A stretch of DNA of 64,000 nucleotides from positions 62,001 to 126,000 of the forward strand of contig NZ_JAMXOD010000003.1 of NCBI RefSeq assembly GCF_024721305.1. The letters run 5' to 3'. How positions within the stretch are numbered: position 1 is the first letter of the stretch; each line of letters opens with the position of its first letter. The translations under genes and the position numbers were made by a program. The notes beneath the pieces were generated by a model. It was not told the origin of the DNA. It saw only the letters and a list, made by a program, of their open reading frames with translations, and did not search any database. Below are positions 1 to 64,000 of this stretch, piece by piece. The DNA is from Aequitasia blattaphilus (GTDB lineage Bacteria > Bacillota > Clostridia > Lachnospirales > Lachnospiraceae).

Positions 1-93
1 AACAGACCTTCTATATTTAATCTTTATATCTCTTGCCACCAACTCATTGAGCAGCGGTCTAAACTTTAAAAAATTCTGTATATAAACCGACAT
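1..93 (-). CDS. Polysaccharide ABC exporter permease, N-terminus only
   Basis: Partial gene cut by the window edge; only the first 31 codons are visible. The peptide starts MSVYIQNFLKFRPLL and continues to an ARDIKIKYRRS stretch. This resembles the cytoplasmic N-terminus of ABC-2 permeases of the TagG/Wzm/RfbA type, which export polysaccharide or polyol-phosphate chains and carry a (R/K)DLKxKYRRS motif just before the first membrane helix. The start at 93 follows a good GGAGG site about 4 bases upstream. It lies 11 bases after rmlC and is probably cotranscribed with rmlB-rmlC. Family assignment rests on the short N-terminal motif alone. Confidence 0.65.
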   Translation of the reverse strand, partial: MSVYIQNFLKFRPLLNELVARDIKIKYRRSV

Positions 94-104
94 GTTTCCT
101 CCAA

Positions 105-653
105 TTATTTCAAGTCCTTAAGTTTTGACCATTTCTGATCCTTGTCCGAGATGTTTAATTCTACACCTTCCTGGTACGGCCAGTCAATGCCAATGTCTGG
201 ATCATTATAGATTAGACCCCCCTCATCATTTGGATGATAGAAGTCCGAACATTTATAAGCAAATTCTGCGGTATCGGATAAAACTAAGAAGCCATGGGCA
301 AAACCCTTTGGAATAAAAAACTGCTTCTTATTTTCTGCCGACAGTACCACTCCAAACCATTGTCCATAGGTTTTTGAATCTGTCCGTAAATCTACCGCAA
401 CATCAAACACTTCTCCACTTACTACACGCACCACCTTATCCTGTGGGTGGTTGATCTGATAATGAAGTCCTCTTAGAACTCCTCTCGTTGAGCTTGATTG
501 ATTATCTTGAACAAATTCCAGATCAATTCCAGCCTCTTTAAAGTCATTATAGTTATATGTCTCCATGAAATAGCCTCTGTTATCACCGAACACAGCCGGT
601 GTAAGCACCTTTAATCCTTCTATTTCACATGTCTCAACTTGTATTTTACCCAT
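105..653 (-). CDS. rfbC: dTDP-4-dehydrorhamnose 3,5-epimerase (RmlC)
   Basis: Cupin-fold epimerase that converts dTDP-4-keto-6-deoxyglucose to dTDP-4-keto-L-rhamnose, the third step of dTDP-L-rhamnose synthesis. The protein shows the RmlC landmarks: GYFMETYN near the N-terminus, the conserved GVLRGLHYQ segment with the catalytic His, DVAVDLR, and IPKGFAHGF. I start it at 653 (182 aa, ATGGGT) because AGGAGG lies 5 bases upstream; an in-frame TTG at 677 would put that ribosome site inside the gene. It follows rmlB by 71 bases. RmlA and RmlD are not in the window, so the sugar made is either rhamnose (partners elsewhere) or another deoxyhexose. Confidence 0.93.
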   Translation of the reverse strand: MGKIQVETCEIEGLKVLTPAVFGDNRGYFMETYNYNDFKEAGIDLEFVQDNQSSSTRGVLRGLHYQINHPQDKVVRVVSGEVFDVAVDLRTDSKTYGQWFGVVLSAENKKQFFIPKGFAHGFLVLSDTAEFAYKCSDFYHPNDEGGLIYNDPDIGIDWPYQEGVELNISDKDQKWSKLKDLK

Positions 654-692
654 TTCGTCCTCCTGCAAATTCTTCAAAACACAAACAGAGCT

Positions 693-713
693 GTTGCAAA
701 ATGCTTTTGCAAC
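693..713 (-). other. Intergenic hairpin between rmlB and rmlC
   Basis: Perfect 9-bp inverted repeat GTTGCAAAA/TTTTGCAAC with a 3-base loop, in the 71-base gap between rmlB and rmlC. No T-tract follows on the minus strand, so it is more likely an mRNA processing or stability hairpin, or a weak attenuator, than a true terminator. Confidence 0.5.
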
Positions 714-724
714 AACCCTTCACT

Positions 725-1801
725 TTATTCGTACATCTCTTCATAATATTTCTGATAATCACCACTGGTTATATTTTCCATCCAGTCCTCATTTTCAAAA
801 AACCACTGAATTGTCTTTTTGATTCCATCTTCAAATTTAGTTTCCGGATACCAGCCAATTTCTTTCTTGATTTTATCTGGCGCAATTGCATAGCGTCTGT
901 CGTGACCTTTTCGATCCTCTACATAAGTAATCAGCTTCTCGCTTACATTTGCTCTTCTCGGATCATTTTCATCCAGCATTTCATTTAGCGTATCTAAAAT
1001 AATGTGAATGATTTGAATGTTTTGTTTTTCGTTGTGACCACCGATATTATAAGTTTCAAACAGACGTCCCTGCTCCTGAACCATATCAATACCTTTTGCA
1101 TGGTCTTCTACATACAACCAGTCTCTTACATTTTTTCCATCTCCATAAACAGGAAGATTCTTTCCCTTTAACGCATTGTTAATAATCAGCGGAATTAATT
1201 TTTCCGGAAACTGGTACGGTCCATAGTTATTACTTGTGTTCGTAATGTTCGCCGGAAACTTATATGTATCCATATATGATTTTACAAGCATGTCTGATGA
1301 TGCCTTGCTTGCCGAATAAGGACTATGGGGATCATAAGGGGTATCTTCATAGAAAAAGCTTCCATCATCCTCTAATGAGCCATATACCTCATCTGTTGAT
1401 ACATGTAAAAATTTCTTTCCTTCTTTGTATATATTATCCCCAATCTCCCAGGAAGCTTTTGCTGCATTTAGCATAACCAAAGTTCCTAACACATTAGTTT
1501 TTACAAATACATCCGGGTTTTTGATACTTCTGTCCACATGACTTTCTGCTGCAAAATGTACCACCCTGTCAATGTCGTTTTCTTCAAATATTTTATTGAT
1601 TGCTTCTGCATCACAAATATCCGCTTTTATGAACGTATAGTTTTCTCTGTCCTCTACGCTTTTTAAGTTTTCCAGATTACCTGCATAGGTCAACTTATCT
1701 ACATTAATGATACGAATCTCCTCGTTGTATTTACGAAACATATAATGAATGTAGTTTGAGCCAATGAATCCTGCTCCTCCTGTTACCAAATAAGTTCTCA
1801 T
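725..1801 (-). CDS. rfbB: dTDP-glucose 4,6-dehydratase (RmlB)
   Basis: Extended short-chain dehydrogenase that turns dTDP-glucose into dTDP-4-keto-6-deoxyglucose. Visible features: the Rossmann motif TGGAGFIG at residues 7-14, the catalytic T136-D137-E138 triad in STDEVYG, and the Y162-x3-K166 pair in PYSASKASS. At 358 aa it has the usual family length. The start at 1801 has a GGAGG site (GGAGGTGTTCT before ATG). Upstream there is an extended -10 promoter, so rmlB-rmlC and the ABC exporter probably form one transcript feeding activated deoxysugar to a surface polysaccharide. Confidence 0.95.
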   Translation of the reverse strand: MRTYLVTGGAGFIGSNYIHYMFRKYNEEIRIINVDKLTYAGNLENLKSVEDRENYTFIKADICDAEAINKIFEENDIDRVVHFAAESHVDRSIKNPDVFVKTNVLGTLVMLNAAKASWEIGDNIYKEGKKFLHVSTDEVYGSLEDDGSFFYEDTPYDPHSPYSASKASSDMLVKSYMDTYKFPANITNTSNNYGPYQFPEKLIPLIINNALKGKNLPVYGDGKNVRDWLYVEDHAKGIDMVQEQGRLFETYNIGGHNEKQNIQIIHIILDTLNEMLDENDPRRANVSEKLITYVEDRKGHDRRYAIAPDKIKKEIGWYPETKFEDGIKKTIQWFFENEDWMENITSGDYQKYYEEMYE

Positions 1802-1828
1802 AGAACACCTCCAAATTTATTCCTTGAC

Positions 1829-1837
1829 ATTATATCA
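1829..1837 (-). promoter_or_regulatory. Extended -10 promoter of rmlBC
   Basis: TGATATAAT (extended -10, TGnTATAAT) on the minus strand, 27 bases upstream of the rmlB start. No convincing -35 box is present, as is common for extended -10 promoters. Confidence 0.5.
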
Positions 1838-1863
1838 AAGTTTTCAAGGTTTTGCTATAAGAA

Positions 1864-3390
1864 TTATTTTTCTTTCAGATATTTACTGGCATCTTTAAAG
1901 AAACTAGCCACAATCAAAATCAAAATAATACCAACTGGCAAGGCCGCAATAATCGTTACAGACTGTAATGATGCCATGGATTCACCTAAAAATATCAGAA
2001 CAATTGGGAACAAAATAAATAACAAGGACCAAAATGTTTTAATCCGTTTATCTGGTTCCTTTCCAACTGTCAATTGTTTATAGGAATAGAAAGAAACTAC
2101 CATGGTTAATGCATCAAATGTGGTTGCGTAAAACGCCACCATAGCAACCACCAAAAGAATTAGTCCAACCTCCGTTACAGGCAGAGTCTCAAAAACCTGT
2201 ATAATCGAGTCCTGAACTTCTCCTCCCTTTGCAATATCTCCTGCCATATCAATGGCACCCTTCATTTGCTGCGACAGACTATAATTTCCTAAAATTATAA
2301 AAGACGTATAGGTTCCTGCAAGCCCCCATCCAAACCCACCAAGAACAACATTCTTAATGGTTCTTCCTTTGCTGATGCTTCCAATGAAAAATGGCGTTGC
2401 CACGCACCAAACCAACCAGTAAGCCCAGTAAAAAATCGTCCAGTTTTCCACAAAAGAAGTTTCTCTTAGTGGATCCATCCATGTGGACAGAGAAATAAAG
2501 TTCTGAAGCATATTTCCAAGAGATGACACGCCTGTTTCCACGATATAACGGCCTTCTCCCCCTCCAAAAAACACATAAGCTAAAAGAAGGAAAAAGATAT
2601 ATCCACATAGTGCTGCTAATCTTGAAATTGCCTTCATTCCAAACCATACGGTAATTGTGTAAATCGCTGCAATTGCAAGCAATACAATAATCGTCAAAGC
2701 AATAGATGCAGGGATCTTGAAAACCCGGGCTAAGGCACGCGCTAAAAGAGGTGTGGCAAGGGAAAAGGTTGTAGCCGTTCCTGCTAAAAGTGCAAACACT
2801 GCGAACAAGTCAATGGCTTTTCCAAGAATACCATCTACTTTATCCCCCAAAATAGGACGACAAGCTTCCGAAAACTTCTGCTTGTTTTTTCCACGTATAT
2901 GAAGCATAAACCCAAATGCCACTGCTAATACAATGTAAAAGCTCCATGCAGTAGGTCCCCAGTGAAAAAGCGCATAAGTAGGAGCCCATTTTTGCATTCC
3001 ACCCATCATTTCTATATGAGATTCATTTGCGTAAAGAGCCCATTCACATAGGGAATAAAATAAAATATCCGCAGCCATAGTTGATGTAAAAATCATCATC
3101 CCCCATTTAAATCCTGGAAATTGTGGCTTGTCCAGATTTCCCAGCCTGATTTTTCCATATTTGGAAAAGGCCATATACATAGCACAGACTAGACTTCCAA
3201 TCCCCAGAAGCATATAGAATACACCCATTTCCCCTCCTAAAAAGGCTCGTACTCCATTGAGTACTTTCGTGGATGCTTCTGGATACCCCATAAATAAAAA
3301 GCATAATACTGCTACTAATATGGTAGGAACAACTAAAATCATAAGATCAATTTCACCCAGCAGTCCAATTTTCTTTTTTTTCTTATCCAT
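1864..3390 (-). CDS. BCCT-family transporter, probable choline/betaine importer
   Basis: Twelve-helix secondary transporter of the betaine/carnitine/choline family (508 aa). The family signature is clear: a tryptophan/aromatic-rich stretch around residues 315-350 (WTIFYWAYWLVWC, then FFIGSISKGRTIK), and a glycine-rich helix (LLAGTATTFSLATPLL) in the first half. It starts at 3390, sharing one base with the stop of the LicC-like gene, so it is translationally coupled to the phosphocholine genes. In lic1-type loci this slot is filled by the choline permease LicB; here a BCCT carrier appears to do that job. Substrate is inferred from context; the transport mechanism (Na+ or H+) cannot be read from the sequence. 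Confidence 0.88.
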   Translation of the reverse strand: MDKKKKKIGLLGEIDLMILVVPTILVAVLCFLFMGYPEASTKVLNGVRAFLGGEMGVFYMLLGIGSLVCAMYMAFSKYGKIRLGNLDKPQFPGFKWGMMIFTSTMAADILFYSLCEWALYANESHIEMMGGMQKWAPTYALFHWGPTAWSFYIVLAVAFGFMLHIRGKNKQKFSEACRPILGDKVDGILGKAIDLFAVFALLAGTATTFSLATPLLARALARVFKIPASIALTIIVLLAIAAIYTITVWFGMKAISRLAALCGYIFFLLLAYVFFGGGEGRYIVETGVSSLGNMLQNFISLSTWMDPLRETSFVENWTIFYWAYWLVWCVATPFFIGSISKGRTIKNVVLGGFGWGLAGTYTSFIILGNYSLSQQMKGAIDMAGDIAKGGEVQDSIIQVFETLPVTEVGLILLVVAMVAFYATTFDALTMVVSFYSYKQLTVGKEPDKRIKTFWSLLFILFPIVLIFLGESMASLQSVTIIAALPVGIILILIVASFFKDASKYLKEK

Positions 3391-4253
3391 TATACTGTCT
3401 CCTTCTTACACAACTTTTTTTCTTCGTAAATGTATGAATAATAATTGTTTAATGCTTTAAATTCGAATCCGATTGATTCTTGATTTTTCTTCACAGGAAT
3501 AATATTAATGATTTTATCTTCGCTGCAATGAAGACTATCTGCGATTGATTTTAAAATTCTGCTTCTGGAATCTTTGATATATGAGGGCTCTTTTGCTCTT
3601 AAATCCTCCAAAGAATCAAATTCCAAAATCTCATCTTTCTCATAACAGGTTCCATAGAGCATAAGCTCATCGATATGTCGAATATAAATATCTTCCCAGT
3701 AAATATCCGTTTCTATTCCCTCTTTATAAACAGAAATAATGTATCCCATCAGTTTTTTCGAAAAGTCTTCCGTGAAGTATATCCAGCCTTTCATAAACCA
3801 CTGATTTTTTCCGCCAATTGCAACTTGCTTAATACAGCCTGATGCATCCATATCAACACACCACTCATCTGTTTCTCCCAAAGAATATTCCAACGCATAA
3901 CAACTATTTTCTCTTTTTTCTATGAAAGGATTCTCCACAAAATAGTAATCACCACAGGAGATGTATGTATTCTGTATGTAGTCTCTTCCATGATAAAGAG
4001 TTGAATAATTATTCAAACGCTCATAATCTGGGTTGTCAATTAATATCACTCCAAATTTTTCTTTCAGATAATAAAACAGCTCTTTTTTATAACCAATAAC
4101 CACAACAATTTCTTTGATATTCCCTGCCTGCATTTGCCTGATTTGCCGTTCAATCAGTATTTCTCCTCTGATTTCCAGTAAAGCTTTTGGACATTCGTAG
4201 GATAAAGGTGCCATACGGCTGGAAGTTCCAGCCGCCATTATGAGACCGTTCAT
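3390..4253 (-). CDS. LicC-like CTP:phosphocholine cytidylyltransferase
   Basis: Nucleotidyltransferase-fold protein of 287 aa. The N-terminus has the sugar/choline nucleotidyltransferase signature MAAGTSSRMAPL followed by the PKALLEI lysine motif. In LicC of H. influenzae and S. pneumoniae this domain makes CDP-choline from phosphocholine and CTP. The C-terminal third (about 205-287) is not a standard LicC part and may be a small accessory domain. Both ends overlap neighbours by one base (TAATG), so it is tightly coupled to the LicA/LicC fusion upstream and the BCCT carrier downstream. The operon already contains another nucleotidyltransferase domain in the fusion protein, so one of the two may act on a different phospho-alcohol. 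Confidence 0.78.
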   Translation of the reverse strand: MNGLIMAAGTSSRMAPLSYECPKALLEIRGEILIERQIRQMQAGNIKEIVVVIGYKKELFYYLKEKFGVILIDNPDYERLNNYSTLYHGRDYIQNTYISCGDYYFVENPFIEKRENSCYALEYSLGETDEWCVDMDASGCIKQVAIGGKNQWFMKGWIYFTEDFSKKLMGYIISVYKEGIETDIYWEDIYIRHIDELMLYGTCYEKDEILEFDSLEDLRAKEPSYIKDSRSRILKSIADSLHCSEDKIINIIPVKKNQESIGFEFKALNNYYSYIYEEKKLCKKETV

Positions 4254-5998
4254 TACTTTTCCTCCAGATATTCTTTTACGATTTTATAATATTTCTTTGC
4301 ATATCTATACTGTTCCAGATTATAATCTCCAAACTCTGTCCCCTCAATACGCTTAAATTCACACCAATTGCTCCAGAGGAATCCACAGATTGCCATATAG
4401 GCGTAAATCTTTATGCGGATCTCTTCTGTCACATTTCCCTGAAAGTAAATGTCCATCAGATGATCTGCTTCTTCTCTGGTATAACTGATTAGAATTGCAA
4501 ACATTGCCAAGTCAACATGGACATCCTGCATTGCTGCATACTCCCAATCAATCAAATAAACTTTATCCTCCGTCATAAGCAGATTGTCTACAACTGCATC
4601 CATGTGAGTTAACGCAATAGGGCGCTCTAATGTATTCACATAATCTATAAGCTCAAAGACCTTTTCTTTTGTCTCATGATAGTCTCGGAAAACGGAGGGT
4701 GTTCCTTGCCACAGTGATTCATAATAGTTGATTTTCTCTTTGAAATCAAAGAAATGTTCAACCTGAAGCTTCTTTTCGTGGAAATTTCTTACTGTTTCCA
4801 TTCCACGTTTTAAATCCTCTTCATTATCACCTTCACACTGTCGAACTCCTTCAATAAACCGCGTGATTTTGTACCCCTCGTCCGGTGACATATAAATGAC
4901 CGGATCGCAAAAATCATATTCTTTGATTTTCTGATAGACCTCATACTCCTGATACCGATTCACAATTAAATTACTTCCCTCGCCGGCAATTCGCATAATG
5001 TAGCGTTCACCTCTTACACTGAAGAGAAAAGAGCGATTTGTCATTCCACGTTTGACCACATCGACTTCCACAATGTCATCTGTTGTACAATCAAATACTT
5101 CTGTAATCTTTTGAATCGCTTCTGTGCTTAGGTGTTTTGAGTTATCGTCAATTTCACGTAACTGTTCATAATAATTAATTTCGTGCACATCGTTGTCTGG
5201 AATTATTCTTGGCTGAATTCGCATTTTGCTATTCTCAAAAAGTGTTTCTTCCCAATAAGCATTGTCATAGAAAGAATCCTCTGTAAATTTACTTATATTC
5301 TTTCGAATCAACTTTGCCTCTTCGGGTAAAATATAGGAAATTCCTATCATTTCATTTCCCATTTCTGGCTCTTTTATTCTCACCAGCTCCATTTTTCGAT
5401 TCAACCGGAAGAAGGTATCTCTCGTCATTCTTTGTGTAATCATGTACCAGGAGTAGAGTTCCCTTTCACTAAAAGGATTGTCCCTGCACCAAACATCACA
5501 AGGCAAGATGTATGTATTGTTGATTTTATCTTCTACCATTTTCAAAGAATAAAGATTATTTTTTCTTTTATACTCTTCATTGTAGATTAGATTTACACCA
5601 TACTCATCAATCAAAAATTCATATTGTTCCTTCATAAAGCCAACAACAATATCGATTTTGTAAACTCCAGCCTCATGAAGCTGCTTGATTAGGCGCTCAA
5701 TCAGGGCTTCCCCTTTCACCTCTACTAATCCTTTCGGAATTTCCAGGTTAAGAGGAATCGTACGAAGTCCAAATCCAGCCGCTAAAATAATCGCATTCTC
5801 TGGCCTTTTCACCTCAAACTCCTTTTCAGCTTTTGAAGTGAGTTTCATATCTTTCGTAATATATCCTTCTTCCAGCAGCATCTTCACAGAACTGTTTACC
5901 TTTCCCAAAGAATACTTTGTACTCTTTGCCAACTCTCTTTGCTTTTGTCCTTCTTTACGTTGGAGCTCGTTCAAAATATCATACTCTTGAATGTTCAT
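4253..5998 (-). CDS. Winged-helix / nucleotidyltransferase / choline kinase fusion (LicC-LicA type)
   Basis: Tri-domain protein of 581 aa. Residues about 1-65 form a MarR-like winged helix (QRELAKSTKYSLGKVNSSV). About 70-290 is a LicC-type nucleotidyltransferase (ILAAGFGLRTIPLN, then IPKGLVEVKG). About 300-560 is a choline/ethanolamine kinase with the APH-type catalytic loop HMDAVVDNLL (HxDxxxxN) and the metal-binding IDWEYA. It can therefore phosphorylate choline and activate it to CDP-choline in one polypeptide. The start at 5998 is chosen for its GAGAGG site; an in-frame start 21 codons upstream has none. It has its own promoter and heads the operon with the LicC-like and BCCT genes. The DNA-binding domain could autoregulate the operon; that is inference. 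Confidence 0.85.
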   Translation of the reverse strand: MNIQEYDILNELQRKEGQKQRELAKSTKYSLGKVNSSVKMLLEEGYITKDMKLTSKAEKEFEVKRPENAIILAAGFGLRTIPLNLEIPKGLVEVKGEALIERLIKQLHEAGVYKIDIVVGFMKEQYEFLIDEYGVNLIYNEEYKRKNNLYSLKMVEDKINNTYILPCDVWCRDNPFSERELYSWYMITQRMTRDTFFRLNRKMELVRIKEPEMGNEMIGISYILPEEAKLIRKNISKFTEDSFYDNAYWEETLFENSKMRIQPRIIPDNDVHEINYYEQLREIDDNSKHLSTEAIQKITEVFDCTTDDIVEVDVVKRGMTNRSFLFSVRGERYIMRIAGEGSNLIVNRYQEYEVYQKIKEYDFCDPVIYMSPDEGYKITRFIEGVRQCEGDNEEDLKRGMETVRNFHEKKLQVEHFFDFKEKINYYESLWQGTPSVFRDYHETKEKVFELIDYVNTLERPIALTHMDAVVDNLLMTEDKVYLIDWEYAAMQDVHVDLAMFAILISYTREEADHLMDIYFQGNVTEEIRIKIYAYMAICGFLWSNWCEFKRIEGTEFGDYNLEQYRYAKKYYKIVKEYLEEK

Positions 5999-6032
5999 GA
6001 ATTTTACCTCTCTTATTTTAGTGAACAAATAA

Positions 6033-6061
6033 AGTATATCTTCTTTCACTGTAAATTGCAA
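6033..6061 (-). promoter_or_regulatory. Sigma-A promoter of the phosphocholine supply operon
   Basis: On the minus strand TTGCAA, 17-base spacer, TATACT, 35 bases upstream of the fusion gene start at 5998. It lies just after the intrinsic terminator of the upstream glycosyltransferase operon, so the phosphocholine genes form a separate transcript. Confidence 0.7.
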
Positions 6062-6070
6062 TATCTTTTC

Positions 6071-6095
6071 AAAAAAAATAGGCTTTCGCCTATTT
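6071..6095 (-). terminator. Rho-independent terminator of the glycosyltransferase operon
   Basis: Minus-strand AAATAGGC-GAAA-GCCTATTT with a run of eight Ts, an 8-bp stem capped by a GNRA tetraloop. The stop codon of the GT4 gene lies inside the stem. Confidence 0.88.
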
Positions 6096-7229
6096 TCTCA
6101 TACTTTCAGCTATATTCATCAGCTTCCTTGTTGTAATATTCCATGTAAATTCATTTAACACACGTTTATGTGCCTTCCCAATTGCACTTTTCTCTTCCTC
6201 TGGGTGGTCTAAGATATAGCGCAGTCCGTTATAAACTGATTCCTGTTTGTTGTCTTCTAAAATCATTCCATATTCAGGGCTGGATATCAACTCCTTTGAG
6301 CCGCCTCTCCTGGTTGTAATTATATAACAATCACAAGCAGACGCTTCCAGTACACCACTGCTGAATCCCTCTGAATCCGACGGCAAACAATATATATTCC
6401 CTTCTCTTAACATGCAAAGAACTTCTTCGTGAGACAAGTATCCCAAGAGATGAATGTTTTCATTCTTTATTTTTCGGATTTCTTCTTCCAAATCTCCCGT
6501 ACCCGCAATAAGCAAATGAACATCGTATCCGTCTTTTTTCAGTTGGATTATACTTTCTACTAATTGCAAAATTCCTTTTTCCTTCAAAAGACGTCCAGTG
6601 AAAATAACCACCTTCGATGAGGCGTCAATTTTTAATTCCTTGCGGTAATGTGGAGAAAGAACCTTACTTTCCTCAAGCTCTTCAAGACTGATTGAATTAT
6701 ATATTGTTCCTTTTCCTTTAATACGGAAATGATCCAGCCATTCATTACAAGCCTCACTTACCCCGTAAAAATCTTTACAATAGCGCTTAACAATAGCCGT
6801 GTGAAAATGTTCGTAAAACCCTCCAATGGAATCCAAAACCGAATGATGAACAGATAAATGCCCCGAACCGTGTTCAATTACAATCTGCGGAATTTTTCTT
6901 TTCTTTCCATAGCGAAGTCCAAGTATTGATAATAGATAAAACCGGGCATTAACCACTATAAAATCAATCTTCTCCTTATCTAACCGGTTCATGACCTTCT
7001 TCCAGTTTTTAGGAATTGGAAAGCGTTCATTTATTGCCGGTATGCTTGGAATTCGATAAACTACTATTCCCTCCATATTTTCCTGATACGGAAGGTTTTC
7101 ATCCATATGGGAGGTTACAACAATCACTCTTTCCCCATTTTCAATCAGCTTCTTTGAGAGGTTATATACATATCTTTCAACTCCACCCATATGGGGCAAA
7201 AACTGCGCCGCAAATATACAGTATGTCAT
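6090..7229 (-). CDS. GT4-family glycosyltransferase
   Basis: GT-B fold glycosyltransferase, 379 aa. The N-terminal acceptor half begins with the glycine loop AAQFLPHMGGVERYVYNLS. The C-terminal donor half has FTGRLLKEKGILQLVES and the nucleotide-sugar-binding E-x7-E region SDSEGFSSGVLEASAC. It probably adds one sugar to a lipid-linked glycan on the cytoplasmic face of the membrane. It ends the GT2-DUF2304-GT4 cluster (12 bases after the DUF2304 gene). Donor and acceptor cannot be deduced. Confidence 0.88.
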   Translation of the reverse strand: MTYCIFAAQFLPHMGGVERYVYNLSKKLIENGERVIVVTSHMDENLPYQENMEGIVVYRIPSIPAINERFPIPKNWKKVMNRLDKEKIDFIVVNARFYLLSILGLRYGKKRKIPQIVIEHGSGHLSVHHSVLDSIGGFYEHFHTAIVKRYCKDFYGVSEACNEWLDHFRIKGKGTIYNSISLEELEESKVLSPHYRKELKIDASSKVVIFTGRLLKEKGILQLVESIIQLKKDGYDVHLLIAGTGDLEEEIRKIKNENIHLLGYLSHEEVLCMLREGNIYCLPSDSEGFSSGVLEASACDCYIITTRRGGSKELISSPEYGMILEDNKQESVYNGLRYILDHPEEEKSAIGKAHKRVLNEFTWNITTRKLMNIAESMRK

Positions 7230-7240
7230 ATCAATTCCTC

Positions 7241-7588
7241 TTATTTCTCTTTGTCTCTTTTTTCTTTATCTTCTACTGCAATTTTTTGTGTTAACTCTTC
7301 TATTTTGTGCTCCAATGCAGAAATATGTATTGTCGTTGTAAAGGCCTTTACAATTAAAATAAATAGAATTGCCAGATACACAAAGTTAATAGGGGACTGG
7401 AATCCCAGCCACGCTGAAAATACGTAGAGGGGTGCTGGAAAAATCGCAATAATAATTAAAACAACTGAAAACAAAAGCCAAAAGCTACAGTATTCAATCT
7501 TCAACTTCGATTGACGAATTCTCTTTAACATGAAAACCAACAAAAGAATAGCACCTATAATTAGTAATATTCGGATCAAACCACTCAT
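7241..7588 (-). CDS. DUF2304 membrane protein
   Basis: Small integral membrane protein of 115 aa with three hydrophobic helices (about 5-20, 33-55 and 68-86) and a charged coiled C-terminus rich in K and E. The composition and the position directly after a DPM1-like GT2 gene (4 bases) match DUF2304 proteins, which usually accompany polyprenyl-phosphate glycosyltransferases. A membrane-anchoring or flippase-partner role is plausible but unproven. Confidence 0.75.
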   Translation of the reverse strand: MSGLIRILLIIGAILLLVFMLKRIRQSKLKIEYCSFWLLFSVVLIIIAIFPAPLYVFSAWLGFQSPINFVYLAILFILIVKAFTTTIHISALEHKIEELTQKIAVEDKEKRDKEK

Positions 7589-7592
7589 ATTT

Positions 7593-8282
7593 CTATCCTC
7601 TCTTCCTGAAGTTTTGTACGATATAGATAGAGATCAGCATTTTAAACATATACTTAGCGGCATTCACTGCATTCAGATAACTTTCACCAAACTCTCTATC
7701 CTGCATTTTCACCTGTACTTCTGCAATTTTAGCGCCATTTTTTATCAAGTAGGATACTGTATCCGGCTCTGGTCCATAATTAATATTATGTGCGAACTCT
7801 TTAATCATATTCTTTGAAAATATTCTCATGCCAGAGGTGGGATCGTTTACTTTAACCCCAGTGGTTAAACGTATTGCCATCGTCAAAAGATTGCTTCCCA
7901 GCATACGCAGACCCTTACCTTTCTTTTCCTCTAAAAACCTGGACCCGATTACTATGTCATATCCCTCTTTTATCTTTGTGAGCATGGGCTCAATAAACTC
8001 TGGCCTATGCTGTCCATCAGCATCAAATTGAATGGCATACTGATATCCTTTTTTCCATGCATACTTTAGACCCGTCTGAAAAGCTCCTGTTAAGCCTAAA
8101 TTAATTGGTAAATCAATTAGTTCATAACCTTTACTTTTACAAATATCTGCAGTTTTATCTTTGGATCCATCATTTACCACAACATAATCATAGCAGCTGT
8201 ATTTTTCCTGGATAAAAGAAACCACTTTTTCTATGCTCTCTTCTTCATTGTATGCTGGAATAATAATGAGTAATTCCGACAT
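7593..8282 (-). CDS. GT2 family glycosyltransferase, DPM1-like
   Basis: GT-A glycosyltransferase of 229 aa. Visible motifs: IIPAYNEEESI at the N-terminus, VVNDGSKDKT (nucleotide binding), the metal-binding DADGQH, and GSRFLE. The length and the absence of membrane helices match dolichyl/polyprenyl-phosphate mannose or glucose synthases, which charge undecaprenyl phosphate with one sugar for transfer outside the cell. First gene of the GT2-DUF2304-GT4 group, just after the terminator of the GerMN gene, so it needs its own promoter or read-through; I see no strong promoter in the 38-base gap. Confidence 0.85.
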   Translation of the reverse strand: MSELLIIIPAYNEEESIEKVVSFIQEKYSCYDYVVVNDGSKDKTADICKSKGYELIDLPINLGLTGAFQTGLKYAWKKGYQYAIQFDADGQHRPEFIEPMLTKIKEGYDIVIGSRFLEEKKGKGLRMLGSNLLTMAIRLTTGVKVNDPTSGMRIFSKNMIKEFAHNINYGPEPDTVSYLIKNGAKIAEVQVKMQDREFGESYLNAVNAAKYMFKMLISIYIVQNFRKRG

Positions 8283-8320
8283 CTTTTTTTCTCCCTTTTT
8301 AATGATTGTTTTTTTACTTT

Positions 8321-8348
8321 ATAAAAGCGGGTCTTCACCCGCTTTTAT
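8321..8348 (-). terminator. Rho-independent terminator after the GerMN gene
   Basis: Perfect 12-bp inverted repeat (ATAAAAGCGGGT / ACCCGCTTTTAT) with a 4-base loop, followed on the minus strand by an AT-rich tail. It begins 3 bases after the GerMN stop codon and closes the long operon that runs from mreB. Confidence 0.85.
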
Positions 8349-8350
8349 TA

Positions 8351-8959
8351 TTACAAAGAACCAACAGACAGATAGGAATCATAAACACCATGTCCTGTTT
8401 GTAATGGATTTCCTTCTACTAATATCAGTATCTGTCCTTTTCCATAAGCTCCCAAGAAAGTATCTACGACACTCTTAAGAATCACACGTTCTCCTGCTGA
8501 TCCCATGGTTCCCATATAATCTTGGAATGAAGTCGTAAAATTCACTTGCATTCCATTTTCAACATCTCCAGGCTCTAAATTAACGTTGAGTGCCCTTATA
8601 CCATCAGGAAGCACACCTTTATCTGAAAGGGCTTTCATAATATTATCCGGTGTAAGGGATTCAATGGAAATTGTTTCTTCTAACATTTCATCTCCATTTT
8701 CATTTGGATAAAATATTTGTATTTGTTTCCCTGTTATCACTGGCTCTTCTTCCAGCTCTTCTTCTGCTTCTTCTTCTTTCTCAGGTTCTTCTGCTTCTTC
8801 ATTGGTGCTTTTATCATTGTTATCGTTTGTTTCCTTTTCTTCTTCCTTCACATCTTCTTTTTTTGTGCTCTCTGTCTCATCCACTGTTGATGTCTTTGTA
8901 CAGCCTGCTAAAAGAATAATCAAGAAAAGAGATAAAAGAATTAAGATTTTCTTTTTCAT
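8351..8959 (-). CDS. GerMN-domain lipoprotein
   Basis: Exported lipoprotein, 202 aa. The signal ends in a lipobox LLAGC (Cys19). A low-complexity Glu/Asp/Lys linker follows (about 25-75), then a GerMN domain (about 80-202) as in GerM, a sporulation/germination protein. It follows the choline-binding amidase by 13 bases and is the last gene before the terminator, which suggests a cell-wall remodelling partner. Which step it serves cannot be told; GerMN proteins occur in spore formers and in some non-sporulating relatives. Confidence 0.85.
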   Translation of the reverse strand: MKKKILILLSLFLIILLAGCTKTSTVDETESTKKEDVKEEEKETNDNNDKSTNEEAEEPEKEEEAEEELEEEPVITGKQIQIFYPNENGDEMLEETISIESLTPDNIMKALSDKGVLPDGIRALNVNLEPGDVENGMQVNFTTSFQDYMGTMGSAGERVILKSVVDTFLGAYGKGQILILVEGNPLQTGHGVYDSYLSVGSL

Positions 8960-8972
8960 AAAACACCTCTTC

Positions 8973-11900
8973 CTATTTGTTTATGATGTCCATTAGTTTG
9001 AAACCATATCTTGCTCCAGTGGCCCATCCATATCCTTTTGGATTTTCTTTTGTTCCTAAGAATTCTATATATGGAGCTGCTTCTCTGGTTACCAAATGAA
9101 ATCTTGGATCCACACAGGTCGTGGTTAAATTTTTCGATGATGCGTAGGCAACTAAGTGTTGTACCTGCGCCCGAATGCCTTCTCTTACATCGGTAAATCC
9201 TGCCCCTGCTGCTCCGTCATCTGTTGCTCCCAAACCACTAAAATTATATTGATCAATGCTTACCTGACCACCAAATTTAAGCCATCCGGTTTCAACCATT
9301 GCCTGAGCAAACACCACTTCCGGTCTTACTCCCTCACGCTCTGCTTCTTCTTTAATGATTTGAGCAAATTGTGTAATCGTAGAAGCACCACCTTTTGAAA
9401 GGGCTGTTCCTGGATAAGATACTCCGCTGGATTTATATTGGTTTACCATCCAGTTTACAACATCTCCCTTTTGTGTGCCTCCCATAATCGGAGTCACTCC
9501 TGTATAAGTATTTGCTCCCAAAGGACTTTGTGTGTTGTTTAAAAAGTACCACGTTCCGTCTATATGTTGATATCCCAGCATCATCTGGCCTTCTGCATAA
9601 ACCCCATTTTTTGATGGTGACATGTAATAGTAGCTGCCATCCTTCACCCAGCCCTTTTCCATTCCGCCGCTGTTGTTGAAGTAGTACCAGCCGCCTTCCT
9701 GCAGCCATCCGGTAACCATAACACCGTTGTTATTCATATAATACCAGGTTGATCCAATCTTTCTCCAGCCAGTCTTCATTGCTCCGCCTAAATCAAGATC
9801 AAAGTAATACCATTTTCCACTTATTTTTTTCCATGTGGTAGCCATAACGCCGCTGCTGCTGTCCAGATAATACTTTTTGCTGCCTTCTGTATACCAGCCA
9901 CGTTGCATTACTCCACTTCCATGAAGATAATACCAGGCATTTCCCTCTTTGTACCAGCCAATTCTCATGGCACCGTTTCCATCCAGGTTATACCATTCAC
10001 CACTAATAAATTGCCAGCCTGTCTTCATTCTTCCACTGGATTCCATGTAATACCACTTATCGCCAACCCATATCCAACCGGTCAGCATTTTACCGGATCC
10101 ATTAAAGTAAAACCAGTCCGTGCCAATCCATTTCCAGCCCGTTGCTTTCTTTCCATTGGTATAGTAATACCAAGTTTTTCCATCCAGAACCCAGCCATTC
10201 TCATTATTCGAATCCTCGGAAGGCTTCATTCCTGTTTCAGGGGTACCTGAAGTCAATGCACCACTGCTATTAAAAACATATGTTTTTCCACTGATTGTCT
10301 GGGTTCCTGTAAGCATACGGCCTGAAGAATTCAAGTAATAATAAGTACTTCCTTCTTGAAACCAGCCAGTCCTCATTTTACCATCTTTATCTACCGCATA
10401 CCATACTCCATCGAATACCCATGAGTTTTTTGCCATTCCGCCCCATGGTGCAAAGTAATACCAATTCTTATCAATGAATTTCCATCCGGTAATCATCCCA
10501 CCGCTGTTACTGTCTAAATAATACTTCGTGGTTCCTTCTGTGTACCATCCCGTTTTCATCTTCCCATCGCTGCCAAGCTGATACCATGTACGTCCTTGAA
10601 GCAACCAGTTTTTCTGCATAGCACCACTACCATTAAAGTAGTACCACTTTTGACTAATCAGCTTCCAGCCAACTGCCATTTTTCCATTGGAATCAAAGTA
10701 ATACACAACTTTATTAATGGTCTGGAATCCTTTTGCTGCAAGAAGGTCTTTTTCCGAATAATAATACCATGTTCCAGTACTGTCTTGTACCCATCCACTT
10801 TTTAATCCTCCGTGAGAAGGAATATTATATTCTTTTCCACCAATGGTAACCTTTCCACTCAGCATGTATCCACTGTCATTAAAATAGTAGCTATAGCTTC
10901 CTATTTTCTTCCAGCCTTTTACCATAACGCCATTACCATCCAGGTAAAGCCATTTATTATAATCTGTATCCCACAGCCAGTTATTTTTTAATAATTTTCC
11001 ACTATCTTTGTCAAAATAATACCATTTGTTATCTATAAACTTCCACTTGCTAGACATCATTCCGCTGCTATCAAAGTGATAACGGTCCGAACCAATCGTC
11101 TGCCATCCCGTTAGCATATATCCACTGCCATTGAAATAATACCAGCCATTCACCACGTAAAGCCATTGATTCTTCGCATAAGAACCGTTTTTAAACTGGA
11201 ACATCCAGTTCTTTCCGCTTTGCTTCCATTGTCCTTTTAAAAGACCTAAGGAATTTGCAATGCTAGAACCAATTTTTGTACCAATTGAATTCAACTTTGC
11301 TGTGGAGTTCAAATATGTTAAATATTCATTGTCATTGTCAATAAATGCCGATTCTATAAGAAGTGCCGGTATTCCATAATTTCTACAGCCTGTCAAAACA
11401 ACATATTCCGCAGTCTTCACTCCACGATTTCCCAGACCCAGGGAAACCAAAGCATCTTGTACAGACTGAGACACACTCTGAGAGGGAGATGGACTTCCAC
11501 TTGCGTAGTAAACCTCCGCCCCCTTTGCGCTTCCATTAAACGCATTTAGATGGAGGCTGACAAAAAGATTTGCACCTTTGCTTTTCGCAATTTCTGGCCT
11601 TGCCTTTAGATCTTCTGAAATATTAGAACCAAGTAATACATCTGTAGTACGGGTCATCTCCACTCTTACGCCGTAATATTGTGAAAGTTCACTTTTGACA
11701 GCATTTGCTATGGTAAGAACCAAGTCCTTTTCCTTCGCACCGTAGGTTTTATTAGATGCGCCCGAATCCGACCCACCATGACCAGGATCCAAGACAATTA
11801 CGACTTCCCCTGCTCTGCCTGTTCTTGTCTGCATTGCAGTACTTTGGATTTCCTGTGTCAAGGACTCTTCTAAAGTTTGAGCAGACACCTCTCCACTCTC

Positions 11901-12527
11901 GTCCATCGTCGCTGTCGTCACCTCAGCATTGGTATCAAAAAGCTCCGGGTCAATCACCTCTTCTGCTTCTGCCGCCATCTGATCCGCTTCTACCACATCA
12001 TCAGGTGTAGTTTCACAATCCTGATTCACACCGAAACGACTTTCTATTCCTAAATCAGAAAGGAGAATATCTGTGTCAACTCCTTCTTTCATCACATTCA
12101 ATTTTATCAATCGATAGGTTCCTGCCGGACTTCCTTCTGGAAAATCCATTACATAATGAGCCGTATCATTCACCCACTCCAAAGGAGTAATTGTCTTTTC
12201 CTCTCCTGTGGTCTCGTTTACATAGGTTAAAACAGCATCTTCCAGGCTTGCTCCCTCACTAAACCCAGCGATAATGTCTTGACTTCCCGGACTATCCACT
12301 CGTGGATTTGTGACGGCAATATAATCCAACGTCACCTCACCTGAAACAGAAGACTTTTCTGTCTTGTCTACCGTCGTCTCGTCAACTTTTGTCTCGTCCG
12401 CTTTTTCTGTTGAATTTTCTTGTTGCGTCTCTTGAGCCGTGCTCTCTTCCGCAAAAGAAGTCATCCCTGTTACCAAAGATAACACCATTGCCATGACTAA
12501 AATCAAACTAACTTGTCTCTTTAACAT
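8973..12527 (-). CDS. Secreted choline-binding N-acetylmuramoyl-L-alanine amidase / glucosaminidase
   Basis: Large secreted peptidoglycan hydrolase, 1184 aa. Order: signal peptide (1-27, cleavage after TSFA); a spacer rich in T/E; an Amidase_3 zinc amidase at about 245-425 with LDPGHGGSDSGA, the SLHLNAF zinc ligand and the catalytic Glu in ALLIESAF; then roughly two dozen choline-binding (CW_binding_1) repeats of about 20 residues at about 430-1010, each of the GWxxxxxxWYYFxxxGxM type; then a glucosaminidase-like domain (about 1040-1184; PEVVFAQAMVETGW, NFSGLGA). Such repeats bind phosphocholine on wall polymers. The gene sits directly downstream of licD, which is predicted to attach phosphocholine. 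Two catalytic domains flanking a repeat array is an unusual layout. Confidence 0.92.
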   Translation of the reverse strand: MLKRQVSLILVMAMVLSLVTGMTSFAEESTAQETQQENSTEKADETKVDETTVDKTEKSSVSGEVTLDYIAVTNPRVDSPGSQDIIAGFSEGASLEDAVLTYVNETTGEEKTITPLEWVNDTAHYVMDFPEGSPAGTYRLIKLNVMKEGVDTDILLSDLGIESRFGVNQDCETTPDDVVEADQMAAEAEEVIDPELFDTNAEVTTATMDESGEVSAQTLEESLTQEIQSTAMQTRTGRAGEVVIVLDPGHGGSDSGASNKTYGAKEKDLVLTIANAVKSELSQYYGVRVEMTRTTDVLLGSNISEDLKARPEIAKSKGANLFVSLHLNAFNGSAKGAEVYYASGSPSPSQSVSQSVQDALVSLGLGNRGVKTAEYVVLTGCRNYGIPALLIESAFIDNDNEYLTYLNSTAKLNSIGTKIGSSIANSLGLLKGQWKQSGKNWMFQFKNGSYAKNQWLYVVNGWYYFNGSGYMLTGWQTIGSDRYHFDSSGMMSSKWKFIDNKWYYFDKDSGKLLKNNWLWDTDYNKWLYLDGNGVMVKGWKKIGSYSYYFNDSGYMLSGKVTIGGKEYNIPSHGGLKSGWVQDSTGTWYYYSEKDLLAAKGFQTINKVVYYFDSNGKMAVGWKLISQKWYYFNGSGAMQKNWLLQGRTWYQLGSDGKMKTGWYTEGTTKYYLDSNSGGMITGWKFIDKNWYYFAPWGGMAKNSWVFDGVWYAVDKDGKMRTGWFQEGSTYYYLNSSGRMLTGTQTISGKTYVFNSSGALTSGTPETGMKPSEDSNNENGWVLDGKTWYYYTNGKKATGWKWIGTDWFYFNGSGKMLTGWIWVGDKWYYMESSGRMKTGWQFISGEWYNLDGNGAMRIGWYKEGNAWYYLHGSGVMQRGWYTEGSKKYYLDSSSGVMATTWKKISGKWYYFDLDLGGAMKTGWRKIGSTWYYMNNNGVMVTGWLQEGGWYYFNNSGGMEKGWVKDGSYYYMSPSKNGVYAEGQMMLGYQHIDGTWYFLNNTQSPLGANTYTGVTPIMGGTQKGDVVNWMVNQYKSSGVSYPGTALSKGGASTITQFAQIIKEEAEREGVRPEVVFAQAMVETGWLKFGGQVSIDQYNFSGLGATDDGAAGAGFTDVREGIRAQVQHLVAYASSKNLTTTCVDPRFHLVTREAAPYIEFLGTKENPKGYGWATGARYGFKLMDIINK

Positions 12528-12542
12528 GTCTTTTCCCCTTTT

Positions 12543-13427
12543 CTATTTGTTCTTATAAATGGGCTCTTCTCCCTCAAACCCTATTATAATTGGCATATGA
12601 TTCACCCTTTTGTGAACTGGAGGCATCTTAAGATAATCTCCATAGACCTTCGTTAAAAATTCGTGATTATTACTGGGTATGTTTACTGTTGTATCTTCAA
12701 ATTTTACTTCTTTCAATGGAAATAAGTCTTTGTATTTCACCTTATCTTTTATTGCTCCGGCATACTCAAAGGACGTTACGTAAGTACCACCTTTGCGGTA
12801 AGAGGACATGGAGCTTTTTTGAAACCTCTTATAAATCCAAGCAGGAGATATGTGAAATAACTTTAACATATAATGAATTATAACACACAAATATCGTAAT
12901 ACAAGTCCAAATACTCCCTTTACTGGTACAATCGGATAAGCGGTTCCTGATAAAAACAAGAGTCTTCCCCAAAAATTCGTACTCAATCCCTGCCACTTTT
13001 CCTTCACCTTGTTCTCTGCGACGAAGTCCAAGGGAAAAATATCCATAAAGATTCCTTGCTCACATTTTAGATCCTGGTTCATCTCAGATACAAAAATTGT
13101 ACCCTTCATTTCCAGATGGGTAACGGTGCAGGCGTAACGTTTATCAATCTCCGGTGTCATAAGAAAATACTTGTCTGCTAGCTCCTTCTTTGCCAGAGAC
13201 ATAAACTTCATATAATCTTTTCTCGGCATAGCTACATCTATGTCGTCATCCCAGGGGATAAAGCCTCTATGCCGAACCGCTCCAATTGCAGAGCCGTATG
13301 CAATAAAATAATTCAAATCATGTTTCTTGCAGATTCGTTTAAATTCGTTCAGAATTTCAATCTGTGTCTTATGCAGCTTATCCAGAATCTCTTTATCGTA
13401 TTCTTCAAATTCGCTATATTTTCTCAT
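12543..13427 (-). CDS. licD: LicD-family phosphocholine transferase
   Basis: LicD/fukutin-like nucleotidyltransferase-fold enzyme, 294 aa, which moves phosphocholine (or a similar phospho-group) from CDP-choline to a glycan. The hallmark segment is present at about 40-62: YFIAYGSAIGAVRHRG followed by FIPWDDDIDVAMPR, with the catalytic Asp cluster. Placed 15 bases after a nucleotidyltransferase gene and 15 bases before the choline-binding hydrolase. Together with the choline kinase/cytidylyltransferase operon at 1.9-6.0 kb it completes a phosphocholine decoration pathway. The acceptor glycan is unknown. Confidence 0.9.
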   Translation of the reverse strand: MRKYSEFEEYDKEILDKLHKTQIEILNEFKRICKKHDLNYFIAYGSAIGAVRHRGFIPWDDDIDVAMPRKDYMKFMSLAKKELADKYFLMTPEIDKRYACTVTHLEMKGTIFVSEMNQDLKCEQGIFMDIFPLDFVAENKVKEKWQGLSTNFWGRLLFLSGTAYPIVPVKGVFGLVLRYLCVIIHYMLKLFHISPAWIYKRFQKSSMSSYRKGGTYVTSFEYAGAIKDKVKYKDLFPLKEVKFEDTTVNIPSNNHEFLTKVYGDYLKMPPVHKRVNHMPIIIGFEGEEPIYKNK

Positions 13428-13442
13428 ACTGTATCATCACCG

Positions 13443-14342
13443 CTATCTGTATAGTTTCGCCAATTCCTCTTTTGCTGCTTCCTTATCCGCCTGATAGGTA
13501 ATACCAAACCATCTGTCACTGGAATAGAGCACATTTACTTCCATTTGATTCTTTTGCAATAATTCCTCTATGAATACTGGAACCAGAAATTCCTTTTTAT
13601 CTTCTGTTCCTTGAAGTGTTCCTTCCAGAAACTTTCGAAATCCAGTTTCTAATACTCCAAAAAAATCTTTTGTAAATGCAAACATATTCATGGACACTAC
13701 TGTGTCCTCTGGAAACTCTACTTCTTCTCCCTGATACTCGCCTTTGATACACGTCCCATCATATTGAATATTTTGGGTTTCTCTGATTTCAATCAATTTA
13801 TCGGTATCATCTACCTTACACACGCCTCGCGTCACACCACCACTGGCACTTAATGTGTTTTTCAGCTCAAAGCCAACCATCCCTGCCTGCATCTTTTCCG
13901 TATCTGCACTTTCTTCTCTGGTAAGATAAGAGTATGCTTTCTCATAAGCTTCCTTTCCATAGTAATCATCTGCATTAATAACTAAAAAGGAACCATTGAC
14001 TTCATCCTTACAGCTTAAAATTGCCTGTCCCGTTCCCCAAGGCTTGGTGCGCCCCTCTATCAGCTCATTATATTCATTGGGAATTTGATCCATTTCTTGG
14101 TACACATAAGAAAGTTCCACCTCATCCCCCAGTCTTTTTCTTACCGAGTTATCAAACACTTCTTGAATGTCCTTTCGAATTACAATTACAACTTTTTCAA
14201 AACCAGCTGCAACTGCATCTCGTATAGAATATTCCATAATTGCTTCACCATTTGGTCCAAGACCTTCCAACTGCTTAATTCCTTTGCCGAAACGGCTTCC
14301 AATGCCTGCTGCCATAATTACAAGTGTGATTTTATTCGTCAT
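13443..14342 (-). CDS. Sugar-phosphate/phospho-alcohol nucleotidyltransferase
   Basis: NTP-transferase fold, 299 aa. N-terminal signature LVIMAAGIGSRFGKGIKQLE, then the metal-binding NADDYYG, then SMNMFAF in the second half. Not a close match in layout to GalU or GlmU; resembles the stand-alone nucleotidyltransferases often found beside LicD and choline kinase genes in clostridia. It lies between HPr (2-base gap) and licD (15-base gap), suggesting it supplies a nucleotide-activated donor for LicD or its acceptor glycan. Confidence 0.75.
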   Translation of the reverse strand: MTNKITLVIMAAGIGSRFGKGIKQLEGLGPNGEAIMEYSIRDAVAAGFEKVVIVIRKDIQEVFDNSVRKRLGDEVELSYVYQEMDQIPNEYNELIEGRTKPWGTGQAILSCKDEVNGSFLVINADDYYGKEAYEKAYSYLTREESADTEKMQAGMVGFELKNTLSASGGVTRGVCKVDDTDKLIEIRETQNIQYDGTCIKGEYQGEEVEFPEDTVVSMNMFAFTKDFFGVLETGFRKFLEGTLQGTEDKKEFLVPVFIEELLQKNQMEVNVLYSSDRWFGITYQADKEAAKEELAKLYR

Positions 14343-14344
14343 GT

Positions 14345-14608
14345 CTACTCTCCTAATCCATCTTCTACCGCACTTACCATTCCTTTTAGTGCTTCTTCTT
14401 CATCTTCACCTTCACAAATCAGCTCGATTTCATCCCCTCGCTTAATACATGCACCAAGTACACTGAGTACACTTTTTGCATTTGCGATGGAATCTCTGTA
14501 TTGAAATGTCACCTTACTTTTATACCGACCTGCAGTATTACAAAATATCCCAGCTGGTCTTAAATGCAAACCAGTTGGATTTTTTATTACAACTTTCTGA
14601 CTTACCAT
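14345..14608 (-). CDS. ptsH: HPr phosphocarrier protein
   Basis: HPr-family protein of 87 aa, which carries phosphate between EI and EIIA in the PTS. The active-site motif TGLHLRPAG places the phosphorylated His at residue 15. The regulatory serine region reads NAKSVLSVLG, with Ser47 in the place of the usual Ser46, so phosphorylation by HPr kinase and a role in CcpA control are possible. No EI gene is adjacent; it sits inside the c-di-AMP/LicD operon. It could be a secondary HPr rather than the main ptsH product. Confidence 0.85.
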   Translation of the reverse strand: MVSQKVVIKNPTGLHLRPAGIFCNTAGRYKSKVTFQYRDSIANAKSVLSVLGACIKRGDEIELICEGEDEEEALKGMVSAVEDGLGE

Positions 14609-14622
14609 ACTACTCCTCCATG

Positions 14623-15870
14623 CTATTTTTTCTCTATCTTTACTTGAACCTGGGGATTTCCAACAACCTTAACTCCGTCTTCGAGTTCAATAGCTAATGG
14701 AATGTTATACGTTCCTGCTTTATCATATCCCTTTAAGTCTATGCTTACTTTATTTGCCAGATTCGTAATGTTGTCCAATTTCCCGCTTTCACCTTCTAAT
14801 GTAATTTCCACATTAATAGATGAATCATAATCTACTTGTAATTTACTATCTAAATTATTGATGATAATAGAACCCGTGGACACATCAAACTTCTTCGTAC
14901 CTGGCTGAGTTACATTTATTGTTACCAATACATTTCCTGCATTTGGATCCGCCAGTGTAATGTCCTGAGGTAATACCTTCGATAAATCCACCGTGACTTC
15001 TGCTTTTTCCGATAGATTTTCTGCCACCACCATGGATGATGGAATACTAATCTTCGTAATTTTATCTAAATCTTCTTTTTTACCTGCAATATCAATCTTT
15101 TTCGGCTCATAGGTAAGTCCTGAATAGAAATATCCTTCCGCTGCAGAAATTTCCGAATCATCGATGCTGATATCCACACTTTTAATTTTCAAAAGTTTCA
15201 CTTGAACCCTTACACCTTTGTCTGCACTTAGGTTATTCGTCAGTTGAGTCGAATTAATGATATTATTGTTATTATCATAAATGTACAGCTCACCTTCTAA
15301 CGTTTTGTCTTCCGAAAGACCCGCCACATCTACTTGAGCTGTCACCCTTGAAATATTGTCGATTACCTTTTTCGGTCCGCCTATTAAAACAGTCTCTGGC
15401 TCTGCAGTCATCTCTCCAAGAACATTTCCATCTTGTACCGTCCCTATTGATGACGTGCCAATCGGGAAAGTCGCCTTTTTCTCATCATCAATACTTACCT
15501 GTATATTTGAAGGATTGGCAGTCGCCCCGTCTATACTGCCTTCAAATCCAGACACCTTTACACTTACCGGGATAAGCTGACCATTCATGATTTCCTTCAC
15601 ATCTGCCGTTGCGACGATATCCTCTGCCTTTATATTTCCTAAAACCGAACGCTTCGCCCGGATTGTAACATTCACTGTAGTATCCTCTGGGAAATCAAGA
15701 ATCTGTCCATTCTTTGTGATAATATCCTGATTCACGACTTCTACCTGAATGCCCGACAAACTCTTTGAGTCAATTGGATCACTTACATTAACAACCAAAA
15801 ACCACAGTAAAAAGGCGATTACAAATGCCAAAATTTTAAGAGGAAGATTATTTAGAATCTTTTCGCGCAT
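14623..15870 (-). CDS. cdaR: YbbR-domain regulator CdaR
   Basis: Membrane-anchored protein of 415 aa: one N-terminal helix (LKILAFVIAFLLWFLVVNV, about 10-28) followed by several extracytoplasmic YbbR repeats (about 35-410). In Bacillota CdaR binds the diadenylate cyclase CdaA and tunes its activity. The start overlaps the end of cdaA by 23 bases, the usual coupled arrangement. A glmM gene, which often follows in Bacilli, is absent here; HPr and a nucleotidyltransferase follow instead. Confidence 0.9.
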   Translation of the reverse strand: MREKILNNLPLKILAFVIAFLLWFLVVNVSDPIDSKSLSGIQVEVVNQDIITKNGQILDFPEDTTVNVTIRAKRSVLGNIKAEDIVATADVKEIMNGQLIPVSVKVSGFEGSIDGATANPSNIQVSIDDEKKATFPIGTSSIGTVQDGNVLGEMTAEPETVLIGGPKKVIDNISRVTAQVDVAGLSEDKTLEGELYIYDNNNNIINSTQLTNNLSADKGVRVQVKLLKIKSVDISIDDSEISAAEGYFYSGLTYEPKKIDIAGKKEDLDKITKISIPSSMVVAENLSEKAEVTVDLSKVLPQDITLADPNAGNVLVTINVTQPGTKKFDVSTGSIIINNLDSKLQVDYDSSINVEITLEGESGKLDNITNLANKVSIDLKGYDKAGTYNIPLAIELEDGVKVVGNPQVQVKIEKK

Positions 15871-16741
15871 GTTTCAAAACCCTCCCTTTTATTCTGCCCA
15901 TCCAATTCGATGTTGCATTTGCTTTTATCTGAATCTGAGTCAGCCATTCTTCCAACTCATTTCGTGTGATGTTCCGATCAAGCTTTCCGCTTTGAGCAAC
16001 GGAGACAAAGCCTGTTTCTTCTGAAACCACTACAATCAAGGCATCACTGACCTCACTTAAACCAAGAGCCGCTCTGTGTCTTGTTCCTAACTCCTTGCTG
16101 ATATTCGAACTATCAGTAAGAGGTAGATAGCTTGTAGCAGAGATAATTCGATCTCCACGCATAATAACAGCCCCATCATGCAATGGGGTGTTGTGCTCAA
16201 AAATATTTAACAGCAACTGTTTGGATACCGCTGCATCAACCCTTATTCCAGTTGTTTCATACTCTGTTAGTTGAATTGCCTGTTCCACTACAATAAGCGC
16301 TCCAGTTTTCACGTTGCTCATAGCAAATGTCGCATCTACAATGTCACGTTTTGTAGCATCACTAAAACGGATGCTTTCTCTATTACTTCCATCCAAATTA
16401 ATAACAGAAGTTAAAAATTGTTTTTCCCCTAACTTTTCTAATGCACGTCTTAGTTCAGGTTGAAATACAACAACTACTGCCGTCGCCATAACGGTAATGG
16501 AGTTTCGAACCAGATACAAAATGGTATGCATGCGTAAAATAGTCGCAACCAATACACAAATTGCCAACACTAAAATACCCTTTAAAAGCATCCATGCCTT
16601 TGTATTATTTATCCAGCGAATTAATTGATAGATTAAAAAGGTCAGAATAACTATTTCCAAAATATCCGTAAAATGAATCCTCGGAAAGTAAATATCTGTT
16701 CCGAAAAATCTCTCAATTGATTGCAGAATTGCCTGATTCAC
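15848..16741 (-). CDS. cdaA: Diadenylate cyclase CdaA
   Basis: Makes c-di-AMP from two ATP at the membrane. Protein of 297 aa with three N-terminal transmembrane helices (about 25-100) and a DisA_N cyclase domain carrying the DGA motif (PLHDGAVIMRG) and the RHR motif (GTRHRAALGLSE). c-di-AMP controls potassium, osmolyte uptake and wall homeostasis; the envelope genes downstream in the same operon fit that. Overlaps cdaR. Confidence 0.95.
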   Translation of the reverse strand: MNQAILQSIERFFGTDIYFPRIHFTDILEIVILTFLIYQLIRWINNTKAWMLLKGILVLAICVLVATILRMHTILYLVRNSITVMATAVVVVFQPELRRALEKLGEKQFLTSVINLDGSNRESIRFSDATKRDIVDATFAMSNVKTGALIVVEQAIQLTEYETTGIRVDAAVSKQLLLNIFEHNTPLHDGAVIMRGDRIISATSYLPLTDSSNISKELGTRHRAALGLSEVSDALIVVVSEETGFVSVAQSGKLDRNITRNELEEWLTQIQIKANATSNWMGRIKGRVLKHARKDSK

Positions 16742-16756
16742 TTTGTCACCTCCCCG

Positions 16757-17800
16757 CTAGTTGTTTTGTGGTGTAATCACCCTTGTTTTATCATCCACTG
16801 TCTCGCTCTCAGACTCAGGTTCTGCTTCCTTCATCTTATCTGCATCCAATAACTGTGTAGCCTGAGACTCTTGACGCTTATTAATTGTTTTAATTGTTTT
16901 TCTTTTCATATTCACAATAGACTTTGGAACTGCTTTCACATAGTACACATACAAATCGTCTTCGAACTCCAACGACTCTGTCCGAGAGTAATCCACTGAG
17001 AACAAAAACAGTTCTAATATTAGTCCAACAACGATGGACAAAACTCCACCTATCATTAATTGTGTGAAATTTAATTCAACATTCATAAAAATGCTTCCCA
17101 CTGCAATTGTAACAATTGCAACAACTGTTCCTGAAATAATTGCAATTTTCCACCCATGGTTGATTGCCATTTTTCGAATCGTATAGACACAGATAAAACA
17201 AATCACAAAAGAAATCATATAGAGAAGCATCTCTTTATTCTGAAAGACTTGTTTTGAAAAGCTAACAATCTGATTGGTCAGACCTTCTCCTTCGTCTCCC
17301 TTTACCATAGCTCCTCCAAATTTATTAGCAACCTTTAGCACGTAATAAATCACCGTTCCAAACAACATGGAGATTACATTCGACGGCTGGCTCGTTAAAC
17401 CATAAGCCGTAGGCAATACAAAGGGTACCCGTAACCAGAATGCTAATGGTGACAATAGAACCATTACAGCATTTCCATCCGAAACCCGGAAATAGAACAC
17501 ATACATTACCAAAAAGACAACTGCCACAACAATCAATGCACTTAATGACAATGCATACATGTGAGCCAAAATCAGTACTGTACCTAATGCCAAAACTACT
17601 CCCGGTGTTAAAAACGCACAAATAACCGCAAGTCCCAAAGACACCAGTGGAGAAGTCAACATCTTCATAAATCCAATCGTATGGTTAATATAATAAAAGG
17701 TTACAAATGCAAGTAGAAACGTTAAAAGCCGTGTAATTACATTCGTATATTTCCCGTAAAAAAACTGAATTTCCTCTTTAAGCGTCAATATTTTTTCCAT
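16757..17800 (-). CDS. Polytopic membrane protein of unknown function
   Basis: About 347 aa with eight or so predicted membrane helices in two groups (about 25-165 and 190-275) and a hydrophilic Lys/Glu-rich C-terminal tail. I do not recognise a named family. The start at 17800 follows GGGAG; an ATG seven codons earlier (17821) lacks a ribosome site. It overlaps the upstream gene by 23 bases and precedes cdaA by 15 bases, so it is part of the comF-to-cdaA transcript. Proteins of this sort recur beside cdaA in clostridia (impression from gene context, not a search). Confidence 0.7.
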   Translation of the reverse strand: MEKILTLKEEIQFFYGKYTNVITRLLTFLLAFVTFYYINHTIGFMKMLTSPLVSLGLAVICAFLTPGVVLALGTVLILAHMYALSLSALIVVAVVFLVMYVFYFRVSDGNAVMVLLSPLAFWLRVPFVLPTAYGLTSQPSNVISMLFGTVIYYVLKVANKFGGAMVKGDEGEGLTNQIVSFSKQVFQNKEMLLYMISFVICFICVYTIRKMAINHGWKIAIISGTVVAIVTIAVGSIFMNVELNFTQLMIGGVLSIVVGLILELFLFSVDYSRTESLEFEDDLYVYYVKAVPKSIVNMKRKTIKTINKRQESQATQLLDADKMKEAEPESESETVDDKTRVITPQNN

Positions 17801-18197
17801 TTTGCCTGTTCTCCCTCTCATAGGTCTTTAATAGTCGAATTAATCCGTGATTGTATTTTCTAATTCTACTTCTCGAATCTGCATGCTTTTTGTTGAAATA
17901 CCGATATCCGATAATCCCGTACAGACCCAAAACCACAAAATACCCTACAACTGCAATAATTCCCAGCATCACTAGTTTTCCGGTTCCTCCGCCGCCTTGC
18001 AAGTCACCTAAAAATCCAAGGCCGATAAGCCCCCATATTGCAACATATCCCAGTGTTACCCAAATCAACGTCGCTATGGTATGAAAACTCACATAATCTT
18101 TTCGGTAATATTCACTGATTTTAATATCCTCCCGACCCTGCTTTTCCTCATACATGGTAAGCGTTGTCATTAATCTCACTTTCCTCTTGTCTATCAT
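17778..18197 (-). CDS. Small membrane protein of unknown function
   Basis: 139 aa, starting at the ATG preceded by GAGGTG. A charged N-terminus (MIDKRKVRLMTTL), two membrane helices (about 38-62 and 75-100) separated by a glycine-rich loop (LQGGGGTG), and a basic C-terminal tail. No family recognised. Overlaps the next membrane gene; the two could form a complex. Confidence 0.68.
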   Translation of the reverse strand: MIDKRKVRLMTTLTMYEEKQGREDIKISEYYRKDYVSFHTIATLIWVTLGYVAIWGLIGLGFLGDLQGGGGTGKLVMLGIIAVVGYFVVLGLYGIIGYRYFNKKHADSRSRIRKYNHGLIRLLKTYERENRQNGKNIDA

Positions 18198-18251
18198 CTC
18201 TACACCTCGATAATCTTTAAAAATACACATCATTTTAAAGTATATCAAAGA

Positions 18252-18953
18252 TTACTTTCCTTGTCCAATACTTATAGTCAGAAAACCAACCTCTTGCACT
18301 CCCACTTTTCTAAGTAAATCCGCCAGTTCTTCTATTGTACTTCCAGTGGTAAAGATATCGTCTACAATTAACGCTTTCTTTACATTTTTAAGGGCTCCCT
18401 TCATTTGAAATGCATCTTTTAAATTCCCCTTTCTCTCTTCTTTGCTCAATCCCTTTTGGGGCATTGTCCTGCGGACTCTTTTCACACAATCAAATGTTGG
18501 AATACGACTGATTATCTCAAGTTCTTGTGCCAAAATCAGGGTTTGATTATATCCCCGTTCTTTTTTTCTCCATGGATCAATGGGAACAGGAACCAGTATT
18601 TCCGGTGAAAAATTCCGTAGAAATCCTTTGCCCCTAACTGCCATCTCATTTGCAAAAAACCTTCCTATATACCTTTGATTGTGATACTTAAAGCGATAAA
18701 TAGCCTTTTGTATCACCCCACTGTGTAAAAATATCCCCCTGCCTCTTTCAAAAGAGCGCTCTCTTCTCTCACAGTCATGACACATACTTTCACACTCGTT
18801 TTCAATTGGCTTTCCACATTTTAAGCAGCTCGGTTCCTGAACTTCATATCGATTCAGTTTTTTAGCACAAGGAGTACATACTCCTGTTTTACTTACCTTC
18901 TGGCAAATCGGACATACTTCCGGCCAGATCAGCTTATTTATTTGCTCCTTCAT
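18252..18953 (-). CDS. comF: ComF-family phosphoribosyltransferase-like protein
   Basis: 233 aa. N-terminal zinc-ribbon pairs (CPIC, CTPC, CLKCGKP, CHDC) and a C-terminal phosphoribosyltransferase-like fold with the PRPP-binding loop ALIVDDIFTTGST. In competent bacteria ComF helps handle incoming single-stranded DNA with helicases. It overlaps the recD2 stop by 20 bases, a pairing that supports a DNA-processing role. Confidence 0.9.
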   Translation of the reverse strand: MKEQINKLIWPEVCPICQKVSKTGVCTPCAKKLNRYEVQEPSCLKCGKPIENECESMCHDCERRERSFERGRGIFLHSGVIQKAIYRFKYHNQRYIGRFFANEMAVRGKGFLRNFSPEILVPVPIDPWRKKERGYNQTLILAQELEIISRIPTFDCVKRVRRTMPQKGLSKEERKGNLKDAFQMKGALKNVKKALIVDDIFTTGSTIEELADLLRKVGVQEVGFLTISIGQGK

Positions 18954-21156
18954 GTAATTCTTGGATTCGCTTTGACAAAGTCGTATTTCTTTTTTGTTCC
19001 ATAGTATTTTTAATCATATCCTGAAAAACAGTCTCACTGCCTACAATCGTCACACAAGACTTCGCTCTTGTAATTGCAGTGTAGATTAAGTTTCGATTAT
19101 ACAGAGGCCTTGGACCACTTAGTAATGGTATAACCACTCCCGGATACTCACTTCCTTGAGATTTGTGAACCGTAATGGCATATGCTAATTCAACTTCTTC
19201 TAAAAGGGCGTAGGGATAAGACACGCTCTTGTTTTCATCATAAATGATTTCTACACTTTCCTCATAGTCGTTGATTGCCTTTATTATGCCAATATCACCA
19301 TTATAGACTCCCAGCCCACTGTCTACCGCCATTCCATACTTGGTTTTTACCTGCCATTCCAGCTGGTAATTATTTTTAATCTGCATCACCTTATCCCCTT
19401 CCCGAAAGAGGCGTTCTCCAAAAAGCTTTTCCTTTTTCTTTCGGCTTGCAGGATTTAAATGCTTCTGTAATTCAATATTTAGATTATCTACTCCCAACAG
19501 TCCTTTTCTTGTGGGAGTTAAAACCTGAATATCATAAGATGTGGCATGAACATAATTAGGCAGCTTCTCCTTAATCAGCAAAAGGACAACATTAATAATC
19601 GTAGAAGCTTCCTGCCGTTTCAAAAAGAAGAAGTCCTCACTTTTATTATCGGCAACAACTGCTTCACCTTTATTTATTTTATGAGCATTGACCACGATAT
19701 CACTTTCCTTTGCTTGACGGAAAATTTCGGTCAATTTAACGACTGGAAACACACCTGACGAAATCACATCTTCCAGTACTTTTCCCACCCCTACAGAGGG
19801 AAGCTGATTGATATCTCCAACCAAAATCAAACGGGTTCCAGGTATAATCGCTTTTAACAGCCCACTCATAAGAGGCAAATCTACCATGGAAACCTCATCA
19901 ATAATTACGACGTCCGTTTCCAATGGATAATCTTCGTTTTTGCTAAATCCAGATTCTTCTTCCTCCGGACCTTTATTTACACCCAGCATCCGGTGGATTG
20001 TTGTCGCCTCATATCCCGTAGCTTCACTCATCCGTTTAGCCGCTCTACCAGTTGGTGCTCCTAAAAGTATTGACATTCCTTCCTTTTGAAAAAATCGAAT
20101 CATTGCATTAATCGTCGTCGTTTTCCCAGTTCCAGGTCCTCCGGTCAAAACCATTACACCATTTTGAGCCGCTTCAAAGACCGCTTCTTTTTGAACCCCA
20201 TCCAAAATGATACTTTCTTCTGATTCGATTTCTTCCATTCTGGATTCTAATGCACTGGAAAAAACTTTAAATTTGTAATTCAAATCATCTAACATTCTTG
20301 CAACATTTAATTCCATATAATAATACGTTGCAGGATAAATCCGAACTTGGGAATCTTCATTTTTAATAATTATTTTTCTTTCCATGGATAAATCGATTAG
20401 ATGATTTTCAACTTGTGAAACTGGAACACCCAGCAGCTCCTTCGTTCTGTTCAGCAAGTCTTCCTGAACAAGATAAGTATGCCCCTCAGATGCACTTTGC
20501 TGAAGTGTATAATAAAGACCGCTTTTAATACGAAAATCAGAATCCCTCAGGATTCCTACTTTTGTTGCAATTTCATCTGCGGTTTTAAAACCAACACCTT
20601 CAATTTCATCTGCCAGTTGATATGGATTTTCTTCCAGAATTCGATAGATATTATTTTGATAGAATTGATAAATCTTCATTCCAAGACTTGTGGAAATCCC
20701 ATATTTTTGCATAAAAATGACAGCATTCCGCACTTCTTTTTTTTCTTCTACTTGTCTGGCGATTTCCATCGCCTTTCTTTCACTGATACCTCTTATTTGA
20801 GCTAGTAATTCCGGCTCCTCTTCAATCACACGAAAGGTGTCTTCCCGAAACCGTCCTACGATTTTACCGGCAAGAGCCTGGCCAATGCCTTTAATTGCTC
20901 CACCACCCAGGTAGCGTTCTATGGACACTAAATCTTCCGGTTCGCATTCTTTATATCCTGTAACCTGAAGCTGGAGCCCATAAGTAGGATGACTTACATA
21001 ATCACCCTTTAACTCCAGAAGTTCTCCTTCTTCAATAAAAGAGAAGTATCCTGTGCAGGATAATTCCCCCTCTTCGTTTTGAAGAACAAATACTGTATAT
21101 GCATTGCTTTGATTTCGATAAATAATATGGTCGACATAACCCTTTATTATTTCCAT
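18934..21156 (-). CDS. recD2: ATP-dependent DNA helicase RecD2
   Basis: SF1B 5'-3' helicase of 740 aa, the RecBC-independent RecD2 form with an N-terminal extension: an OB-like domain (1-80) and helix-hairpin-helix repeats (about 85-200: GGGAIKGIG, IRGIS, IEGVGFKTA). The motor carries Walker A GGPGTGKTT, motif II VVIIDEVSMVDL and a C-terminal VHKSQGSEYPG. It starts 5 bases after mreB ends. Confidence 0.95.
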   Translation of the reverse strand: MEIIKGYVDHIIYRNQSNAYTVFVLQNEEGELSCTGYFSFIEEGELLELKGDYVSHPTYGLQLQVTGYKECEPEDLVSIERYLGGGAIKGIGQALAGKIVGRFREDTFRVIEEEPELLAQIRGISERKAMEIARQVEEKKEVRNAVIFMQKYGISTSLGMKIYQFYQNNIYRILEENPYQLADEIEGVGFKTADEIATKVGILRDSDFRIKSGLYYTLQQSASEGHTYLVQEDLLNRTKELLGVPVSQVENHLIDLSMERKIIIKNEDSQVRIYPATYYYMELNVARMLDDLNYKFKVFSSALESRMEEIESEESIILDGVQKEAVFEAAQNGVMVLTGGPGTGKTTTINAMIRFFQKEGMSILLGAPTGRAAKRMSEATGYEATTIHRMLGVNKGPEEEESGFSKNEDYPLETDVVIIDEVSMVDLPLMSGLLKAIIPGTRLILVGDINQLPSVGVGKVLEDVISSGVFPVVKLTEIFRQAKESDIVVNAHKINKGEAVVADNKSEDFFFLKRQEASTIINVVLLLIKEKLPNYVHATSYDIQVLTPTRKGLLGVDNLNIELQKHLNPASRKKKEKLFGERLFREGDKVMQIKNNYQLEWQVKTKYGMAVDSGLGVYNGDIGIIKAINDYEESVEIIYDENKSVSYPYALLEEVELAYAITVHKSQGSEYPGVVIPLLSGPRPLYNRNLIYTAITRAKSCVTIVGSETVFQDMIKNTMEQKRNTTLSKRIQELHEGANK

Positions 21157-21161
21157 TTTCT

Positions 21162-22151
21162 CTACTCAGTCCAATCACTTTTCATTAACTCTTTATATTC
21201 TCCCGTACCAATTGCTACTACCTTCATAGGTTCTTCTGCTGTAAGAGTATGTATCCCTGTTCTTTCTTCAATGAGTTCTTCCAGTCCACGCAGCAGGGAG
21301 CCTCCTCCTGTCAGAATAATTCCTCTGTCTAAAATATCGGCTGAAAGCTCAGGTGGTGTCTGTTCCAAAACCGCTATAATGGATTCTACAATCTGATCTG
21401 TTATTTCCCGAAGAGCATTTTCTGTTTCCAGGGAGGTGATTGTAACCGTCTTTGGCAGCCCCGTCACAACATTGCGACCTTTCACTTCCATCGCTTCCTC
21501 TTCCATTAATGGATAGGTCGAACCCACCTTAATCTTGATATCTTCCGCCGTTCTTTCTCCAATCAACAAATTGTGCTGAGATCGAATGTAACGCATGATT
21601 GCATCATCTAAATCATCACCGGCAACCTTAATAGAGGCACTTGCCACAGTGCCTCCCAGGGAAATTACTGCTATGTCCGTCGTTCCTCCACCAATATCAA
21701 CAATCATATTCCCATAGGGTTTTGAGATATCAATACCAGCGCCTAAAGCCGCCGCCACAGGCTCTTGAACCACAAATACTTCTCTGGCTCCCGCTGCATA
21801 AGCTGCTTCTTCCACTGCCTTTTGTTCCACTTCCGTCACACCGCTTGGTACACACACACTAATCTTTGGTTTTTGAAAAGTTCTTCTTCCCAGGGCTTTT
21901 GTAATAAAGTATTTAATCATTTTTTCAGTCACAGTGTAATCCGATATTACCCCATGCTTTAATGGTCGAATTGCAATAATGTTTCCAGGCGTTCTGCCTA
22001 GCATCGTTCTTGCCTCTTCACCAAATGCCCTGACCTTGTTGGTGTCACGATCATAAGCCACCACGGATGGTTCCTTTATAATAACACCTCTTCCTCTCAC
22101 ATACACAAGAGTACTTGAGGTTCCTAAATCAATTCCTACATCTATAGACAT
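21162..22151 (-). CDS. Rod-shape determining protein MreB/Mbl
   Basis: Actin-like cytoskeletal ATPase, 329 aa, which guides the lateral wall synthesis complex. Phosphate 1 motif VGIDLGTSSTLVYV at the start, phosphate 2 VDIGGGTTDIAVIS in the middle and adenosine motif LTGGGSLLRG near the end. No mreC/mreD follow, so it may be a Mbl/MreBH-type paralogue. It heads a roughly 14-kb run of same-strand genes ending at the GerMN terminator. Confidence 0.93.
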   Translation of the reverse strand: MSIDVGIDLGTSSTLVYVRGRGVIIKEPSVVAYDRDTNKVRAFGEEARTMLGRTPGNIIAIRPLKHGVISDYTVTEKMIKYFITKALGRRTFQKPKISVCVPSGVTEVEQKAVEEAAYAAGAREVFVVQEPVAAALGAGIDISKPYGNMIVDIGGGTTDIAVISLGGTVASASIKVAGDDLDDAIMRYIRSQHNLLIGERTAEDIKIKVGSTYPLMEEEAMEVKGRNVVTGLPKTVTITSLETENALREITDQIVESIIAVLEQTPPELSADILDRGIILTGGGSLLRGLEELIEERTGIHTLTAEEPMKVVAIGTGEYKELMKSDWTE

Positions 22152-22191
22152 GCGTCTTCTCCTAACGAAAATATTTCCTACTATCCGTACT

Positions 22192-22219
22192 ATTATATAA
22201 AATTCAACAGAAAAGTAAA
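22192..22219 (-). promoter_or_regulatory. Probable promoter of the mreB operon
   Basis: TATAAT on the minus strand at 22197-22192, with a weak -35 (TTTACT) 16 bases upstream, about 40 bases before the mreB start in the 72-base gap after uvrA. Confidence 0.5.
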
Positions 22220-22223
22220 AGCC

Positions 22224-25070
22224 CTATTTACTTAGAACTTGCTTAATATATTTTCCAGTATAGGATTTTTCTACCTCGGCAACCTCTTCCGGAGTTCCAG
22301 AGGCTATGATTCTTCCACCTTTGTCTCCCCCCTCTGGTCCAATGTCAATAATATAATCTGCCGTTTTAATCACATCTAAATTATGTTCAATTACTACAAC
22401 GGTATTTCCGTCTGAGGACAGCCTCTTTAATATTTCAGTCAATTTATGTACATCTGCAAAATGAAGACCTGTCGTAGGCTCATCTAAAATATATACCGTT
22501 TTCCCTGTACTTCTTTTGCTAAGCTCCGTTGCCAGTTTTACCCTTTGGGCTTCTCCACCTGAAAGTGTGGTAGATGGCTGACCAAGACGTATGTAAGAAA
22601 GCCCTACTTCATTTAATGTTTCCAGCTTTCTTTTAATGCTGGGCACATTTTCAAAAAATGGAAGCGCTTCTTCAACTGTCATGTTTAGCACATCATATAT
22701 GCTTTTGCCTTTGTACTTTACATCCAGGGTTTCACGGTTGTATCTTCTTCCATCGCAGACCTCACAAGGAACGTAAACGTCCGGCAGAAAATGCATTTCG
22801 ATTTTAATAATTCCATCACCTTTACAAGCCTCGCATCGTCCACCTTTTACATTAAAGCTGAACCGTCCCTTTTTATATCCCTTGGCTTTGGCATCCTGGG
22901 TTGCTGCAAACATGTCCCGAATCAAATCAAAAACACCTGTATAAGTTGCAGGGTTCGACCTTGGAGTCCTTCCAATTGGAGATTGATCAATGTTAATCAC
23001 CTTATCAAGATTTTCAATTCCCTTAATGTCTTTATGAGCTCCCGGAATCACTCTTGCCCTGTTCAAATCCTTCGCTAATCGCTTGTATAATATTTCATTA
23101 ATCAGTGAACTTTTTCCAGAACCGGAAACTCCTGTTACACATGTCAAAACACCTGTCGGAACTTTTACATCTACATTTTTTAAATTGTTTTCTTTTGCAC
23201 CTTCAATTTTAAGCCAGCCACTTGGTTTTTGTCTGATTTCCGGCACTGGAATTTTAATTCTTCCACTTAGGTAAGCTCCCGTTATGGAATTCTTATTTTT
23301 CATAATTTCTTTTGCTGTACCTACTGCCACAACTTCTCCGCCATGCTCTCCAGCTCCTGGTCCAATGTCGATTACACAATCCGCCTCCAACATAGTATCT
23401 TCATCGTGCTCTACAACCAGAACGGAATTTCCCAAATCCTTTAACCGCTTCAAAGTCAGAAGAAGCTTATCATTGTCTCTTTGATGAAGACCAATGCTTG
23501 GCTCATCTAAAATATACGCAACCCCCACTAATCCCGAGCCTATCTGGGTTGCCAGTCGGATCCGCTGCGCCTCACCTCCTGACAAGGTTCCTGTATTTCT
23601 CGATAAGGTAAGATAATCAAGGCCTACATCCTTTAGAAAGGTAATCCTTGCCTTAATCTCTTTTAAGATTTGTTTTCCGATCAGCTCTTGCTGCTTTGTT
23701 AATTGCAATTGATCCAAAAAACTCCAAAGTTTTACAATAGAATAATCGGTTACTTCGGCAATGTTTTTCTCTCCTACCGTAACTGCCAAGGCTCCCGGTT
23801 TCAATCTTTGCCCATGACAGGTTCCACAAGGGGTGATACGCATAAACTGTTCATACTCACCTTTTGAATACTCTGATGAGGTTTCCCGGTATCTCCTTTT
23901 GACATTATCGATAATCCCTTCAAAAGCGACATCATAGATACCTTCTCCTCTTTGGCCTTTATAATAAACTTTAACCTCTTTTCCATCCGTTCCATATATT
24001 AAAATATCATGAATCTTCTTGGGATAATCCTTAAAAGGTGTATCAAGGGAAAACTTATACTCTTTCGCCAATGCATCCATAATTGCTCTGGTGTAGCTCT
24101 TTTTATCAGTTACCGACTGCCATCCCATAACTGCAATGGCTCCTTCGTTAATGCTCAGTCTCTTGTCAGGAATCATCAAATCCTCATCAAATTCCATCTT
24201 ATATCCCAATCCAAGACAGTCCGGACACGCACCAAAGGGGTTGTTAAAAGAGAAGCTTCTCGGCTCAATCTCGTCTAAGCTATATCCATCATTGGGACAA
24301 GAAAAACTCTGAGAGAAGTTGATTTTTTCTTTTCCTATCACATCCACTTCCAGTAGTCCATCTGCCAGCTTTAAGGTGTCTTCTATCGAGTCTGTCAGCC
24401 TCTTTTCAATTCCTTCTTTCACTACCAAACGGTCTACCACTATTTCAATATTATGTTTGAAGTTTTTATCCAGAATAATCTCTTCTGATAGCTCATATAA
24501 ATTTCCATCCACGATTGCCCGAACGTATCCACTTCTTTTCGCCTTATCAAGAAGTTTTGCATGACTTCCTTTCCGGCCTCGGACAACAGGGGCCAAAATT
24601 TGAATTTTACTTCCCTCCTCAAGCTCCATGACCCGGTCAACCATCTCATCAATTGTCTGCTTTTTGATCTCCGTTCCACACAGAGGACAGTGGGGAATTC
24701 CGATACGTGCGTACAAAAGTCTGAAATAATCATAAATTTCCGTAACCGTGCCTACCGTGGATCTTGGGTTGCGGTTTGTGGATTTTTGATCAATAGAGAT
24801 TGCCGGTGAAAGACCTTCTATACTTTCCACATCAGGTTTTTCCATTTGTCCAAGGAATTGTCTGGCATAAGAAGACAAGGATTCCATATATCTTCTCTGT
24901 CCCTCTGCATAAATTGTATCAAATGCAAGGGAGGTCTTTCCGGAGCCACTCAGTCCCGTTAAAACCACCAATTCATTTCTCGGTATGTCTAAATCTATGT
25001 TTTTTAAATTGTTCTCATTTGCCCCTTTTATTTTAATGTATTTCTTGTTCTCTTTCGTCTGCCTGCTCAT
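22224..25070 (-). CDS. uvrA: Excinuclease ABC subunit A
   Basis: Damage-recognition ATPase of nucleotide excision repair, 948 aa. Two ABC modules: Walker [14 protein letters not shown] near the N-terminus and [10 protein letters not shown] in the second half; signature motifs [12 protein letters not shown] and [12 protein letters not shown]. Zinc-binding pairs are intact ([23 protein letters not shown] with CEVCDGRR). It starts 17 bases after uvrB ends, and the two form one SOS operon. Confidence 0.97.
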
Positions 25071-25087
25071 GTCATACCCTTTCTATT

Positions 25088-27070
25088 TTACAAGTCCTGA
25101 AGAACTGTTTTTAATTCGACTAATTGATCTCGTAACGTTGCTGCTGCTTCGAAATTAAGCTCTGCTGCCGCCTTCTTCATCTTCTTGGAAACATCTGCGA
25201 TATGTTTCTCCAATTCTTTTCTGCTCATAGATTCCGGATCTTTATCCATAATCAACTCTGCAGTATCCACCTTTTGAGACACGCTGATTAAATCCCGTAC
25301 TGCTTTTTGAATCGTCTTCGGTGTAATATTATGTTGTGTATTATATTCCATTTGGATTGCTCTTCTTCGATTGGTCTCGTCAATAGCCTTGTTCATCGAA
25401 TCTGTCATCACATCTGCATACATTAGTACATGTCCCTCTACATTTCTGGCTGCACGTCCTATTGTTTGTATTAAGGAAGTCTCTGAACGCAAAAATCCTT
25501 CTTTGTCTGCATCTAAGATTGCAACTAAGGTAATCTCAGGAATATCCAGCCCTTCTCTTAATAGGTTGATTCCTACTAAAACATCAAACACATCCAAGCG
25601 CATATCCCGAACAATTTCTGTTCGCTCCAAAGTATCAATATCTGAATGGAGGTAACGAATTCGAATCCCCAATTCCTTCATGTAATCTGTCAAATCCTCT
25701 GCCATACGCTTTGTCAAAGTAGTAATCAATACTTTATTTTTCTTTTTGATTTCTTTGTTAACTTCACCAATCAAGTCATCAATCTGACCTTCCACAGGAC
25801 GCACTTCTACCTTTGGATCCAGTAATCCTGTTGGTCGAATCACCTGTTCCGCTCTTAATAGTTCATGTTCCTTCTCATAGTTCCCAGGAGTTGCTGATAC
25901 AAAGAGTATCTGGTCAATCTTGCTTTCAAATTCTTGAAAATTAAGGGGTCTGTTATCCAGTGCCGAGGGTAACCGAAATCCGTAATTTACCAACGTACTT
26001 TTTCTGGAACGGTCGCCATTATACATTCCGCCTATCTGAGGAATGGTCTTATGGGACTCATCAATCATCATAATAAAATCATCTGGAAAATAGTCAATTA
26101 GTGTATGGGGTGGTGCTCCCGGCTCCAACCCTGTCAAGTGTCTGGAATAATTCTCAATGCCAGAGCAGAATCCCGTTTCCCGCATCATTTCTACGTCAAA
26201 ATTGGTACGCTCTTCTATTCTTTGAGCTTCAATTAATTTCCCTTCTCTTTTAAAATAAGCTAACTGCTCTACCAGCTCTGCCTCGATTTCCTCGATTGCC
26301 CGGTTCATACTGTCTTTTGAAACAACGTAGTGAGATGCCGGAAAAATCGCTGCATGCTTTAACTCGCTTTTTATTTCTCCAGTGAGAATATCTATTTCAG
26401 CAATTCTCTCTATTTCATCACCGAAAAATTCGATTCGAATCACATCTTCTTCTGATGTGGCTGGAAATACTTCTAATACATCTCCTCTTACCCGAAAAGT
26501 ACCTCTTCGGAAATCCATATCGTTTCTTGTATATTGAATATCTATCAGCTTATGAATAATATCATCCCGGTCTCTTTCCATACCTGGACGAAGAGATATT
26601 ACCATCTCCTGATAATCAATCGGACTTCCCAATCCATATATGCAGGACACACTGGCAACAATGATTACATCTCGTCTTTCTGAAAGTGCTGCTGTTGCAG
26701 AGTGTCTAAGTTTATCTATTTCGTCATTGATAGCAGAATCTTTTGCAATATAAGTGTCCGAAGACGGTACATATGCCTCCGGTTGATAATAATCATAATA
26801 GGATACAAAGTATTCTACTGCGTTGTCTGGGAACATCTCTTTAAACTCACCATAGAGCTGTGCAGCCAAAGTCTTATTATGGGCAATGACTAGCGTTGGT
26901 TTCCCAAGTTGCTGAATGACATTGGCCATCGTATAGGTCTTTCCAGAACCGGTAACTCCGAGTAAAGTTTGAGCTTGATTGCCCTCTTTAAACCCGGCAA
27001 CCAGCTGTTCAATCGCCTGTGGTTGATCACCTGTTGGCTCAAAAGGTGCTTTTAAGTTGAAATCTGCCAT
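25088..27070 (-). CDS. uvrB: Excinuclease ABC subunit B
   Basis: Helicase-like subunit that verifies lesions with UvrA and recruits UvrC. 660 aa from [10 protein letters not shown]; Walker A GVTGSGKT, the aromatic beta-hairpin region [12 protein letters not shown], helicase motifs through QTIGRAARN, and the C-terminal UVR coiled coil ([15 protein letters not shown]) that contacts UvrC. The start at 27070 is fixed by GGGAGG nine bases upstream; a longer in-frame reading to 27169 runs through the promoter and LexA box and is not real. Its first 270 or so bases are duplicated at 30.5-30.8 kb. Confidence 0.97.
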
Positions 27071-27152
27071 AAAATATCCTCCCAAATCGACATTTAGCTC
27101 ATAAGAATCTTCATATATTCTAACACAGCAATATTGAAAAGTACAGCGAAAA

Positions 27153-27166
27153 GGAACATTTGTTCG
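27153..27166 (-). promoter_or_regulatory. LexA (SOS) box of uvrBA
   Basis: Minus-strand CGAACAAATGTTCC matches the Bacillus LexA consensus CGAACRNRYGTTYC at every position. A -10 like TAGAAT lies 23 bases downstream with a weak -35 (TGTACT), so LexA would block the uvrBA promoter until DNA damage. Confidence 0.88.
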
Positions 27167-27184
27167 CATTTCTCGTTTTCGTGA

Positions 27185-27394
27185 TATGTCAAGCCAAAGG
27201 GAACATCATTTGAGGACTTGGATGAAGAGAAAGTTACTCTACTTATGAATCATATCAATAGCGAAAAAAGAGACAACCTAAACGGGTATAGCCCATTTGA
27301 ACTGTCTCAATTACTCCCGGACAATAAGCTTCATAACTTTTTTAAGCTTAAAGAGATCGAACCAGCATTCATTCCTCATTCCTTCAGCTTGTAA
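27185..27394 (+). pseudogene. IS30-family transposase C-terminal remnant (copy A)
   Basis: Plus-strand reading frame of 69 codons ending at TAA 27394, with no start. The peptide includes [30 protein letters not shown] and a short tail. This resembles the end of IS30-type transposases (PKGTxF...NxxxRxxLNxxSPxEL). The rest of the element is gone; its tail overlaps the stop of the AlbA_2 gene on the other strand by 19 bases. A second copy lies at 30922-31131. Family call is from memory of the motif. Confidence 0.7.
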
Positions 27395-27839
27395 GTCCGA
27401 TTCCTATTTTCCCCCAAAGCCTCTATTTTACCTTGTTTAACTAAATCATTTAATAAACTTCTCGTCTGCGGTGACTGAATCCCCAATACTTCAGCAATCT
27501 CCTTTGTTTTATACGCTTGTCTATTTTTCATGTAGGCAAGTATCCTTACGTAATTCTTTGATTTTTTATCGCTGATTTTGGTATTCATATTAAACGAATA
27601 CTCATCATCTAACGGCATCACAATTCTAAACACATCATCTTCAATTATCTTCGGCTCTACACCAGAATATAATTTCCCATACTTAAATAAATTTCGCACA
27701 TCGGATCCTAATTGATCTGACAATCCAATGTTCCTAAAAAAGGAAGCAATAATTGGGTTCTTAGGATTCGGCTCAAAATCATCCGGCGTTAAAACCCCGT
27801 CACAAGTTGCACGATTAACCTATCATCATACCTATCTAC
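27376..27839 (-). pseudogene. AlbA_2 ATPase gene, truncated copy
   Basis: Carries the C-terminal part of the protein encoded intact at 31113-32564: the segment from DQLGSDVRNLFKYG through the winged helix RILAYMKNRQAYKTKEIAEVL to the KLKE end. An ORF of 115 codons (27376-27723) is open, but upstream the frame runs into a 220-base internal deletion (not a multiple of three) and the homology stops at 27839. No N-terminal AlbA_2 domain is left. Substitutions against the intact copy show it is not a very recent duplicate in this part. Confidence 0.85.
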
Positions 27840-27877
27840 GGCATTATACCTCCTGACTTTTAAGCATACAAATACTA

Positions 27878-28078
27878 TTACTTCTTTTCAAAAATAGAGT
27901 GGTATTCTTCTTCAATACTCCAGTATCCTTCTTTTTTTGAGCCAGTACGTTCAATTATTCCTATACTCTTCAATTCCTTCAAATGGCGTCCAACAGTACT
28001 TCTTAAAGCACCTCTAATTTCTGCTATTTCTTCTTTTGAATGATATTTAATATCTTTTTGAAGTTGGTTTGCTTTGTT
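27878..28078 (-). pseudogene. Winged-helix C-terminal remnant
   Basis: A 66-codon open frame without a start, ending at 27878, reading KEEIAEIRGALRSTVGRHLK then IIERTGSKKEGYW. This is the end typical of Fic or AlbA_2-type proteins (winged helix closing with RxGSKKxGYW). It begins in the same frame directly after the TAA of the truncated toxin-like ORF at 28079, so it looks like a fusion of two broken genes. Confidence 0.55.
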
Positions 28079-28165
28079 TTACTGAACTGTTGTAGGAACT
28101 AATTCCATGTTTCGCAATATATCCTTTTCTGCCATCGACAGCATAACTATTTGATACTTATACAT
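28079..28165 (-). pseudogene. Truncated RelE/ParE-like toxin remnant
   Basis: A 28-codon frame that begins with an ATG overlapping the stop of the preceding antitoxin-like gene. The peptide MYKYQIVMLSMAEKDI resembles the first strand and helix of RelE/ParE toxins, then ends in a TAA where homology shifts to an unrelated winged-helix remnant. The catalytic part is missing, so no active toxin is expected. Identification is tentative because so little is left. Confidence 0.4.
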
Positions 28166-28319
28166 TTTTATATTTTCCATCCAGCTCATCAAAAAAATCG
28201 TTATAATCTCTACCCTTACCTGCTTTTATATCATTCATACTTTCTAAAATTCTATCTCGAATCACTTTCTGATTATCCTTATATTCTTCTTCACAATCTA
28301 TCGCTCGCATTTCTTCCAT
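28158..28319 (-). CDS. Small RelB-like antitoxin (orphan)
   Basis: 53-aa acidic protein: MEEMRAIDCEEEYKDNQ at the start, then an amphipathic helix with IRDRILESMNDIKAGKGRDY and a C-terminal FFDELDGKYKN. Short antitoxins of type II modules have this form (a (S/D)I-xxIKAG-x-xxxxxDFFDELxxKY layout). Ribosome site GAGGTG lies upstream. It overlaps a truncated toxin-like frame by 8 bases, the usual antitoxin-toxin coupling. The toxin is broken, so this appears to be a decayed module. Confidence 0.5.
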   Translation of the reverse strand: MEEMRAIDCEEEYKDNQKVIRDRILESMNDIKAGKGRDYNDFFDELDGKYKNV

Positions 28320-28357
28320 AACTAACACCTCTATCTTAAATTCATTTAACCTTCATC

Positions 28358-28406
28358 AAGATAGAGAGGATCAGGTGATAATTTACGCCTTAATCCTCTC
28401 TATCTT
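28358..28406. repeat. 14-bp inverted repeat downstream of abiEii
   Basis: AAGATAGAGAGGAT and its exact complement ATCCTCTCTATCTT separated by 21 bases. It lies between the AbiEii stop (28444) and the antitoxin-like gene. No T-tract follows on the minus strand; it may be a weak terminator or the scar of a small element. Confidence 0.6.
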
Positions 28407-28443
28407 CTATAATTATCAGTTTTTATCTCCATTCATCGGCATC

Positions 28444-29283
28444 TCATTTAAACACTACATCTATCAGCACCCTTAACACATCCTTAATGTTTTCATATGT
28501 AATATCTACAGCATATGGATAACGTCTTTGGTACTTGTCCCACATTTGCATCAATTCGTCGCTCTCAGTAATCTGCTTTAGTATTCCTGTACTGTCAGCA
28601 ATCCTTTCCCAACTTCCTCGGTGCTCTGCAGTTGCCCGCACAGCATCTCCAAGCACCTGTCTATTATATTCCTTTGTTGTACCAAGGATGTAAATATCAT
28701 AATAATCTCTTGGTCTTGTATTAAAAACACCTCTTCTTAATATGGTTTCTATCTTCTCTGCCATTACTGTTTCAATATTATATCCCCACAATTTAATACA
28801 AACTTCATCATCAAAAATGCCACTAAATTCATACTGTACGGGGAACGGAGTAATCACATCACCTGTAGACACGTCTATCGAAAGTGGTGTCACTATCGTA
28901 TCATACCTCGCTTCCAGATAAACGCAAAAGCCTCCATAACTATCATCCTTACGAATTGGAGCAATTGATTTCAGTTCAAATACAGTATCATCATTCAAGT
29001 TAATGGCACAAATTTCTTTTAGTACAGCAAAAACCTTGTCTTCAGATAAGGGCAAGTCGCGAAGTGTCGTATCTAAATCCATTGTTGATCTAGTGTCCAG
29101 TCCAACAATTGCTGCAATAAGCATACCACCTTTAATGACAAACTTTTGATTATATTCTGATTGCGATAATCTTATCAAAAAACGCTCAAACATATAATTT
29201 TGAAGAACCACTTGCGCCGCTATATTACAACTCTTAGCATAGTTCTTTATTCGCCCTTTCAAACTCATAGCTTTTGAACTCAT
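28444..29283 (-). CDS. abiEii: AbiEii-family nucleotidyltransferase toxin
   Basis: Toxin of a type IV toxin-antitoxin / abortive infection system, 279 aa. The nucleotidyltransferase signature is visible at about 45-65: FVIKGGMLIA then STMDLDTTLRD, with the DxD metal-binding pair; ETILRRGVFNTRPRDYYD in the second half matches the conserved lysine/RxRD(Y/F)YD region of AbiEii/MenT toxins. Characterised relatives add nucleotides to tRNA 3' ends and stop growth after phage infection. It overlaps abiEi by 4 bases (ATGA). Confidence 0.9.
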   Translation of the reverse strand: MSSKAMSLKGRIKNYAKSCNIAAQVVLQNYMFERFLIRLSQSEYNQKFVIKGGMLIAAIVGLDTRSTMDLDTTLRDLPLSEDKVFAVLKEICAINLNDDTVFELKSIAPIRKDDSYGGFCVYLEARYDTIVTPLSIDVSTGDVITPFPVQYEFSGIFDDEVCIKLWGYNIETVMAEKIETILRRGVFNTRPRDYYDIYILGTTKEYNRQVLGDAVRATAEHRGSWERIADSTGILKQITESDELMQMWDKYQRRYPYAVDITYENIKDVLRVLIDVVFK

Positions 29284-29873
29284 AGCAATACCTCCATATA
29301 TTTCTTTAATGCCTTACTAACCTGAAATTGTTTTGAATATACTGTAAGTAAATTTAAATCCTTATCTCTAAAATTAGCAAAATTCTTCACTGCACTTATA
29401 ACATTTTCTTCATCTAATCTACTTCTACTCCGTAGCATATCGCAGATTGTGCGCTCCGAGTTATAGCATTTTACAACATTTCCAAATGTAGTCTTTTTCT
29501 GTATAAGACCCACCTGATATAATTCTGATTTGATATAATAGCAACTACATTCATCCTTTATAGATGGTGACAATGACATATTACTTGGAATCGTCACCGA
29601 ATGAAAAAAAGGAGTCCTGTCAGATAAGCCATTTAGAAATAGTGCCGTATCGTGGGAAAAAACAATTTTATCTGACCGCAAACTCAGCGTATACATATCG
29701 TCATGTACTGAATCAGGCAGTGTATACAGTCCATGCTGGCATCTATCTAGCAAGCCCCCTTTGACATATTGTGTTAACAATGTTTTTGAATATCCAAGCG
29801 CAAGTACCTGCGCTGTTGTAATCATGTTATTATTTTTTTTCATTACTTCATATAATTCAGGATTTAATTTCAT
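29280..29873 (-). CDS. abiEi: AbiEi-family antitoxin / transcriptional regulator
   Basis: 197 aa. N-terminal winged helix (MITTAQVLALGYSKTLLTQY then GLLDRCQHGLYTLP) followed by the AbiEi C-terminal domain (IVFSHDTALFLNGLSDRTPF). AbiEi proteins neutralise AbiEii without binding it and repress their own operon at paired inverted repeats. Such a repeat pair flanks the -10 box here. Ribosome site AGGAGG is seven bases upstream of the start. Confidence 0.88.
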   Translation of the reverse strand: MKLNPELYEVMKKNNNMITTAQVLALGYSKTLLTQYVKGGLLDRCQHGLYTLPDSVHDDMYTLSLRSDKIVFSHDTALFLNGLSDRTPFFHSVTIPSNMSLSPSIKDECSCYYIKSELYQVGLIQKKTTFGNVVKCYNSERTICDMLRSRSRLDEENVISAVKNFANFRDKDLNLLTVYSKQFQVSKALKKYMEVLL

Positions 29874-29893
29874 TACTCATCCCTCCTTTGAAA

Positions 29894-29935
29894 CTTTCAT
29901 ATCGACATGATACTTTATTTCGATATGAAAGTCAA
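29894..29935 (-). promoter_or_regulatory. abiE promoter with palindromic operator
   Basis: Minus strand: TTGACT, 17-base spacer, TATCAT. A perfect 12-bp inverted repeat (CTTTCATATCGA / TCGATATGAAAG, 14 bases apart) has one arm overlapping the -35 and the other just past the -10. This fits negative autoregulation by AbiEi, which binds inverted repeats in its promoter in characterised systems. Confidence 0.82.
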
Positions 29936-29982
29936 CAATAGCAAGTTGCAAATCCTGTAAAATGAACGTTATTTACTGATTT

Positions 29983-30285
29983 TCAATCGCGAAATCTCAA
30001 TTCGTCATATTCCGTACACTCCAGCAGTTCCTGTGAATTCAATTTTCTAAAAAACTTTTCATATCCGTCTTTCCAGACAGTTTCCATATAACAAAATTTA
30101 TTACTATCAAGAAGACACTCATCATCATTGCAGTCATAGTATTTGTGTTCATGTATACACTGCATAATTTGCATTCCCCTGTCCCAATCGCCTAAATCAA
30201 ATCCATTCTCTCGTAACTCCTGATATGAAAGACCTGTTAATTCAGTTAACTCTTCTTCCTTTGTAAAAACAACTAATGGTAACAT
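29983..30285 (-). CDS. Hypothetical protein, cysteine- and acid-rich
   Basis: 100 aa, acidic, with a cysteine-containing centre (CIHEHKYYDCNDDECLLDS, then CYMETVW) and C-terminal DELRFRD. No family recognised. A ribosome site (AGAGGAG) and a TATACT -10 are present upstream, and an intrinsic terminator isolates it from the uvrB fragment, so it looks like a real single gene. Its place in the cargo between the two repeats suggests an accessory function. Confidence 0.6.
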   Translation of the reverse strand: MLPLVVFTKEEELTELTGLSYQELRENGFDLGDWDRGMQIMQCIHEHKYYDCNDDECLLDSNKFCYMETVWKDGYEKFFRKLNSQELLECTEYDELRFRD

Positions 30286-30347
30286 GTATTATACTCCTCT
30301 CCGCTAAATCATTTTGCTTTTTTAAATATAGTATAACGCCTTATAAG

Positions 30348-30370
30348 AAAAAAAGAGAGGCTCTCCTCTC
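30348..30370 (-). terminator. Intrinsic terminator after the uvrB fragment
   Basis: Minus-strand GAGAGG-AGAG-CCTCTC followed by seven Ts. It would stop transcripts that start at the duplicated LexA promoter and read through the uvrB fragment. Confidence 0.7.
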
Positions 30371-30492
30371 CAACTTCGCTGTCACTATAAATCAAATCTC
30401 ATTACGAATCAAGGTCACAAATCCACCCATTCCACCCAGTATTTCACCGTCCACTCACTCCACCCAAGCCACAACATATGGCAATCGCAATA

Positions 30493-30807
30493 TTAAACAA
30501 CACTGTATATGCCACCAAGAACCATCAAAACGTAATAGGATACAAAGTATTCAACTGCATTGTCTGGGAACATCTCTTTAAACTCACCATAGAGCTGTGC
30601 AGCCAAAGTCTTATTATGGGCAATGACTAGCGTTGGTTTCCCAAGTTGCTGAATGACATTGGCCATCGTATAGGTCTTTCCAGAACCGGTAACTCCGAGT
30701 AAAGTTTGAGCTTGATTGCCCTCTTTAAACCCGGCAACCAGCTGTTCAATCGCCTGTGGTTGATCACCTGTTGGCTCAAAAGGTGCTTTTAAGTTGAAAT
30801 CTGCCAT
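30493..30807 (-). pseudogene. Duplicated uvrB 5' fragment
   Basis: 104 codons starting at the same [10 protein letters not shown] and same GGGAGG site as uvrB. It keeps domain 1a with Walker A GVTGSGKT up to YFVSYY, then runs into unrelated sequence ([12 protein letters not shown]) and stops. Nothing of the helicase motor or UVR domain remains, so it cannot do repair. It keeps an intact LexA box, so a short UvrB N-terminal peptide could be made under SOS. Confidence 0.9.
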
Positions 30808-30889
30808 AAAATATCCTCCCAAATCGACATTTAGCTCATAAGAATCTTCATATATTCTAACACAGCAATATTGAAAAGTACAGCGAAAA

Positions 30890-30903
30890 GGAACATTTGT
30901 TCG
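30890..30903 (-). promoter_or_regulatory. Second LexA box, before the uvrB fragment
   Basis: Exact duplicate of the uvrBA LexA site (CGAACAAATGTTCC), including the downstream -10. Confidence 0.85.
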
Positions 30904-30921
30904 CATTTCTCGTTTTCGTGA

Positions 30922-31131
30922 TATGTCAAGCCAAAGGGAACATCATTTGAGGACTTGGATGAAGAGAAAGTTACTCTACTTATGAATCATATCAATAGCG
31001 AAAAAAGAGACAACCTAAACGGGTATAGCCCATTTGAACTGTCTCAATTACTCCCGGACAATAAGCTTCATAACTTTTTTAAGCTTAAAGAGATCGAACC
31101 AGCATTCATTCCTCATTCCTTCAGCTTGTAA
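30922..31131 (+). pseudogene. IS30-family transposase C-terminal remnant (copy B)
   Basis: Copy of the 69-codon tail at 27185-27394, with no differences seen. Its last 19 bases overlap the end of the intact AlbA_2 gene on the other strand, so the tail-to-tail junction existed before the duplication. Confidence 0.7.
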
Positions 31132-32564
31132 GTCCGATTCCTATTTTCCCCCAAAGCCTCTATTTTACCTTGTTTAACTAAATCATTTAATAAACTTCTC
31201 GTCTGCGGTGACTGAATCCCCAATACTTCAGCAATCTCCTTTGTTTTATACGCTTGTCTATTTTTCATGTAGGCAAGTATCCTTACGTAATTCTTTGATT
31301 TTTTATTGCTGGTTTTTATCGCTGATTTTTTATCGCTGATTTTTATCGCTGATTTTTTATCGCTGATTTTGGTATTCATATCAAACGAATACTCATCATC
31401 TAGCGGCATCACAATTCTAAACACATCACCCTCAATTATCTTGGGCTCTGTTCCGGAATATAATTTCCCATACTTAAATAAGTTTCGCACACCTGAACCC
31501 AATTGATCTGATAATCCAATATTCCTAAAAAACGAAGCAATAATAGGATTCTTAGGATTAGGTTCAAAGTCATCTGGTGTTAAAACCCCATCATGAGTTG
31601 CACGATTTGCATTTTCCACAAACATCCTATCTTTTTCAATCACGAACTTCGCAATATAAGAACTGGTTATTTCTCGATGAATCAATGTATTGACCAACAT
31701 CTCTCTTGCAATAATATTCCTAAGACTCATCCTTCTGTCACCCTCAAGATAAAACTTATCCCAAAGATGCTTTTCTGCAAATCCCATCAGTAGATCATAA
31801 CTTTCAACTAAATTGGTCTCCACGATCAACCTATCATCATACCTATCTACATTAACCTTTCTCAATAAAGCATCTGTTCTATATCCCGGTGCTACCGATA
31901 GAATCATTGAATCTTTTCCTAATAGCATCGCTGCTGCCAAATTATATCCTGCCTTCCCCGTGACAGCATCTTTGCCATATAATCCTGCACTTTTCAACAC
32001 ATCTTCGTCATTCATTGATTCCCATGGGTGCTTACCTCCCGCATGATTAATTGCCATCTGCTTAATTCTCGGTAATAAATCTAATCGCAGGTCTTCTAAT
32101 TCTAAATACGGAAACACTTTCTTCTCTGTATAAATATTTTGTTTTCTTATATATAATGCCGCAATCTGGCTTGTTGCTGTAACCTTTATATCCGCATCAT
32201 CCACTCGATCATAGATGTCTTTCTTATAACTATGAACTTCTGAACTTGGTGGGATGTGGATATGAATAATTGTTTTCCCCTCATATTTGATGATTTTAGG
32301 TTCTAAGTAGACTGTTGGCTGCAGAATATTTGGATTATTTATATTCTTTATGAAATTCTTGACCAATTCCGGCGCCACTTTTTCAGATACCCCCCTAACC
32401 TCTCCGTTATCCTTCACACCGAGATAAATATCACCACCAAATCGATTCAAAAAAGAGCATACGGTTTCATAGGTATCGCTTTCAATACCATTTCCACATC
32501 TTTTAAACTCAACAGCAATTGTCTCACCGACATCCAGAACTTGTTTCATCGCTTTTGCATCCAT
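31113..32564 (-). CDS. AlbA_2 (Schlafen-like) domain putative ATP-binding protein
   Basis: 483 aa. N-terminal AlbA_2 domain (about 12-130: ETIAVEFKRCGNGIESD, FLNRFGGDIYLGVKDNGEV), a middle region, then a RecG-C/HATPase_c_4-like domain (about 280-390: REMLVNTLIHREI, FVENANR, SDQLGSGVRNLFKYG) and a C-terminal winged helix (RILAYMKNRQAYKTKEIAEVL). Proteins of this type are widespread accessory genes, some linked to regulation or defence; the exact job here is unknown. A linker at about 400-430 holds tandem ISDKKSAIK units. An extended -10 (TGATATACT) lies upstream. Confidence 0.85.
   Translation of the reverse strand: MDAKAMKQVLDVGETIAVEFKRCGNGIESDTYETVCSFLNRFGGDIYLGVKDNGEVRGVSEKVAPELVKNFIKNINNPNILQPTVYLEPKIIKYEGKTIIHIHIPPSSEVHSYKKDIYDRVDDADIKVTATSQIAALYIRKQNIYTEKKVFPYLELEDLRLDLLPRIKQMAINHAGGKHPWESMNDEDVLKSAGLYGKDAVTGKAGYNLAAAMLLGKDSMILSVAPGYRTDALLRKVNVDRYDDRLIVETNLVESYDLLMGFAEKHLWDKFYLEGDRRMSLRNIIAREMLVNTLIHREITSSYIAKFVIEKDRMFVENANRATHDGVLTPDDFEPNPKNPIIASFFRNIGLSDQLGSGVRNLFKYGKLYSGTEPKIIEGDVFRIVMPLDDEYSFDMNTKISDKKSAIKISDKKSAIKTSNKKSKNYVRILAYMKNRQAYKTKEIAEVLGIQSPQTRSLLNDLVKQGKIEALGENRNRTYKLKE
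31303..31371 (-). repeat. 27-base tandem repeats in the AlbA_2 linker
   Basis: Units encoding the nine residues ISDKKSAIK, repeated two to three times with a degenerate last unit (TSNKKSKNY). The truncated copy at 27.5 kb has 54 bases, exactly two units, fewer. A length-variable charged linker between the ATPase and the winged helix. Confidence 0.8.
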
Positions 32565-32597
32565 GATAGCTTCTCCTATACCTCTTTACTATTTTTA

Positions 32598-32606
32598 AGT
32601 ATATCA
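32598..32606 (-). promoter_or_regulatory. Extended -10 of the AlbA_2 gene
   Basis: Minus-strand TGATATACT, 34 bases before the start codon; no clear -35. Confidence 0.45.
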
Positions 32607-32679
32607 TATTTTTCTATATTATACACAATTTAGCGGTCATCTCAAAAGATGTCATTGTTCTTTTTTATCTCTATTATTT

Positions 32680-33708
32680 TCATTTTACAATCCGATAATC
32701 TTCATTCATAAGCTGAATACCATCCCCAATTCCTTCACTAAGAAAAACTTCATTCTCCTTTGTCACAAAAATACCCTCTACCTGTGGATACTCTTTTAAT
32801 AACTCTTTTCCTTTTTCCAGTCCCAGTACGTAAATTGCTGTCGTCAAACAGTCTGCCAGGGTTGATGATTCTGCAATAACTGTAACGGATTTTAAATCAC
32901 TCTCAGAAGGATAACCTGTTTTTGGGTCCAGAAGATGGTGGTAGGTTACACCGTCCTGGATAAAATTACGCTCATAAACTCCCGATGTAACAACACTCTT
33001 GTCCTCTACCTCCACTGCGCAAAGCAAATCCCCTGCCCCAGTCTCTGGTGTCTTGATTCCAACCTTCCACTTGCTATTATCCTCCTTCTTTCCTAAAGCA
33101 TAAATATTTCCACCAAAGTCCAGAAGCCCACTGTTTATCTGATTTTCTTTTAAAATATTTACCACTTGATCACAAGCATACCCCTTTGCAATTCCTCCAA
33201 AATCTAACTTCATTCCCTTTTTCAAAGTAACCTTTCCATCTTGTAAATCCAAATCCTGATAATGAACCAATTCCTTGCCTTTCAAAATTGCTTCTTCCTC
33301 CGGCAAAATCGAAAAAATCCCATCCTTTTTCCACAAAGTGGTAAGCGCCCCAATGGTTACGTCAAACCCTCCATCTGACTTTTCCGATACTTCTTTCGCA
33401 ATTTCCAGCAATTGGTATACATCCTTCTCAACTTCAACAGGCTGCCCTTCACTGTTATTAATTTGAGCAATTTCATTATGCTCCAAATTAGCCGACATCC
33501 TTTTATCAATATCTGCCACCTTTTCCATACAGACTTCCCGAATCTCCTTTGCATCTTGATAAAGAGATATGCTGATTGCAGTCCCCAAAAGATCCGTTTG
33601 AGTGGTTGTTACAAGTTTTGGTATTTCTTGCTTACTACAACCAGCCTGGGCGAGGATTACGGAAAGCAGCATGCAAAAACACTTTATTTTTTTCCATTTT
33701 CTTTTCAT
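32680..33708 (-). CDS. apbE: ApbE-type FAD:protein FMN transferase, lipoprotein
   Basis: Transfers FMN from FAD onto a Thr of target proteins outside the membrane. 342 aa; lipobox LAQAGC near residue 23, then the ApbE core with MKLDFGGIAKGYACDQV, LLDFGGNIYALG and SVVTSGVYERNF, and the HHLLDPKTGYP segment. It is the last gene of an operon that encodes an FMN_bind protein carrying a target motif (DCVSGATYS), so substrate and enzyme are cotranscribed. Spacing to the preceding gene is 11 bases. Confidence 0.94.
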   Translation of the reverse strand: MKRKWKKIKCFCMLLSVILAQAGCSKQEIPKLVTTTQTDLLGTAISISLYQDAKEIREVCMEKVADIDKRMSANLEHNEIAQINNSEGQPVEVEKDVYQLLEIAKEVSEKSDGGFDVTIGALTTLWKKDGIFSILPEEEAILKGKELVHYQDLDLQDGKVTLKKGMKLDFGGIAKGYACDQVVNILKENQINSGLLDFGGNIYALGKKEDNSKWKVGIKTPETGAGDLLCAVEVEDKSVVTSGVYERNFIQDGVTYHHLLDPKTGYPSESDLKSVTVIAESSTLADCLTTAIYVLGLEKGKELLKEYPQVEGIFVTKENEVFLSEGIGDGIQLMNEDYRIVK

Positions 33709-33719
33709 TCTACTTATCC

Positions 33720-34859
33720 TTAAGGGGTCACGCGAATGGTAATACTGTGTGATTTTTCATTTTCTGTATTTACAGTAATCACTGCTGTCCCAATTTTATT
33801 TCCTGCTGCGTGTCCGGTTTCATCTACACTGACTACAGAAGGATTACTACTTATAAAAGATACCTTTGCATCACTTAAATACTCAGGAGTGATTTGCACC
33901 TCTATATTCATAGATCCATTCCTTTTCATCGTCCGAAAGGCATTTCCTACAATTTTAACGCTTTCTGGCTCTGTAATCTGCGCTATTACCTCATGAGCAC
34001 CAATATCGCCTAAACCTGCTTGCGGTCTCATTGTTCCAATCACATCAAAAGGCAGCAAATTAATATTGTCTGCTGGAATCTTATTCATTGCCGGACTATT
34101 TTCCATTTCAATTAATGGGAGATACCCTACTGCCGGATTGAAGTCAAGCGAATCTGTAATCCAATCAATTTCACCATAATACCCACCTTCAATAACGGTT
34201 GTTTCATTCAAAAAGCCCGTTGAATTCGTGTTAATGGAAGAAATCAGATTATAGCCTCCATCCACCACGGAAGATTCATAATCAAAATAAATCTCCTGAG
34301 CCATACTTGCCCCATCAACACAAATGGTATTCGCAATATAGCCAGTTGCAAAATTTCCAGCAAAAGTACAATGGACTATTTCTCCATAACAATCACTGTC
34401 CACATAAACGCTTCCCCAACTGGATGAAGTGTTTACAACGGTGCAGTTTTCCATACGAAGACTGCCTCCTTCTTCGACCAAAACCGCAGAACCTTTTCCA
34501 TTATACATACCCCAAAGCATATATTTTGCATGATTAATGCTTAAGTTTCGCAGTGTTAACTTTCCACCCACCACATTAAAAACGCCGTATGCCCCTTGGC
34601 CATCAATGGTATATCCATTCCCGTTGATGGTGACATTTCCAGTACAAATAATACGGTCTTCTAAATCTGCTGTTAAATTTGCCGTTAAAACAATTTCCCT
34701 GTTCTCACCCTCATCTGCAACTGCTTGATTCAGTTCTGCAAATGTGGATACTTGAATTCTTTCCTCCGCCTTTACTTCCTTTGTCAGTCCGGGACTAAAA
34801 AAACTGATTAGTAAAGATAAAATCAATACTCCTGCAATATTCATTTGTTTTATTTTCAT
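33720..34859 (-). CDS. Secreted beta-helix protein with bacterial Ig-like domain
   Basis: 379 aa. Signal peptide (1-31, about KEVKA), a right-handed parallel beta-helix with pectate-lyase-like rungs (about 38-220: VTINGNGYTIDGQGAYG, LTLRNLSINHAK), a choice-of-anchor-type tail (NLLPFDVIGTMRPQAGLGDIGAHE), and a C-terminal Ig-like (BIG2-like) domain (about 298-379). No FMN target motif. It overlaps sipW by 4 bases. Same architecture as the second half of the FMN-binding protein upstream, so the two may be partner surface components. Confidence 0.8.
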   Translation of the reverse strand: MKIKQMNIAGVLILSLLISFFSPGLTKEVKAEERIQVSTFAELNQAVADEGENREIVLTANLTADLEDRIICTGNVTINGNGYTIDGQGAYGVFNVVGGKLTLRNLSINHAKYMLWGMYNGKGSAVLVEEGGSLRMENCTVVNTSSSWGSVYVDSDCYGEIVHCTFAGNFATGYIANTICVDGASMAQEIYFDYESSVVDGGYNLISSINTNSTGFLNETTVIEGGYYGEIDWITDSLDFNPAVGYLPLIEMENSPAMNKIPADNINLLPFDVIGTMRPQAGLGDIGAHEVIAQITEPESVKIVGNAFRTMKRNGSMNIEVQITPEYLSDAKVSFISSNPSVVSVDETGHAAGNKIGTAVITVNTENEKSHSITIRVTP

Positions 34860-35389
34860 ATCGTTATTTCCTTATCCTGTTCTTCGATTCTATCTATTGT
34901 TAACGCTTTAAAAAAGAGGTTCACTGCAAGAAGTAAAGAAAAAAGAGATAAAATAAAGGAAGGCTGCTTCATCATAATTGCAATTCGTCCCAGATTTGGT
35001 ACACTGGCTGTAACCACCCCTTTTATCTGCGTATCCTGAACCGGTTTCACATCCTTATCTTGATTGGCATCTCCTTGGGTAATATAATATCTGCTATTGT
35101 CACTTTCGTATACCTCTACCACTCTATGGGTCAGCCTAATACCACCGGTTTCATAGTTGATGATATCACCCTCCACAATCTCTGCACCTGGCTTCTCTGT
35201 CAGGAAAATCAAGCTTCCCGCTTCAATCTCCGGACTCATACTATTCGTCAAAACAACAGACATTGATTTCCCGCCCAATCGGATTTCTTCCATTCTACCA
35301 GTAGCTGATAAAACAATAATGCCAGAACATGCCAGCAGAATTGCTATAAACACTAGATTTCCCACCGCTTTTATCACTTTACTTTTCAC
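34856..35389 (-). CDS. sipW: Signal peptidase I, SipW type
   Basis: 177 aa from a GTG start (GAGG five bases upstream; the longer reading to 35437 would pass through a terminator-like hairpin). ER-type peptidase with two membrane segments: catalytic Ser in LTNSMSPEIEAG, His instead of Lys in LTHRVVE. SipW enzymes process TasA/CalY matrix proteins, and such a protein heads this operon. Confidence 0.9.
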   Translation of the reverse strand: MKSKVIKAVGNLVFIAILLACSGIIVLSATGRMEEIRLGGKSMSVVLTNSMSPEIEAGSLIFLTEKPGAEIVEGDIINYETGGIRLTHRVVEVYESDNSRYYITQGDANQDKDVKPVQDTQIKGVVTASVPNLGRIAIMMKQPSFILSLFSLLLAVNLFFKALTIDRIEEQDKEITI

Positions 35390-35405
35390 ATAAACCTCAC
35401 ATATA

Positions 35406-35434
35406 ACAGGTGACAGACTTCGTCTGCCACCTGT
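35406..35434 (-). terminator. Attenuator-like hairpin between the FMN-binding gene and sipW
   Basis: 13-bp inverted repeat with one mismatch (ACAGGTGACAGAC / GTCTGCCACCTGT), loop of 3. Only a short AT-rich tail follows on the minus strand, so partial termination is likely: the two structural genes would be expressed above sipW, beta-helix and apbE. Confidence 0.6.
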
Positions 35435-35455
35435 CACAACGTATTCATTTGCTGA

Positions 35456-37225
35456 TTAATTTGTTACACGTACTACCGTTTTTGCACTGATACCACTTGC
35501 CGTGGTTGCTGTAATAACCACCGTACCCGTCTTTTTCGGTGTTACGACACCATTTTCATCCACTGTTGCCACAGCCGGATTTCCACTAGACCATGTCACG
35601 TCCTGATTGGTTGCATTTTCCGGTGTTGCTTTTGTATCAATTGTCACAGTCTTCTTCTTCGAAACTGTCACCAAAGAGCCTTCTGCAATTTTCAGACTAT
35701 CCAACGCTACAGCATCTGCTTCATAACAACCAATGTCTCCTTTTCCTTCAACTGGACGAGCCTTTCCTGTAAGATCAGTTGTTGGAAGGTAAACATTGTC
35801 AGCCGGAATACAATTCATAACAGGATGATTTTTTCCACCTATTAGGGTTCCATCCGGATTCATCCATTTTGTATACTCACCAAGAGTTACATTATAACCA
35901 TTGTCAATAAATGTTGCCGTGTCTCCTACCGATAAATCCGACGCACCGCCACCAGCAAACACTGTATTTGCAAGTGTCAAAGTTGATCCATTTGCTGCCA
36001 TAATTGAGCCTCCAACATTCGTTGCGCTATTATCAACAAAGGTACAATTGGTGACATCCAAGGTATAACCATTTCCTACATATACACCACCTTGGCGGCT
36101 ATTATTACCAATTACAGCACAATTCTCCATAATCGCATTTCCACGTCTTGCATATACTGCTGCTCCAGCAATCAAGTTATTTCCCTTATATTGAGCAGCA
36201 TCTTTAAACACCGTATTCTTAATGGTCAATGTACCACCTCTAACATATACAAAACCATTTGATTTATTACCATCCAAGGTATGTCCCTGACCATCAATGG
36301 TAATATCCTCATAGGTGTTAAGAGTTGCACTGGAAACTGCGTCAATATCTTCCTCAATATAAACAGTCTCACCACTGCGCATATCTGGCACTACTGATTT
36401 TAATTCATCAAGAGTTGAAACTCTTTTATCTCCTGAGATGTATTCTACAAGAGCATCTACTGGTGCCTTTAATTCATTGTATGCCTTTTCAAGCTCATCA
36501 TTTGTCGCCTCACCATTCCCCAAAACACTTTTTGCATTGTTTAAAGGTCTTGTAACTGCCGACCATGACGTACGTGTATACAAGGTCGAATCCATAGCTT
36601 CTACGCTTTCAATTAACCGACTTAACAAATCCCGAATCGTGCCTTCTTCTTCCTTAAGTACAAGACCTGCGATTCCTTGATTCAGAGCTGCCACTGCTCC
36701 ATCTACCTCTTCTTGGGTAGCACTCTCATTTCCTGCAACTGACTGAGCATTTTCAAGTGCTGTTGTAAACGCTGCTACACTGGCTGATGTATATGCATCT
36801 TGATCAATTTCCAATGCAGTTGTAATCAACTCATTAAGTTCTCCTTTGTCAACAGGTACTGACACATCTTCTGCTTTTGCTAATGCATCCTTAACGGAAT
36901 CAATAATCCCTTGTGAAGAGTATGTTGCACCTGAAACACAATCAACATCTGTGGATTGTGCAGCGATAATTCGATTCGCCATTTCTGGATACGCTTTATT
37001 CCAGAATTTAGCTGTATCATTTTGAGCGGTAACCTCGATGTTTGAAATCAATCCATCTTCAACTGTCACAGATGTTACTATATTACTTTTAAAGCCCTCG
37101 CCGGTACCTTCATAAACTCCTGATAAATATGCTGCATGAGCAGTCAGTCCATTTACCCCCATAAGTCCCAGTACCATTGCCGCTGCCAAAAAAGTGCTTA
37201 AAATTTTTTCCATTTTCCTTTTCAT
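35456..37225 (-). CDS. Secreted FMN-binding / FIVAR / beta-helix / Ig-like protein
   Basis: 589 aa. Signal peptide (1-31, ending TAHA), FMN_bind domain (about 33-120) with the flavinylation motif DCVSGATYS (acceptor Thr101), two FIVAR-like three-helix repeats (about 125-265: AFTTALENAQSVAGNESATQ), a right-handed beta-helix (about 285-480: ITIDGQGHTLDGN, CTFVDNSATNVGGS) ending in NVYLPTTDLTGKARPVEGKG, and a C-terminal BIG2 domain (about 510-589). FMN_bind targets are flavinylated outside the cell by ApbE, encoded three genes downstream, and serve electron transfer. A flavin carrier on adhesive or cell-surface repeats is unusual. No sorting motif, so attachment may be non-covalent or to the TasA-like fibre. 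Confidence 0.9.
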   Translation of the reverse strand: MKRKMEKILSTFLAAAMVLGLMGVNGLTAHAAYLSGVYEGTGEGFKSNIVTSVTVEDGLISNIEVTAQNDTAKFWNKAYPEMANRIIAAQSTDVDCVSGATYSSQGIIDSVKDALAKAEDVSVPVDKGELNELITTALEIDQDAYTSASVAAFTTALENAQSVAGNESATQEEVDGAVAALNQGIAGLVLKEEEGTIRDLLSRLIESVEAMDSTLYTRTSWSAVTRPLNNAKSVLGNGEATNDELEKAYNELKAPVDALVEYISGDKRVSTLDELKSVVPDMRSGETVYIEEDIDAVSSATLNTYEDITIDGQGHTLDGNKSNGFVYVRGGTLTIKNTVFKDAAQYKGNNLIAGAAVYARRGNAIMENCAVIGNNSRQGGVYVGNGYTLDVTNCTFVDNSATNVGGSIMAANGSTLTLANTVFAGGGASDLSVGDTATFIDNGYNVTLGEYTKWMNPDGTLIGGKNHPVMNCIPADNVYLPTTDLTGKARPVEGKGDIGCYEADAVALDSLKIAEGSLVTVSKKKTVTIDTKATPENATNQDVTWSSGNPAVATVDENGVVTPKKTGTVVITATTASGISAKTVVRVTN

Positions 37226-37281
37226 GAATACCTCCTAAGTAAACACTATTTGTTTCGTATTATCAGAATAGATTGGGTTTC

Positions 37282-38019
37282 CTATTGTTGTTTTACAATT
37301 GCAGCCGCTTTTGCCTCTGCTTGCTCTGCTGTCATTGCCACTCTTGCACTTCTGCCAACTGGTGAAGCTCCTAAATCATTCGCAATAAACTCTAAGCTAT
37401 CAAAGTCTACACCAAATTCATCAACAATTGCTTGCTCCAGTGCCTGAGTCGCCTTCCAATTTCCTGAGATAATAATTTCTGCACCTTGATAATCATTTCC
37501 CATTCCAGAACCATTAAATGCAACGGTATAATTCACGTCCGGAGCTGCATTTCCATCCATAAGCACGTAATAATTTCCTTCCCCGTCTTTATACCAGTAA
37601 AAGCTGTCTGCTCCCTCCTCTCCTTCCATCTTATAACCCAGTAAAGAATCATCAAAAATCTGCAATACATTAGGGTCATCTGTAATTGGAGCACTTGGAG
37701 TTGTTGGATTTCCGTTCTCATCCGATCTCTTGATTACTGTTGGTTCAATGGTTACCTTAACAAAGGATGCCATGCTCCCAGTATTTTTTAAGCTTCCGCT
37801 TTTCTCTACTTCTAATCCCGGTTCATATACAACGGCTTCATCTTCTGTTGGAAATGTTGCTTCCACTTGAAGTCGTCCCATGTTTACTGATGTATTTCCC
37901 ATATTTACTGATGTTGTAAACCATGCATAAGTAAATCCTACTGCTGCTGCCATCGTTAATGCTACAGCTGCAACAATTAGTAATACTTTATTACTGAATA
38001 CTGCTTTCCTCTTTTCCAT
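37282..38019 (-). CDS. TasA/CalY-like SipW-dependent matrix protein
   Basis: 245 aa. N-terminal signal with the SipW-type pattern: basic start, hydrophobic core LLIVAAVALTMAAAVGFT, then YAWFTTSVNMG. The mature part is acidic with beta-strand patterns (SLKNTGSMASFVKVTIEP). Family members are secreted via SipW and form amyloid-like fibres or surface layers. First gene of the operon, 56 bases before the FMN-binding gene. Repeated NMGNTSVNMG near the mature N-terminus. Confidence 0.82.
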   Translation of the reverse strand: MEKRKAVFSNKVLLIVAAVALTMAAAVGFTYAWFTTSVNMGNTSVNMGRLQVEATFPTEDEAVVYEPGLEVEKSGSLKNTGSMASFVKVTIEPTVIKRSDENGNPTTPSAPITDDPNVLQIFDDSLLGYKMEGEEGADSFYWYKDGEGNYYVLMDGNAAPDVNYTVAFNGSGMGNDYQGAEIIISGNWKATQALEQAIVDEFGVDFDSLEFIANDLGASPVGRSARVAMTAEQAEAKAAAIVKQQ

Positions 38020-38098
38020 TTTTCTACCTCTTTCCTTTTTATAAATCTATCTGATAGTACGTTCATAACATTTCTATTCCTGCGTTATGAATAGGCTT

Positions 38099-38137
38099 AT
38101 TTTAATCCTTTTAATTGATAATGTAAATCATTATCAA
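38099..38137 (-). promoter_or_regulatory. Fur-box promoter of the secreted flavoprotein operon
   Basis: Minus strand: TTTACA, 17-base spacer, TAAAAT, about 80 bases before the TasA-like start. The -35 (38122-38127) lies inside the plus-strand sequence GATAATGTAAATCATTATC (38117-38135), which matches the 19-base Fur box at 17 positions; the palindrome extends to TTGATAATG-N5-CATTATCAA (38115-38137). This placement predicts repression by Fur when iron is present. A related regulator (Zur, PerR) cannot be excluded. Confidence 0.78.
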
Positions 38138-38170
38138 TTATATGATAAAAAATCTCTTTTACTTTTCCGC

Positions 38171-38200
38171 AAAAAAGAGAGACCGTTTAAGCCTCTCTTT
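38171..38200 (-). terminator. Terminator of the SDR-kinase-SurE operon
   Basis: Minus-strand AAAGAGAGG...CTCTCTTT stem with a loop of about 10 bases followed by T6, starting 8 bases after the surE stop. Confidence 0.8.
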
Positions 38201-38207
38201 CGTACCC

Positions 38208-39035
38208 TTATATAGAAAAATCCCACGTCAAAGGTGTCACTGATATTTTGTTTTCAATAGCAAATACATAAATGTCTGAATTCTTATTCAATCTATTCTC
38301 AGGTATTATTCTCTGAGATTTTAACTCATAGGGCGTATCCAAATCCCGCTTATTCGGTGGAATAAATTCGAAATAATTCTCACTTGCCTGCCTCGTGATT
38401 CTAAAATCCTCTTTCGCTTGAATCTCCCTCGGTATATTAATATTTAAGATACTGGACTCTTTTATCATACCTTCCTTTAAAACTTTTTCAGTCCAGAAAC
38501 GTACCACACTCTTTTCCTTTTCCCACGACAATTTCGGATAATCAGAAAGTAAATGTTGACTTACCTCTGCCTCTCTTGAAAAGGCAAGTGCAGGAATCCT
38601 ATGAGAATTCGCCTCCATCGCCGCACCTAGCGTTCCACTACAAGTCAGTAAAAGCCCTAAATTTTCACCGTAGTTTATTCCGCTGATACATAAATCCGGT
38701 TTACGCTTTGTCATCTCCAAAACACCATGGGCGACTGCATATGCCGGCGAACCAATAATAGAGTATGCTACTCTCTTTTTGCCGTTTAGTGTAAGAGCTA
38801 CTTCTTTTATAATTCCTTGATTTGCTTGTCTCGGAAAAGATCGTCCCATAGCCGTCTGCTGTCTGTCTGGTGCAATGATTAGGAGCTCTCCCAAATCTGC
38901 AACAGCTTCTGCTGCTGCCTGGATTCCCGGGGATAGAATGCCATCATCATTTGTGATAAGGATACGAGGTTTCCTATTTGAAAACTTTATGCATTTGTTT
39001 GAGTAAGGGGTCGGTGTATTCTGTAATTCCATCAT
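38208..39035 (-). CDS. surE: SurE-family 5'-nucleotidase
   Basis: Metal-dependent phosphatase, 275 aa. The N-terminal core after residue 24 reads ILITNDDGILSPGI (NDD metal site); SGINYGENLG and CSGTLGAAMEA follow. SurE removes phosphate from nucleoside monophosphates and other small phosphoesters. It starts inside the 3' end of the FGGY kinase gene (62-base overlap) and ends the operon. A phosphatase after a kinase could serve as a safety valve for a toxic phospho-intermediate; that is inference. The first 20 or so residues are not conserved and an internal start is possible. Confidence 0.85.
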   Translation of the reverse strand: MMELQNTPTPYSNKCIKFSNRKPRILITNDDGILSPGIQAAAEAVADLGELLIIAPDRQQTAMGRSFPRQANQGIIKEVALTLNGKKRVAYSIIGSPAYAVAHGVLEMTKRKPDLCISGINYGENLGLLLTCSGTLGAAMEANSHRIPALAFSREAEVSQHLLSDYPKLSWEKEKSVVRFWTEKVLKEGMIKESSILNINIPREIQAKEDFRITRQASENYFEFIPPNKRDLDTPYELKSQRIIPENRLNKNSDIYVFAIENKISVTPLTWDFSI

Positions 39036-40404
39036 AAACCTCGCTTATTCGTTTATATATTTCCACATTTTCATCTTTCGGAATAAACTCATCTTTAATT
39101 CGCACCATATTTTCAATTGCTTCATCAAAATTCTCATATACACCACATGCTATGGCAACACAAATCGCCGATCCAAGACCTGCCGCTCCATTTACTTCAT
39201 TACGAACCGCCTTAATCCCAAAGACATCTGCAAAAATCTGCATAAACAAATCACTATTGGATCCACCGCCTGTAATGATGATTTTATCTAATCCCACTTT
39301 CAACTCATCTGTCATATCATTCACGTGGCGTTTCATTGTCATTGCTACCGCTTCCAGCAGAGAACGATATATATGGCCTCGAGTATGACGTCCATCAAAT
39401 CCAATCATCATTCCTTTTTTATACTGAGCGTCTACCGGTGCCAGCCAGTCTAAAACCATTACCAATCCATCACTTCCCACAGAAACCTCTGCCGCCTCTT
39501 CGCTGAGAAGTTCTTCCGGTGAAATGCCTTTGTTCTTTGCGACGATTTCATATCCTTCACCTAAAATATCCTTAAACCAGCTAATCATCCACATTCCTCT
39601 TCGAATGCCATTGCTATCATAAAGATACTTATTCGGAATGCAAGAAAATTTGGGCCATACTGCTTTTGTATTCTTTAAATTTTCTTTCCCTTCCATCATT
39701 GCTGCTGTATATGTTCCTAAAGACACACACGCTGTCGTTTCACCAACACAACCAGATCCAAGTCCCTCAACAGCCTTGTCGTTTGAAGTTGCAACCACTG
39801 GAAGGCCTTCTGGCAACCCTGTTGCAAGACTTGCAGCCTTCGTAACGTATCCAAGAATCTCTCCAGGCATTACCAAATCAAAAAGCATTTCCCTTGGCAT
39901 TCCTGTGGTTTTGTATGCCTCTTCTTCATCTGACCATCTCCAATTGTCTATATCAATTGGCCAAACCCCTTCATAATTCGCAACCGTATCTTTCCGCTCA
40001 CCTGTTAATCTATGGGTAATATATCCCGAAGAAGCCACAATATATTTCACATCACCATTTGTATGTTCATAAGGTTGTGCCACTCGTACATCCATCCAAC
40101 TAAGTGCTGGCTGTGCTAAGGTTCCGTCTTCTTTTAAATACGCTCTGCAATAACGAATTGTACAAAGACCAATACCTATAATGTCCTTCACATCTCCTTT
40201 AAAATTTGCCATGCACTTTTTTCCTGCAACGCAGATAGCTGTCCACCAATCATCATCAGGATGCTCAACGTATCCAACTTTTGGAAGATTGTAAGGACGT
40301 AATGCTTCTTTTCCTTCACACACAATTCTTCCCTTTGTATCAAAAATTAAAATCTTGGCGCTTTGAGAGCCTTCATCAATTCCGATAATATATTTTTCAC
40401 TCAT
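38974..40404 (-). CDS. FGGY carbohydrate kinase, YgcE-like
   Basis: 476 aa sugar or polyol kinase of the FGGY family. The phosphate motif YIIGIDEGSQSAKILIFD is at the N-terminus; the second-half adenosine motif reads IIITGGGSNSDLFMQIFAD. Substrate unclear (xylulokinase-like rather than glycerol kinase). With an SDR, a YgcU-like FAD oxidase, Etf genes and a GlpP-family protein nearby it matches the E. coli ygc gene set, in which ygcE is the kinase. Confidence 0.88.
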   Translation of the reverse strand: MSEKYIIGIDEGSQSAKILIFDTKGRIVCEGKEALRPYNLPKVGYVEHPDDDWWTAICVAGKKCMANFKGDVKDIIGIGLCTIRYCRAYLKEDGTLAQPALSWMDVRVAQPYEHTNGDVKYIVASSGYITHRLTGERKDTVANYEGVWPIDIDNWRWSDEEEAYKTTGMPREMLFDLVMPGEILGYVTKAASLATGLPEGLPVVATSNDKAVEGLGSGCVGETTACVSLGTYTAAMMEGKENLKNTKAVWPKFSCIPNKYLYDSNGIRRGMWMISWFKDILGEGYEIVAKNKGISPEELLSEEAAEVSVGSDGLVMVLDWLAPVDAQYKKGMMIGFDGRHTRGHIYRSLLEAVAMTMKRHVNDMTDELKVGLDKIIITGGGSNSDLFMQIFADVFGIKAVRNEVNGAAGLGSAICVAIACGVYENFDEAIENMVRIKDEFIPKDENVEIYKRISEVYDGITEYTDPLLKQMHKVFK

Positions 40405-40435
40405 CTTTTAAGTACCTTCCCTTAGTTATCATTTC

Positions 40436-41218
40436 CTAGCGTACAAGATATCCACCGTCAACAACTAGCATCGTTCCGTTTACATAGTTCGAAGCCTTGC
40501 TTGCTAAGAATACACACGCTCCCATTAAGTCTTGTCTTTCTCCCCATCTTTCTGCTGGAATATGATCCAATACTTTTTTGTTTGTTTCAGGATTGCTTCT
40601 CGTCTGTACCGTAATATCAGTTGCATAATATCCTGGTGCAATTCCATTTACCTGAATATTGTATTTACCAAGCTCATCTGCATAAGCCTTAGTCAGCCCT
40701 GTAAGCCCATGTTTCATTGCCGCATATGCAGGAGAACCTAAACCTCCAAGGAAGGAGAATAAAGAACAGATATTAATAATCTTACCACTCTTTTGAGGAA
40801 TCATATATTTTGCACACTCATGACTCAACTCAAAAGAGGCTGTGAGATTGATTGCAATCATTGGATCCCAGTCATCTCTGTCAAAGTCTAAAACATCATT
40901 GATATTACAAATCGCTGCACAGTTCACTAGTATATCAACGCTACCGAATTTTTCCACACAGTTTTCAACGATTGTCTTTGGCACTCCCTTAACAGATATA
41001 TCTGCTTGCATAAACTCATATCGTACCCCAGCACCTTCGATTAATTTTTTTGTCGTACCATCATCATCCACATAGCTTGCACAGAAGATGTTTGCACCGG
41101 CTTTTGCTAATGAAAGAGCAAAGGTTTGTCCCAGACCACTGTTTCCTCCCGTAATGACTACATTCTTCCCCTTAATCTCAAAGAAATCCAATCCAAATTC
41201 ATTAATGTCATATCCCAT
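40436..41218 (-). CDS. Short-chain dehydrogenase, YgcW-like
   Basis: 260 aa NAD(P)-dependent SDR: cofactor motif VITGGNSGLGQTF, catalytic SPAYAAMKHG (Tyr-x3-Lys), and the IPAERWGERQDLMG tail typical of gluconate/2-deoxygluconate-type dehydrogenases. Start at 41218 is fixed by GGAGG (8 bases); the 26-codon longer reading runs back through the leader terminator. First gene after the regulated leader RNA, followed by the kinase and SurE. Likely oxidises a polyol or sugar acid. Confidence 0.9.
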   Translation of the reverse strand: MGYDINEFGLDFFEIKGKNVVITGGNSGLGQTFALSLAKAGANIFCASYVDDDGTTKKLIEGAGVRYEFMQADISVKGVPKTIVENCVEKFGSVDILVNCAAICNINDVLDFDRDDWDPMIAINLTASFELSHECAKYMIPQKSGKIINICSLFSFLGGLGSPAYAAMKHGLTGLTKAYADELGKYNIQVNGIAPGYYATDITVQTRSNPETNKKVLDHIPAERWGERQDLMGACVFLASKASNYVNGTMLVVDGGYLVR

Positions 41219-41252
41219 TTTGTAATACCTCCACTTTTTCATTTTTTTAGAC

Positions 41253-41319
41253 AAAAAAAGAGCAACTTTCACCAAAACTTGGTAAAAGTCACTCATCTCT
41301 CCGTCTCTGTTAAGTAACT
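41253..41319 (-). ncRNA. Antitermination leader A (SDR operon)
   Basis: Begins close to the expected transcription start. AGTTAC (41319-41314) can pair with GTGACT (41292-41287; one G-U pair), enclosing a 21-nt loop with CAGAGA and GAGAGA. GTGACT is also part of the 5' arm of an 11-bp intrinsic terminator (ACTTTTACCAA / TTGGTGAAAGT, then seven Ts at 41259-41253). The two folds exclude each other. The same layout occurs at 51112 and 51315. Confidence 0.85.
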
Positions 41320-41325
41320 AACCTC

Positions 41326-41354
41326 ATTATACGAGCCATAATTTCTATTGTCAA
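41326..41354 (-). promoter_or_regulatory. Consensus sigma-A promoter of the SDR operon
   Basis: Minus strand TTGACA, exactly 17 bases, TATAAT: a perfect consensus match. Such a strong promoter implies control acts afterwards, at the leader terminator. Confidence 0.92.
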
Positions 41355-41406
41355 TATCAGGAAATCACCCAATAATCTATTACTTTTTTGGTAGTTTTTC
41401 ACAAAG

Positions 41407-42978
41407 TTATAAAAGATTTGCATCTTCTAAATATTCTCTTGCAACCTCTCTTGGAGTCATCTGTAACTCATCTACCTTATAATTTAATTCCATCATCACT
41501 TCATCCGTTAGAATCTGCCTTAATTCCTCTATCGGCTCCTGTATCTCTGGATATTTTTCTAAAACTTCTCCACGTATCACCGGAATAGCATAATAAGGTG
41601 GAAAGAAATTTTTATCGTCTTCCAGAACTTGAAGATTAAACTTCTTAATAAGCCCATCTGTTGCAAAAGCATCTACAACATCAGTCTCTTGACTGTTGAG
41701 GGCTGTATACCTAGGAGAGCCGTCGATTCCAACGGTTTCTTTAAAATTAATACGATAGACTTCAGAAAGTCCTGGAAATCCATCACTTCTATTTAGAAAT
41801 TCCAAGGTTGCGCCAAAGGTTAGATTCGGAGACACTTTTCCCAAGTCACTAATAGTGGTCAGGTTATATTTTTTTGCTGTATCCGGCCGAACCGCTAACG
41901 TATACGTGTTATTAAAGTTCATTTGTTCCAAAACTTCAATATCAAATTCTTCTTTAAATTCCTTTTTAACTGTATTGTATACTTTTTTCATGTCACTGGA
42001 CATGGGATGTTTTAAGGTATCACCATAGGCTGTTCCTGTATATTCAATATACATATCTACTTCTCCTGTTTTTAAAGCTCCCATACAGACCTGAGTTCCT
42101 CCCAACTCACTTTCTCTGCGCACTTCAATGTCTGTCCTGTCTTCTACCATATCTGCCAGCATATGAGTTAAAATGCTTTGCTCTGTAAAATCCTTTCCTG
42201 CAATTGTAATCGACTTATCACTTTTTTTGTTTGTACTAATTCCCGTATAAAGAAAAAGAACTGCCACCATACATGCGCAAACTGCCAGAATTATTTTTTG
42301 ATGCTTCCGTCTCTTTTTTACAAGGGCTAATGATACTCTTTCCGAATTCTGAAGACTAACTGGTGTCACGATTTTTTCGACTAATCCCGCCAAATAATCT
42401 ACAAATAGGGCAAGTAAACAGGCGGGAATCGCCCCTGCTAAAATCTGATTATTATTGACTGTACGGATTCCTGAAAAGACTAGGTATCCCAATCCCCCCG
42501 CACCGATAAATGCTGCGATTGTCATCATACCGACAGCTGTTACCGCTGATATACGAACTCCTGCCATAATAACAGGTAACGCAATAGGAATTTGTACCTT
42601 CGTTAATATCTGAAACTTTGTCAGTCCGATTCCTCTTGCAGACTCTACCATATCCTTATCGATATTCGCAATCCCTGTATATGTATTCTTGATTATCGGA
42701 AGTAACGAATATAACACAACTGTGATAACCGCTGGTAATGTCCCGATTCCAAGAAAAGGAATTGCAAACCCCAGCATTGCCATACTGGGAATTGCCTGGA
42801 TTACGTTGGCAAGACCTATAATAGGCTTACTCAATTTTCGAACGTAACAGATTAAAATACCAAGAGGTACTCCAATTAAAAGAGACAAACCCACTGCAAT
42901 CGCCGTCAACTGTATATGGTTCAAAAGGAGTGACAGAATCTGATTCCGGTTCATTATTATATAATCTATAAATCCCAT
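41407..42978 (-). CDS. OpuC/OpuF-type ABC transporter permease fused to substrate-binding protein
   Basis: 523 aa. Residues 1-215 are a binding-protein-dependent permease with about five helices (EAA-like GIGLTKFQILTKVQIPIALP). A transmembrane link follows (about 230-250), then a periplasmic-type binding domain of the glycine betaine/osmoprotectant class (about 255-523: ITIAGKDFTEQSILTHMLAD, IEYTGTAYGD). Imports a quaternary amine or a similar compound with the ATPase encoded just upstream. Last gene of the long Etf/FAD-oxidase operon, an unusual neighbour for an osmolyte carrier. Confidence 0.9.
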   Translation of the reverse strand: MGFIDYIIMNRNQILSLLLNHIQLTAIAVGLSLLIGVPLGILICYVRKLSKPIIGLANVIQAIPSMAMLGFAIPFLGIGTLPAVITVVLYSLLPIIKNTYTGIANIDKDMVESARGIGLTKFQILTKVQIPIALPVIMAGVRISAVTAVGMMTIAAFIGAGGLGYLVFSGIRTVNNNQILAGAIPACLLALFVDYLAGLVEKIVTPVSLQNSERVSLALVKKRRKHQKIILAVCACMVAVLFLYTGISTNKKSDKSITIAGKDFTEQSILTHMLADMVEDRTDIEVRRESELGGTQVCMGALKTGEVDMYIEYTGTAYGDTLKHPMSSDMKKVYNTVKKEFKEEFDIEVLEQMNFNNTYTLAVRPDTAKKYNLTTISDLGKVSPNLTFGATLEFLNRSDGFPGLSEVYRINFKETVGIDGSPRYTALNSQETDVVDAFATDGLIKKFNLQVLEDDKNFFPPYYAIPVIRGEVLEKYPEIQEPIEELRQILTDEVMMELNYKVDELQMTPREVAREYLEDANLL

Positions 42979-42979
42979 C

Positions 42980-44104
42980 TTATACCTCCTCTTTCATATA
43001 CTGTTGACTTAAAGTGGCAATCAAAGTGCTTCTCGTAATAACACCCTGCAGCATTCCCTCCGCATCCACTACCGGAATACTGGAGATATCATTTTTCATT
43101 ACAGCCTTTAACACCTGCAGTATTGAATCCTCTGGACTGGCATATATGTAGTTTTCTTCCATCACCTGCTTTATAGGCAAAGTACGGTCCATATCAAAGG
43201 GAACGCTCTGTGCATACAAAACACCTTGTATCTTTTTTGTTTTTGCCTCCACAATCATCAATGCGTCATCTTTGGCACTGCGCATAATTTCCATTCCTTT
43301 AAAAAGAGATAAGTTGCCGTTGCCCGTAATATTATTCTCCTCCATTATGTCCTTCGCTTTAATAAACTGAGGAGAAGCCCAAATACGTTTCTTCCCTACA
43401 AATTCTGATACAAAATCATTTGCTGGACTCTTTAAAATATTTTCCGGGGTATCATACTGTACGATATGTCCCTTATCCATGATGCAGATTCGATCTGCAA
43501 TCTTTATCGCTTCATCCATATCATGGGTCACAAATACAATCGTCTTTTTCAGCTTTCTCTGCAGCTCCACCAACTCGTCTTGTAATCCGATTCTCGTAAT
43601 CGGATCGAGAGCTGACAAGGGCTCATCCATTAAGATAATATCAGGATCTGTCGCAAAAGCTCTTGCCACTCCTACACGTTGTTGTTGTCCACCGCTTAAC
43701 TCCGCAGGATAACGATCCAAAAACTCCTCGCAATTAAGTCCAACCATCTCCATAAGCTCGTACGTTTTCTTTTGTATATCCTCTTTACTGTATTTTTCCA
43801 CCTTCGGTATAATCTCAATATTATCTTTTATAGACATATGTGGAAACAATCCGGTCTGTTGGATTACATATCCCATTTTTCTTCGCATCTTTATGAGATC
43901 TTTTTTACTGATATCTTCTCCATCGATTAATATGTGCCCTGCAGTGGGGTCAATTAGACGGTTAATCATTTTTAATGTCGTTGTTTTCCCGCATCCGCTC
44001 GCTCCGATAATTACAACAAACTCACCGGTATTAATCGTAAAAGAGATATCGGATATGACCTTGTTCCCTTTGTATGCCTTGAACACATTTTTAAACTCAA
44101 TCAT
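42980..44104 (-). CDS. OpuC-type ABC transporter ATPase with CBS domains
   Basis: 374 aa. ATPase domain (about 1-235): Walker A IGASGCGKTTTLK, signature LSGGQQQRVGVARA, Walker B IILMDEPLSALD. Two C-terminal CBS modules (about 250-370: MIVEAKTKKIQGVL, SSIPVVDAEGMLQGVI) as in OpuCA, where CBS domains sense ionic strength or bind c-di-AMP. One base from the permease/binding-protein gene. Confidence 0.92.
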   Translation of the reverse strand: MIEFKNVFKAYKGNKVISDISFTINTGEFVVIIGASGCGKTTTLKMINRLIDPTAGHILIDGEDISKKDLIKMRRKMGYVIQQTGLFPHMSIKDNIEIIPKVEKYSKEDIQKKTYELMEMVGLNCEEFLDRYPAELSGGQQQRVGVARAFATDPDIILMDEPLSALDPITRIGLQDELVELQRKLKKTIVFVTHDMDEAIKIADRICIMDKGHIVQYDTPENILKSPANDFVSEFVGKKRIWASPQFIKAKDIMEENNITGNGNLSLFKGMEIMRSAKDDALMIVEAKTKKIQGVLYAQSVPFDMDRTLPIKQVMEENYIYASPEDSILQVLKAVMKNDISSIPVVDAEGMLQGVITRSTLIATLSQQYMKEEV

Positions 44105-44127
44105 CCGCTCCCTCCACTCTTAGCTTT

Positions 44128-44709
44128 TTACTCATTAAGTTTCCACACCTCCATATTTGTCGTAGATACAGCTATCGCTCCTGCCTTTAAGGCACCCATT
44201 ACATCCTCTTGGTCAAGAACTAATCCACTGGCCACCAAAGGCTTATCCACCTGCTCCAATACATACCGAATCATTTTCGTAAGACCTGCTGGCATAATTT
44301 CCACAACATCTGGATTATTCTCTTTTACATGCTTCTTGATGTTTGCATAAGTAATCGCATCAATCATAAAAAATCTCTGTACCGTAAAAAGACCCAGCTC
44401 ATTTGCTCTCTTTATTAAAAATGGTTTCGTACTAATGATTCCGTCTGCCTTCGTATATTTCTTGATAAAATCCACTGAAATATCTCGTGTAGATAATCCT
44501 GTGATCAAATCCACATGTACAACCGCCATTTTACCGGCTTCCTTCACTTCCTCTACAATGTCTGCAATACTGCACACATCTCCATACAAAATGTAAACAA
44601 TGTCGCAAGAGGACTCTTTGCATGCCTTTAGCCACTCATCATTTTTTATCCCTGCAATTATCGGTGTTCCTTCCGTACTATCCAAAAAATACTGTAATGC
44701 ATTCTCCAT
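44128..44709 (-). CDS. GlpP-family antiterminator, YgcP-like
   Basis: 193 aa. GlpP-type TIM-barrel-like protein: STEGTPIIAGIKNDEWL, VHVDLITGLSTRDISVDF, ADGIISTKPFLIKRANELG, VVEIMPAGLTKMI, LVASGLVLDQEDVMGALKAG. B. subtilis GlpP is glycerol-3-phosphate responsive and prevents termination in leader RNAs. The start at 44709 has a GAGG site. The gene lies in the operon controlled by leader B, so positive feedback is expected if it acts on these leaders. E. coli YgcP is the same family in the ygc cluster. Ligand here is unknown. Confidence 0.88.
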   Translation of the reverse strand: MENALQYFLDSTEGTPIIAGIKNDEWLKACKESSCDIVYILYGDVCSIADIVEEVKEAGKMAVVHVDLITGLSTRDISVDFIKKYTKADGIISTKPFLIKRANELGLFTVQRFFMIDAITYANIKKHVKENNPDVVEIMPAGLTKMIRYVLEQVDKPLVASGLVLDQEDVMGALKAGAIAVSTTNMEVWKLNE

Positions 44710-44721
44710 ATCTGACCTCAC

Positions 44722-45693
44722 TTATTCTTTCTTTAAAAGGGTTATTAGGTTTGGTACTATTGTATACAAATCTCCTACTATAGGCAAATGTGCCACACTG
44801 AGAATAGGCGCTGTCTTGTCTATATTCACTGCGATAATCTTCTTTGCATTCTTCATACCAGTCATAAACTGAATTGTTCCGGATACTCCAAAGGTTATTA
44901 TCACCTCTGGTTTGACCACATTTCCCGATACTCCGATTTGGGCTTTTTGAGACATCCATCCCTTTTCCACTAGCGCTCTGCTGGAAGCAAGCTCTCCTCC
45001 CAGAAGGTGAGCCAACTCTCTTAAAAGCTCCAAATCCTCCTTTTTTTTCACTCCTCTTCCCGCAACTACCAAAATCTCCTGATCTGTAATTCCTCCCTTC
45101 TCTTCCTTTTCCTCTCGTGCCAACAACTGGGGTGATTTATTCTTTTGACCTAATGTCTTCTTTTCAACTACTGTCTTTCCACTACTGTCTGTAAGAGCCG
45201 GAAAAATCCCCGGTCTTACTGTTGCAATTTGAGGCCTTGTTCTTTCCGTCAAAATACTTGCCATAATATTGCCACCAAAGGCCGGTCTCGTTTGAACCAG
45301 ATTCCTATTCTCATCAAATTCAAGCATTGTACAATCTGCTGTCACCCCTGTTTTCATCGCTACTGCAATGCGGGAAGCAAATCCACTTCCAATTGGTGTC
45401 CCTCCAAGGAGTAAAATGGAAGGTGAAATTTTCTCGATGCATTCCACCATTGCCTCCTCCCACAACTCGGAAAGGCAGGCACCTTCCTGGATATACCACC
45501 ACACTTTTTCAATCGGCAGGCTGCAAAGCTGTGATTCAATCTCCTTACTTTCTTCTCCAATTGCTACGCCGTAAACAGGCTCATTACAGATTTTTTGCAA
45601 TTCACAAGCCTTGGCAATCAATTCCAAGCTTACTTTTTCAATTTTCCCTCTGGTATACTCTAAGAAAACAAATATTCCTTTCTCTTCTCTCAT
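44722..45693 (-). CDS. Electron transfer flavoprotein alpha subunit, YgcQ-like (set 1)
   Basis: 323 aa. N-terminal nucleotide-binding-fold domain (LLLGGTPIGSGFASRIAVAM) and C-terminal FAD domain with GELASSRALVEKGWM, IGVSGNVVKPEVII and GVSGTIQFMTGMK. The usual His in the IQH segment is Phe here. Pairs with EtfB set 1 (9-base gap) to carry electrons from an FAD oxidase. Confidence 0.88.
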   Translation of the reverse strand: MREEKGIFVFLEYTRGKIEKVSLELIAKACELQKICNEPVYGVAIGEESKEIESQLCSLPIEKVWWYIQEGACLSELWEEAMVECIEKISPSILLLGGTPIGSGFASRIAVAMKTGVTADCTMLEFDENRNLVQTRPAFGGNIMASILTERTRPQIATVRPGIFPALTDSSGKTVVEKKTLGQKNKSPQLLAREEKEEKGGITDQEILVVAGRGVKKKEDLELLRELAHLLGGELASSRALVEKGWMSQKAQIGVSGNVVKPEVIITFGVSGTIQFMTGMKNAKKIIAVNIDKTAPILSVAHLPIVGDLYTIVPNLITLLKKE

Positions 45694-45702
45694 ATTGCTT
45701 TC

Positions 45703-46485
45703 CTAATCCTTCCTAAGGAAGGACAGTATCTCCATTGCTCCATCCATTCCTTCTAAAACCTGTGCTTCCACTGCTTGTGTTCTTTTTGGTGGGAAGATTT
45801 TTTTAACCTTTGTTGTGGAGCCTTTGATTCCATAATGATTCACATCACCATCTTCCAGATTGTCAATAGACATCTCATTTACACTTTTGTTTTTACTTTC
45901 TAACCGTCCCTTAAAAGAAGGCATTCGTGGAACAAACCCTTCTCGGTTCACTGAAATCAAACAAGGATAGTTTATTTTCAAAACTTGAATAAATTCTCCC
46001 AGATCCTGATGAATCTCCATGCCATCATTGGATATCTCCAAAAGCTTTATGACTCCCTGATAATTTGGAAGTCCTAACCATTTTGCCAGTGCCGGACTTA
46101 CTTGAGATGTGTCTCCGTCCGTTGTCTGCTTTCCACATATAATCAAATCATATTTATTAACTGCAAGAATCCCCTGCATCAAAGTGTAAGATGTCACGAG
46201 TACATCTGCACCCCCGAATCTTGAATCCGTTAACAGATAGCCTTTGTCCACCCCATAAGCATAGGCATCCTTTATCATAGCTTCTGCATTCTCTGGTCCC
46301 ATAGAAAACACATCGACCGTGGCATTTGCTTCTTCTTTGATGCGAAGTGCTGCCTCTAGGGCTGATAAATCATAAGGATTTGTAATGGTTTCCAGTCCAC
46401 TTCGTTTCATAAGACCAGTTTTTTCATCCATGTCTCCTTCACTATAAGCCGGAACCTGCTTCATACACACTGCAATCTTTATCAT
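45703..46485 (-). CDS. Electron transfer flavoprotein beta subunit, YgcR-like (set 1)
   Basis: 260 aa from the ATG at 46485 (GAGG upstream; GTG 46497 and ATG 46491 are less likely). EtfB core: MIKIAVCMKQVP, ITNPYDLSALEAALRIKE, LIICGKQTTDGDTSQV and ALAKWLGLPN. Its start overlaps the end of FAD oxidase 1, so oxidase and Etf are coupled. Confidence 0.9.
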   Translation of the reverse strand: MIKIAVCMKQVPAYSEGDMDEKTGLMKRSGLETITNPYDLSALEAALRIKEEANATVDVFSMGPENAEAMIKDAYAYGVDKGYLLTDSRFGGADVLVTSYTLMQGILAVNKYDLIICGKQTTDGDTSQVSPALAKWLGLPNYQGVIKLLEISNDGMEIHQDLGEFIQVLKINYPCLISVNREGFVPRMPSFKGRLESKNKSVNEMSIDNLEDGDVNHYGIKGSTTKVKKIFPPKRTQAVEAQVLEGMDGAMEILSFLRKD

Positions 46486-47872
46486 ATGCATCCTCACTGA
46501 ATATATTTCCTCGATTTAACAATCGATTGGGGTCATACTTTCTCTTCTGCTCTTCTATCTGAGCAATTTGATCTTTCGTGAAAATACAACCTGCCAAATC
46601 ACTTTTTACTTTACCAATTCCATGTTCTACCGTAATCTTTTTATATTTCTTATAAGCTTTCTGATTCCAGAATGATAGAAGGCGTCTTCCTCTCTCATAC
46701 TCATCATAATTCTTCGGAAGAATATTGGCATGAAGATATCTTCCTTCTACATGTCCAAATATTGTAATGTCTATATTATTCGCCTTTGCCGCCTCCGTAT
46801 AAAATTCCACACACTCTTTTAATGAGAGTCCAGGCAATGCCATATCGGATTCTAATTTCGTGATCCTGTCATCGTTTCTTCGTGCTTCTTCAATAAAGAG
46901 ATTCGTACATTCTGCCACACTATGATGAAAGGCACGCATTCTCTGTATTTCCGCTTCACCCATTACCGCCCACGCTTTATCTGGATTACCATCGCATTGA
47001 ATCACAAGCTCCATCAGTTTCTCGGCTATTTGCGTGATTGCATCCTCTTTTCCTCCAATCTCAATATAGAGCAAATGGTTGAATTCAGGTTCTACGTCCG
47101 GCAGTTCTTTTATTTTTGTCATAAACTCTTTTTTGCTTTCGACTAAATCGATGGAAGCACGGTCAACATACTCCATTGCAACGATGTAACCAAACGGAGT
47201 ATCTTCTATCTCTTCTATTCCATTCACAAAATCATTAACCTGGGCTAATTCTTCAAAAAAGAAGGTGATTCCCCAATTCTCCTCCGGTTTCTTTTCCAAA
47301 AGCAAAGTGGCTTTTGTGATAACCCCGTACAGACCTTCACTTCCGATTACCGTGTCGAGTGAACTTTTATCCAATATGTGAAGCTTTCCCATTCCATCCA
47401 CCAAATGAATCTCTGAGACATACTTCCTCGTGTCTTCATAGTAAGCTATGTTAATTCCTCTCGCAGCAGTAGCCAATACCCCACCTATACTAGCTGTCGT
47501 TTCTGTTGGAGAAGGGGGCCAAAAATACCCTTTCCCCTTGAAATTCCGATTAATTCCCTGCTCCAGTTCTTCCAAACTTACTCCCGGCTCCAAAGTTACA
47601 GTCGGACCATCATTATCTGTATATGCCTCTATCCTCTTCATTTTCTGTAGGTTCATAATATGTCCACCTACAGGGACACTTCCACCCACAATTCCTGTCA
47701 TAGAGCCTTGGATTGTAACCGGAATATTCTCTTTTCCAAGAGTTTCCATAATTTCTTGGATTTCTTCTTCTGACTCCGGAAAAGAAATACTAACTGCACT
47801 CCCTTGATTTTTGGATTCATCTGTCAGGTATTCCTGGTATTTTTCTTCCATCGGGTATATCTCTCTACTCAT
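46442..47872 (-). CDS. FAD-linked oxidase, GlcD/D-lactate dehydrogenase type (set 1)
   Basis: 476 aa. FAD_binding_4 domain (about 25-205: PVTIQGSMTGIVGGSVPVGG, SPTETTASIGGVLATAARG, GSEGLYGVIT) and FAD-oxidase C domain with ITIFGHVEGRYLHANILP and TVEHGIGKVK. Oxidises a 2-hydroxy acid or related alcohol and hands electrons to EtfAB. Overlaps both neighbours. No Fe-S domain. Confidence 0.88.
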   Translation of the reverse strand: MSREIYPMEEKYQEYLTDESKNQGSAVSISFPESEEEIQEIMETLGKENIPVTIQGSMTGIVGGSVPVGGHIMNLQKMKRIEAYTDNDGPTVTLEPGVSLEELEQGINRNFKGKGYFWPPSPTETTASIGGVLATAARGINIAYYEDTRKYVSEIHLVDGMGKLHILDKSSLDTVIGSEGLYGVITKATLLLEKKPEENWGITFFFEELAQVNDFVNGIEEIEDTPFGYIVAMEYVDRASIDLVESKKEFMTKIKELPDVEPEFNHLLYIEIGGKEDAITQIAEKLMELVIQCDGNPDKAWAVMGEAEIQRMRAFHHSVAECTNLFIEEARRNDDRITKLESDMALPGLSLKECVEFYTEAAKANNIDITIFGHVEGRYLHANILPKNYDEYERGRRLLSFWNQKAYKKYKKITVEHGIGKVKSDLAGCIFTKDQIAQIEEQKRKYDPNRLLNRGNIFSEDAYDKDCSVYEAGSGL

Positions 47873-48830
47873 TTGCTTCTTCCTCTCCCAGAATTTCTTT
47901 TACAATTGCTTCTAAAACCTCCGTCACATCACCGATTACTGCTATGTCTGCTTTTTTTATGATTGGTGCTTTTTCATCATTGTTGATTGCAATAATGAAA
48001 TCACTTTTTTCAACCCCTACGTAAAGTGCCGGTGCACCGGACGCCCCTGCTACAATCGCAATCTTTGGTGCTAATATTGCTCCTGAGGCTCCCACTAATC
48101 GTTCCATTGGAACCCATCCATTCATCGCCACTGGTCTGGAGACTCCAAAAGATGCGCCAATGCGCTCTCCCATTTCCCTTAGCTGCGAAATGGTTCCTTG
48201 ATTTTTTGCACCTTTCCCTGCAACTAATACAAAGGAGCTTTTCGTAAAATCTTCTTCCTGTTTTGCCTCGACTTGCTTTACATTTGAGAAGAAATCCCCA
48301 TCATCCTTTAGGTATACCTCTGTAGCTTTCGTCTCAATCCCACTCTCTGCAGGCAACCGTTTTTGTCCTTTTGAAAGACAGAGAAAAACGGGTGTATTTA
48401 AAAGCTTGTACTCTCCCATCATATGACCGGAATAGAACTTCTTCTCACCGAAAAGCCCTCCTTCTTTTTCGTAGCATCTCTCACAATCTGTTAGAACACT
48501 TCCCTTTAATCGGTAGGACAGTCTGGGTGCTATTTCCAATCCCATATAACCAGAACTAAAAATGCAGATATCTTCCTTTTCAACTATCGTCTCCAGATAT
48601 TTCAAAAGAATTTCACTGTTATACCGTTCCATGAAAACAAAAATAACGGAGGATGTGGGGACCATTTCCGTTAGCTTCTCCTTATCATCTCCATCCATTT
48701 CGTCTCCACCGATGATAAGTACGTTATTCAATTCTATATCCTCTCGTGATTCGGAAATAAAGCAATTCACTTCTTCCAATTGCTTCTCCAAATCTCCCTT
48801 AAAAGCATTTAAGATAATCTGACATCTCAT
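47865..48830 (-). CDS. Electron transfer flavoprotein alpha subunit (set 2)
   Basis: 321 aa, more divergent than set 1. C-terminal FAD domain is clear: FVLVAGKGAKNQGTISQLRE, FGVSRPVAMNGWVPMERL, VGASGAILAPKIAIV and IAINNDEKAPIIKKADIAV. The N-terminal half is poorly conserved. Overlaps FAD oxidase 1 by 8 bases and EtfB set 2 by 4. Confidence 0.85.
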   Translation of the reverse strand: MRCQIILNAFKGDLEKQLEEVNCFISESREDIELNNVLIIGGDEMDGDDKEKLTEMVPTSSVIFVFMERYNSEILLKYLETIVEKEDICIFSSGYMGLEIAPRLSYRLKGSVLTDCERCYEKEGGLFGEKKFYSGHMMGEYKLLNTPVFLCLSKGQKRLPAESGIETKATEVYLKDDGDFFSNVKQVEAKQEEDFTKSSFVLVAGKGAKNQGTISQLREMGERIGASFGVSRPVAMNGWVPMERLVGASGAILAPKIAIVAGASGAPALYVGVEKSDFIIAINNDEKAPIIKKADIAVIGDVTEVLEAIVKEILGEEEANE

Positions 48831-49609
48831 AATTTCATCATCCTTTCCTTTAAATAGAAGGGATATAAATCTTCTTTTGAAACAATTATACCTTCTCGTT
48901 TTTCAATCACCGGATAAGAATTTACAAGAGTATGAGCTCCTGTTCTATCTTCACTTGTTATTGAAACAGGTACAATTTCTTTCTTACCTCTCTTCATACG
49001 ATCCTTTAAGGTTGGTACGCGAAGATAAGTACCTGGAACATCACCGATTACTGCGATAAAAGCTCCTTGTATATCGCGAATCTGTGTTCCTCCATCATAT
49101 AGATTCGTGACCCTTATTCGATCGTTCTCCAAAAGTTCCATATTGATTACAGATGTCACACACGGTATTTTTAATTCCTCAGCCAGAAAAAGAGGCACGC
49201 ACCCACTTGCATTATCTGCACTTTTACTACCCATAATAATCAAATCTGGCATTTCATTTCTATCTATGTAATCTTTCATTATCGCCGTAGTTTTCCCCGG
49301 CTCAAACAAAACATCTCCATCACTCTCAATCCGATCGGCTCTATCAAAGCCTAATGCATACAAGGTTTTCAGATAATTATCACATATCTTATTTCCTATC
49401 GTAACGCCATTAAGCTTAATGGAAGTGCCTAAGCCCTCTCCCATATCAGAGAGCTTAAGCATCATTTCCAATGCGCTTTCGTCAAATACATTCAACATGG
49501 ATTTGACAAAGCTTGTATCTACCAGGTGATTATCTCCTGGCTCCCAATCTTCTGTAGACAGAAGATCTAAATCCGGTACAACCTTAAAACTCCCAAGGAT
49601 GCTTTTCAT
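48827..49609 (-). CDS. Electron transfer flavoprotein beta subunit (set 2)
   Basis: 260 aa. EtfB landmarks: FVKSMLNVFDESALEMMLKL, LYALGFDRADRI and LIIMGSKSADNASGCVPLFL. Starts inside the end of FAD oxidase 2 (26-base overlap), so it is translationally coupled to it. Confidence 0.85.
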   Translation of the reverse strand: MKSILGSFKVVPDLDLLSTEDWEPGDNHLVDTSFVKSMLNVFDESALEMMLKLSDMGEGLGTSIKLNGVTIGNKICDNYLKTLYALGFDRADRIESDGDVLFEPGKTTAIMKDYIDRNEMPDLIIMGSKSADNASGCVPLFLAEELKIPCVTSVINMELLENDRIRVTNLYDGGTQIRDIQGAFIAVIGDVPGTYLRVPTLKDRMKRGKKEIVPVSITSEDRTGAHTLVNSYPVIEKREGIIVSKEDLYPFYLKERMMKL

Positions 49610-51050
49610 TGTGCTTAATTGGGATTAATGTTCCCATATTCATGATACCGTTCGGATCAAATGCCTTTTTAAGCGTATCCAGTATATAGAAAGATGAGCC
49701 ATATTCTTCCCATACGTAATGCGCTCTGGCTTTTCCAAGTCCGTGATGGTGAACGATAGAACCGCCATATTTAATAACCTCTTCGCAAATAATTCTGTTG
49801 ATTTGGTTGTGGTACTTATTAATCTCTTCTTCAGGAGTACAATCTACTACATTATAATAGTAAACAAAATACATATTGGTTCCATTGATATAGCTATGAG
49901 AAGAATGTCCTCCCATTAATGTCATGTCTGGAACTTCCTCCATAATTCTCTTGCAAGCATTGTCATAAATCTCATAGATACAATCCCAGCATCCTGAAAC
50001 TTCCGTTGTAATACCAATATTATTGGTTGCTAATATCTCCAACTTTTCTTCTGCAATTTCTTCCGGTCCCCAGTTAAGTCCTGCAAACCATTTTTCAATA
50101 ATCTTAGAATCAACAGTATCTACTCCTGGAAATCCTTTGACGATTTCATCGATTCCTTTGGCTGTTGCATTTGTAATTCCACTTGGACCTTCTGCCATGA
50201 AAATCAATACATTTTTATCTCCTGACCAGTCAAAATGAAGACTTGCATCTGCTGCGTCATAAAGTCTTGCGATTGAAGGCTTAAATCCTTCTACCATAAC
50301 AGCTCTTAATGCATCAAATCCATTTTTCATATTGTCAATCGTATATCCTAAAAACAGATTATTTTCTGGTTGATACTTGAAAATTTTAATTGTCACTTCT
50401 GTAATGTAGCAAAGCGCTCCCTCATTTCCAATGACAACGTGTCTGATATCTGGACCTGCTGCTCTTCTTGGAATGTTTTTCACACGGCACACTTCTCCAT
50501 TTGGAAATACTGCTTCCAATCCGACTACCATATCTTCTATTCCACCATATAGCGTGGAGAACTGTCCAATACTCCTGGTTGCAACTAATCCACCTAACTG
50601 CGCAAGAGGTTTTGACTGTGGAGAGTGGCCAGTTGTATATCCTTGTTCTCTTAGCATATCATCTAATTCTTGCAATGGAACACCACACTGTACTGTAACC
50701 TGCATATTATACTTATCAATCTTAAGTACTTTATTCATTCCCGATCCATCTACTACAATAGAGTTTTCTTTTGCTGTTTCCAGTCCGCCTTCAATTGCAG
50801 ACTGTCCCGTTCTTGGAACGACGTTAACTCCATGTTCATTGGCAAACATCAATACTTTCTTCACCTCATCTGTTGACTCCACATACACAACTGCTGCCGG
50901 CATTGGCTGTGTGTATATTTCATGCACCTGCTCAAATTTTCTGTAGCGATCCAAGCTACTTTCTTTTAAGACTGTCTCATCTGTGATAACTCTGTCACTG
51001 CCCAAAATATTAATCAGTTCCTCAACTATCCGCTCTTTTTGTAATTCCAT
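49584..51050 (-). CDS. FAD-linked oxidase, YgcU / alkylglycerone-phosphate synthase type (set 2)
   Basis: 488 aa. FAD_binding_4 domain (about 45-230: VVPRTGQSAIEGGL, TGHSPQSKPLAQLGGLVATR, GNEGALCYITEVTIK) and a C-terminal domain carrying SIVHHHGLGKARAHYVWEE, the HHHG motif shared with alkyldihydroxyacetone-phosphate synthase and E. coli YgcU (of nearly the same length). Probably an oxidase using the neighbouring EtfAB, not an ether-lipid enzyme. First gene of a nine-gene operon behind leader B. Confidence 0.88.
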   Translation of the reverse strand: MELQKERIVEELINILGSDRVITDETVLKESSLDRYRKFEQVHEIYTQPMPAAVVYVESTDEVKKVLMFANEHGVNVVPRTGQSAIEGGLETAKENSIVVDGSGMNKVLKIDKYNMQVTVQCGVPLQELDDMLREQGYTTGHSPQSKPLAQLGGLVATRSIGQFSTLYGGIEDMVVGLEAVFPNGEVCRVKNIPRRAAGPDIRHVVIGNEGALCYITEVTIKIFKYQPENNLFLGYTIDNMKNGFDALRAVMVEGFKPSIARLYDAADASLHFDWSGDKNVLIFMAEGPSGITNATAKGIDEIVKGFPGVDTVDSKIIEKWFAGLNWGPEEIAEEKLEILATNNIGITTEVSGCWDCIYEIYDNACKRIMEEVPDMTLMGGHSSHSYINGTNMYFVYYYNVVDCTPEEEINKYHNQINRIICEEVIKYGGSIVHHHGLGKARAHYVWEEYGSSFYILDTLKKAFDPNGIMNMGTLIPIKHNEKHPWEF

Positions 51051-51111
51051 TTTCTTGCTCTCCTTTCAACAATGAACTGTGCCTGTGGGGAACGCTCTAT
51101 TTTTAGATAAT

Positions 51112-51193
51112 AAAAAAAGAGAAAACTTCCCCGTCAATATCCTATTCGTTAGGACACTACGAGTTACTTTTCTCTTTATCTCTGTTTGTAACT
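51112..51193 (-). ncRNA. Antitermination leader B (FAD-oxidase/Etf operon)
   Basis: AGTTAC (51193-51188) pairs perfectly with GTAACT (51167-51162) around a 20-nt loop with CAGAGA and AGAGA. The competing terminator uses GAGAAAA (51174-51168) with TTTTCTC (51125-51119), an inner TCCTA/TAGGA hairpin, and seven Ts (51118-51112). The 372-base space 51051-51423 holds only two divergent promoters and leaders B and C. Confidence 0.85.
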
Positions 51194-51199
51194 AATCTC

Positions 51200-51228
51200 A
51201 ATATAAACAAGAATAGTAAAATTGTCAA
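51200..51228 (-). promoter_or_regulatory. Sigma-A promoter of the FAD-oxidase/Etf operon
   Basis: Minus strand TTGACA, 17 bases, TATATT: one mismatch from the full consensus. Confidence 0.9.
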
Positions 51229-51278
51229 TTGTGCATTATGTATAGGATTTGAAATTCGTTTTTGGTTCATTTGACTGA

Positions 51279-51307
51279 TTGACAAAAAAAAGGTATCGCT
51301 ATATGAT
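51279..51307 (+). promoter_or_regulatory. Sigma-A promoter of the MFS gene
   Basis: Plus strand TTGACA, 17 bases, TATGAT. Divergent from the Etf operon promoter, about 50 bases away. Confidence 0.9.
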
Positions 51308-51314
51308 TATTTCA

Positions 51315-51374
51315 AGTTACTTGCAGAGATGAGAGAGATAGGTAGCTTCTACACTGGTAGAAGCTGCCTTTTTT
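51315..51374 (+). ncRNA. Antitermination leader C (MFS gene)
   Basis: AGTTAC (51315-51320) pairs with GTAGCT (51342-51347, one G-U pair) around a 21-nt loop with CAGAGA and GAGAGA. GTAGCT is also in the 5' arm of a 12-bp terminator (51341-51352 with 51357-51368) ending in six Ts. Confidence 0.85.
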
Positions 51375-51423
51375 GTCGTTTTTGTAAAACAAATAGTTAT
51401 CCTAAAAACAGGGAGGGTCATAT

Positions 51424-52680
51424 ATGAGTGATTCAAAAAAAAGCTTTATCAAAAAATATGGAACACTGCTTCTCTTAGCAGCAGGCGCAGGAATAATCTT
51501 TCAGCTTCCATATATACGGGAGACATTCTACCCACAAATCCAAGAGGCAATGGGTCTTACGAATGCACAGATGGGTCTTCTTTCTTCCGGCTATGCAACA
51601 ATGGCAACTTTATCTTATTTTATTGGAGGAATTGTAGCAGATAAATTCTCAGCCAGAAAGTTGCTTACGTTCTCCTTCATTATAACCGGTATTTTAGGAC
51701 TTTGGTTCTCCACATTTCCCAGTTATAATGTGGCAAGATTAATCTTTGTATTGATGGGAATATCTACAATTATCACCTACTGGTCTGCATGCATTAAAGC
51801 AACCCGTATGCTTGGTACTTCTGAGGAACAAGGCCGTCTTTTCGGACTGCAGGAAGGACTTCGCGGTGTTTTAAACGCACTTCTTGTGTTTGGTATGACA
51901 GCTGTGTACTCCCATTTTGCGGTAAAGAGTGAGATCCTAGGTACCTCGGCTGCAATTAAACTATGTTCTGTTGTTGTAATTATTATTGGAATCTTAAACT
52001 TTATTTTCATCGAAGATACTAAAAAGGAAGAAAAAAGTGAAAGTATTTTGGAAGTCACAAAAGGAATGTTCAAAGCACTTACAATCCCTCGGGTTTGGAT
52101 TCTGGTAGCAATCATCTTTACTGCCTACAGTGTATATGGCCTAATTGGTTACGTGAATACATATGCTGTAAAATACTTCGGGCTATCTGCTGCTCTTGGT
52201 TCTACACTTGGTGCTATACGTTACTTAGTACAGGGTCTAGGCGGTGTAATTGGTGGATTCCTTGCAGATAAGTTAAAATCCAGAATCAAAGTTATTGTTG
52301 GTGGATGTTTCTTCTTGGCACTTTGCTTTGCAATGCTTATTTTCCTTCCAGTTGAGGCAAGTCTCTTAGGCGCAGTAATCGGCAACTTTATGTTTGGTCT
52401 TTTATTTATCTACGCTGTAAGAAGCCAATATTTCGCAGTACACGATGATGCTGGCATTCCTGTTTCCATGAGTGGTCGTGTATCTGGTATTGCTTCTTGT
52501 CTTGGATACGCACCTGACTTATTTATGTATACTTTAGTTGGTTCCTGGATGGACAGCTACGGAGCGGCTGGCTTTAAAATGACCTGGGTGTATGCTGTTG
52601 TCGCAGCGCTCCTTTGTATCGTCTTCTCCTTTATCCTTTCTCGTATTATAAAAAAAGATACAGCAAAAACCACACTATAA
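51424..52680 (+). CDS. MFS transporter, YqcE-like
   Basis: 418 aa, twelve membrane helices, major facilitator family. Features: FYPQIQEAMGLTNAQMGLLS after helix 1, GGIVADKFSARKLL between helices 2 and 3, RLFGLQEGLRGVLN in the middle, and GFLADKLKSRIKV in the second half. The layout and several segments (FGLTNxQxG, LGxSEEQGRLFG) resemble E. coli YqcE, encoded next to ygcE. It probably imports the compound used by the kinase, SDR and FAD oxidases. Only intact plus-strand protein gene in the window. Ribosome site GGGAGGG. Confidence 0.88.
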   Translation: MSDSKKSFIKKYGTLLLLAAGAGIIFQLPYIRETFYPQIQEAMGLTNAQMGLLSSGYATMATLSYFIGGIVADKFSARKLLTFSFIITGILGLWFSTFPSYNVARLIFVLMGISTIITYWSACIKATRMLGTSEEQGRLFGLQEGLRGVLNALLVFGMTAVYSHFAVKSEILGTSAAIKLCSVVVIIIGILNFIFIEDTKKEEKSESILEVTKGMFKALTIPRVWILVAIIFTAYSVYGLIGYVNTYAVKYFGLSAALGSTLGAIRYLVQGLGGVIGGFLADKLKSRIKVIVGGCFFLALCFAMLIFLPVEASLLGAVIGNFMFGLLFIYAVRSQYFAVHDDAGIPVSMSGRVSGIASCLGYAPDLFMYTLVGSWMDSYGAAGFKMTWVYAVVAALLCIVFSFILSRIIKKDTAKTTL

Positions 52681-52687
52681 ATATTTC

Positions 52688-52733
52688 AAGAGGGACTGAA
52701 CACTAGTAATTCACTTAGTGCTCAGTCCCTCTT
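52688..52733. terminator. Bidirectional terminator
   Basis: Long hairpin with AAGAGGGACTGA / TCAGTCCCTCTT arms, between the convergent MFS gene and iolE. Confidence 0.85.
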
Positions 52734-52747
52734 ATATTATACCAATA

Positions 52748-53650
52748 CTATATTCCTGTCTTCTCTCGTATAAAGCTGCGAGCCTTTAAGGCATATTCAA
52801 AGGGATTTGCTTTTGCCGGGTCTTGCTCTGCTTCTACTAACATATATCCTGTGTAATTATTTTGACTCATCACTTCAAAAATATGATCGAAGGATACATC
52901 TCCATCTCCTGGAACCGTAAATGTTCCATTTTTTACCGCATCAAGAAAGGACATGTTGTTTTGAATTGTCTCATCTCGTTTCACCTTACGAACATCCTTT
53001 AAGTGGATATGGGCAATTCTATGGATGTACTTTTCAATAAGAGCATCTACTGCTTCTTGCGTTCCTTCTGAAAAATAGATATGTCCCGAATCGAACAGTA
53101 AATACACATTTTCATTTGTTCCTTCCATAAAAACATCAATCTCTTCTGGTGTTTGAATGCCCGTTCCCATATGATGATGAAGGCTGCATTTCATCCCTTT
53201 TTCTTCCGCTATCTTACCTAGCTTATTCATTCCATCACATAGTTTTTTCCATTCTTCTTTAGTAAAAACTGGCTTATCCTTTCCAAATATCGGAAGTGCC
53301 TGACCTTGAATACCTCTTCCTTGTTCGGAACATCCAATCACCTTCGCTCCCATTTTATGCAGAAAATCCAATTGAGCTTTAAAAGCTTCTATTGTCTCTT
53401 CTTCCGGTTTTGTAGTAAAGAAGGTTGAAAACCAGCAATTACATACTTCCATTCCCCGAAGCTCTAAAGCATGCTTTAAAATTTCCGGATCCTTTGGATA
53501 TTTATTACCGATTTCGGTTCCTGTAAAACCTGCAAGAGCCATTTCACTGATGCACTGTTCAAATGTATTTTCTCCGCCAAGCTCTGGCAAATCATCATTT
53601 GTCCAACCAATAGGTGCTATCCCTAGTTTAATCTTTTTATTATCTAACAT
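52748..53650 (-). CDS. iolE: Inosose dehydratase IolE-like TIM-barrel protein
   Basis: 300 aa sugar isomerase/epimerase-type TIM barrel. IolE hallmark [18 protein letters not shown] at the start, [37 protein letters not shown] and HIHLKDVR (metal-binding). IolE dehydrates 2-keto-myo-inositol. Last gene of the transporter operon. Confidence 0.88.
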
Positions 53651-53666
53651 AATACTACGCTCCTAT

Positions 53667-54671
53667 TTACTTATAAAGTTCTGGTTTTTCTATCATTTCT
53701 ACCTTTAGAAATTCGTTGGTGCCTCTTGAGCGGTTCAAAGAATCTGCTGCCACACATGCTGCATATCCATCCCAGGAGGAGGGACCTGCAGGCTCACCTT
53801 GCTCTACTTTTGTTACCCAATCTGCAAGCTCTATATCATATGCTTCAATAAATCGATCTGCCCAGTCTGTCATAAGAGTTGTTGAGCAAGTAGCATTTGA
53901 ACGCTTGATAATCGAGCTGGGATCTGGTAGATTCAATGTTCCTTTTTCACATACAACCTGACATTGAATATCATAACCATACGCATCCGATACCTGTAAT
54001 TCCACATCAATTCTTGATCCGTTTTCCGTCTCAAGAAGAACGATTTGTGGATTATCATAACCTTTTGTTGATCGTGCTGATTGTTTTACCTTTAGTACCT
54101 GGGCATTTTTATACTCATCCCCTAAAAGCCATCTGCATATATCCAATTCATGGATTGCAACATTTGTGATTCCCATCTCTGTTTGAAATCCTTCACCCTG
54201 TGACACATTACGGTGACACGCATGTATCATTAAAGGCTCACCTAACTCTCCTGAATCAATTACCTTTTTAATCTCCACATAACCAGGATCGTAACGACGC
54301 ATAAACCCTACTTGCACAAGCTTACGTCCTTGCTTTACTTCCTCTTCCATTATGGCTTCACAATCAGCGGCGGTTTGTGCCAGTGGCTTCTCACAAAACA
54401 CTTGCTTTCCTGCCTTCACCCCTTCTAATACATAGGCCGCATGAGATGCGTCTGAGGATGTAATTACAATTGCTTCCACCTCTGAAGCTGCAATCAATTC
54501 TTCTCCTGTTTGATATACATTTGGAATTCCATATTTTGCTGCCGTCTCCTTTGCTGCATCTATAAAATAATCTGTGCAGGCAACAACTTCTGCATTGGGT
54601 ATTAAGTGCATTAAGCGTCGGATATGCTCTTTTCCAATTGCACCACAACCAATTACTCCTATTTTTAACAT
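53667..54671 (-). CDS. iolG: Inositol dehydrogenase-like Gfo/Idh/MocA oxidoreductase
   Basis: 334 aa. NAD-binding GVIGCGAIGKEHIRRL, EKPLAQTAADCEAI (catalytic Lys in EKP), VGFMRRYDPGY, and the DxxxH pair in NVAIHELDICRW. Matches myo-inositol 2-dehydrogenase, which makes the substrate of IolE encoded next (16-base gap). Confidence 0.9.
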   Translation of the reverse strand: MLKIGVIGCGAIGKEHIRRLMHLIPNAEVVACTDYFIDAAKETAAKYGIPNVYQTGEELIAASEVEAIVITSSDASHAAYVLEGVKAGKQVFCEKPLAQTAADCEAIMEEEVKQGRKLVQVGFMRRYDPGYVEIKKVIDSGELGEPLMIHACHRNVSQGEGFQTEMGITNVAIHELDICRWLLGDEYKNAQVLKVKQSARSTKGYDNPQIVLLETENGSRIDVELQVSDAYGYDIQCQVVCEKGTLNLPDPSSIIKRSNATCSTTLMTDWADRFIEAYDIELADWVTKVEQGEPAGPSSWDGYAACVAADSLNRSRGTNEFLKVEMIEKPELYK

Positions 54672-54686
54672 GATTTGTACTCCCTT

Positions 54687-55694
54687 CTATTTAGCTGCAA
54701 GGCGTCTCGCCCTTGCATCCATTCTTTCACGAGTTACATCCAGTAATACTGCTAAAATAATTACAAGACCAATGACAATGTTTTGTACTGCCGTTGAAAC
54801 ACTCAGTAATTGTAGTCCGTTTCGGATTACTGTAATGATAAGAGCACCAATTAAGGTTCCGCTCATGGTACCTTTTCCACCCATGAAGGATGCCCCACCA
54901 ATAATACATGCTGCAATTGCATCTGTATCATAGGGCTGTATTGCATTTGCACCATTTGCAATGCCACCACGTCCAACTAAGACTATGGCTGCAAGTGCTG
55001 ACATGAGTCCTGACAATGTATAACAGAATGTTAATACATTTGCAGACTGAATTCCTGAAAGACGAGCTGCCTCAGGGTTTCCTCCCACACAGTAGATGGA
55101 ACGTCCGAGTGCCGTTTTAGACAAGAATATTCCCATAATTATGAAGATAATAATAACCAAAATAAAACTGATTGGGAAACCACCAAGTACAGGCACAGAT
55201 GCTGGCAATGTACTCGATCCGAGCCAAGTCACTTGTTTTGGAAATCCAGATACAATCTGGGAATTTACTACTAATAGCGCCATTCCCCATAATACATTCT
55301 TCATACCAAGAGTGGAAACAAATGGATGAGGTAAATGCAATCGAGTCAGTAATGTTCCGTTGATAAATCCGACTAAAATACCTGAACCAATACCTACTAA
55401 TATCATAATAAGCGGGTTTGTAACTCCCTTTTGTAAAAGCATACCCATCATACAGGTACAAAAAATAGCATTTGCACCAACCGACAAGTCAATTCCTGCC
55501 GTAATCAGACATACCAGCATACCAGTTGAAATCAATGCATTAACGGATGTCTGTTTGAAAATATTCATTATATTTGACTGTGTAAGAAAGCTGCTTGTCG
55601 CAAATGATAATACGATGCAAAGCACTAACAATGCTCCCAGTGAACCCAGTCTGTCTGCTAAGCCATTCTTTGACTTTAATTTTCCTTTACTCAT
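54687..55694 (-). CDS. Ribose/inositol-type ABC transporter permease
   Basis: 335 aa RbsC-family permease with about eight to ten helices; conserved AARLSGIQSANVLTFCYTLSG and GGIANGANAIQPYDTDAIAA, then IIGGASFMGGKGT. Overlaps the ATPase gene by 8 bases. Substrate inferred as inositol from iolE/iolG. Confidence 0.9.
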   Translation of the reverse strand: MSKGKLKSKNGLADRLGSLGALLVLCIVLSFATSSFLTQSNIMNIFKQTSVNALISTGMLVCLITAGIDLSVGANAIFCTCMMGMLLQKGVTNPLIMILVGIGSGILVGFINGTLLTRLHLPHPFVSTLGMKNVLWGMALLVVNSQIVSGFPKQVTWLGSSTLPASVPVLGGFPISFILVIIIFIIMGIFLSKTALGRSIYCVGGNPEAARLSGIQSANVLTFCYTLSGLMSALAAIVLVGRGGIANGANAIQPYDTDAIAACIIGGASFMGGKGTMSGTLIGALIITVIRNGLQLLSVSTAVQNIVIGLVIILAVLLDVTRERMDARARRLAAK

Positions 55695-57195
55695 CTATCT
55701 TACCTCCCCAGGCGGCTTTCATAATGTCCTCCTGATTAAAGTTCTTTAAGTCTCCTCGGTTAATAGTTGCCATAATACGGCCCTCCCGCATAACAATAAC
55801 TCTGTCTGACATCCCTAAAATCTCAGGCATTTCAGAAGAAATCATTATGACACACTTGCCTGCCTCTGTTAAAGTATTCATTACATTGTATACTTCCACC
55901 TTAGCCCCTACATCAATCCCCCTCGTAGGTTCATCAAATATAAAGATATTTGCATCAGAGTTAATCCATTTACCAATTACTACCTTCTGTTGGTTTCCTC
56001 CTGAGAGCTGTCCAACAATTTCATCCTGAGAAGGTGTTTTGATCCTGAGTGATTTTACATTCTCTTCTCCCGTTTCACGAACCTTCTTATCGTCAATGAA
56101 TATCCCTTTACAAAAGCCCTTTAAATTAGCCAATATCAAATTCATCTGAACACTTTGACCCAATACCAGGCCTTGGCCTTTACGGTCTTCTGTCAGGAAT
56201 GCAATCCCTTTGCGAATTGCTTCCTTTGGACTTCTAATTTTTTCTTCTTTGCCATTAATAAAAATTTTTCCGCCATCGATTGGATCAGCCCCAAAAATTG
56301 CTCTCATAAGCTCAGTACGTCCTGCACCAACCAATCCTGCAAATCCTAAAATTTGCCCATTATAGGCTTCAAAGCTCACATCGTGAAGTACTCCTCCTTC
56401 TTTGATGTTTTCGACTCTTAGGGCACACTCTCCCTTTGTCGTCTCTGCTTTGACAAATAATTGATCCATGGAACGACCAACCATTGCTGTAATCAAATCA
56501 TCGTTGTCTGTCTCGCTGATTTCTTTCGTCCAAATGTGTTCCCCATCTCTCATTACAGTTACACGGTCACACAATTCAAATAATTCTTCCAGCTTATGAG
56601 ATACAAACACAATGCTGATTCCTCTGTCTTTTAACTTTCGACATATTTTCATTAAGAGTTCTACTTCCTTCTCTCCTAAAGAAGATGTCGGTTCATCCAT
56701 AATAATCATTTTTGCATCGATCAAGATAGCTTTCGCTATCTCGATCATCTGCTGAACACCCATCCCAAATGTTCCTGCTGCTTTTGATGGATCAATGTCA
56801 ATTCCTAAAGATTCCATTACTTCTTTTGCTCTTGCATTCATTGCTGAATAATCCAAGAATCCAGATTTCTTTTTCATCCATTTATTAATAAATATATTAT
56901 CTGTTACACTTAAGAGCTTTTCTATATTTAACTCTTGATATACACAGGCAATACCGGCTGCAGCGGAATCATTTGGATTTTTAAAATGATGCTCCGTTCC
57001 ACTCACATAAACTTTTCCTTCTTCCGCCTGGTATACCCCAGTTAACACTTTAATAAGCGTTGATTTTCCTGCTCCATTTTCACCTATAAGACCTAATATC
57101 TCTCCTGGCTTCACAGACAGACTCATATTGTCAAGGGCAACAACACCGGGGAACCGTTTCGTTACACCTTTGAGTTCTACAACGTAATCACTCAT
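55687..57195 (-). CDS. Ribose/inositol-type ABC transporter ATPase
   Basis: 502 aa with two ABC domains. First has Walker A LIGENGAGKSTLIKVL and Walker B IIMDEPTSSLGEKE; second has GLVGAGRTELMRAIFG, LSGGNQQKVVIGKW and FIFDEPTRGIDVGAK. RbsA/MglA type. Confidence 0.93.
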   Translation of the reverse strand: MSDYVVELKGVTKRFPGVVALDNMSLSVKPGEILGLIGENGAGKSTLIKVLTGVYQAEEGKVYVSGTEHHFKNPNDSAAAGIACVYQELNIEKLLSVTDNIFINKWMKKKSGFLDYSAMNARAKEVMESLGIDIDPSKAAGTFGMGVQQMIEIAKAILIDAKMIIMDEPTSSLGEKEVELLMKICRKLKDRGISIVFVSHKLEELFELCDRVTVMRDGEHIWTKEISETDNDDLITAMVGRSMDQLFVKAETTKGECALRVENIKEGGVLHDVSFEAYNGQILGFAGLVGAGRTELMRAIFGADPIDGGKIFINGKEEKIRSPKEAIRKGIAFLTEDRKGQGLVLGQSVQMNLILANLKGFCKGIFIDDKKVRETGEENVKSLRIKTPSQDEIVGQLSGGNQQKVVIGKWINSDANIFIFDEPTRGIDVGAKVEVYNVMNTLTEAGKCVIMISSEMPEILGMSDRVIVMREGRIMATINRGDLKNFNQEDIMKAAWGGKIDE

Positions 57196-57223
57196 CGTTT
57201 ACCTCCTTTTGCGGAGCCTTATA

Positions 57224-58234
57224 TTATTTAAGATAAGACTTTAATGTGTCAAGTTGTTCCTGAGCATTGTCCTTATTTACAATTGAACTGCCTGAATCGA
57301 TAAATGATTCGATTTCATTACCTTGTATTGCCTTTACACATGCCTCAACTGCTTTATATCCCATGTCATATGCATTCTGTGCAACTGACATTGTTTCTTC
57401 TCCTGCTAAGATAGCTTCACATGCTGATTGAATTCCATCAAAACCTACAAAAATAGTATTTTTGTATGCTTCATTTCCAGCTGCTGCACGAGCTGCTGCA
57501 ATCGCCATATCATCATTATTACATACGATCATAGCAACACCTTTTGGATGATTTTGTATAACAGCTTCCATACTTGCATAAGCTTTATCTGCCACTGCAT
57601 CCGCATACTGAATTTCATCTTTCAAGAACTCTCCGCCTGCTTCTTCAATACCTTTTTGGTATCCTGTAAGTCTTGCAGTAGCGGTTGAATCTCCTTCTAC
57701 TCCTGAGATTGCAATTGCTTTCAGATCATCCCAGCCTGCTTCTTTTGCCATTTCAACTGCTGTCTTTCCACCACTGTAAGCCGCTTCCTCATTACCAGTA
57801 CCTACAAATGATAAAACCTCAGGTGCATCAATATCTGTATCTACTGCAATGATTGGTTTTGCCTGTCCCGCGATTTGCTGAACCACCATATCTGCCTGTA
57901 AAGGAGCAATTACAAATCCATCATATTGATCGGATGCAAGGTTTGTTTCAATAATATTTAACTGCTCGTCATATGCTGTTTCAGAAGAAGCTCCCTGAAC
58001 ATCTACCTTTACATTCGCATTATCTTTTGCATACGCTTCACAGCCAGCCATAACATATCCCCAATACTCAGAAGCTGTTGTTTTTAAGATTACATTTACA
58101 CTGACTTCATCTCCGCCGGTTGCTGCTTCTTTCGTATCCTCTTTTACTTCTTCTTTTTTTCCACCACATGCTACAAGTGCCATACTCATTACCATAACCA
58201 TTAATACTGCCAAAATTTTTCTTTTCATTTTCAT
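57224..58234 (-). CDS. Sugar/inositol ABC transporter substrate-binding lipoprotein
   Basis: 336 aa. Lipobox LVAC (about residue 23), Peripla_BP_4 fold: VNVILKTTASEYWGYVMAG, GFVIAPLQADMVVQQI, AVDTDIDAPEVLSFVGTGN, VCNNDDMAIAAARAA, VGFDGIQSACEAI. Mature part starts with an acidic linker. Confidence 0.9.
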   Translation of the reverse strand: MKMKRKILAVLMVMVMSMALVACGGKKEEVKEDTKEAATGGDEVSVNVILKTTASEYWGYVMAGCEAYAKDNANVKVDVQGASSETAYDEQLNIIETNLASDQYDGFVIAPLQADMVVQQIAGQAKPIIAVDTDIDAPEVLSFVGTGNEEAAYSGGKTAVEMAKEAGWDDLKAIAISGVEGDSTATARLTGYQKGIEEAGGEFLKDEIQYADAVADKAYASMEAVIQNHPKGVAMIVCNNDDMAIAAARAAAGNEAYKNTIFVGFDGIQSACEAILAGEETMSVAQNAYDMGYKAVEACVKAIQGNEIESFIDSGSSIVNKDNAQEQLDTLKSYLK

Positions 58235-58240
58235 ATCCTC

Positions 58241-59263
58241 CTATTTTTCAAAGGGTAACATTTTGCCTGTTTCAAATGATTCTTTTGCGCGATACGCTGT
58301 TTGGGAAGCTAACGTTCCATCATAAACCGTTACATCTGGTTGACGGTTTTCAATAATGCAGTTGACGAATTCTTCCAGTTCTGATATATATGCTTCGTGC
58401 CAACGGTACATGAAATCCGTATAACATTCACGACACACTCCGTTTTCACTTAAAACTTCTAGCATGCTATCAGTCCCAACAGAACCAATTCTAAGGGTTC
58501 CTTTTGTTCCAATGATTTCCGTCTCTACGTTACAGCCTTGAGCCGCTGCTCTTCCGGCGAATAGAAAGGCCATTGTTTCATCTTCGTACTGGATCATACA
58601 ACCCACATTGTCCCCATCATTCCATTCACGATACTGAGGATATGCAAAACAACCACCAATCGCCCATAGGTTCTTTGGCTTTTGTCCACCGGTAAACCAA
58701 TTGCATAAATCGATATCATGAACACACATATCAAGGAACTGTCCGCCACTATTCGGAGCAAACTTCAATGTGCTTTCAATTGTTGCAACCGGATCCTGCG
58801 TGTAAGCACGTATCAGAATAATACGACCAATATCCCCATTATCAATTTTTTCCTTTGCCTTGATATAAGAATGATCATAGCGGCGCATAAAACCAAGCAT
58901 AAAGACTTTATCTGGATGTGCACTTACAATTGCTTCCCCTTGTTTACATTTTTCAACAGTTGTATCCAACGGTTTTTCACAAAATACATGCTTTCCATTT
59001 TCTAATGCTATTCGAATGTGCTCCGTATGAAAGGATGATGGTGAAACAATACAAATCCCATCAAGTTCTGGATTTTTGCACATTTCCTCATAATCTTCAT
59101 ACGTATTTTTGACACCTAATTCTTGAGCTACTTGTGCCAGCCTGACTGAATCCACATCACATAACGCTGTAAGCTCTGCTCCAGGTATACGAGTTGCAAT
59201 ATTTTTCGCGTGCTCATACCCAAGGCGTCCAAGTCCGATTGAACCAATACAAATCTTCTTCAT
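58241..59263 (-). CDS. iolG: Second inositol dehydrogenase-like Gfo/Idh/MocA oxidoreductase
   Basis: 340 aa from the ATG at 59263 (AGGAAGAAGAAA before it); a longer frame to 59341 lacks a ribosome site. IGLGRLGYEHAKNIA, EKPLDTTVEKCKQG, LGFMRRYDHSY, MCVHDIDLCNWF. Paralogue of the iolG at 53667; the pair may act on two isomers, e.g. myo- and scyllo- or D-chiro-inositol. First gene of the transporter operon. Confidence 0.88.
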   Translation of the reverse strand: MKKICIGSIGLGRLGYEHAKNIATRIPGAELTALCDVDSVRLAQVAQELGVKNTYEDYEEMCKNPELDGICIVSPSSFHTEHIRIALENGKHVFCEKPLDTTVEKCKQGEAIVSAHPDKVFMLGFMRRYDHSYIKAKEKIDNGDIGRIILIRAYTQDPVATIESTLKFAPNSGGQFLDMCVHDIDLCNWFTGGQKPKNLWAIGGCFAYPQYREWNDGDNVGCMIQYEDETMAFLFAGRAAAQGCNVETEIIGTKGTLRIGSVGTDSMLEVLSENGVCRECYTDFMYRWHEAYISELEEFVNCIIENRQPDVTVYDGTLASQTAYRAKESFETGKMLPFEK

Positions 59264-59328
59264 TTTCTTCTTCCTTTCATATTCTCGTTGCAAATTATGT
59301 GTCCCTTTGCTCTTTTCAATCATAACAG

Positions 59329-59340
59329 TGTGCATGCACA
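59329..59340. promoter_or_regulatory. Palindrome upstream of the iol-type operon
   Basis: TGTGCATGCACA, a perfect 12-bp palindrome 66 bases upstream of the first gene, possibly an operator for the AraC-type regulator encoded next to it. The 119 bases before 59460 contain no obvious consensus promoter. Confidence 0.4.
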
Positions 59341-59423
59341 TTTTTCCCCGGCACTTTCTTTAGGTTTAAAGGTGTTTTATTTAGCAATTCCTATTTATCC
59401 TATAAATGTGTATTATTTTTAGG

Positions 59424-59465
59424 CAAAAAAATTAGGTGTTCTGCCAAACTTGGCAAACACCTAAT
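59424..59465 (-). terminator. Terminator of the sensor operon
   Basis: ATTAGGTGTT-c-TGCCAA / TTGGCA-AACACCTAAT hairpin, followed on the minus strand by seven Ts; the regulator stop codon is inside it. Confidence 0.88.
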
Positions 59466-61038
59466 CATTACAAGTTTTTCTATATTCCGCCGGACTGACT
59501 CCATTGAGCTTTTTAAATGTTTTTGCAAAATAATGATAATCATTAAATCCTGACTTTGCTGCCACATCTGTAATCCTTAATTTTGTTGAGGCCAGCATCT
59601 TTTTTGCACAGGCATTTCTCCTTCCTAATAAAAACGCCGAGAACCCTATTCCCATTTCTTGTGAAAATATATAACTGAGATAAGAAGAATTTACTCCCGC
59701 CACCGCTGCAACCTCCCGAAGCCCTATGGATTCTTGATAGTGCTTAATCACATACTCTGCTGCCACACGTACCGTTTCATTTACCTCTTCCGGTATTACA
59801 AAATCGTCGTCTCCTCTTCCTACGCCAGACATTTTTTTAATCGTGGTATAGACCTGATTAATATTTTTTATCGTACTCAGCTTTTCATCTTCCACACCAA
59901 TAATTCCTTGCAGTGCACCGAGCCAACGAATCACCACCTTCACTTTGGTTCGTTCTTCCTCAAATATTCTACAGACTTGCAAACATCTCGTTAAAAATTC
60001 TTCTTTGCCGAACTGATACAAAATCATATCTGCATCCTTCAAAAGCTGCTGTGCCTTCCCCGGCATATGCTCTGACATCTTTCTTTCACTATCATAGTAT
60101 AAAATCTGTCTCTCTTCGTAGAACCTCATTTTTAACGCAACTCTTGACTGTTGATAGGCTTGTCGTATAGACTGCTTGCCCATACAAACATCACTGGCAC
60201 CTATATGGAAGGCATGAGGTTCCTCTTTGCAAATGCGGTAACAAGCCGTTGCAACTAAGATTAGTTGCTGACGCATAACAGAACTTTTTCTTTCATCCGA
60301 TAAATCAAGGAAACAACAAAATACTCCCGCTCCCAAATAAACCACTTCACAATTTATGCTTTCTTCTCCTTCAACTTTTTTTAGGGAGTCGTACAAACGC
60401 TTGTAGAATTCATGAAAATAACGCTCCATATCAAGTTCAAACCACTGTTCATCATCCTCTTGATCCAGTTCAATTCCCATACTGACAACTGCACAATTGT
60501 GAAAGGCATACTTAATGCCTGCACTTTTCCTCATCTCCTCTGTTTCTTCTTCCGAAGAGAGCCCTGAAAGAACTCTGTTAAAGAAAAGAAACTCTGAGTT
60601 TTCATTTCCCGGGGAAATCATTGTTTCTTTCTTATGTCTGAAAGTATTTACATTTCCTCTTTCTTCAATCTTTCTTTTCGCCTGAGCAAGCAGAGGGTTT
60701 AGGGTGTTTTCTTCCAATGTATTTTTTAATACATATTCGTCTGCTCCCAGTTGGATTGCCTCTTTCACATACTCAAAATCATCATGACAGCTCAAAACAA
60801 TAATGTATACGTCTGGATATTTTTCCTTCACTCTTCGAATCAATTCGATTCCATTCATCAAAGGCATCGAGACATCCGTAACAATCATATCAATTTTGTG
60901 TTCTGCAAGAAAATTAAGGGCTTCCTCGCCATCCCGTACATCGGCTTCAACTTGAAACCCTTCGCTTTCCCATGCAGGCAGGGTTCTCAAATAACTTCTT
61001 ACCAAAAAATCATCATCTACTAATAAGGTCTTAAACAT
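59461..61038 (-). CDS. YesN-like response regulator with AraC DNA-binding domain
   Basis: 525 aa. Receiver domain (1-120) with LLVDDDFLVRSYLR, phospho-acceptor Asp54 in MIVTDVSMPLMNG, and LSCHDDFEYVKEAI; a middle domain of about 270 residues; a C-terminal AraC-type pair of helix-turn-helices (IGLREVAAVAGVNSSYLSYI and KLRITDVAAKSGFNDYHYFA). Pairs with the histidine kinase 4 bases upstream; probable activator of the iol-type transporter operon. Confidence 0.93.
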   Translation of the reverse strand: MFKTLLVDDDFLVRSYLRTLPAWESEGFQVEADVRDGEEALNFLAEHKIDMIVTDVSMPLMNGIELIRRVKEKYPDVYIIVLSCHDDFEYVKEAIQLGADEYVLKNTLEENTLNPLLAQAKRKIEERGNVNTFRHKKETMISPGNENSEFLFFNRVLSGLSSEEETEEMRKSAGIKYAFHNCAVVSMGIELDQEDDEQWFELDMERYFHEFYKRLYDSLKKVEGEESINCEVVYLGAGVFCCFLDLSDERKSSVMRQQLILVATACYRICKEEPHAFHIGASDVCMGKQSIRQAYQQSRVALKMRFYEERQILYYDSERKMSEHMPGKAQQLLKDADMILYQFGKEEFLTRCLQVCRIFEEERTKVKVVIRWLGALQGIIGVEDEKLSTIKNINQVYTTIKKMSGVGRGDDDFVIPEEVNETVRVAAEYVIKHYQESIGLREVAAVAGVNSSYLSYIFSQEMGIGFSAFLLGRRNACAKKMLASTKLRITDVAAKSGFNDYHYFAKTFKKLNGVSPAEYRKTCND

Positions 61039-61042
61039 AATT

Positions 61043-62746
61043 TCAAATCACTTCTCCACTTTCCTTTTGAGGGGGCAAATAAATCACAACCGTCGTTCCT
61101 TTCGGATTTCGAATGTATTGCATTCCTGCTTTTTCTCCGTAATACAGCTTAAGACGTTCTTTTATATTGGGAACTCCAATCGCCGTAAATCCTTTTGTCT
61201 TCTTTGCCTTTTGATTCATAATCTCCTCTATCTTTTCCTCGCTTATACCTCTTCCATTGTCAGTAACTTCAATATAGAGGGAATCTTCTCTCTTTTCTGC
61301 TTTAATCACAATTTTACCACTGTTTTCCTTCAGATCAATCCCATGCAATAGTGAATTTTCAACAAGGGGCTGTAGTATCAGTCTTGGAAGAAGACAGTCC
61401 TGTACCTCGGGGGCAATGTCACATATCATTTGTATTTCTGAGTTACTTCGGAACTCCTGTAAACGTACGTAATTCTTTAATATGTATATTTCTTCAGAGA
61501 CCGTTAGAAATGCGCCCTTTTTACTGATACTTGCTTGAAGGAGTTCCACAAAGCTTGCAATTAAATCCGCAAGTTCATGCTCCCCCCTGATTCGTGCGGC
61601 ATACTTGATTGAATTTAGCGTGTTATACATAAAATGTGGTGTAACTTGGTATTGCAGTGCTTCAAGCTCTGCATCTTTTTTTAAATTTTCTTTTTCAATA
61701 ACTTGTCCAATCAGTTCTTCAATATGATCAAGCATTTGATTAAATTCTACAGACAGAGTTCCTATCTCATCTTTTGTTGTTACCTTAGCTCTTTGTTCCA
61801 GATTTCCCTCTGATACATCCTTTACTGTTATGGCCAATGTCTCAACGGGTTCGTAGATTCGTCTCGCTACATAAGCGGCTAAAATAATCGCCAAAACAAG
61901 GCACAGAAAAAAAATACCTCCATAATAGATACGAATTTGACTCAAATCCCCTAAAACGGCTTCCCGACTTACCGAAATATACAATGCACATCCTGAAAAA
62001 GGAGCTTTTGAATAAAAATTAATGTTCTGATCATCTTGGTCTATATTCTCAATATTGATTGTCGCTCTTTCATTAATAACGCCACCATCTACCGTAGATA
62101 TGACTTTATTTTCCCTGTCAAGAAGAAACACCTCATTTACGGTATCATTCTTTAGTTCAGAAATATAGTTGTAATAAAGATACCTTTCTTCTATATTTGC
62201 ACAAATATAACCAGTTATTTTTCCATTGTCAACAATCGTTTCCACAAAACCAAGATGAGGAGATTTCCCACTAATCAAATTATTTAGTAAAAATGGTCCC
62301 GCCTTATCGGTTGTCTCCTCCAACATGCCTTCTATACTCTTCTTTTCCACTACTTTTTTATATATCGGATATGCTTCTGATGTTACCAAGACCTGCTCCT
62401 CTGGCAAAATCAGATGGAAGGATGATATGGCAGTATTTTGCTTATTATACGTTTTTAAGATCGTTGATATTTGCTCCAAAACAGCATCCTCTTTATTTTG
62501 AGAAAATTCTTCAATTAAAACTTTTAACTCCTCATCACATGAGGTTGCAACAAGAACATGGTAAATCCCCTGCATATTTTGATCTAAGTTTTCAATCAGC
62601 TGTCGATTACGTTCCTGGTTTGACGAAATATAGTTCTCCTCAATTGTGTCAGCTGACTTTCGGTAAAATATTATGGTGATTACAAGAGATGTCAGAATCG
62701 TAATAAATAAAATGGATCCTAATATTTTACTTCGTATGCTTTTCAA
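61043..62746 (-). CDS. YesM-like sensor histidine kinase
   Basis: 567 aa from a TTG start with GGAGG six bases ahead; an ATG five codons earlier (62761) has none. Two membrane helices (about 8-28 and 275-298) enclose an extracellular sensor; HAMP, His_kinase (VTPHFMYNTLNSIKYAARI) and HATPase (NSLLHGI, DNGRGIS, GIGVPNIKERL) follow. It overlaps the 3' end of the binding-lipoprotein gene. Confidence 0.92.
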   Translation of the reverse strand: MKSIRSKILGSILFITILTSLVITIIFYRKSADTIEENYISSNQERNRQLIENLDQNMQGIYHVLVATSCDEELKVLIEEFSQNKEDAVLEQISTILKTYNKQNTAISSFHLILPEEQVLVTSEAYPIYKKVVEKKSIEGMLEETTDKAGPFLLNNLISGKSPHLGFVETIVDNGKITGYICANIEERYLYYNYISELKNDTVNEVFLLDRENKVISTVDGGVINERATINIENIDQDDQNINFYSKAPFSGCALYISVSREAVLGDLSQIRIYYGGIFFLCLVLAIILAAYVARRIYEPVETLAITVKDVSEGNLEQRAKVTTKDEIGTLSVEFNQMLDHIEELIGQVIEKENLKKDAELEALQYQVTPHFMYNTLNSIKYAARIRGEHELADLIASFVELLQASISKKGAFLTVSEEIYILKNYVRLQEFRSNSEIQMICDIAPEVQDCLLPRLILQPLVENSLLHGIDLKENSGKIVIKAEKREDSLYIEVTDNGRGISEEKIEEIMNQKAKKTKGFTAIGVPNIKERLKLYYGEKAGMQYIRNPKGTTVVIYLPPQKESGEVI

Positions 62747-63671
62747 TAAACACCTCCACATTATCTGATGTTAAAAACTGAGCATCTAAAATAATTTCTT
62801 CTTTTTCACTGGTTCCTTTACGTACCTCGTCAATATATTTTACTGTTTCATATCCGATATCAAAACCTGATTGTGCAACCAAACCCGTCAACTTCTTATT
62901 CTGTAAAGCATATAGCGCATCTTCCTGCACGTCAATTGTAACCATTTTCATATTTCCTGCTTCTGCACTTTCTACAATCCCCAGCGCTGTAACTGCGCTT
63001 GTTACAACCAACCCCTTCACCTGGGGATATGCATCTCGTAATTGAACAATCTTCTCCCCTGACATCTTCGCACCTGAATAACCGCTCTCTATATAGGCCA
63101 CTTTCATGCCTGGTATGGTTTCAATATATTGTTGGATTCCTTCCACTCTTTCTTTATGACACATTTGATCTAATTTCCCGGACACAATACCGATTTCTCC
63201 CTGGTAATTCATTGTCTTCGCAATATACTCTGCCATTTTGTATCCCGCTTTTCTATTGTCTATTCCAATATAAGCGTAATCACTATTATCAAATGCCGAA
63301 TCATAGGTCACCACAGGAATACCTTTTTTCTTTGCTTCAAGCAAATAGTCTGGTATCCCCAATGCATCAATAGGTGCTGTTGCCAATGCATCTACATTAT
63401 GCTGAATGAGTGACATCGCCAACTTCTCCTGTGCTTCCTTATCTTCTTCCGCTTCCGGTGCAAAGAACATCACTTTAGCCCCAACCTCCTCAGCTGCTGC
63501 CTCCATCCCGGAACGAACCGATAACCAGTACTCACTTTTTACAGACTTGGCTACCACTCCAATCGTGTATTCGTCTTTTTCTTTTGCTCCATTTACCCCT
63601 TTATTATTACATCCCACAAGGAGTATCATGGCAAAAGACACTGCGAAGACACATCGAATAATCCTTTTCAT
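62727..63671 (-). CDS. Sensory substrate-binding lipoprotein
   Basis: 314 aa. Lipobox LLVGC (residue 21), Peripla_BP_4 fold: GVVAKSVKSEYWLSVRSG, ALATAPIDALGIPDYLLEAK, VTYDSAFDNSDYAYIGIDN, LVAQSGFDIGYETVKYI. Similar to the transporter binding protein at 57.2 kb but encoded with the kinase and regulator rather than the permease. Such a trio acts as a three-component sugar sensor, the lipoprotein presenting ligand to the kinase. Confidence 0.9.
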   Translation of the reverse strand: MKRIIRCVFAVSFAMILLVGCNNKGVNGAKEKDEYTIGVVAKSVKSEYWLSVRSGMEAAAEEVGAKVMFFAPEAEEDKEAQEKLAMSLIQHNVDALATAPIDALGIPDYLLEAKKKGIPVVTYDSAFDNSDYAYIGIDNRKAGYKMAEYIAKTMNYQGEIGIVSGKLDQMCHKERVEGIQQYIETIPGMKVAYIESGYSGAKMSGEKIVQLRDAYPQVKGLVVTSAVTALGIVESAEAGNMKMVTIDVQEDALYALQNKKLTGLVAQSGFDIGYETVKYIDEVRKGTSEKEEIILDAQFLTSDNVEVFIEKHTK

Positions 63672-63708
63672 ATCTTCAACAACCTCTCATTTAACTTTTA
63701 GTTTCTTA

Positions 63709-63745
63709 AAAGCACAGGGTAAATTATGTATTCACACTGTGCTTT
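63709..63745 (-). terminator. Terminator of the partial gene at the right edge
   Basis: AAAGCACAG / CTGTGCTTT 9-bp stem with a 19-base loop, followed on the minus strand by TTAAG; separates the partial gene from the sensor operon. Confidence 0.7.
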
Positions 63746-63757
63746 CTATGTATTTCC

Positions 63758-64000
63758 TTATTTTTTACTTGTTGAGCTTCCTTTACTATCTTCTGTCACG
63801 GTACCAAGATCCACCTTAAGACTCTTATCAAAAGTCACCTTCATACTTTGCAGCATTCTCTTTCGTCCATCATCTGTAATGTAAAAGTGAATCGTGTATT
63901 CTCCTTCTGGTTCTATAAAGGCCTTCGTGTCTACTCTTGTAAAATAGCGAATGCCGTCTTGGGAAATCGCCTTATTCATGGAAATCCATTGTATATCTTC
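63758..64000 (-). CDS. Unknown protein, C-terminal part only
   Basis: Runs off the right edge: the frame stays open upstream of the ATG at 63979 (codons reading EDIQWIS). 81 codons visible, with YFTRVDTKAFIEPEGEYTIH and a Ser/Lys-rich end (DSKGSSTSKK). Looks like the end of a beta-rich, possibly secreted protein. No family recognised. Confidence 0.6.
   Translation of the reverse strand, partial: EDIQWISMNKAISQDGIRYFTRVDTKAFIEPEGEYTIHFYITDDGRKRMLQSMKVTFDKSLKVDLGTVTEDSKGSSTSKK

Follow-up and report, generated by a model that had tools for sequence, protein, structure and literature searches.

Three transcription units in a 64,000-nt stretch of Aequitasia blattaphilus DNA (the window) are preceded by a shared leader element that we read, with a probability of about 0.85, as the RNA target of YgcP, a putative antiterminator of the GlpP family (PF04309) that would switch on all three units in a self-reinforcing manner. 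This reading draws on sequence conservation, covariation, co-occurrence and alternative predicted folds, from which we infer binding, antitermination, the start site and the inducer.

Three leaders in A. blattaphilus share a candidate antiterminator element

Direct reading of the leaders bore out the original prediction that all three combine AGTTAC, a purine loop containing CAGAGA and AGAGA, and a GTRRCT partner. The 41319(-) leader reads AGTTAC-TTAA-CAGAGA-CGG-AGAGA-TGA-GTGACT (loop of 21 nt), the 51193(-) leader AGTTAC-AAA-CAGAGA-TAA-AGAGA-AAA-GTAACT (20 nt) and the 51315(+) leader AGTTAC-TTG-CAGAGA-TGAG-AGAGA-TAG-GTAGCT (21 nt), each loop being dominated by purines. The accompanying claim that the partner changes (GTGACT, GTAACT, GTAGCT) while pairing is kept through G-U pairs is likewise seen in the window, where the changes are exclusively one-sided; the two-sided changes come from other genomes. 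The full pattern matched three times in the 3.2-Mb genome, compared with no match for the reversed-pattern control. The half-element AGTTAC-N4-CAGAGA, with up to two mismatches, was found five times in the window against 4.5 expected, using a fixed N4 spacing that fits the 41319 leader only; since this count is close to chance, the half-element by itself proves nothing.

The promoters are strong and have 17-nt spacers, as predicted, agreeing with the consensus at 12, 11 and 11 of 12 positions, and they rank as the top three among the 45 promoter sites listed for the window (35.1 expected in shuffles). The distance from the -10 box to the element start is 6-7 nt in each case. Judged from sequence and predicted folds, the leaders thus have the architecture of antitermination targets, with a promoter followed by a hairpin and an intrinsic terminator between the start site and the gene (Table 1). 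Most genes of unit 2 were named by scan, and those at 44722-45693 and 45703-46497 by similarity; the SDR of unit 1 probably starts at 41218, as suggested by a GGAGG sequence. A genome search found a single PF04309 protein, the one encoded in unit 2. The targets here are ygc-type genes, and none of the classical glp regulon targets (glpF/glpK/glpD/glpTQ) is among them.

Table 1. Features of the three units and their leaders, in window coordinates.
Feature	Position	Strand	Basis or detail
Unit 1 genes: SDR (ygcW-like), FGGY kinase (ygcE-like), SurE-family protein	38208..41218	-	
SurE-family protein	38208-39035	-	unit 1
FGGY kinase, ygcE-like	38974-40404	-	unit 1
Intrinsic terminator 1, U tract	41253..41294	-	terminator scan (41294-41260) and folding; 6/6 partner bases paired within
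Antiterminator element 1 (predicted)	41287..41319	-	5' arm AGTTAC 41319-41314, CAGAGA/AGAGA loop, partner GTGACT 41292-41287
Promoter of ygcW-ygcE-surE unit	41326..41354	-	TTGACA-17-TATAAT; 12/12 consensus positions
Unit 2 genes: two FAD-oxidase/ETF-beta/ETF-alpha triads, GlpP/YgcP-family protein, OpuA/OpuB-type ABC transporter	41407..51050	-	
YgcP, PF04309 G3P_antiterm protein	44128..44721	-	inside unit 2; E 1.2e-61
Intrinsic terminator 2: GAGAAAA..TTTTCTC outer stem, inner hairpin, U tract	51112..51174	-	folding
Antiterminator element 2 (predicted)	51162..51193	-	AGTTAC, 20-nt loop, partner GTAACT
Promoter of long ygcU..ygcP..opu unit	51200..51228	-	TTGACA-17-TATATT
Promoter of MFS transporter unit	51279..51307	+	TTGACA-17-TATGAT
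Antiterminator element 3 (predicted)	51315..51347	+	AGTTAC, 21-nt loop, partner GTAGCT
Intrinsic terminator 3, U tract	51340..51374	+	terminator scan (51340-51369) and folding; 6/6 partner bases paired within
MFS transporter	51424..52680	+	32% identity to E. coli YqcE over 418 aligned positions

Competing predicted folds suggest an antitermination mechanism

The expectation that the partner lies in or against the 5' arm of a terminator held fully for the 41319 and 51315 leaders and only partly for the 51193 leader, where the predicted terminator pairs three of the six partner bases; this terminator, which has an inner hairpin, is absent from the terminator scan and appears on folding. Among 101 distinct leaders from this and other genomes, the 3' arm was predicted to fold into the terminator in 93, while the free fold favoured the antiterminator in three and neither structure in five; the median predicted energy was -26.8 kcal/mol, compared with -11.5 kcal/mol when the hairpin was enforced.

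We propose that transcription starts at or adjoining AGTTAC and that, by default, the GTRRCT partner together with neighbouring bases would form the intrinsic terminator and stop transcription before the gene. YgcP, presumably with a phosphorylated pathway ligand, would bind the AGTTAC..GTRRCT hairpin with its (R)GAGA..GAGA loop, and the bound hairpin would retain the partner, thereby blocking the terminator and allowing transcription of all three units. Because ygcP lies inside unit 2, YgcP would promote its own expression, and the switch would reinforce itself. A candidate ligand is the YgcE kinase product, in analogy to GlpK, G3P and GlpP. In the BglG/LicT-RAT and ANTAR systems, too, a protein stabilises an RNA hairpin whose formation excludes an intrinsic terminator, as proposed here for YgcP, but those proteins fall outside PF04309 and their RNA motifs differ from the ygc element.

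The element accompanies ygc genes and PF04309 proteins across phyla

When a collection covering 84,980 species was scanned with the exact pattern, 82 matches were obtained, distributed over 74 stretches from Enterobacterales, Vibrionaceae, Clostridia, Streptomyces/Nocardiopsis, Anaerolineaceae and one spirochaete. The enrichment near ygcP homologues on which the original prediction depended was found: in 78 of the 82 matches a ygc homologue follows 20-500 nt downstream, and PF04309 is encoded in 46 of 49 element genomes tested. In the order of genome G150, PF04309 scored above the cut-off in only 2 of 148 genomes, and the same two carry paired divergent elements, although G150 was the chosen centre of this comparison and G278 is the sole independent case. 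In genome G081 an element-like leader precedes part of a ygcE-like reading frame, yet PF04309 gave no match, and no element of this kind was found within ~9 kb in 28 of 40 Lachnospiraceae PF04309 regions.

A covariance model (R1) applied to 150 genomes of the family, in a filtered run whose list lacks the 41319 copy, gave matches in six genomes. Those in A. blattaphilus itself, G077 and G085 are all accompanied by ygc genes and PF04309, and a fourth is the element-like leader of G081. Two other matches were rejected, one in G118, which falls between reading frames but lacks both an AGAGA loop and a following T run, and one in G056, within a reading frame of 438 aa.

These distributions bear on whether the leader might instead be a small riboswitch, in which a pathway metabolite bound by the purine loop would favour the antiterminator and YgcP would act elsewhere. 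The conserved loop is small, the predicted folds are mutually exclusive, and RNA binding by YgcP is something that we infer, all of which would suit such a device. We nevertheless regard it as very unlikely, given that the element accompanies a PF04309 gene across phyla, that organisms with GlpP-type proteins have a comparable loop in some of their glp leaders (see below), and that Rfam gave no match in the window at gathering score and none at the element in six other ygc loci, the sole match there being sok, elsewhere in the E. coli stretch.

Pairing is retained while the arms change

The pairing covariation sought in further copies was detected: in a 60-sequence alignment, two-sided changes occur in four of the six pairs. 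Paired cells amounted to 96.4%, compared with at most 53.1% when the partner was slid, although most rows had been fetched by a fixed-arm pattern and further copies by a stem-requiring scan, so that the pair counts lean towards structure. The number of pair types was not above that of shuffles, 140 of 500 of which reached the same number. The exact pattern had not selected 30 of the loops preceding ygc genes (mostly yqcE leaders of related enterobacteria, with two rows representing one L067 site). In 29 of these the flanking arms pair over 6 bp or more, the sole miss being the window's own 41319 leader, which was shortened by the assumed SDR start. This count replaces a broader one, by the same stem length, of 106 of 111 loops, which was dropped as unfair because 81 of the 111 had come from the exact pattern, arms included. 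A reversed-sequence control of the stem scan (30 versus 106) was also set aside, because the reversed element still half-matches.

That AGTTAC..GTRACT is a DNA operator for a repressor or activator, overlapping the terminator by chance, appears extremely improbable. The palindromic arms and their position near the start site would fit an operator, but the element ranges from 28 to 34 nt, a variation at odds with a fixed geometry of protein-DNA contact, its loop is specific to one strand in sequence, the arm changes preserve RNA pairing including G-U pairs, and the partner falls within the terminator in most leaders, as described above.

A similar loop is found in some glp leaders

Several glp leaders, from Cytobacillus, Listeria, Acetoanaerobium and Lachnospiraceae, carry an RGAGA-N-GAGA loop within different stems whose pairing is retained (none of 20,000 re-pairings was equally good). 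The loop precedes the intrinsic terminators of glpF/glpK/glpD units, and in Cytobacillus, Listeria and other glp leaders the 3' arm of the stem enters the terminator. A search for the exact loop in 30 GlpP loci found nothing; a looser loop with any stem yielded the first glp examples, and in an automatic test the motif was present in 10 of 32 terminators upstream of glpK and absent from 22. The proposal of an element for the ygc-type pathway therefore stands as regards its presence at ygc genes but not as regards its being peculiar to them, since glp leaders carry a similar loop. The element appears to be the form that a target common to the GlpP family takes for YgcP.

The glp leaders also bear on whether some other RNA-binding protein binds the hairpin, with PF04309 co-occurring merely as a member of the cluster. 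As ygcP sits near its putative targets in ygc loci, co-occurrence alone cannot discriminate between the two, but the similar loop before glpF/glpK/glpD, where the genes differ and a PF04309 protein is the shared part, makes a different binding protein hardly credible.

Layout and protein family also link YgcP to the GlpP of Bacillus subtilis, a PF04309 protein that scored in our control search. According to the part of PMC9604022 used here, B. subtilis GlpP acts via a terminator in glp 5' UTRs, and the glpD, glpFK and glpT(Q) leaders have the same order of promoter, GlpP site and intrinsic terminator as the leaders described here. The likeness of the loop is to the Cytobacillus, Listeria and other glp leaders named above. 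YgcP differs from GlpP in that its predicted targets are ygc genes instead of glycerol uptake genes and in its distinct AGTTAC/GTRRCT stem.

The window YgcP is 41.5% identical to E. coli YgcP, 28% to the Listeria and 30% to the Cytobacillus PF04309 protein, and the two protein groups share 19 conserved alignment columns, which do not point to a particular ligand. A single YgcP clade was not recovered: 23 ygc-linked proteins group together (100/97), and three Lachnospiraceae ones, including that of the window, fall outside, beside Lachnospiraceae GlpP-type proteins. A single origin of the ygc-linked proteins was not rejected (p-AU 0.26).

A predicted antitermination regulon in E. coli K-12 and implications

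The ygc cluster of E. coli K-12 has most gene families in common with the window, and its record calls YgcP a 'putative anti-terminator regulatory protein'. The element is found before ygcW and yqcE, giving two element-bearing leaders compared with three in A. blattaphilus, and in the yqcE copy ATTAC/GTAAT replaces GTTAC/GTAAC. In E. coli, ygcP and the ygcW-to-ygcQ genes converge, whereas in the window ygcP lies in line with its neighbours, and the 22-kb E. coli stretch, unlike the window, has no annotated OpuA/OpuB genes. Among the open-access matches listed, none dealt, by title and abstract, with what YgcP does or with a leader element of ygc genes. PMC2965389, which is concerned with premature terminators, has no words beginning glp, ygc or yqc in its main text. 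In the portion of PMC4448311 used here, two E. coli riboswitch candidates at 2901746-2902595 are assigned to ygcW; they lie about 1.4-2.2 kb away from the ygcW leader.

On a broader view, to which we give somewhat better than even odds, the targets of PF04309 proteins in at least five phyla would follow one design, in which a constant (R)GAGA..GAGA loop marks the GlpP family and a free stem, its 3' arm lent to the terminator, adapts to each leader and perhaps separates paralogues. YgcP would then be a branch that has a phosphorylated ligand of its own and runs an uncharacterised oxidative pathway; in E. coli K-12 this would include an antitermination regulon so far unreported. The element precedes little-studied ygc genes in many bacteria, E. 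coli included, and offers a candidate regulator together with an assay and a list of targets for a cluster on whose function and regulation the papers searched were silent, E. coli K-12 included. A further gain is a searchable RNA signature for the PF04309 family, whose target went unrecognised in our Rfam scans; from it the regulons of other GlpP/YgcP proteins may be predicted. Finally, if an intermediate of the ygc pathway acts as inducer, as predicted, screening with leader reporters could find the pathway substrate.

A shared leader element in the ygc units

Immediately 3' of each promoter, one element (an AGTTAC arm, a purine loop and a GTRRCT partner) is common to three transcription units in the window, whose division we infer from gene order (Table). 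The full pattern, AGTTACN{2,5}CAGAGAN{8,22}GTRRCT, has three matches in the 3.2-Mb genome, every one in the window, compared with none for the reversed pattern in the same genome, which bears out the original prediction of three shared leader elements. These units encode two FAD-oxidase/ETF triads, the genome's one PF04309 (GlpP/YgcP family) match, an OpuA/OpuB-type transporter, an SDR, an FGGY kinase, a SurE-family protein and an MFS transporter with 32% identity to YqcE. For most of them the E. coli ygc cluster has a counterpart; that cluster, in contrast to the two triads here, has a single FAD-oxidase/ETF set plus ygcN/ygcO. An OpuA/OpuB-like transporter also occurs in an Enterococcus raffinosus ygc cluster (L113), which hints at a quaternary-amine or polyol-type solute as the possible substrate. 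Since PF04309 is above cut-off in 43 of 150 family genomes and the full pattern occurs among these 150 only in this genome and one further species of the genus, likewise with three copies, this exact version is absent from most of the sampled GlpP-family genomes.

Table. Coordinates and sequences of window features (units divided by gene order), leaders and the candidate CRP site
Feature	Coordinates	Sequence	Remark
Unit 1	~41218 (first gene start)		first gene SDR
SDR reading frame	41296		longest frame begins within leader; likely start is ATG at 41218, with GGAGG ahead
Unit 2	51050 down to 41407		includes PF04309 gene
OpuA/OpuB-like ABC transporter	41407-44104		within unit 2; ATPase with CBS, permease-binding protein fusion
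FAD-oxidase/ETF-beta/ETF-alpha triad	44722-51050		duplicated in tandem
Unit 3	51424 (MFS gene)		divergent
E. coli K-12 ygcW leader		AGTTAC-C-AGAGA-TAAT-GAGA-AAG-GTAACT	leads into predicted terminator
E. coli K-12 yqcE leader		AATTAC-T-AGAGA-CCT-GAGA-AAA-GTAATC	leads into predicted terminator
E. coli K-12 candidate CRP site (L005)	16399-16414	TGTGATCGTAATCACA	between divergent ygcW and yqcE leaders
Cytobacillus glpF leader		GTGA-A-AGAGA-TTAA-GAGA-C-TCAC	3' side within predicted terminator
Cytobacillus glpD leader		GGT-T-AGAGA-CCAC-GAGA-G-ACC	3' side within predicted terminator
Listeria, upstream of glpK		TGTCA-GGAGA-AGAGA-TGACA	

The element accompanies ygc genes and PF04309 in other bacteria

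The ygcW-yqcE intergenic region of E. coli K-12 carries the element on each strand. An exact scan of a species-genome collection (84,980 species) with AGTTACN{0,6}AGAGAN{3,6}GAGANNNGTRRCT gave 82 matches in 74 stretches, and for 78 of these (70 stretches) a same-strand ygc homologue begins 20-500 nt downstream. The remaining four are L056 and L094, at the stretch edge, L097, whose stretch includes ygcP, ygcW and ygcE, and L066 (Zixibacteria), which has no ygc match in its stretch and looks like a chance match. By record title, matches fall in Enterobacterales, Vibrio, Photobacterium, Clostridia, Streptomyces, Nocardiopsis, Anaerolineaceae and a spirochaete MAG, with copies also on Enterococcus raffinosus and Streptomyces clavuligerus plasmids. 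Two loci labelled Planctomycetota (L088) and Chryseobacterium (L100) have enterobacterial-looking ygc genes and, because E. coli matches their proteins at 100% and 46-93%, are probably contaminant contigs.

PF04309 is above cut-off in 46 of the 49 genomes reached via 50 exact-scan loci, the exceptions being G166 (holding L066), G173 (a 2.0-Mb assembly, L076) and G181 (L088). In the order of G150, the two of 148 genomes with PF04309 above cut-off are also the only ones with two oppositely oriented elements, G278 being the sole independent case since G150 was the search centre, picked for having the element; of the remaining 146, two show a single loose match, and the reversed control matches in six genomes. 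Both the enrichment near ygc genes and this co-occurrence agree with the original prediction. At L197, in a 95% complete genome with no PF04309 match (G081), a promoter, an element-like hairpin and a terminator precede an incomplete ygcE-like reading frame; this may be what is left of a switch in decay.

Stem pairing and alternative folds

Covariation in further examples, also anticipated, appeared among 60 distinct elements as both-sided changes in 4 of 6 pairs, mainly G-C to A-U in nine rows; 96.4% of cells were paired versus 5.4-53.1% with the partner slid, and the number of pair types was no higher than in shuffles (140/500). Because most rows of this alignment came from a fixed-arm pattern, we took all RGAGA-N2-6-GAGA loops 5' of ygc genes. 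The loop occurs in 109 of 264 upstream regions, and 106 of the 111 loops have a flanking stem of at least 6 pairs; 81 were pattern-selected and hence give no evidence on stems, so that the fair count is 29 of the other 30. Most of these are leaders of yqcE from related enterobacteria; Lachnospiraceae/Clostridia and Enterococcus transporter leaders are also among them.

Free folding placed at least 4 of the 6 partner bases in the terminator in 93, in the antiterminator in 3 and in neither in 5 (including the window's 51193 leader) of 101 distinct leaders, from 115 occurrences preselected for stem and T run (2 unparsed, 12 duplicates dropped). Among 23 leaders with a recognised sigma-70-like promoter, 21 have the element starting 6 or 7 nt past the -10 box, so that it is probably the extreme 5' end of the message.

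Related leaders of glycerol operons and the YgcP family

A similar loop is found in glycerol (GlpP) leaders (Table), also in Acetoanaerobium, Paenibacillus and Lachnospiraceae. It lies ahead of 10 of 32 terminators upstream of glpK (30 loci) versus 29 of 480 comparison terminators (p = 4e-5), the latter drawn from the window and 40 PF04309 regions and including true elements. In these ten leaders, where the stem was not a criterion, flank pairing beats all 20,000 re-pairings, and with four more (two by eye, two via a stem scan) 0 of 2,000 were as good. With looser settings, a scan covering 40 Lachnospiraceae PF04309 regions plus 12 plasmid loci yielded 17 sites versus 2.8 in shuffles; 12 of the 40 regions had a site, several probably by chance, and 28 had none. 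In a Klebsiella pneumoniae record (L124), a distant PF04309 protein clusters with an FGGY kinase, an SDR, PTS genes and a 2-hydroxyacid dehydrogenase. A terminator-like hairpin lies upstream, yet the scan found no RGAGA-N-GAGA loop there; this protein is perhaps a further branch with a different RNA target.

The window PF04309 protein shares 41.5% identity with E. coli YgcP, 50% with one of the Lachnospiraceae GlpP-type proteins and 28% with the Listeria GlpP-type protein; solved structures related in sequence are 3kts and 1vkf, which we take to be the Listeria and Thermotoga proteins, respectively. A 72-protein tree groups 23 ygc-linked proteins in one clade (100/97), and the window protein and two other Lachnospiraceae proteins adjoin Lachnospiraceae GlpP-type proteins; a single origin of the ygc-linked proteins was not rejected (p-AU 0.26).

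A proposed mechanism and CRP control in E. coli

Protein-dependent antitermination of this kind is already known from GlpP, and the leader anatomy here matches that described for GlpP (PMC9604022). No Rfam family matches the element in the window or six other ygc loci, and among the matches listed in a title and abstract search of open-access literature none describes a ygc leader element or YgcP function; what is new, to our knowledge, is the ygc regulon, together with the targets in E. coli and an explicit signature for the loop. The analysis shows alternative predicted folds, conservation, covariation and association with the PF04309 family. We propose that YgcP would bind the leader hairpin, that this binding would block termination, and that the signal may be a phosphorylated product, possibly one made by the ygcE kinase.

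The E. coli site TGTGATCGTAATCACA resembles the CRP consensus closely, and PhyloScan predictions reportedly concern Crp. Both ygcW and yqcE are among the top PhyloScan predictions (PMC1794230). If the CRP site is true, E. coli would pair CRP control with antitermination at ygcW/yqcE.
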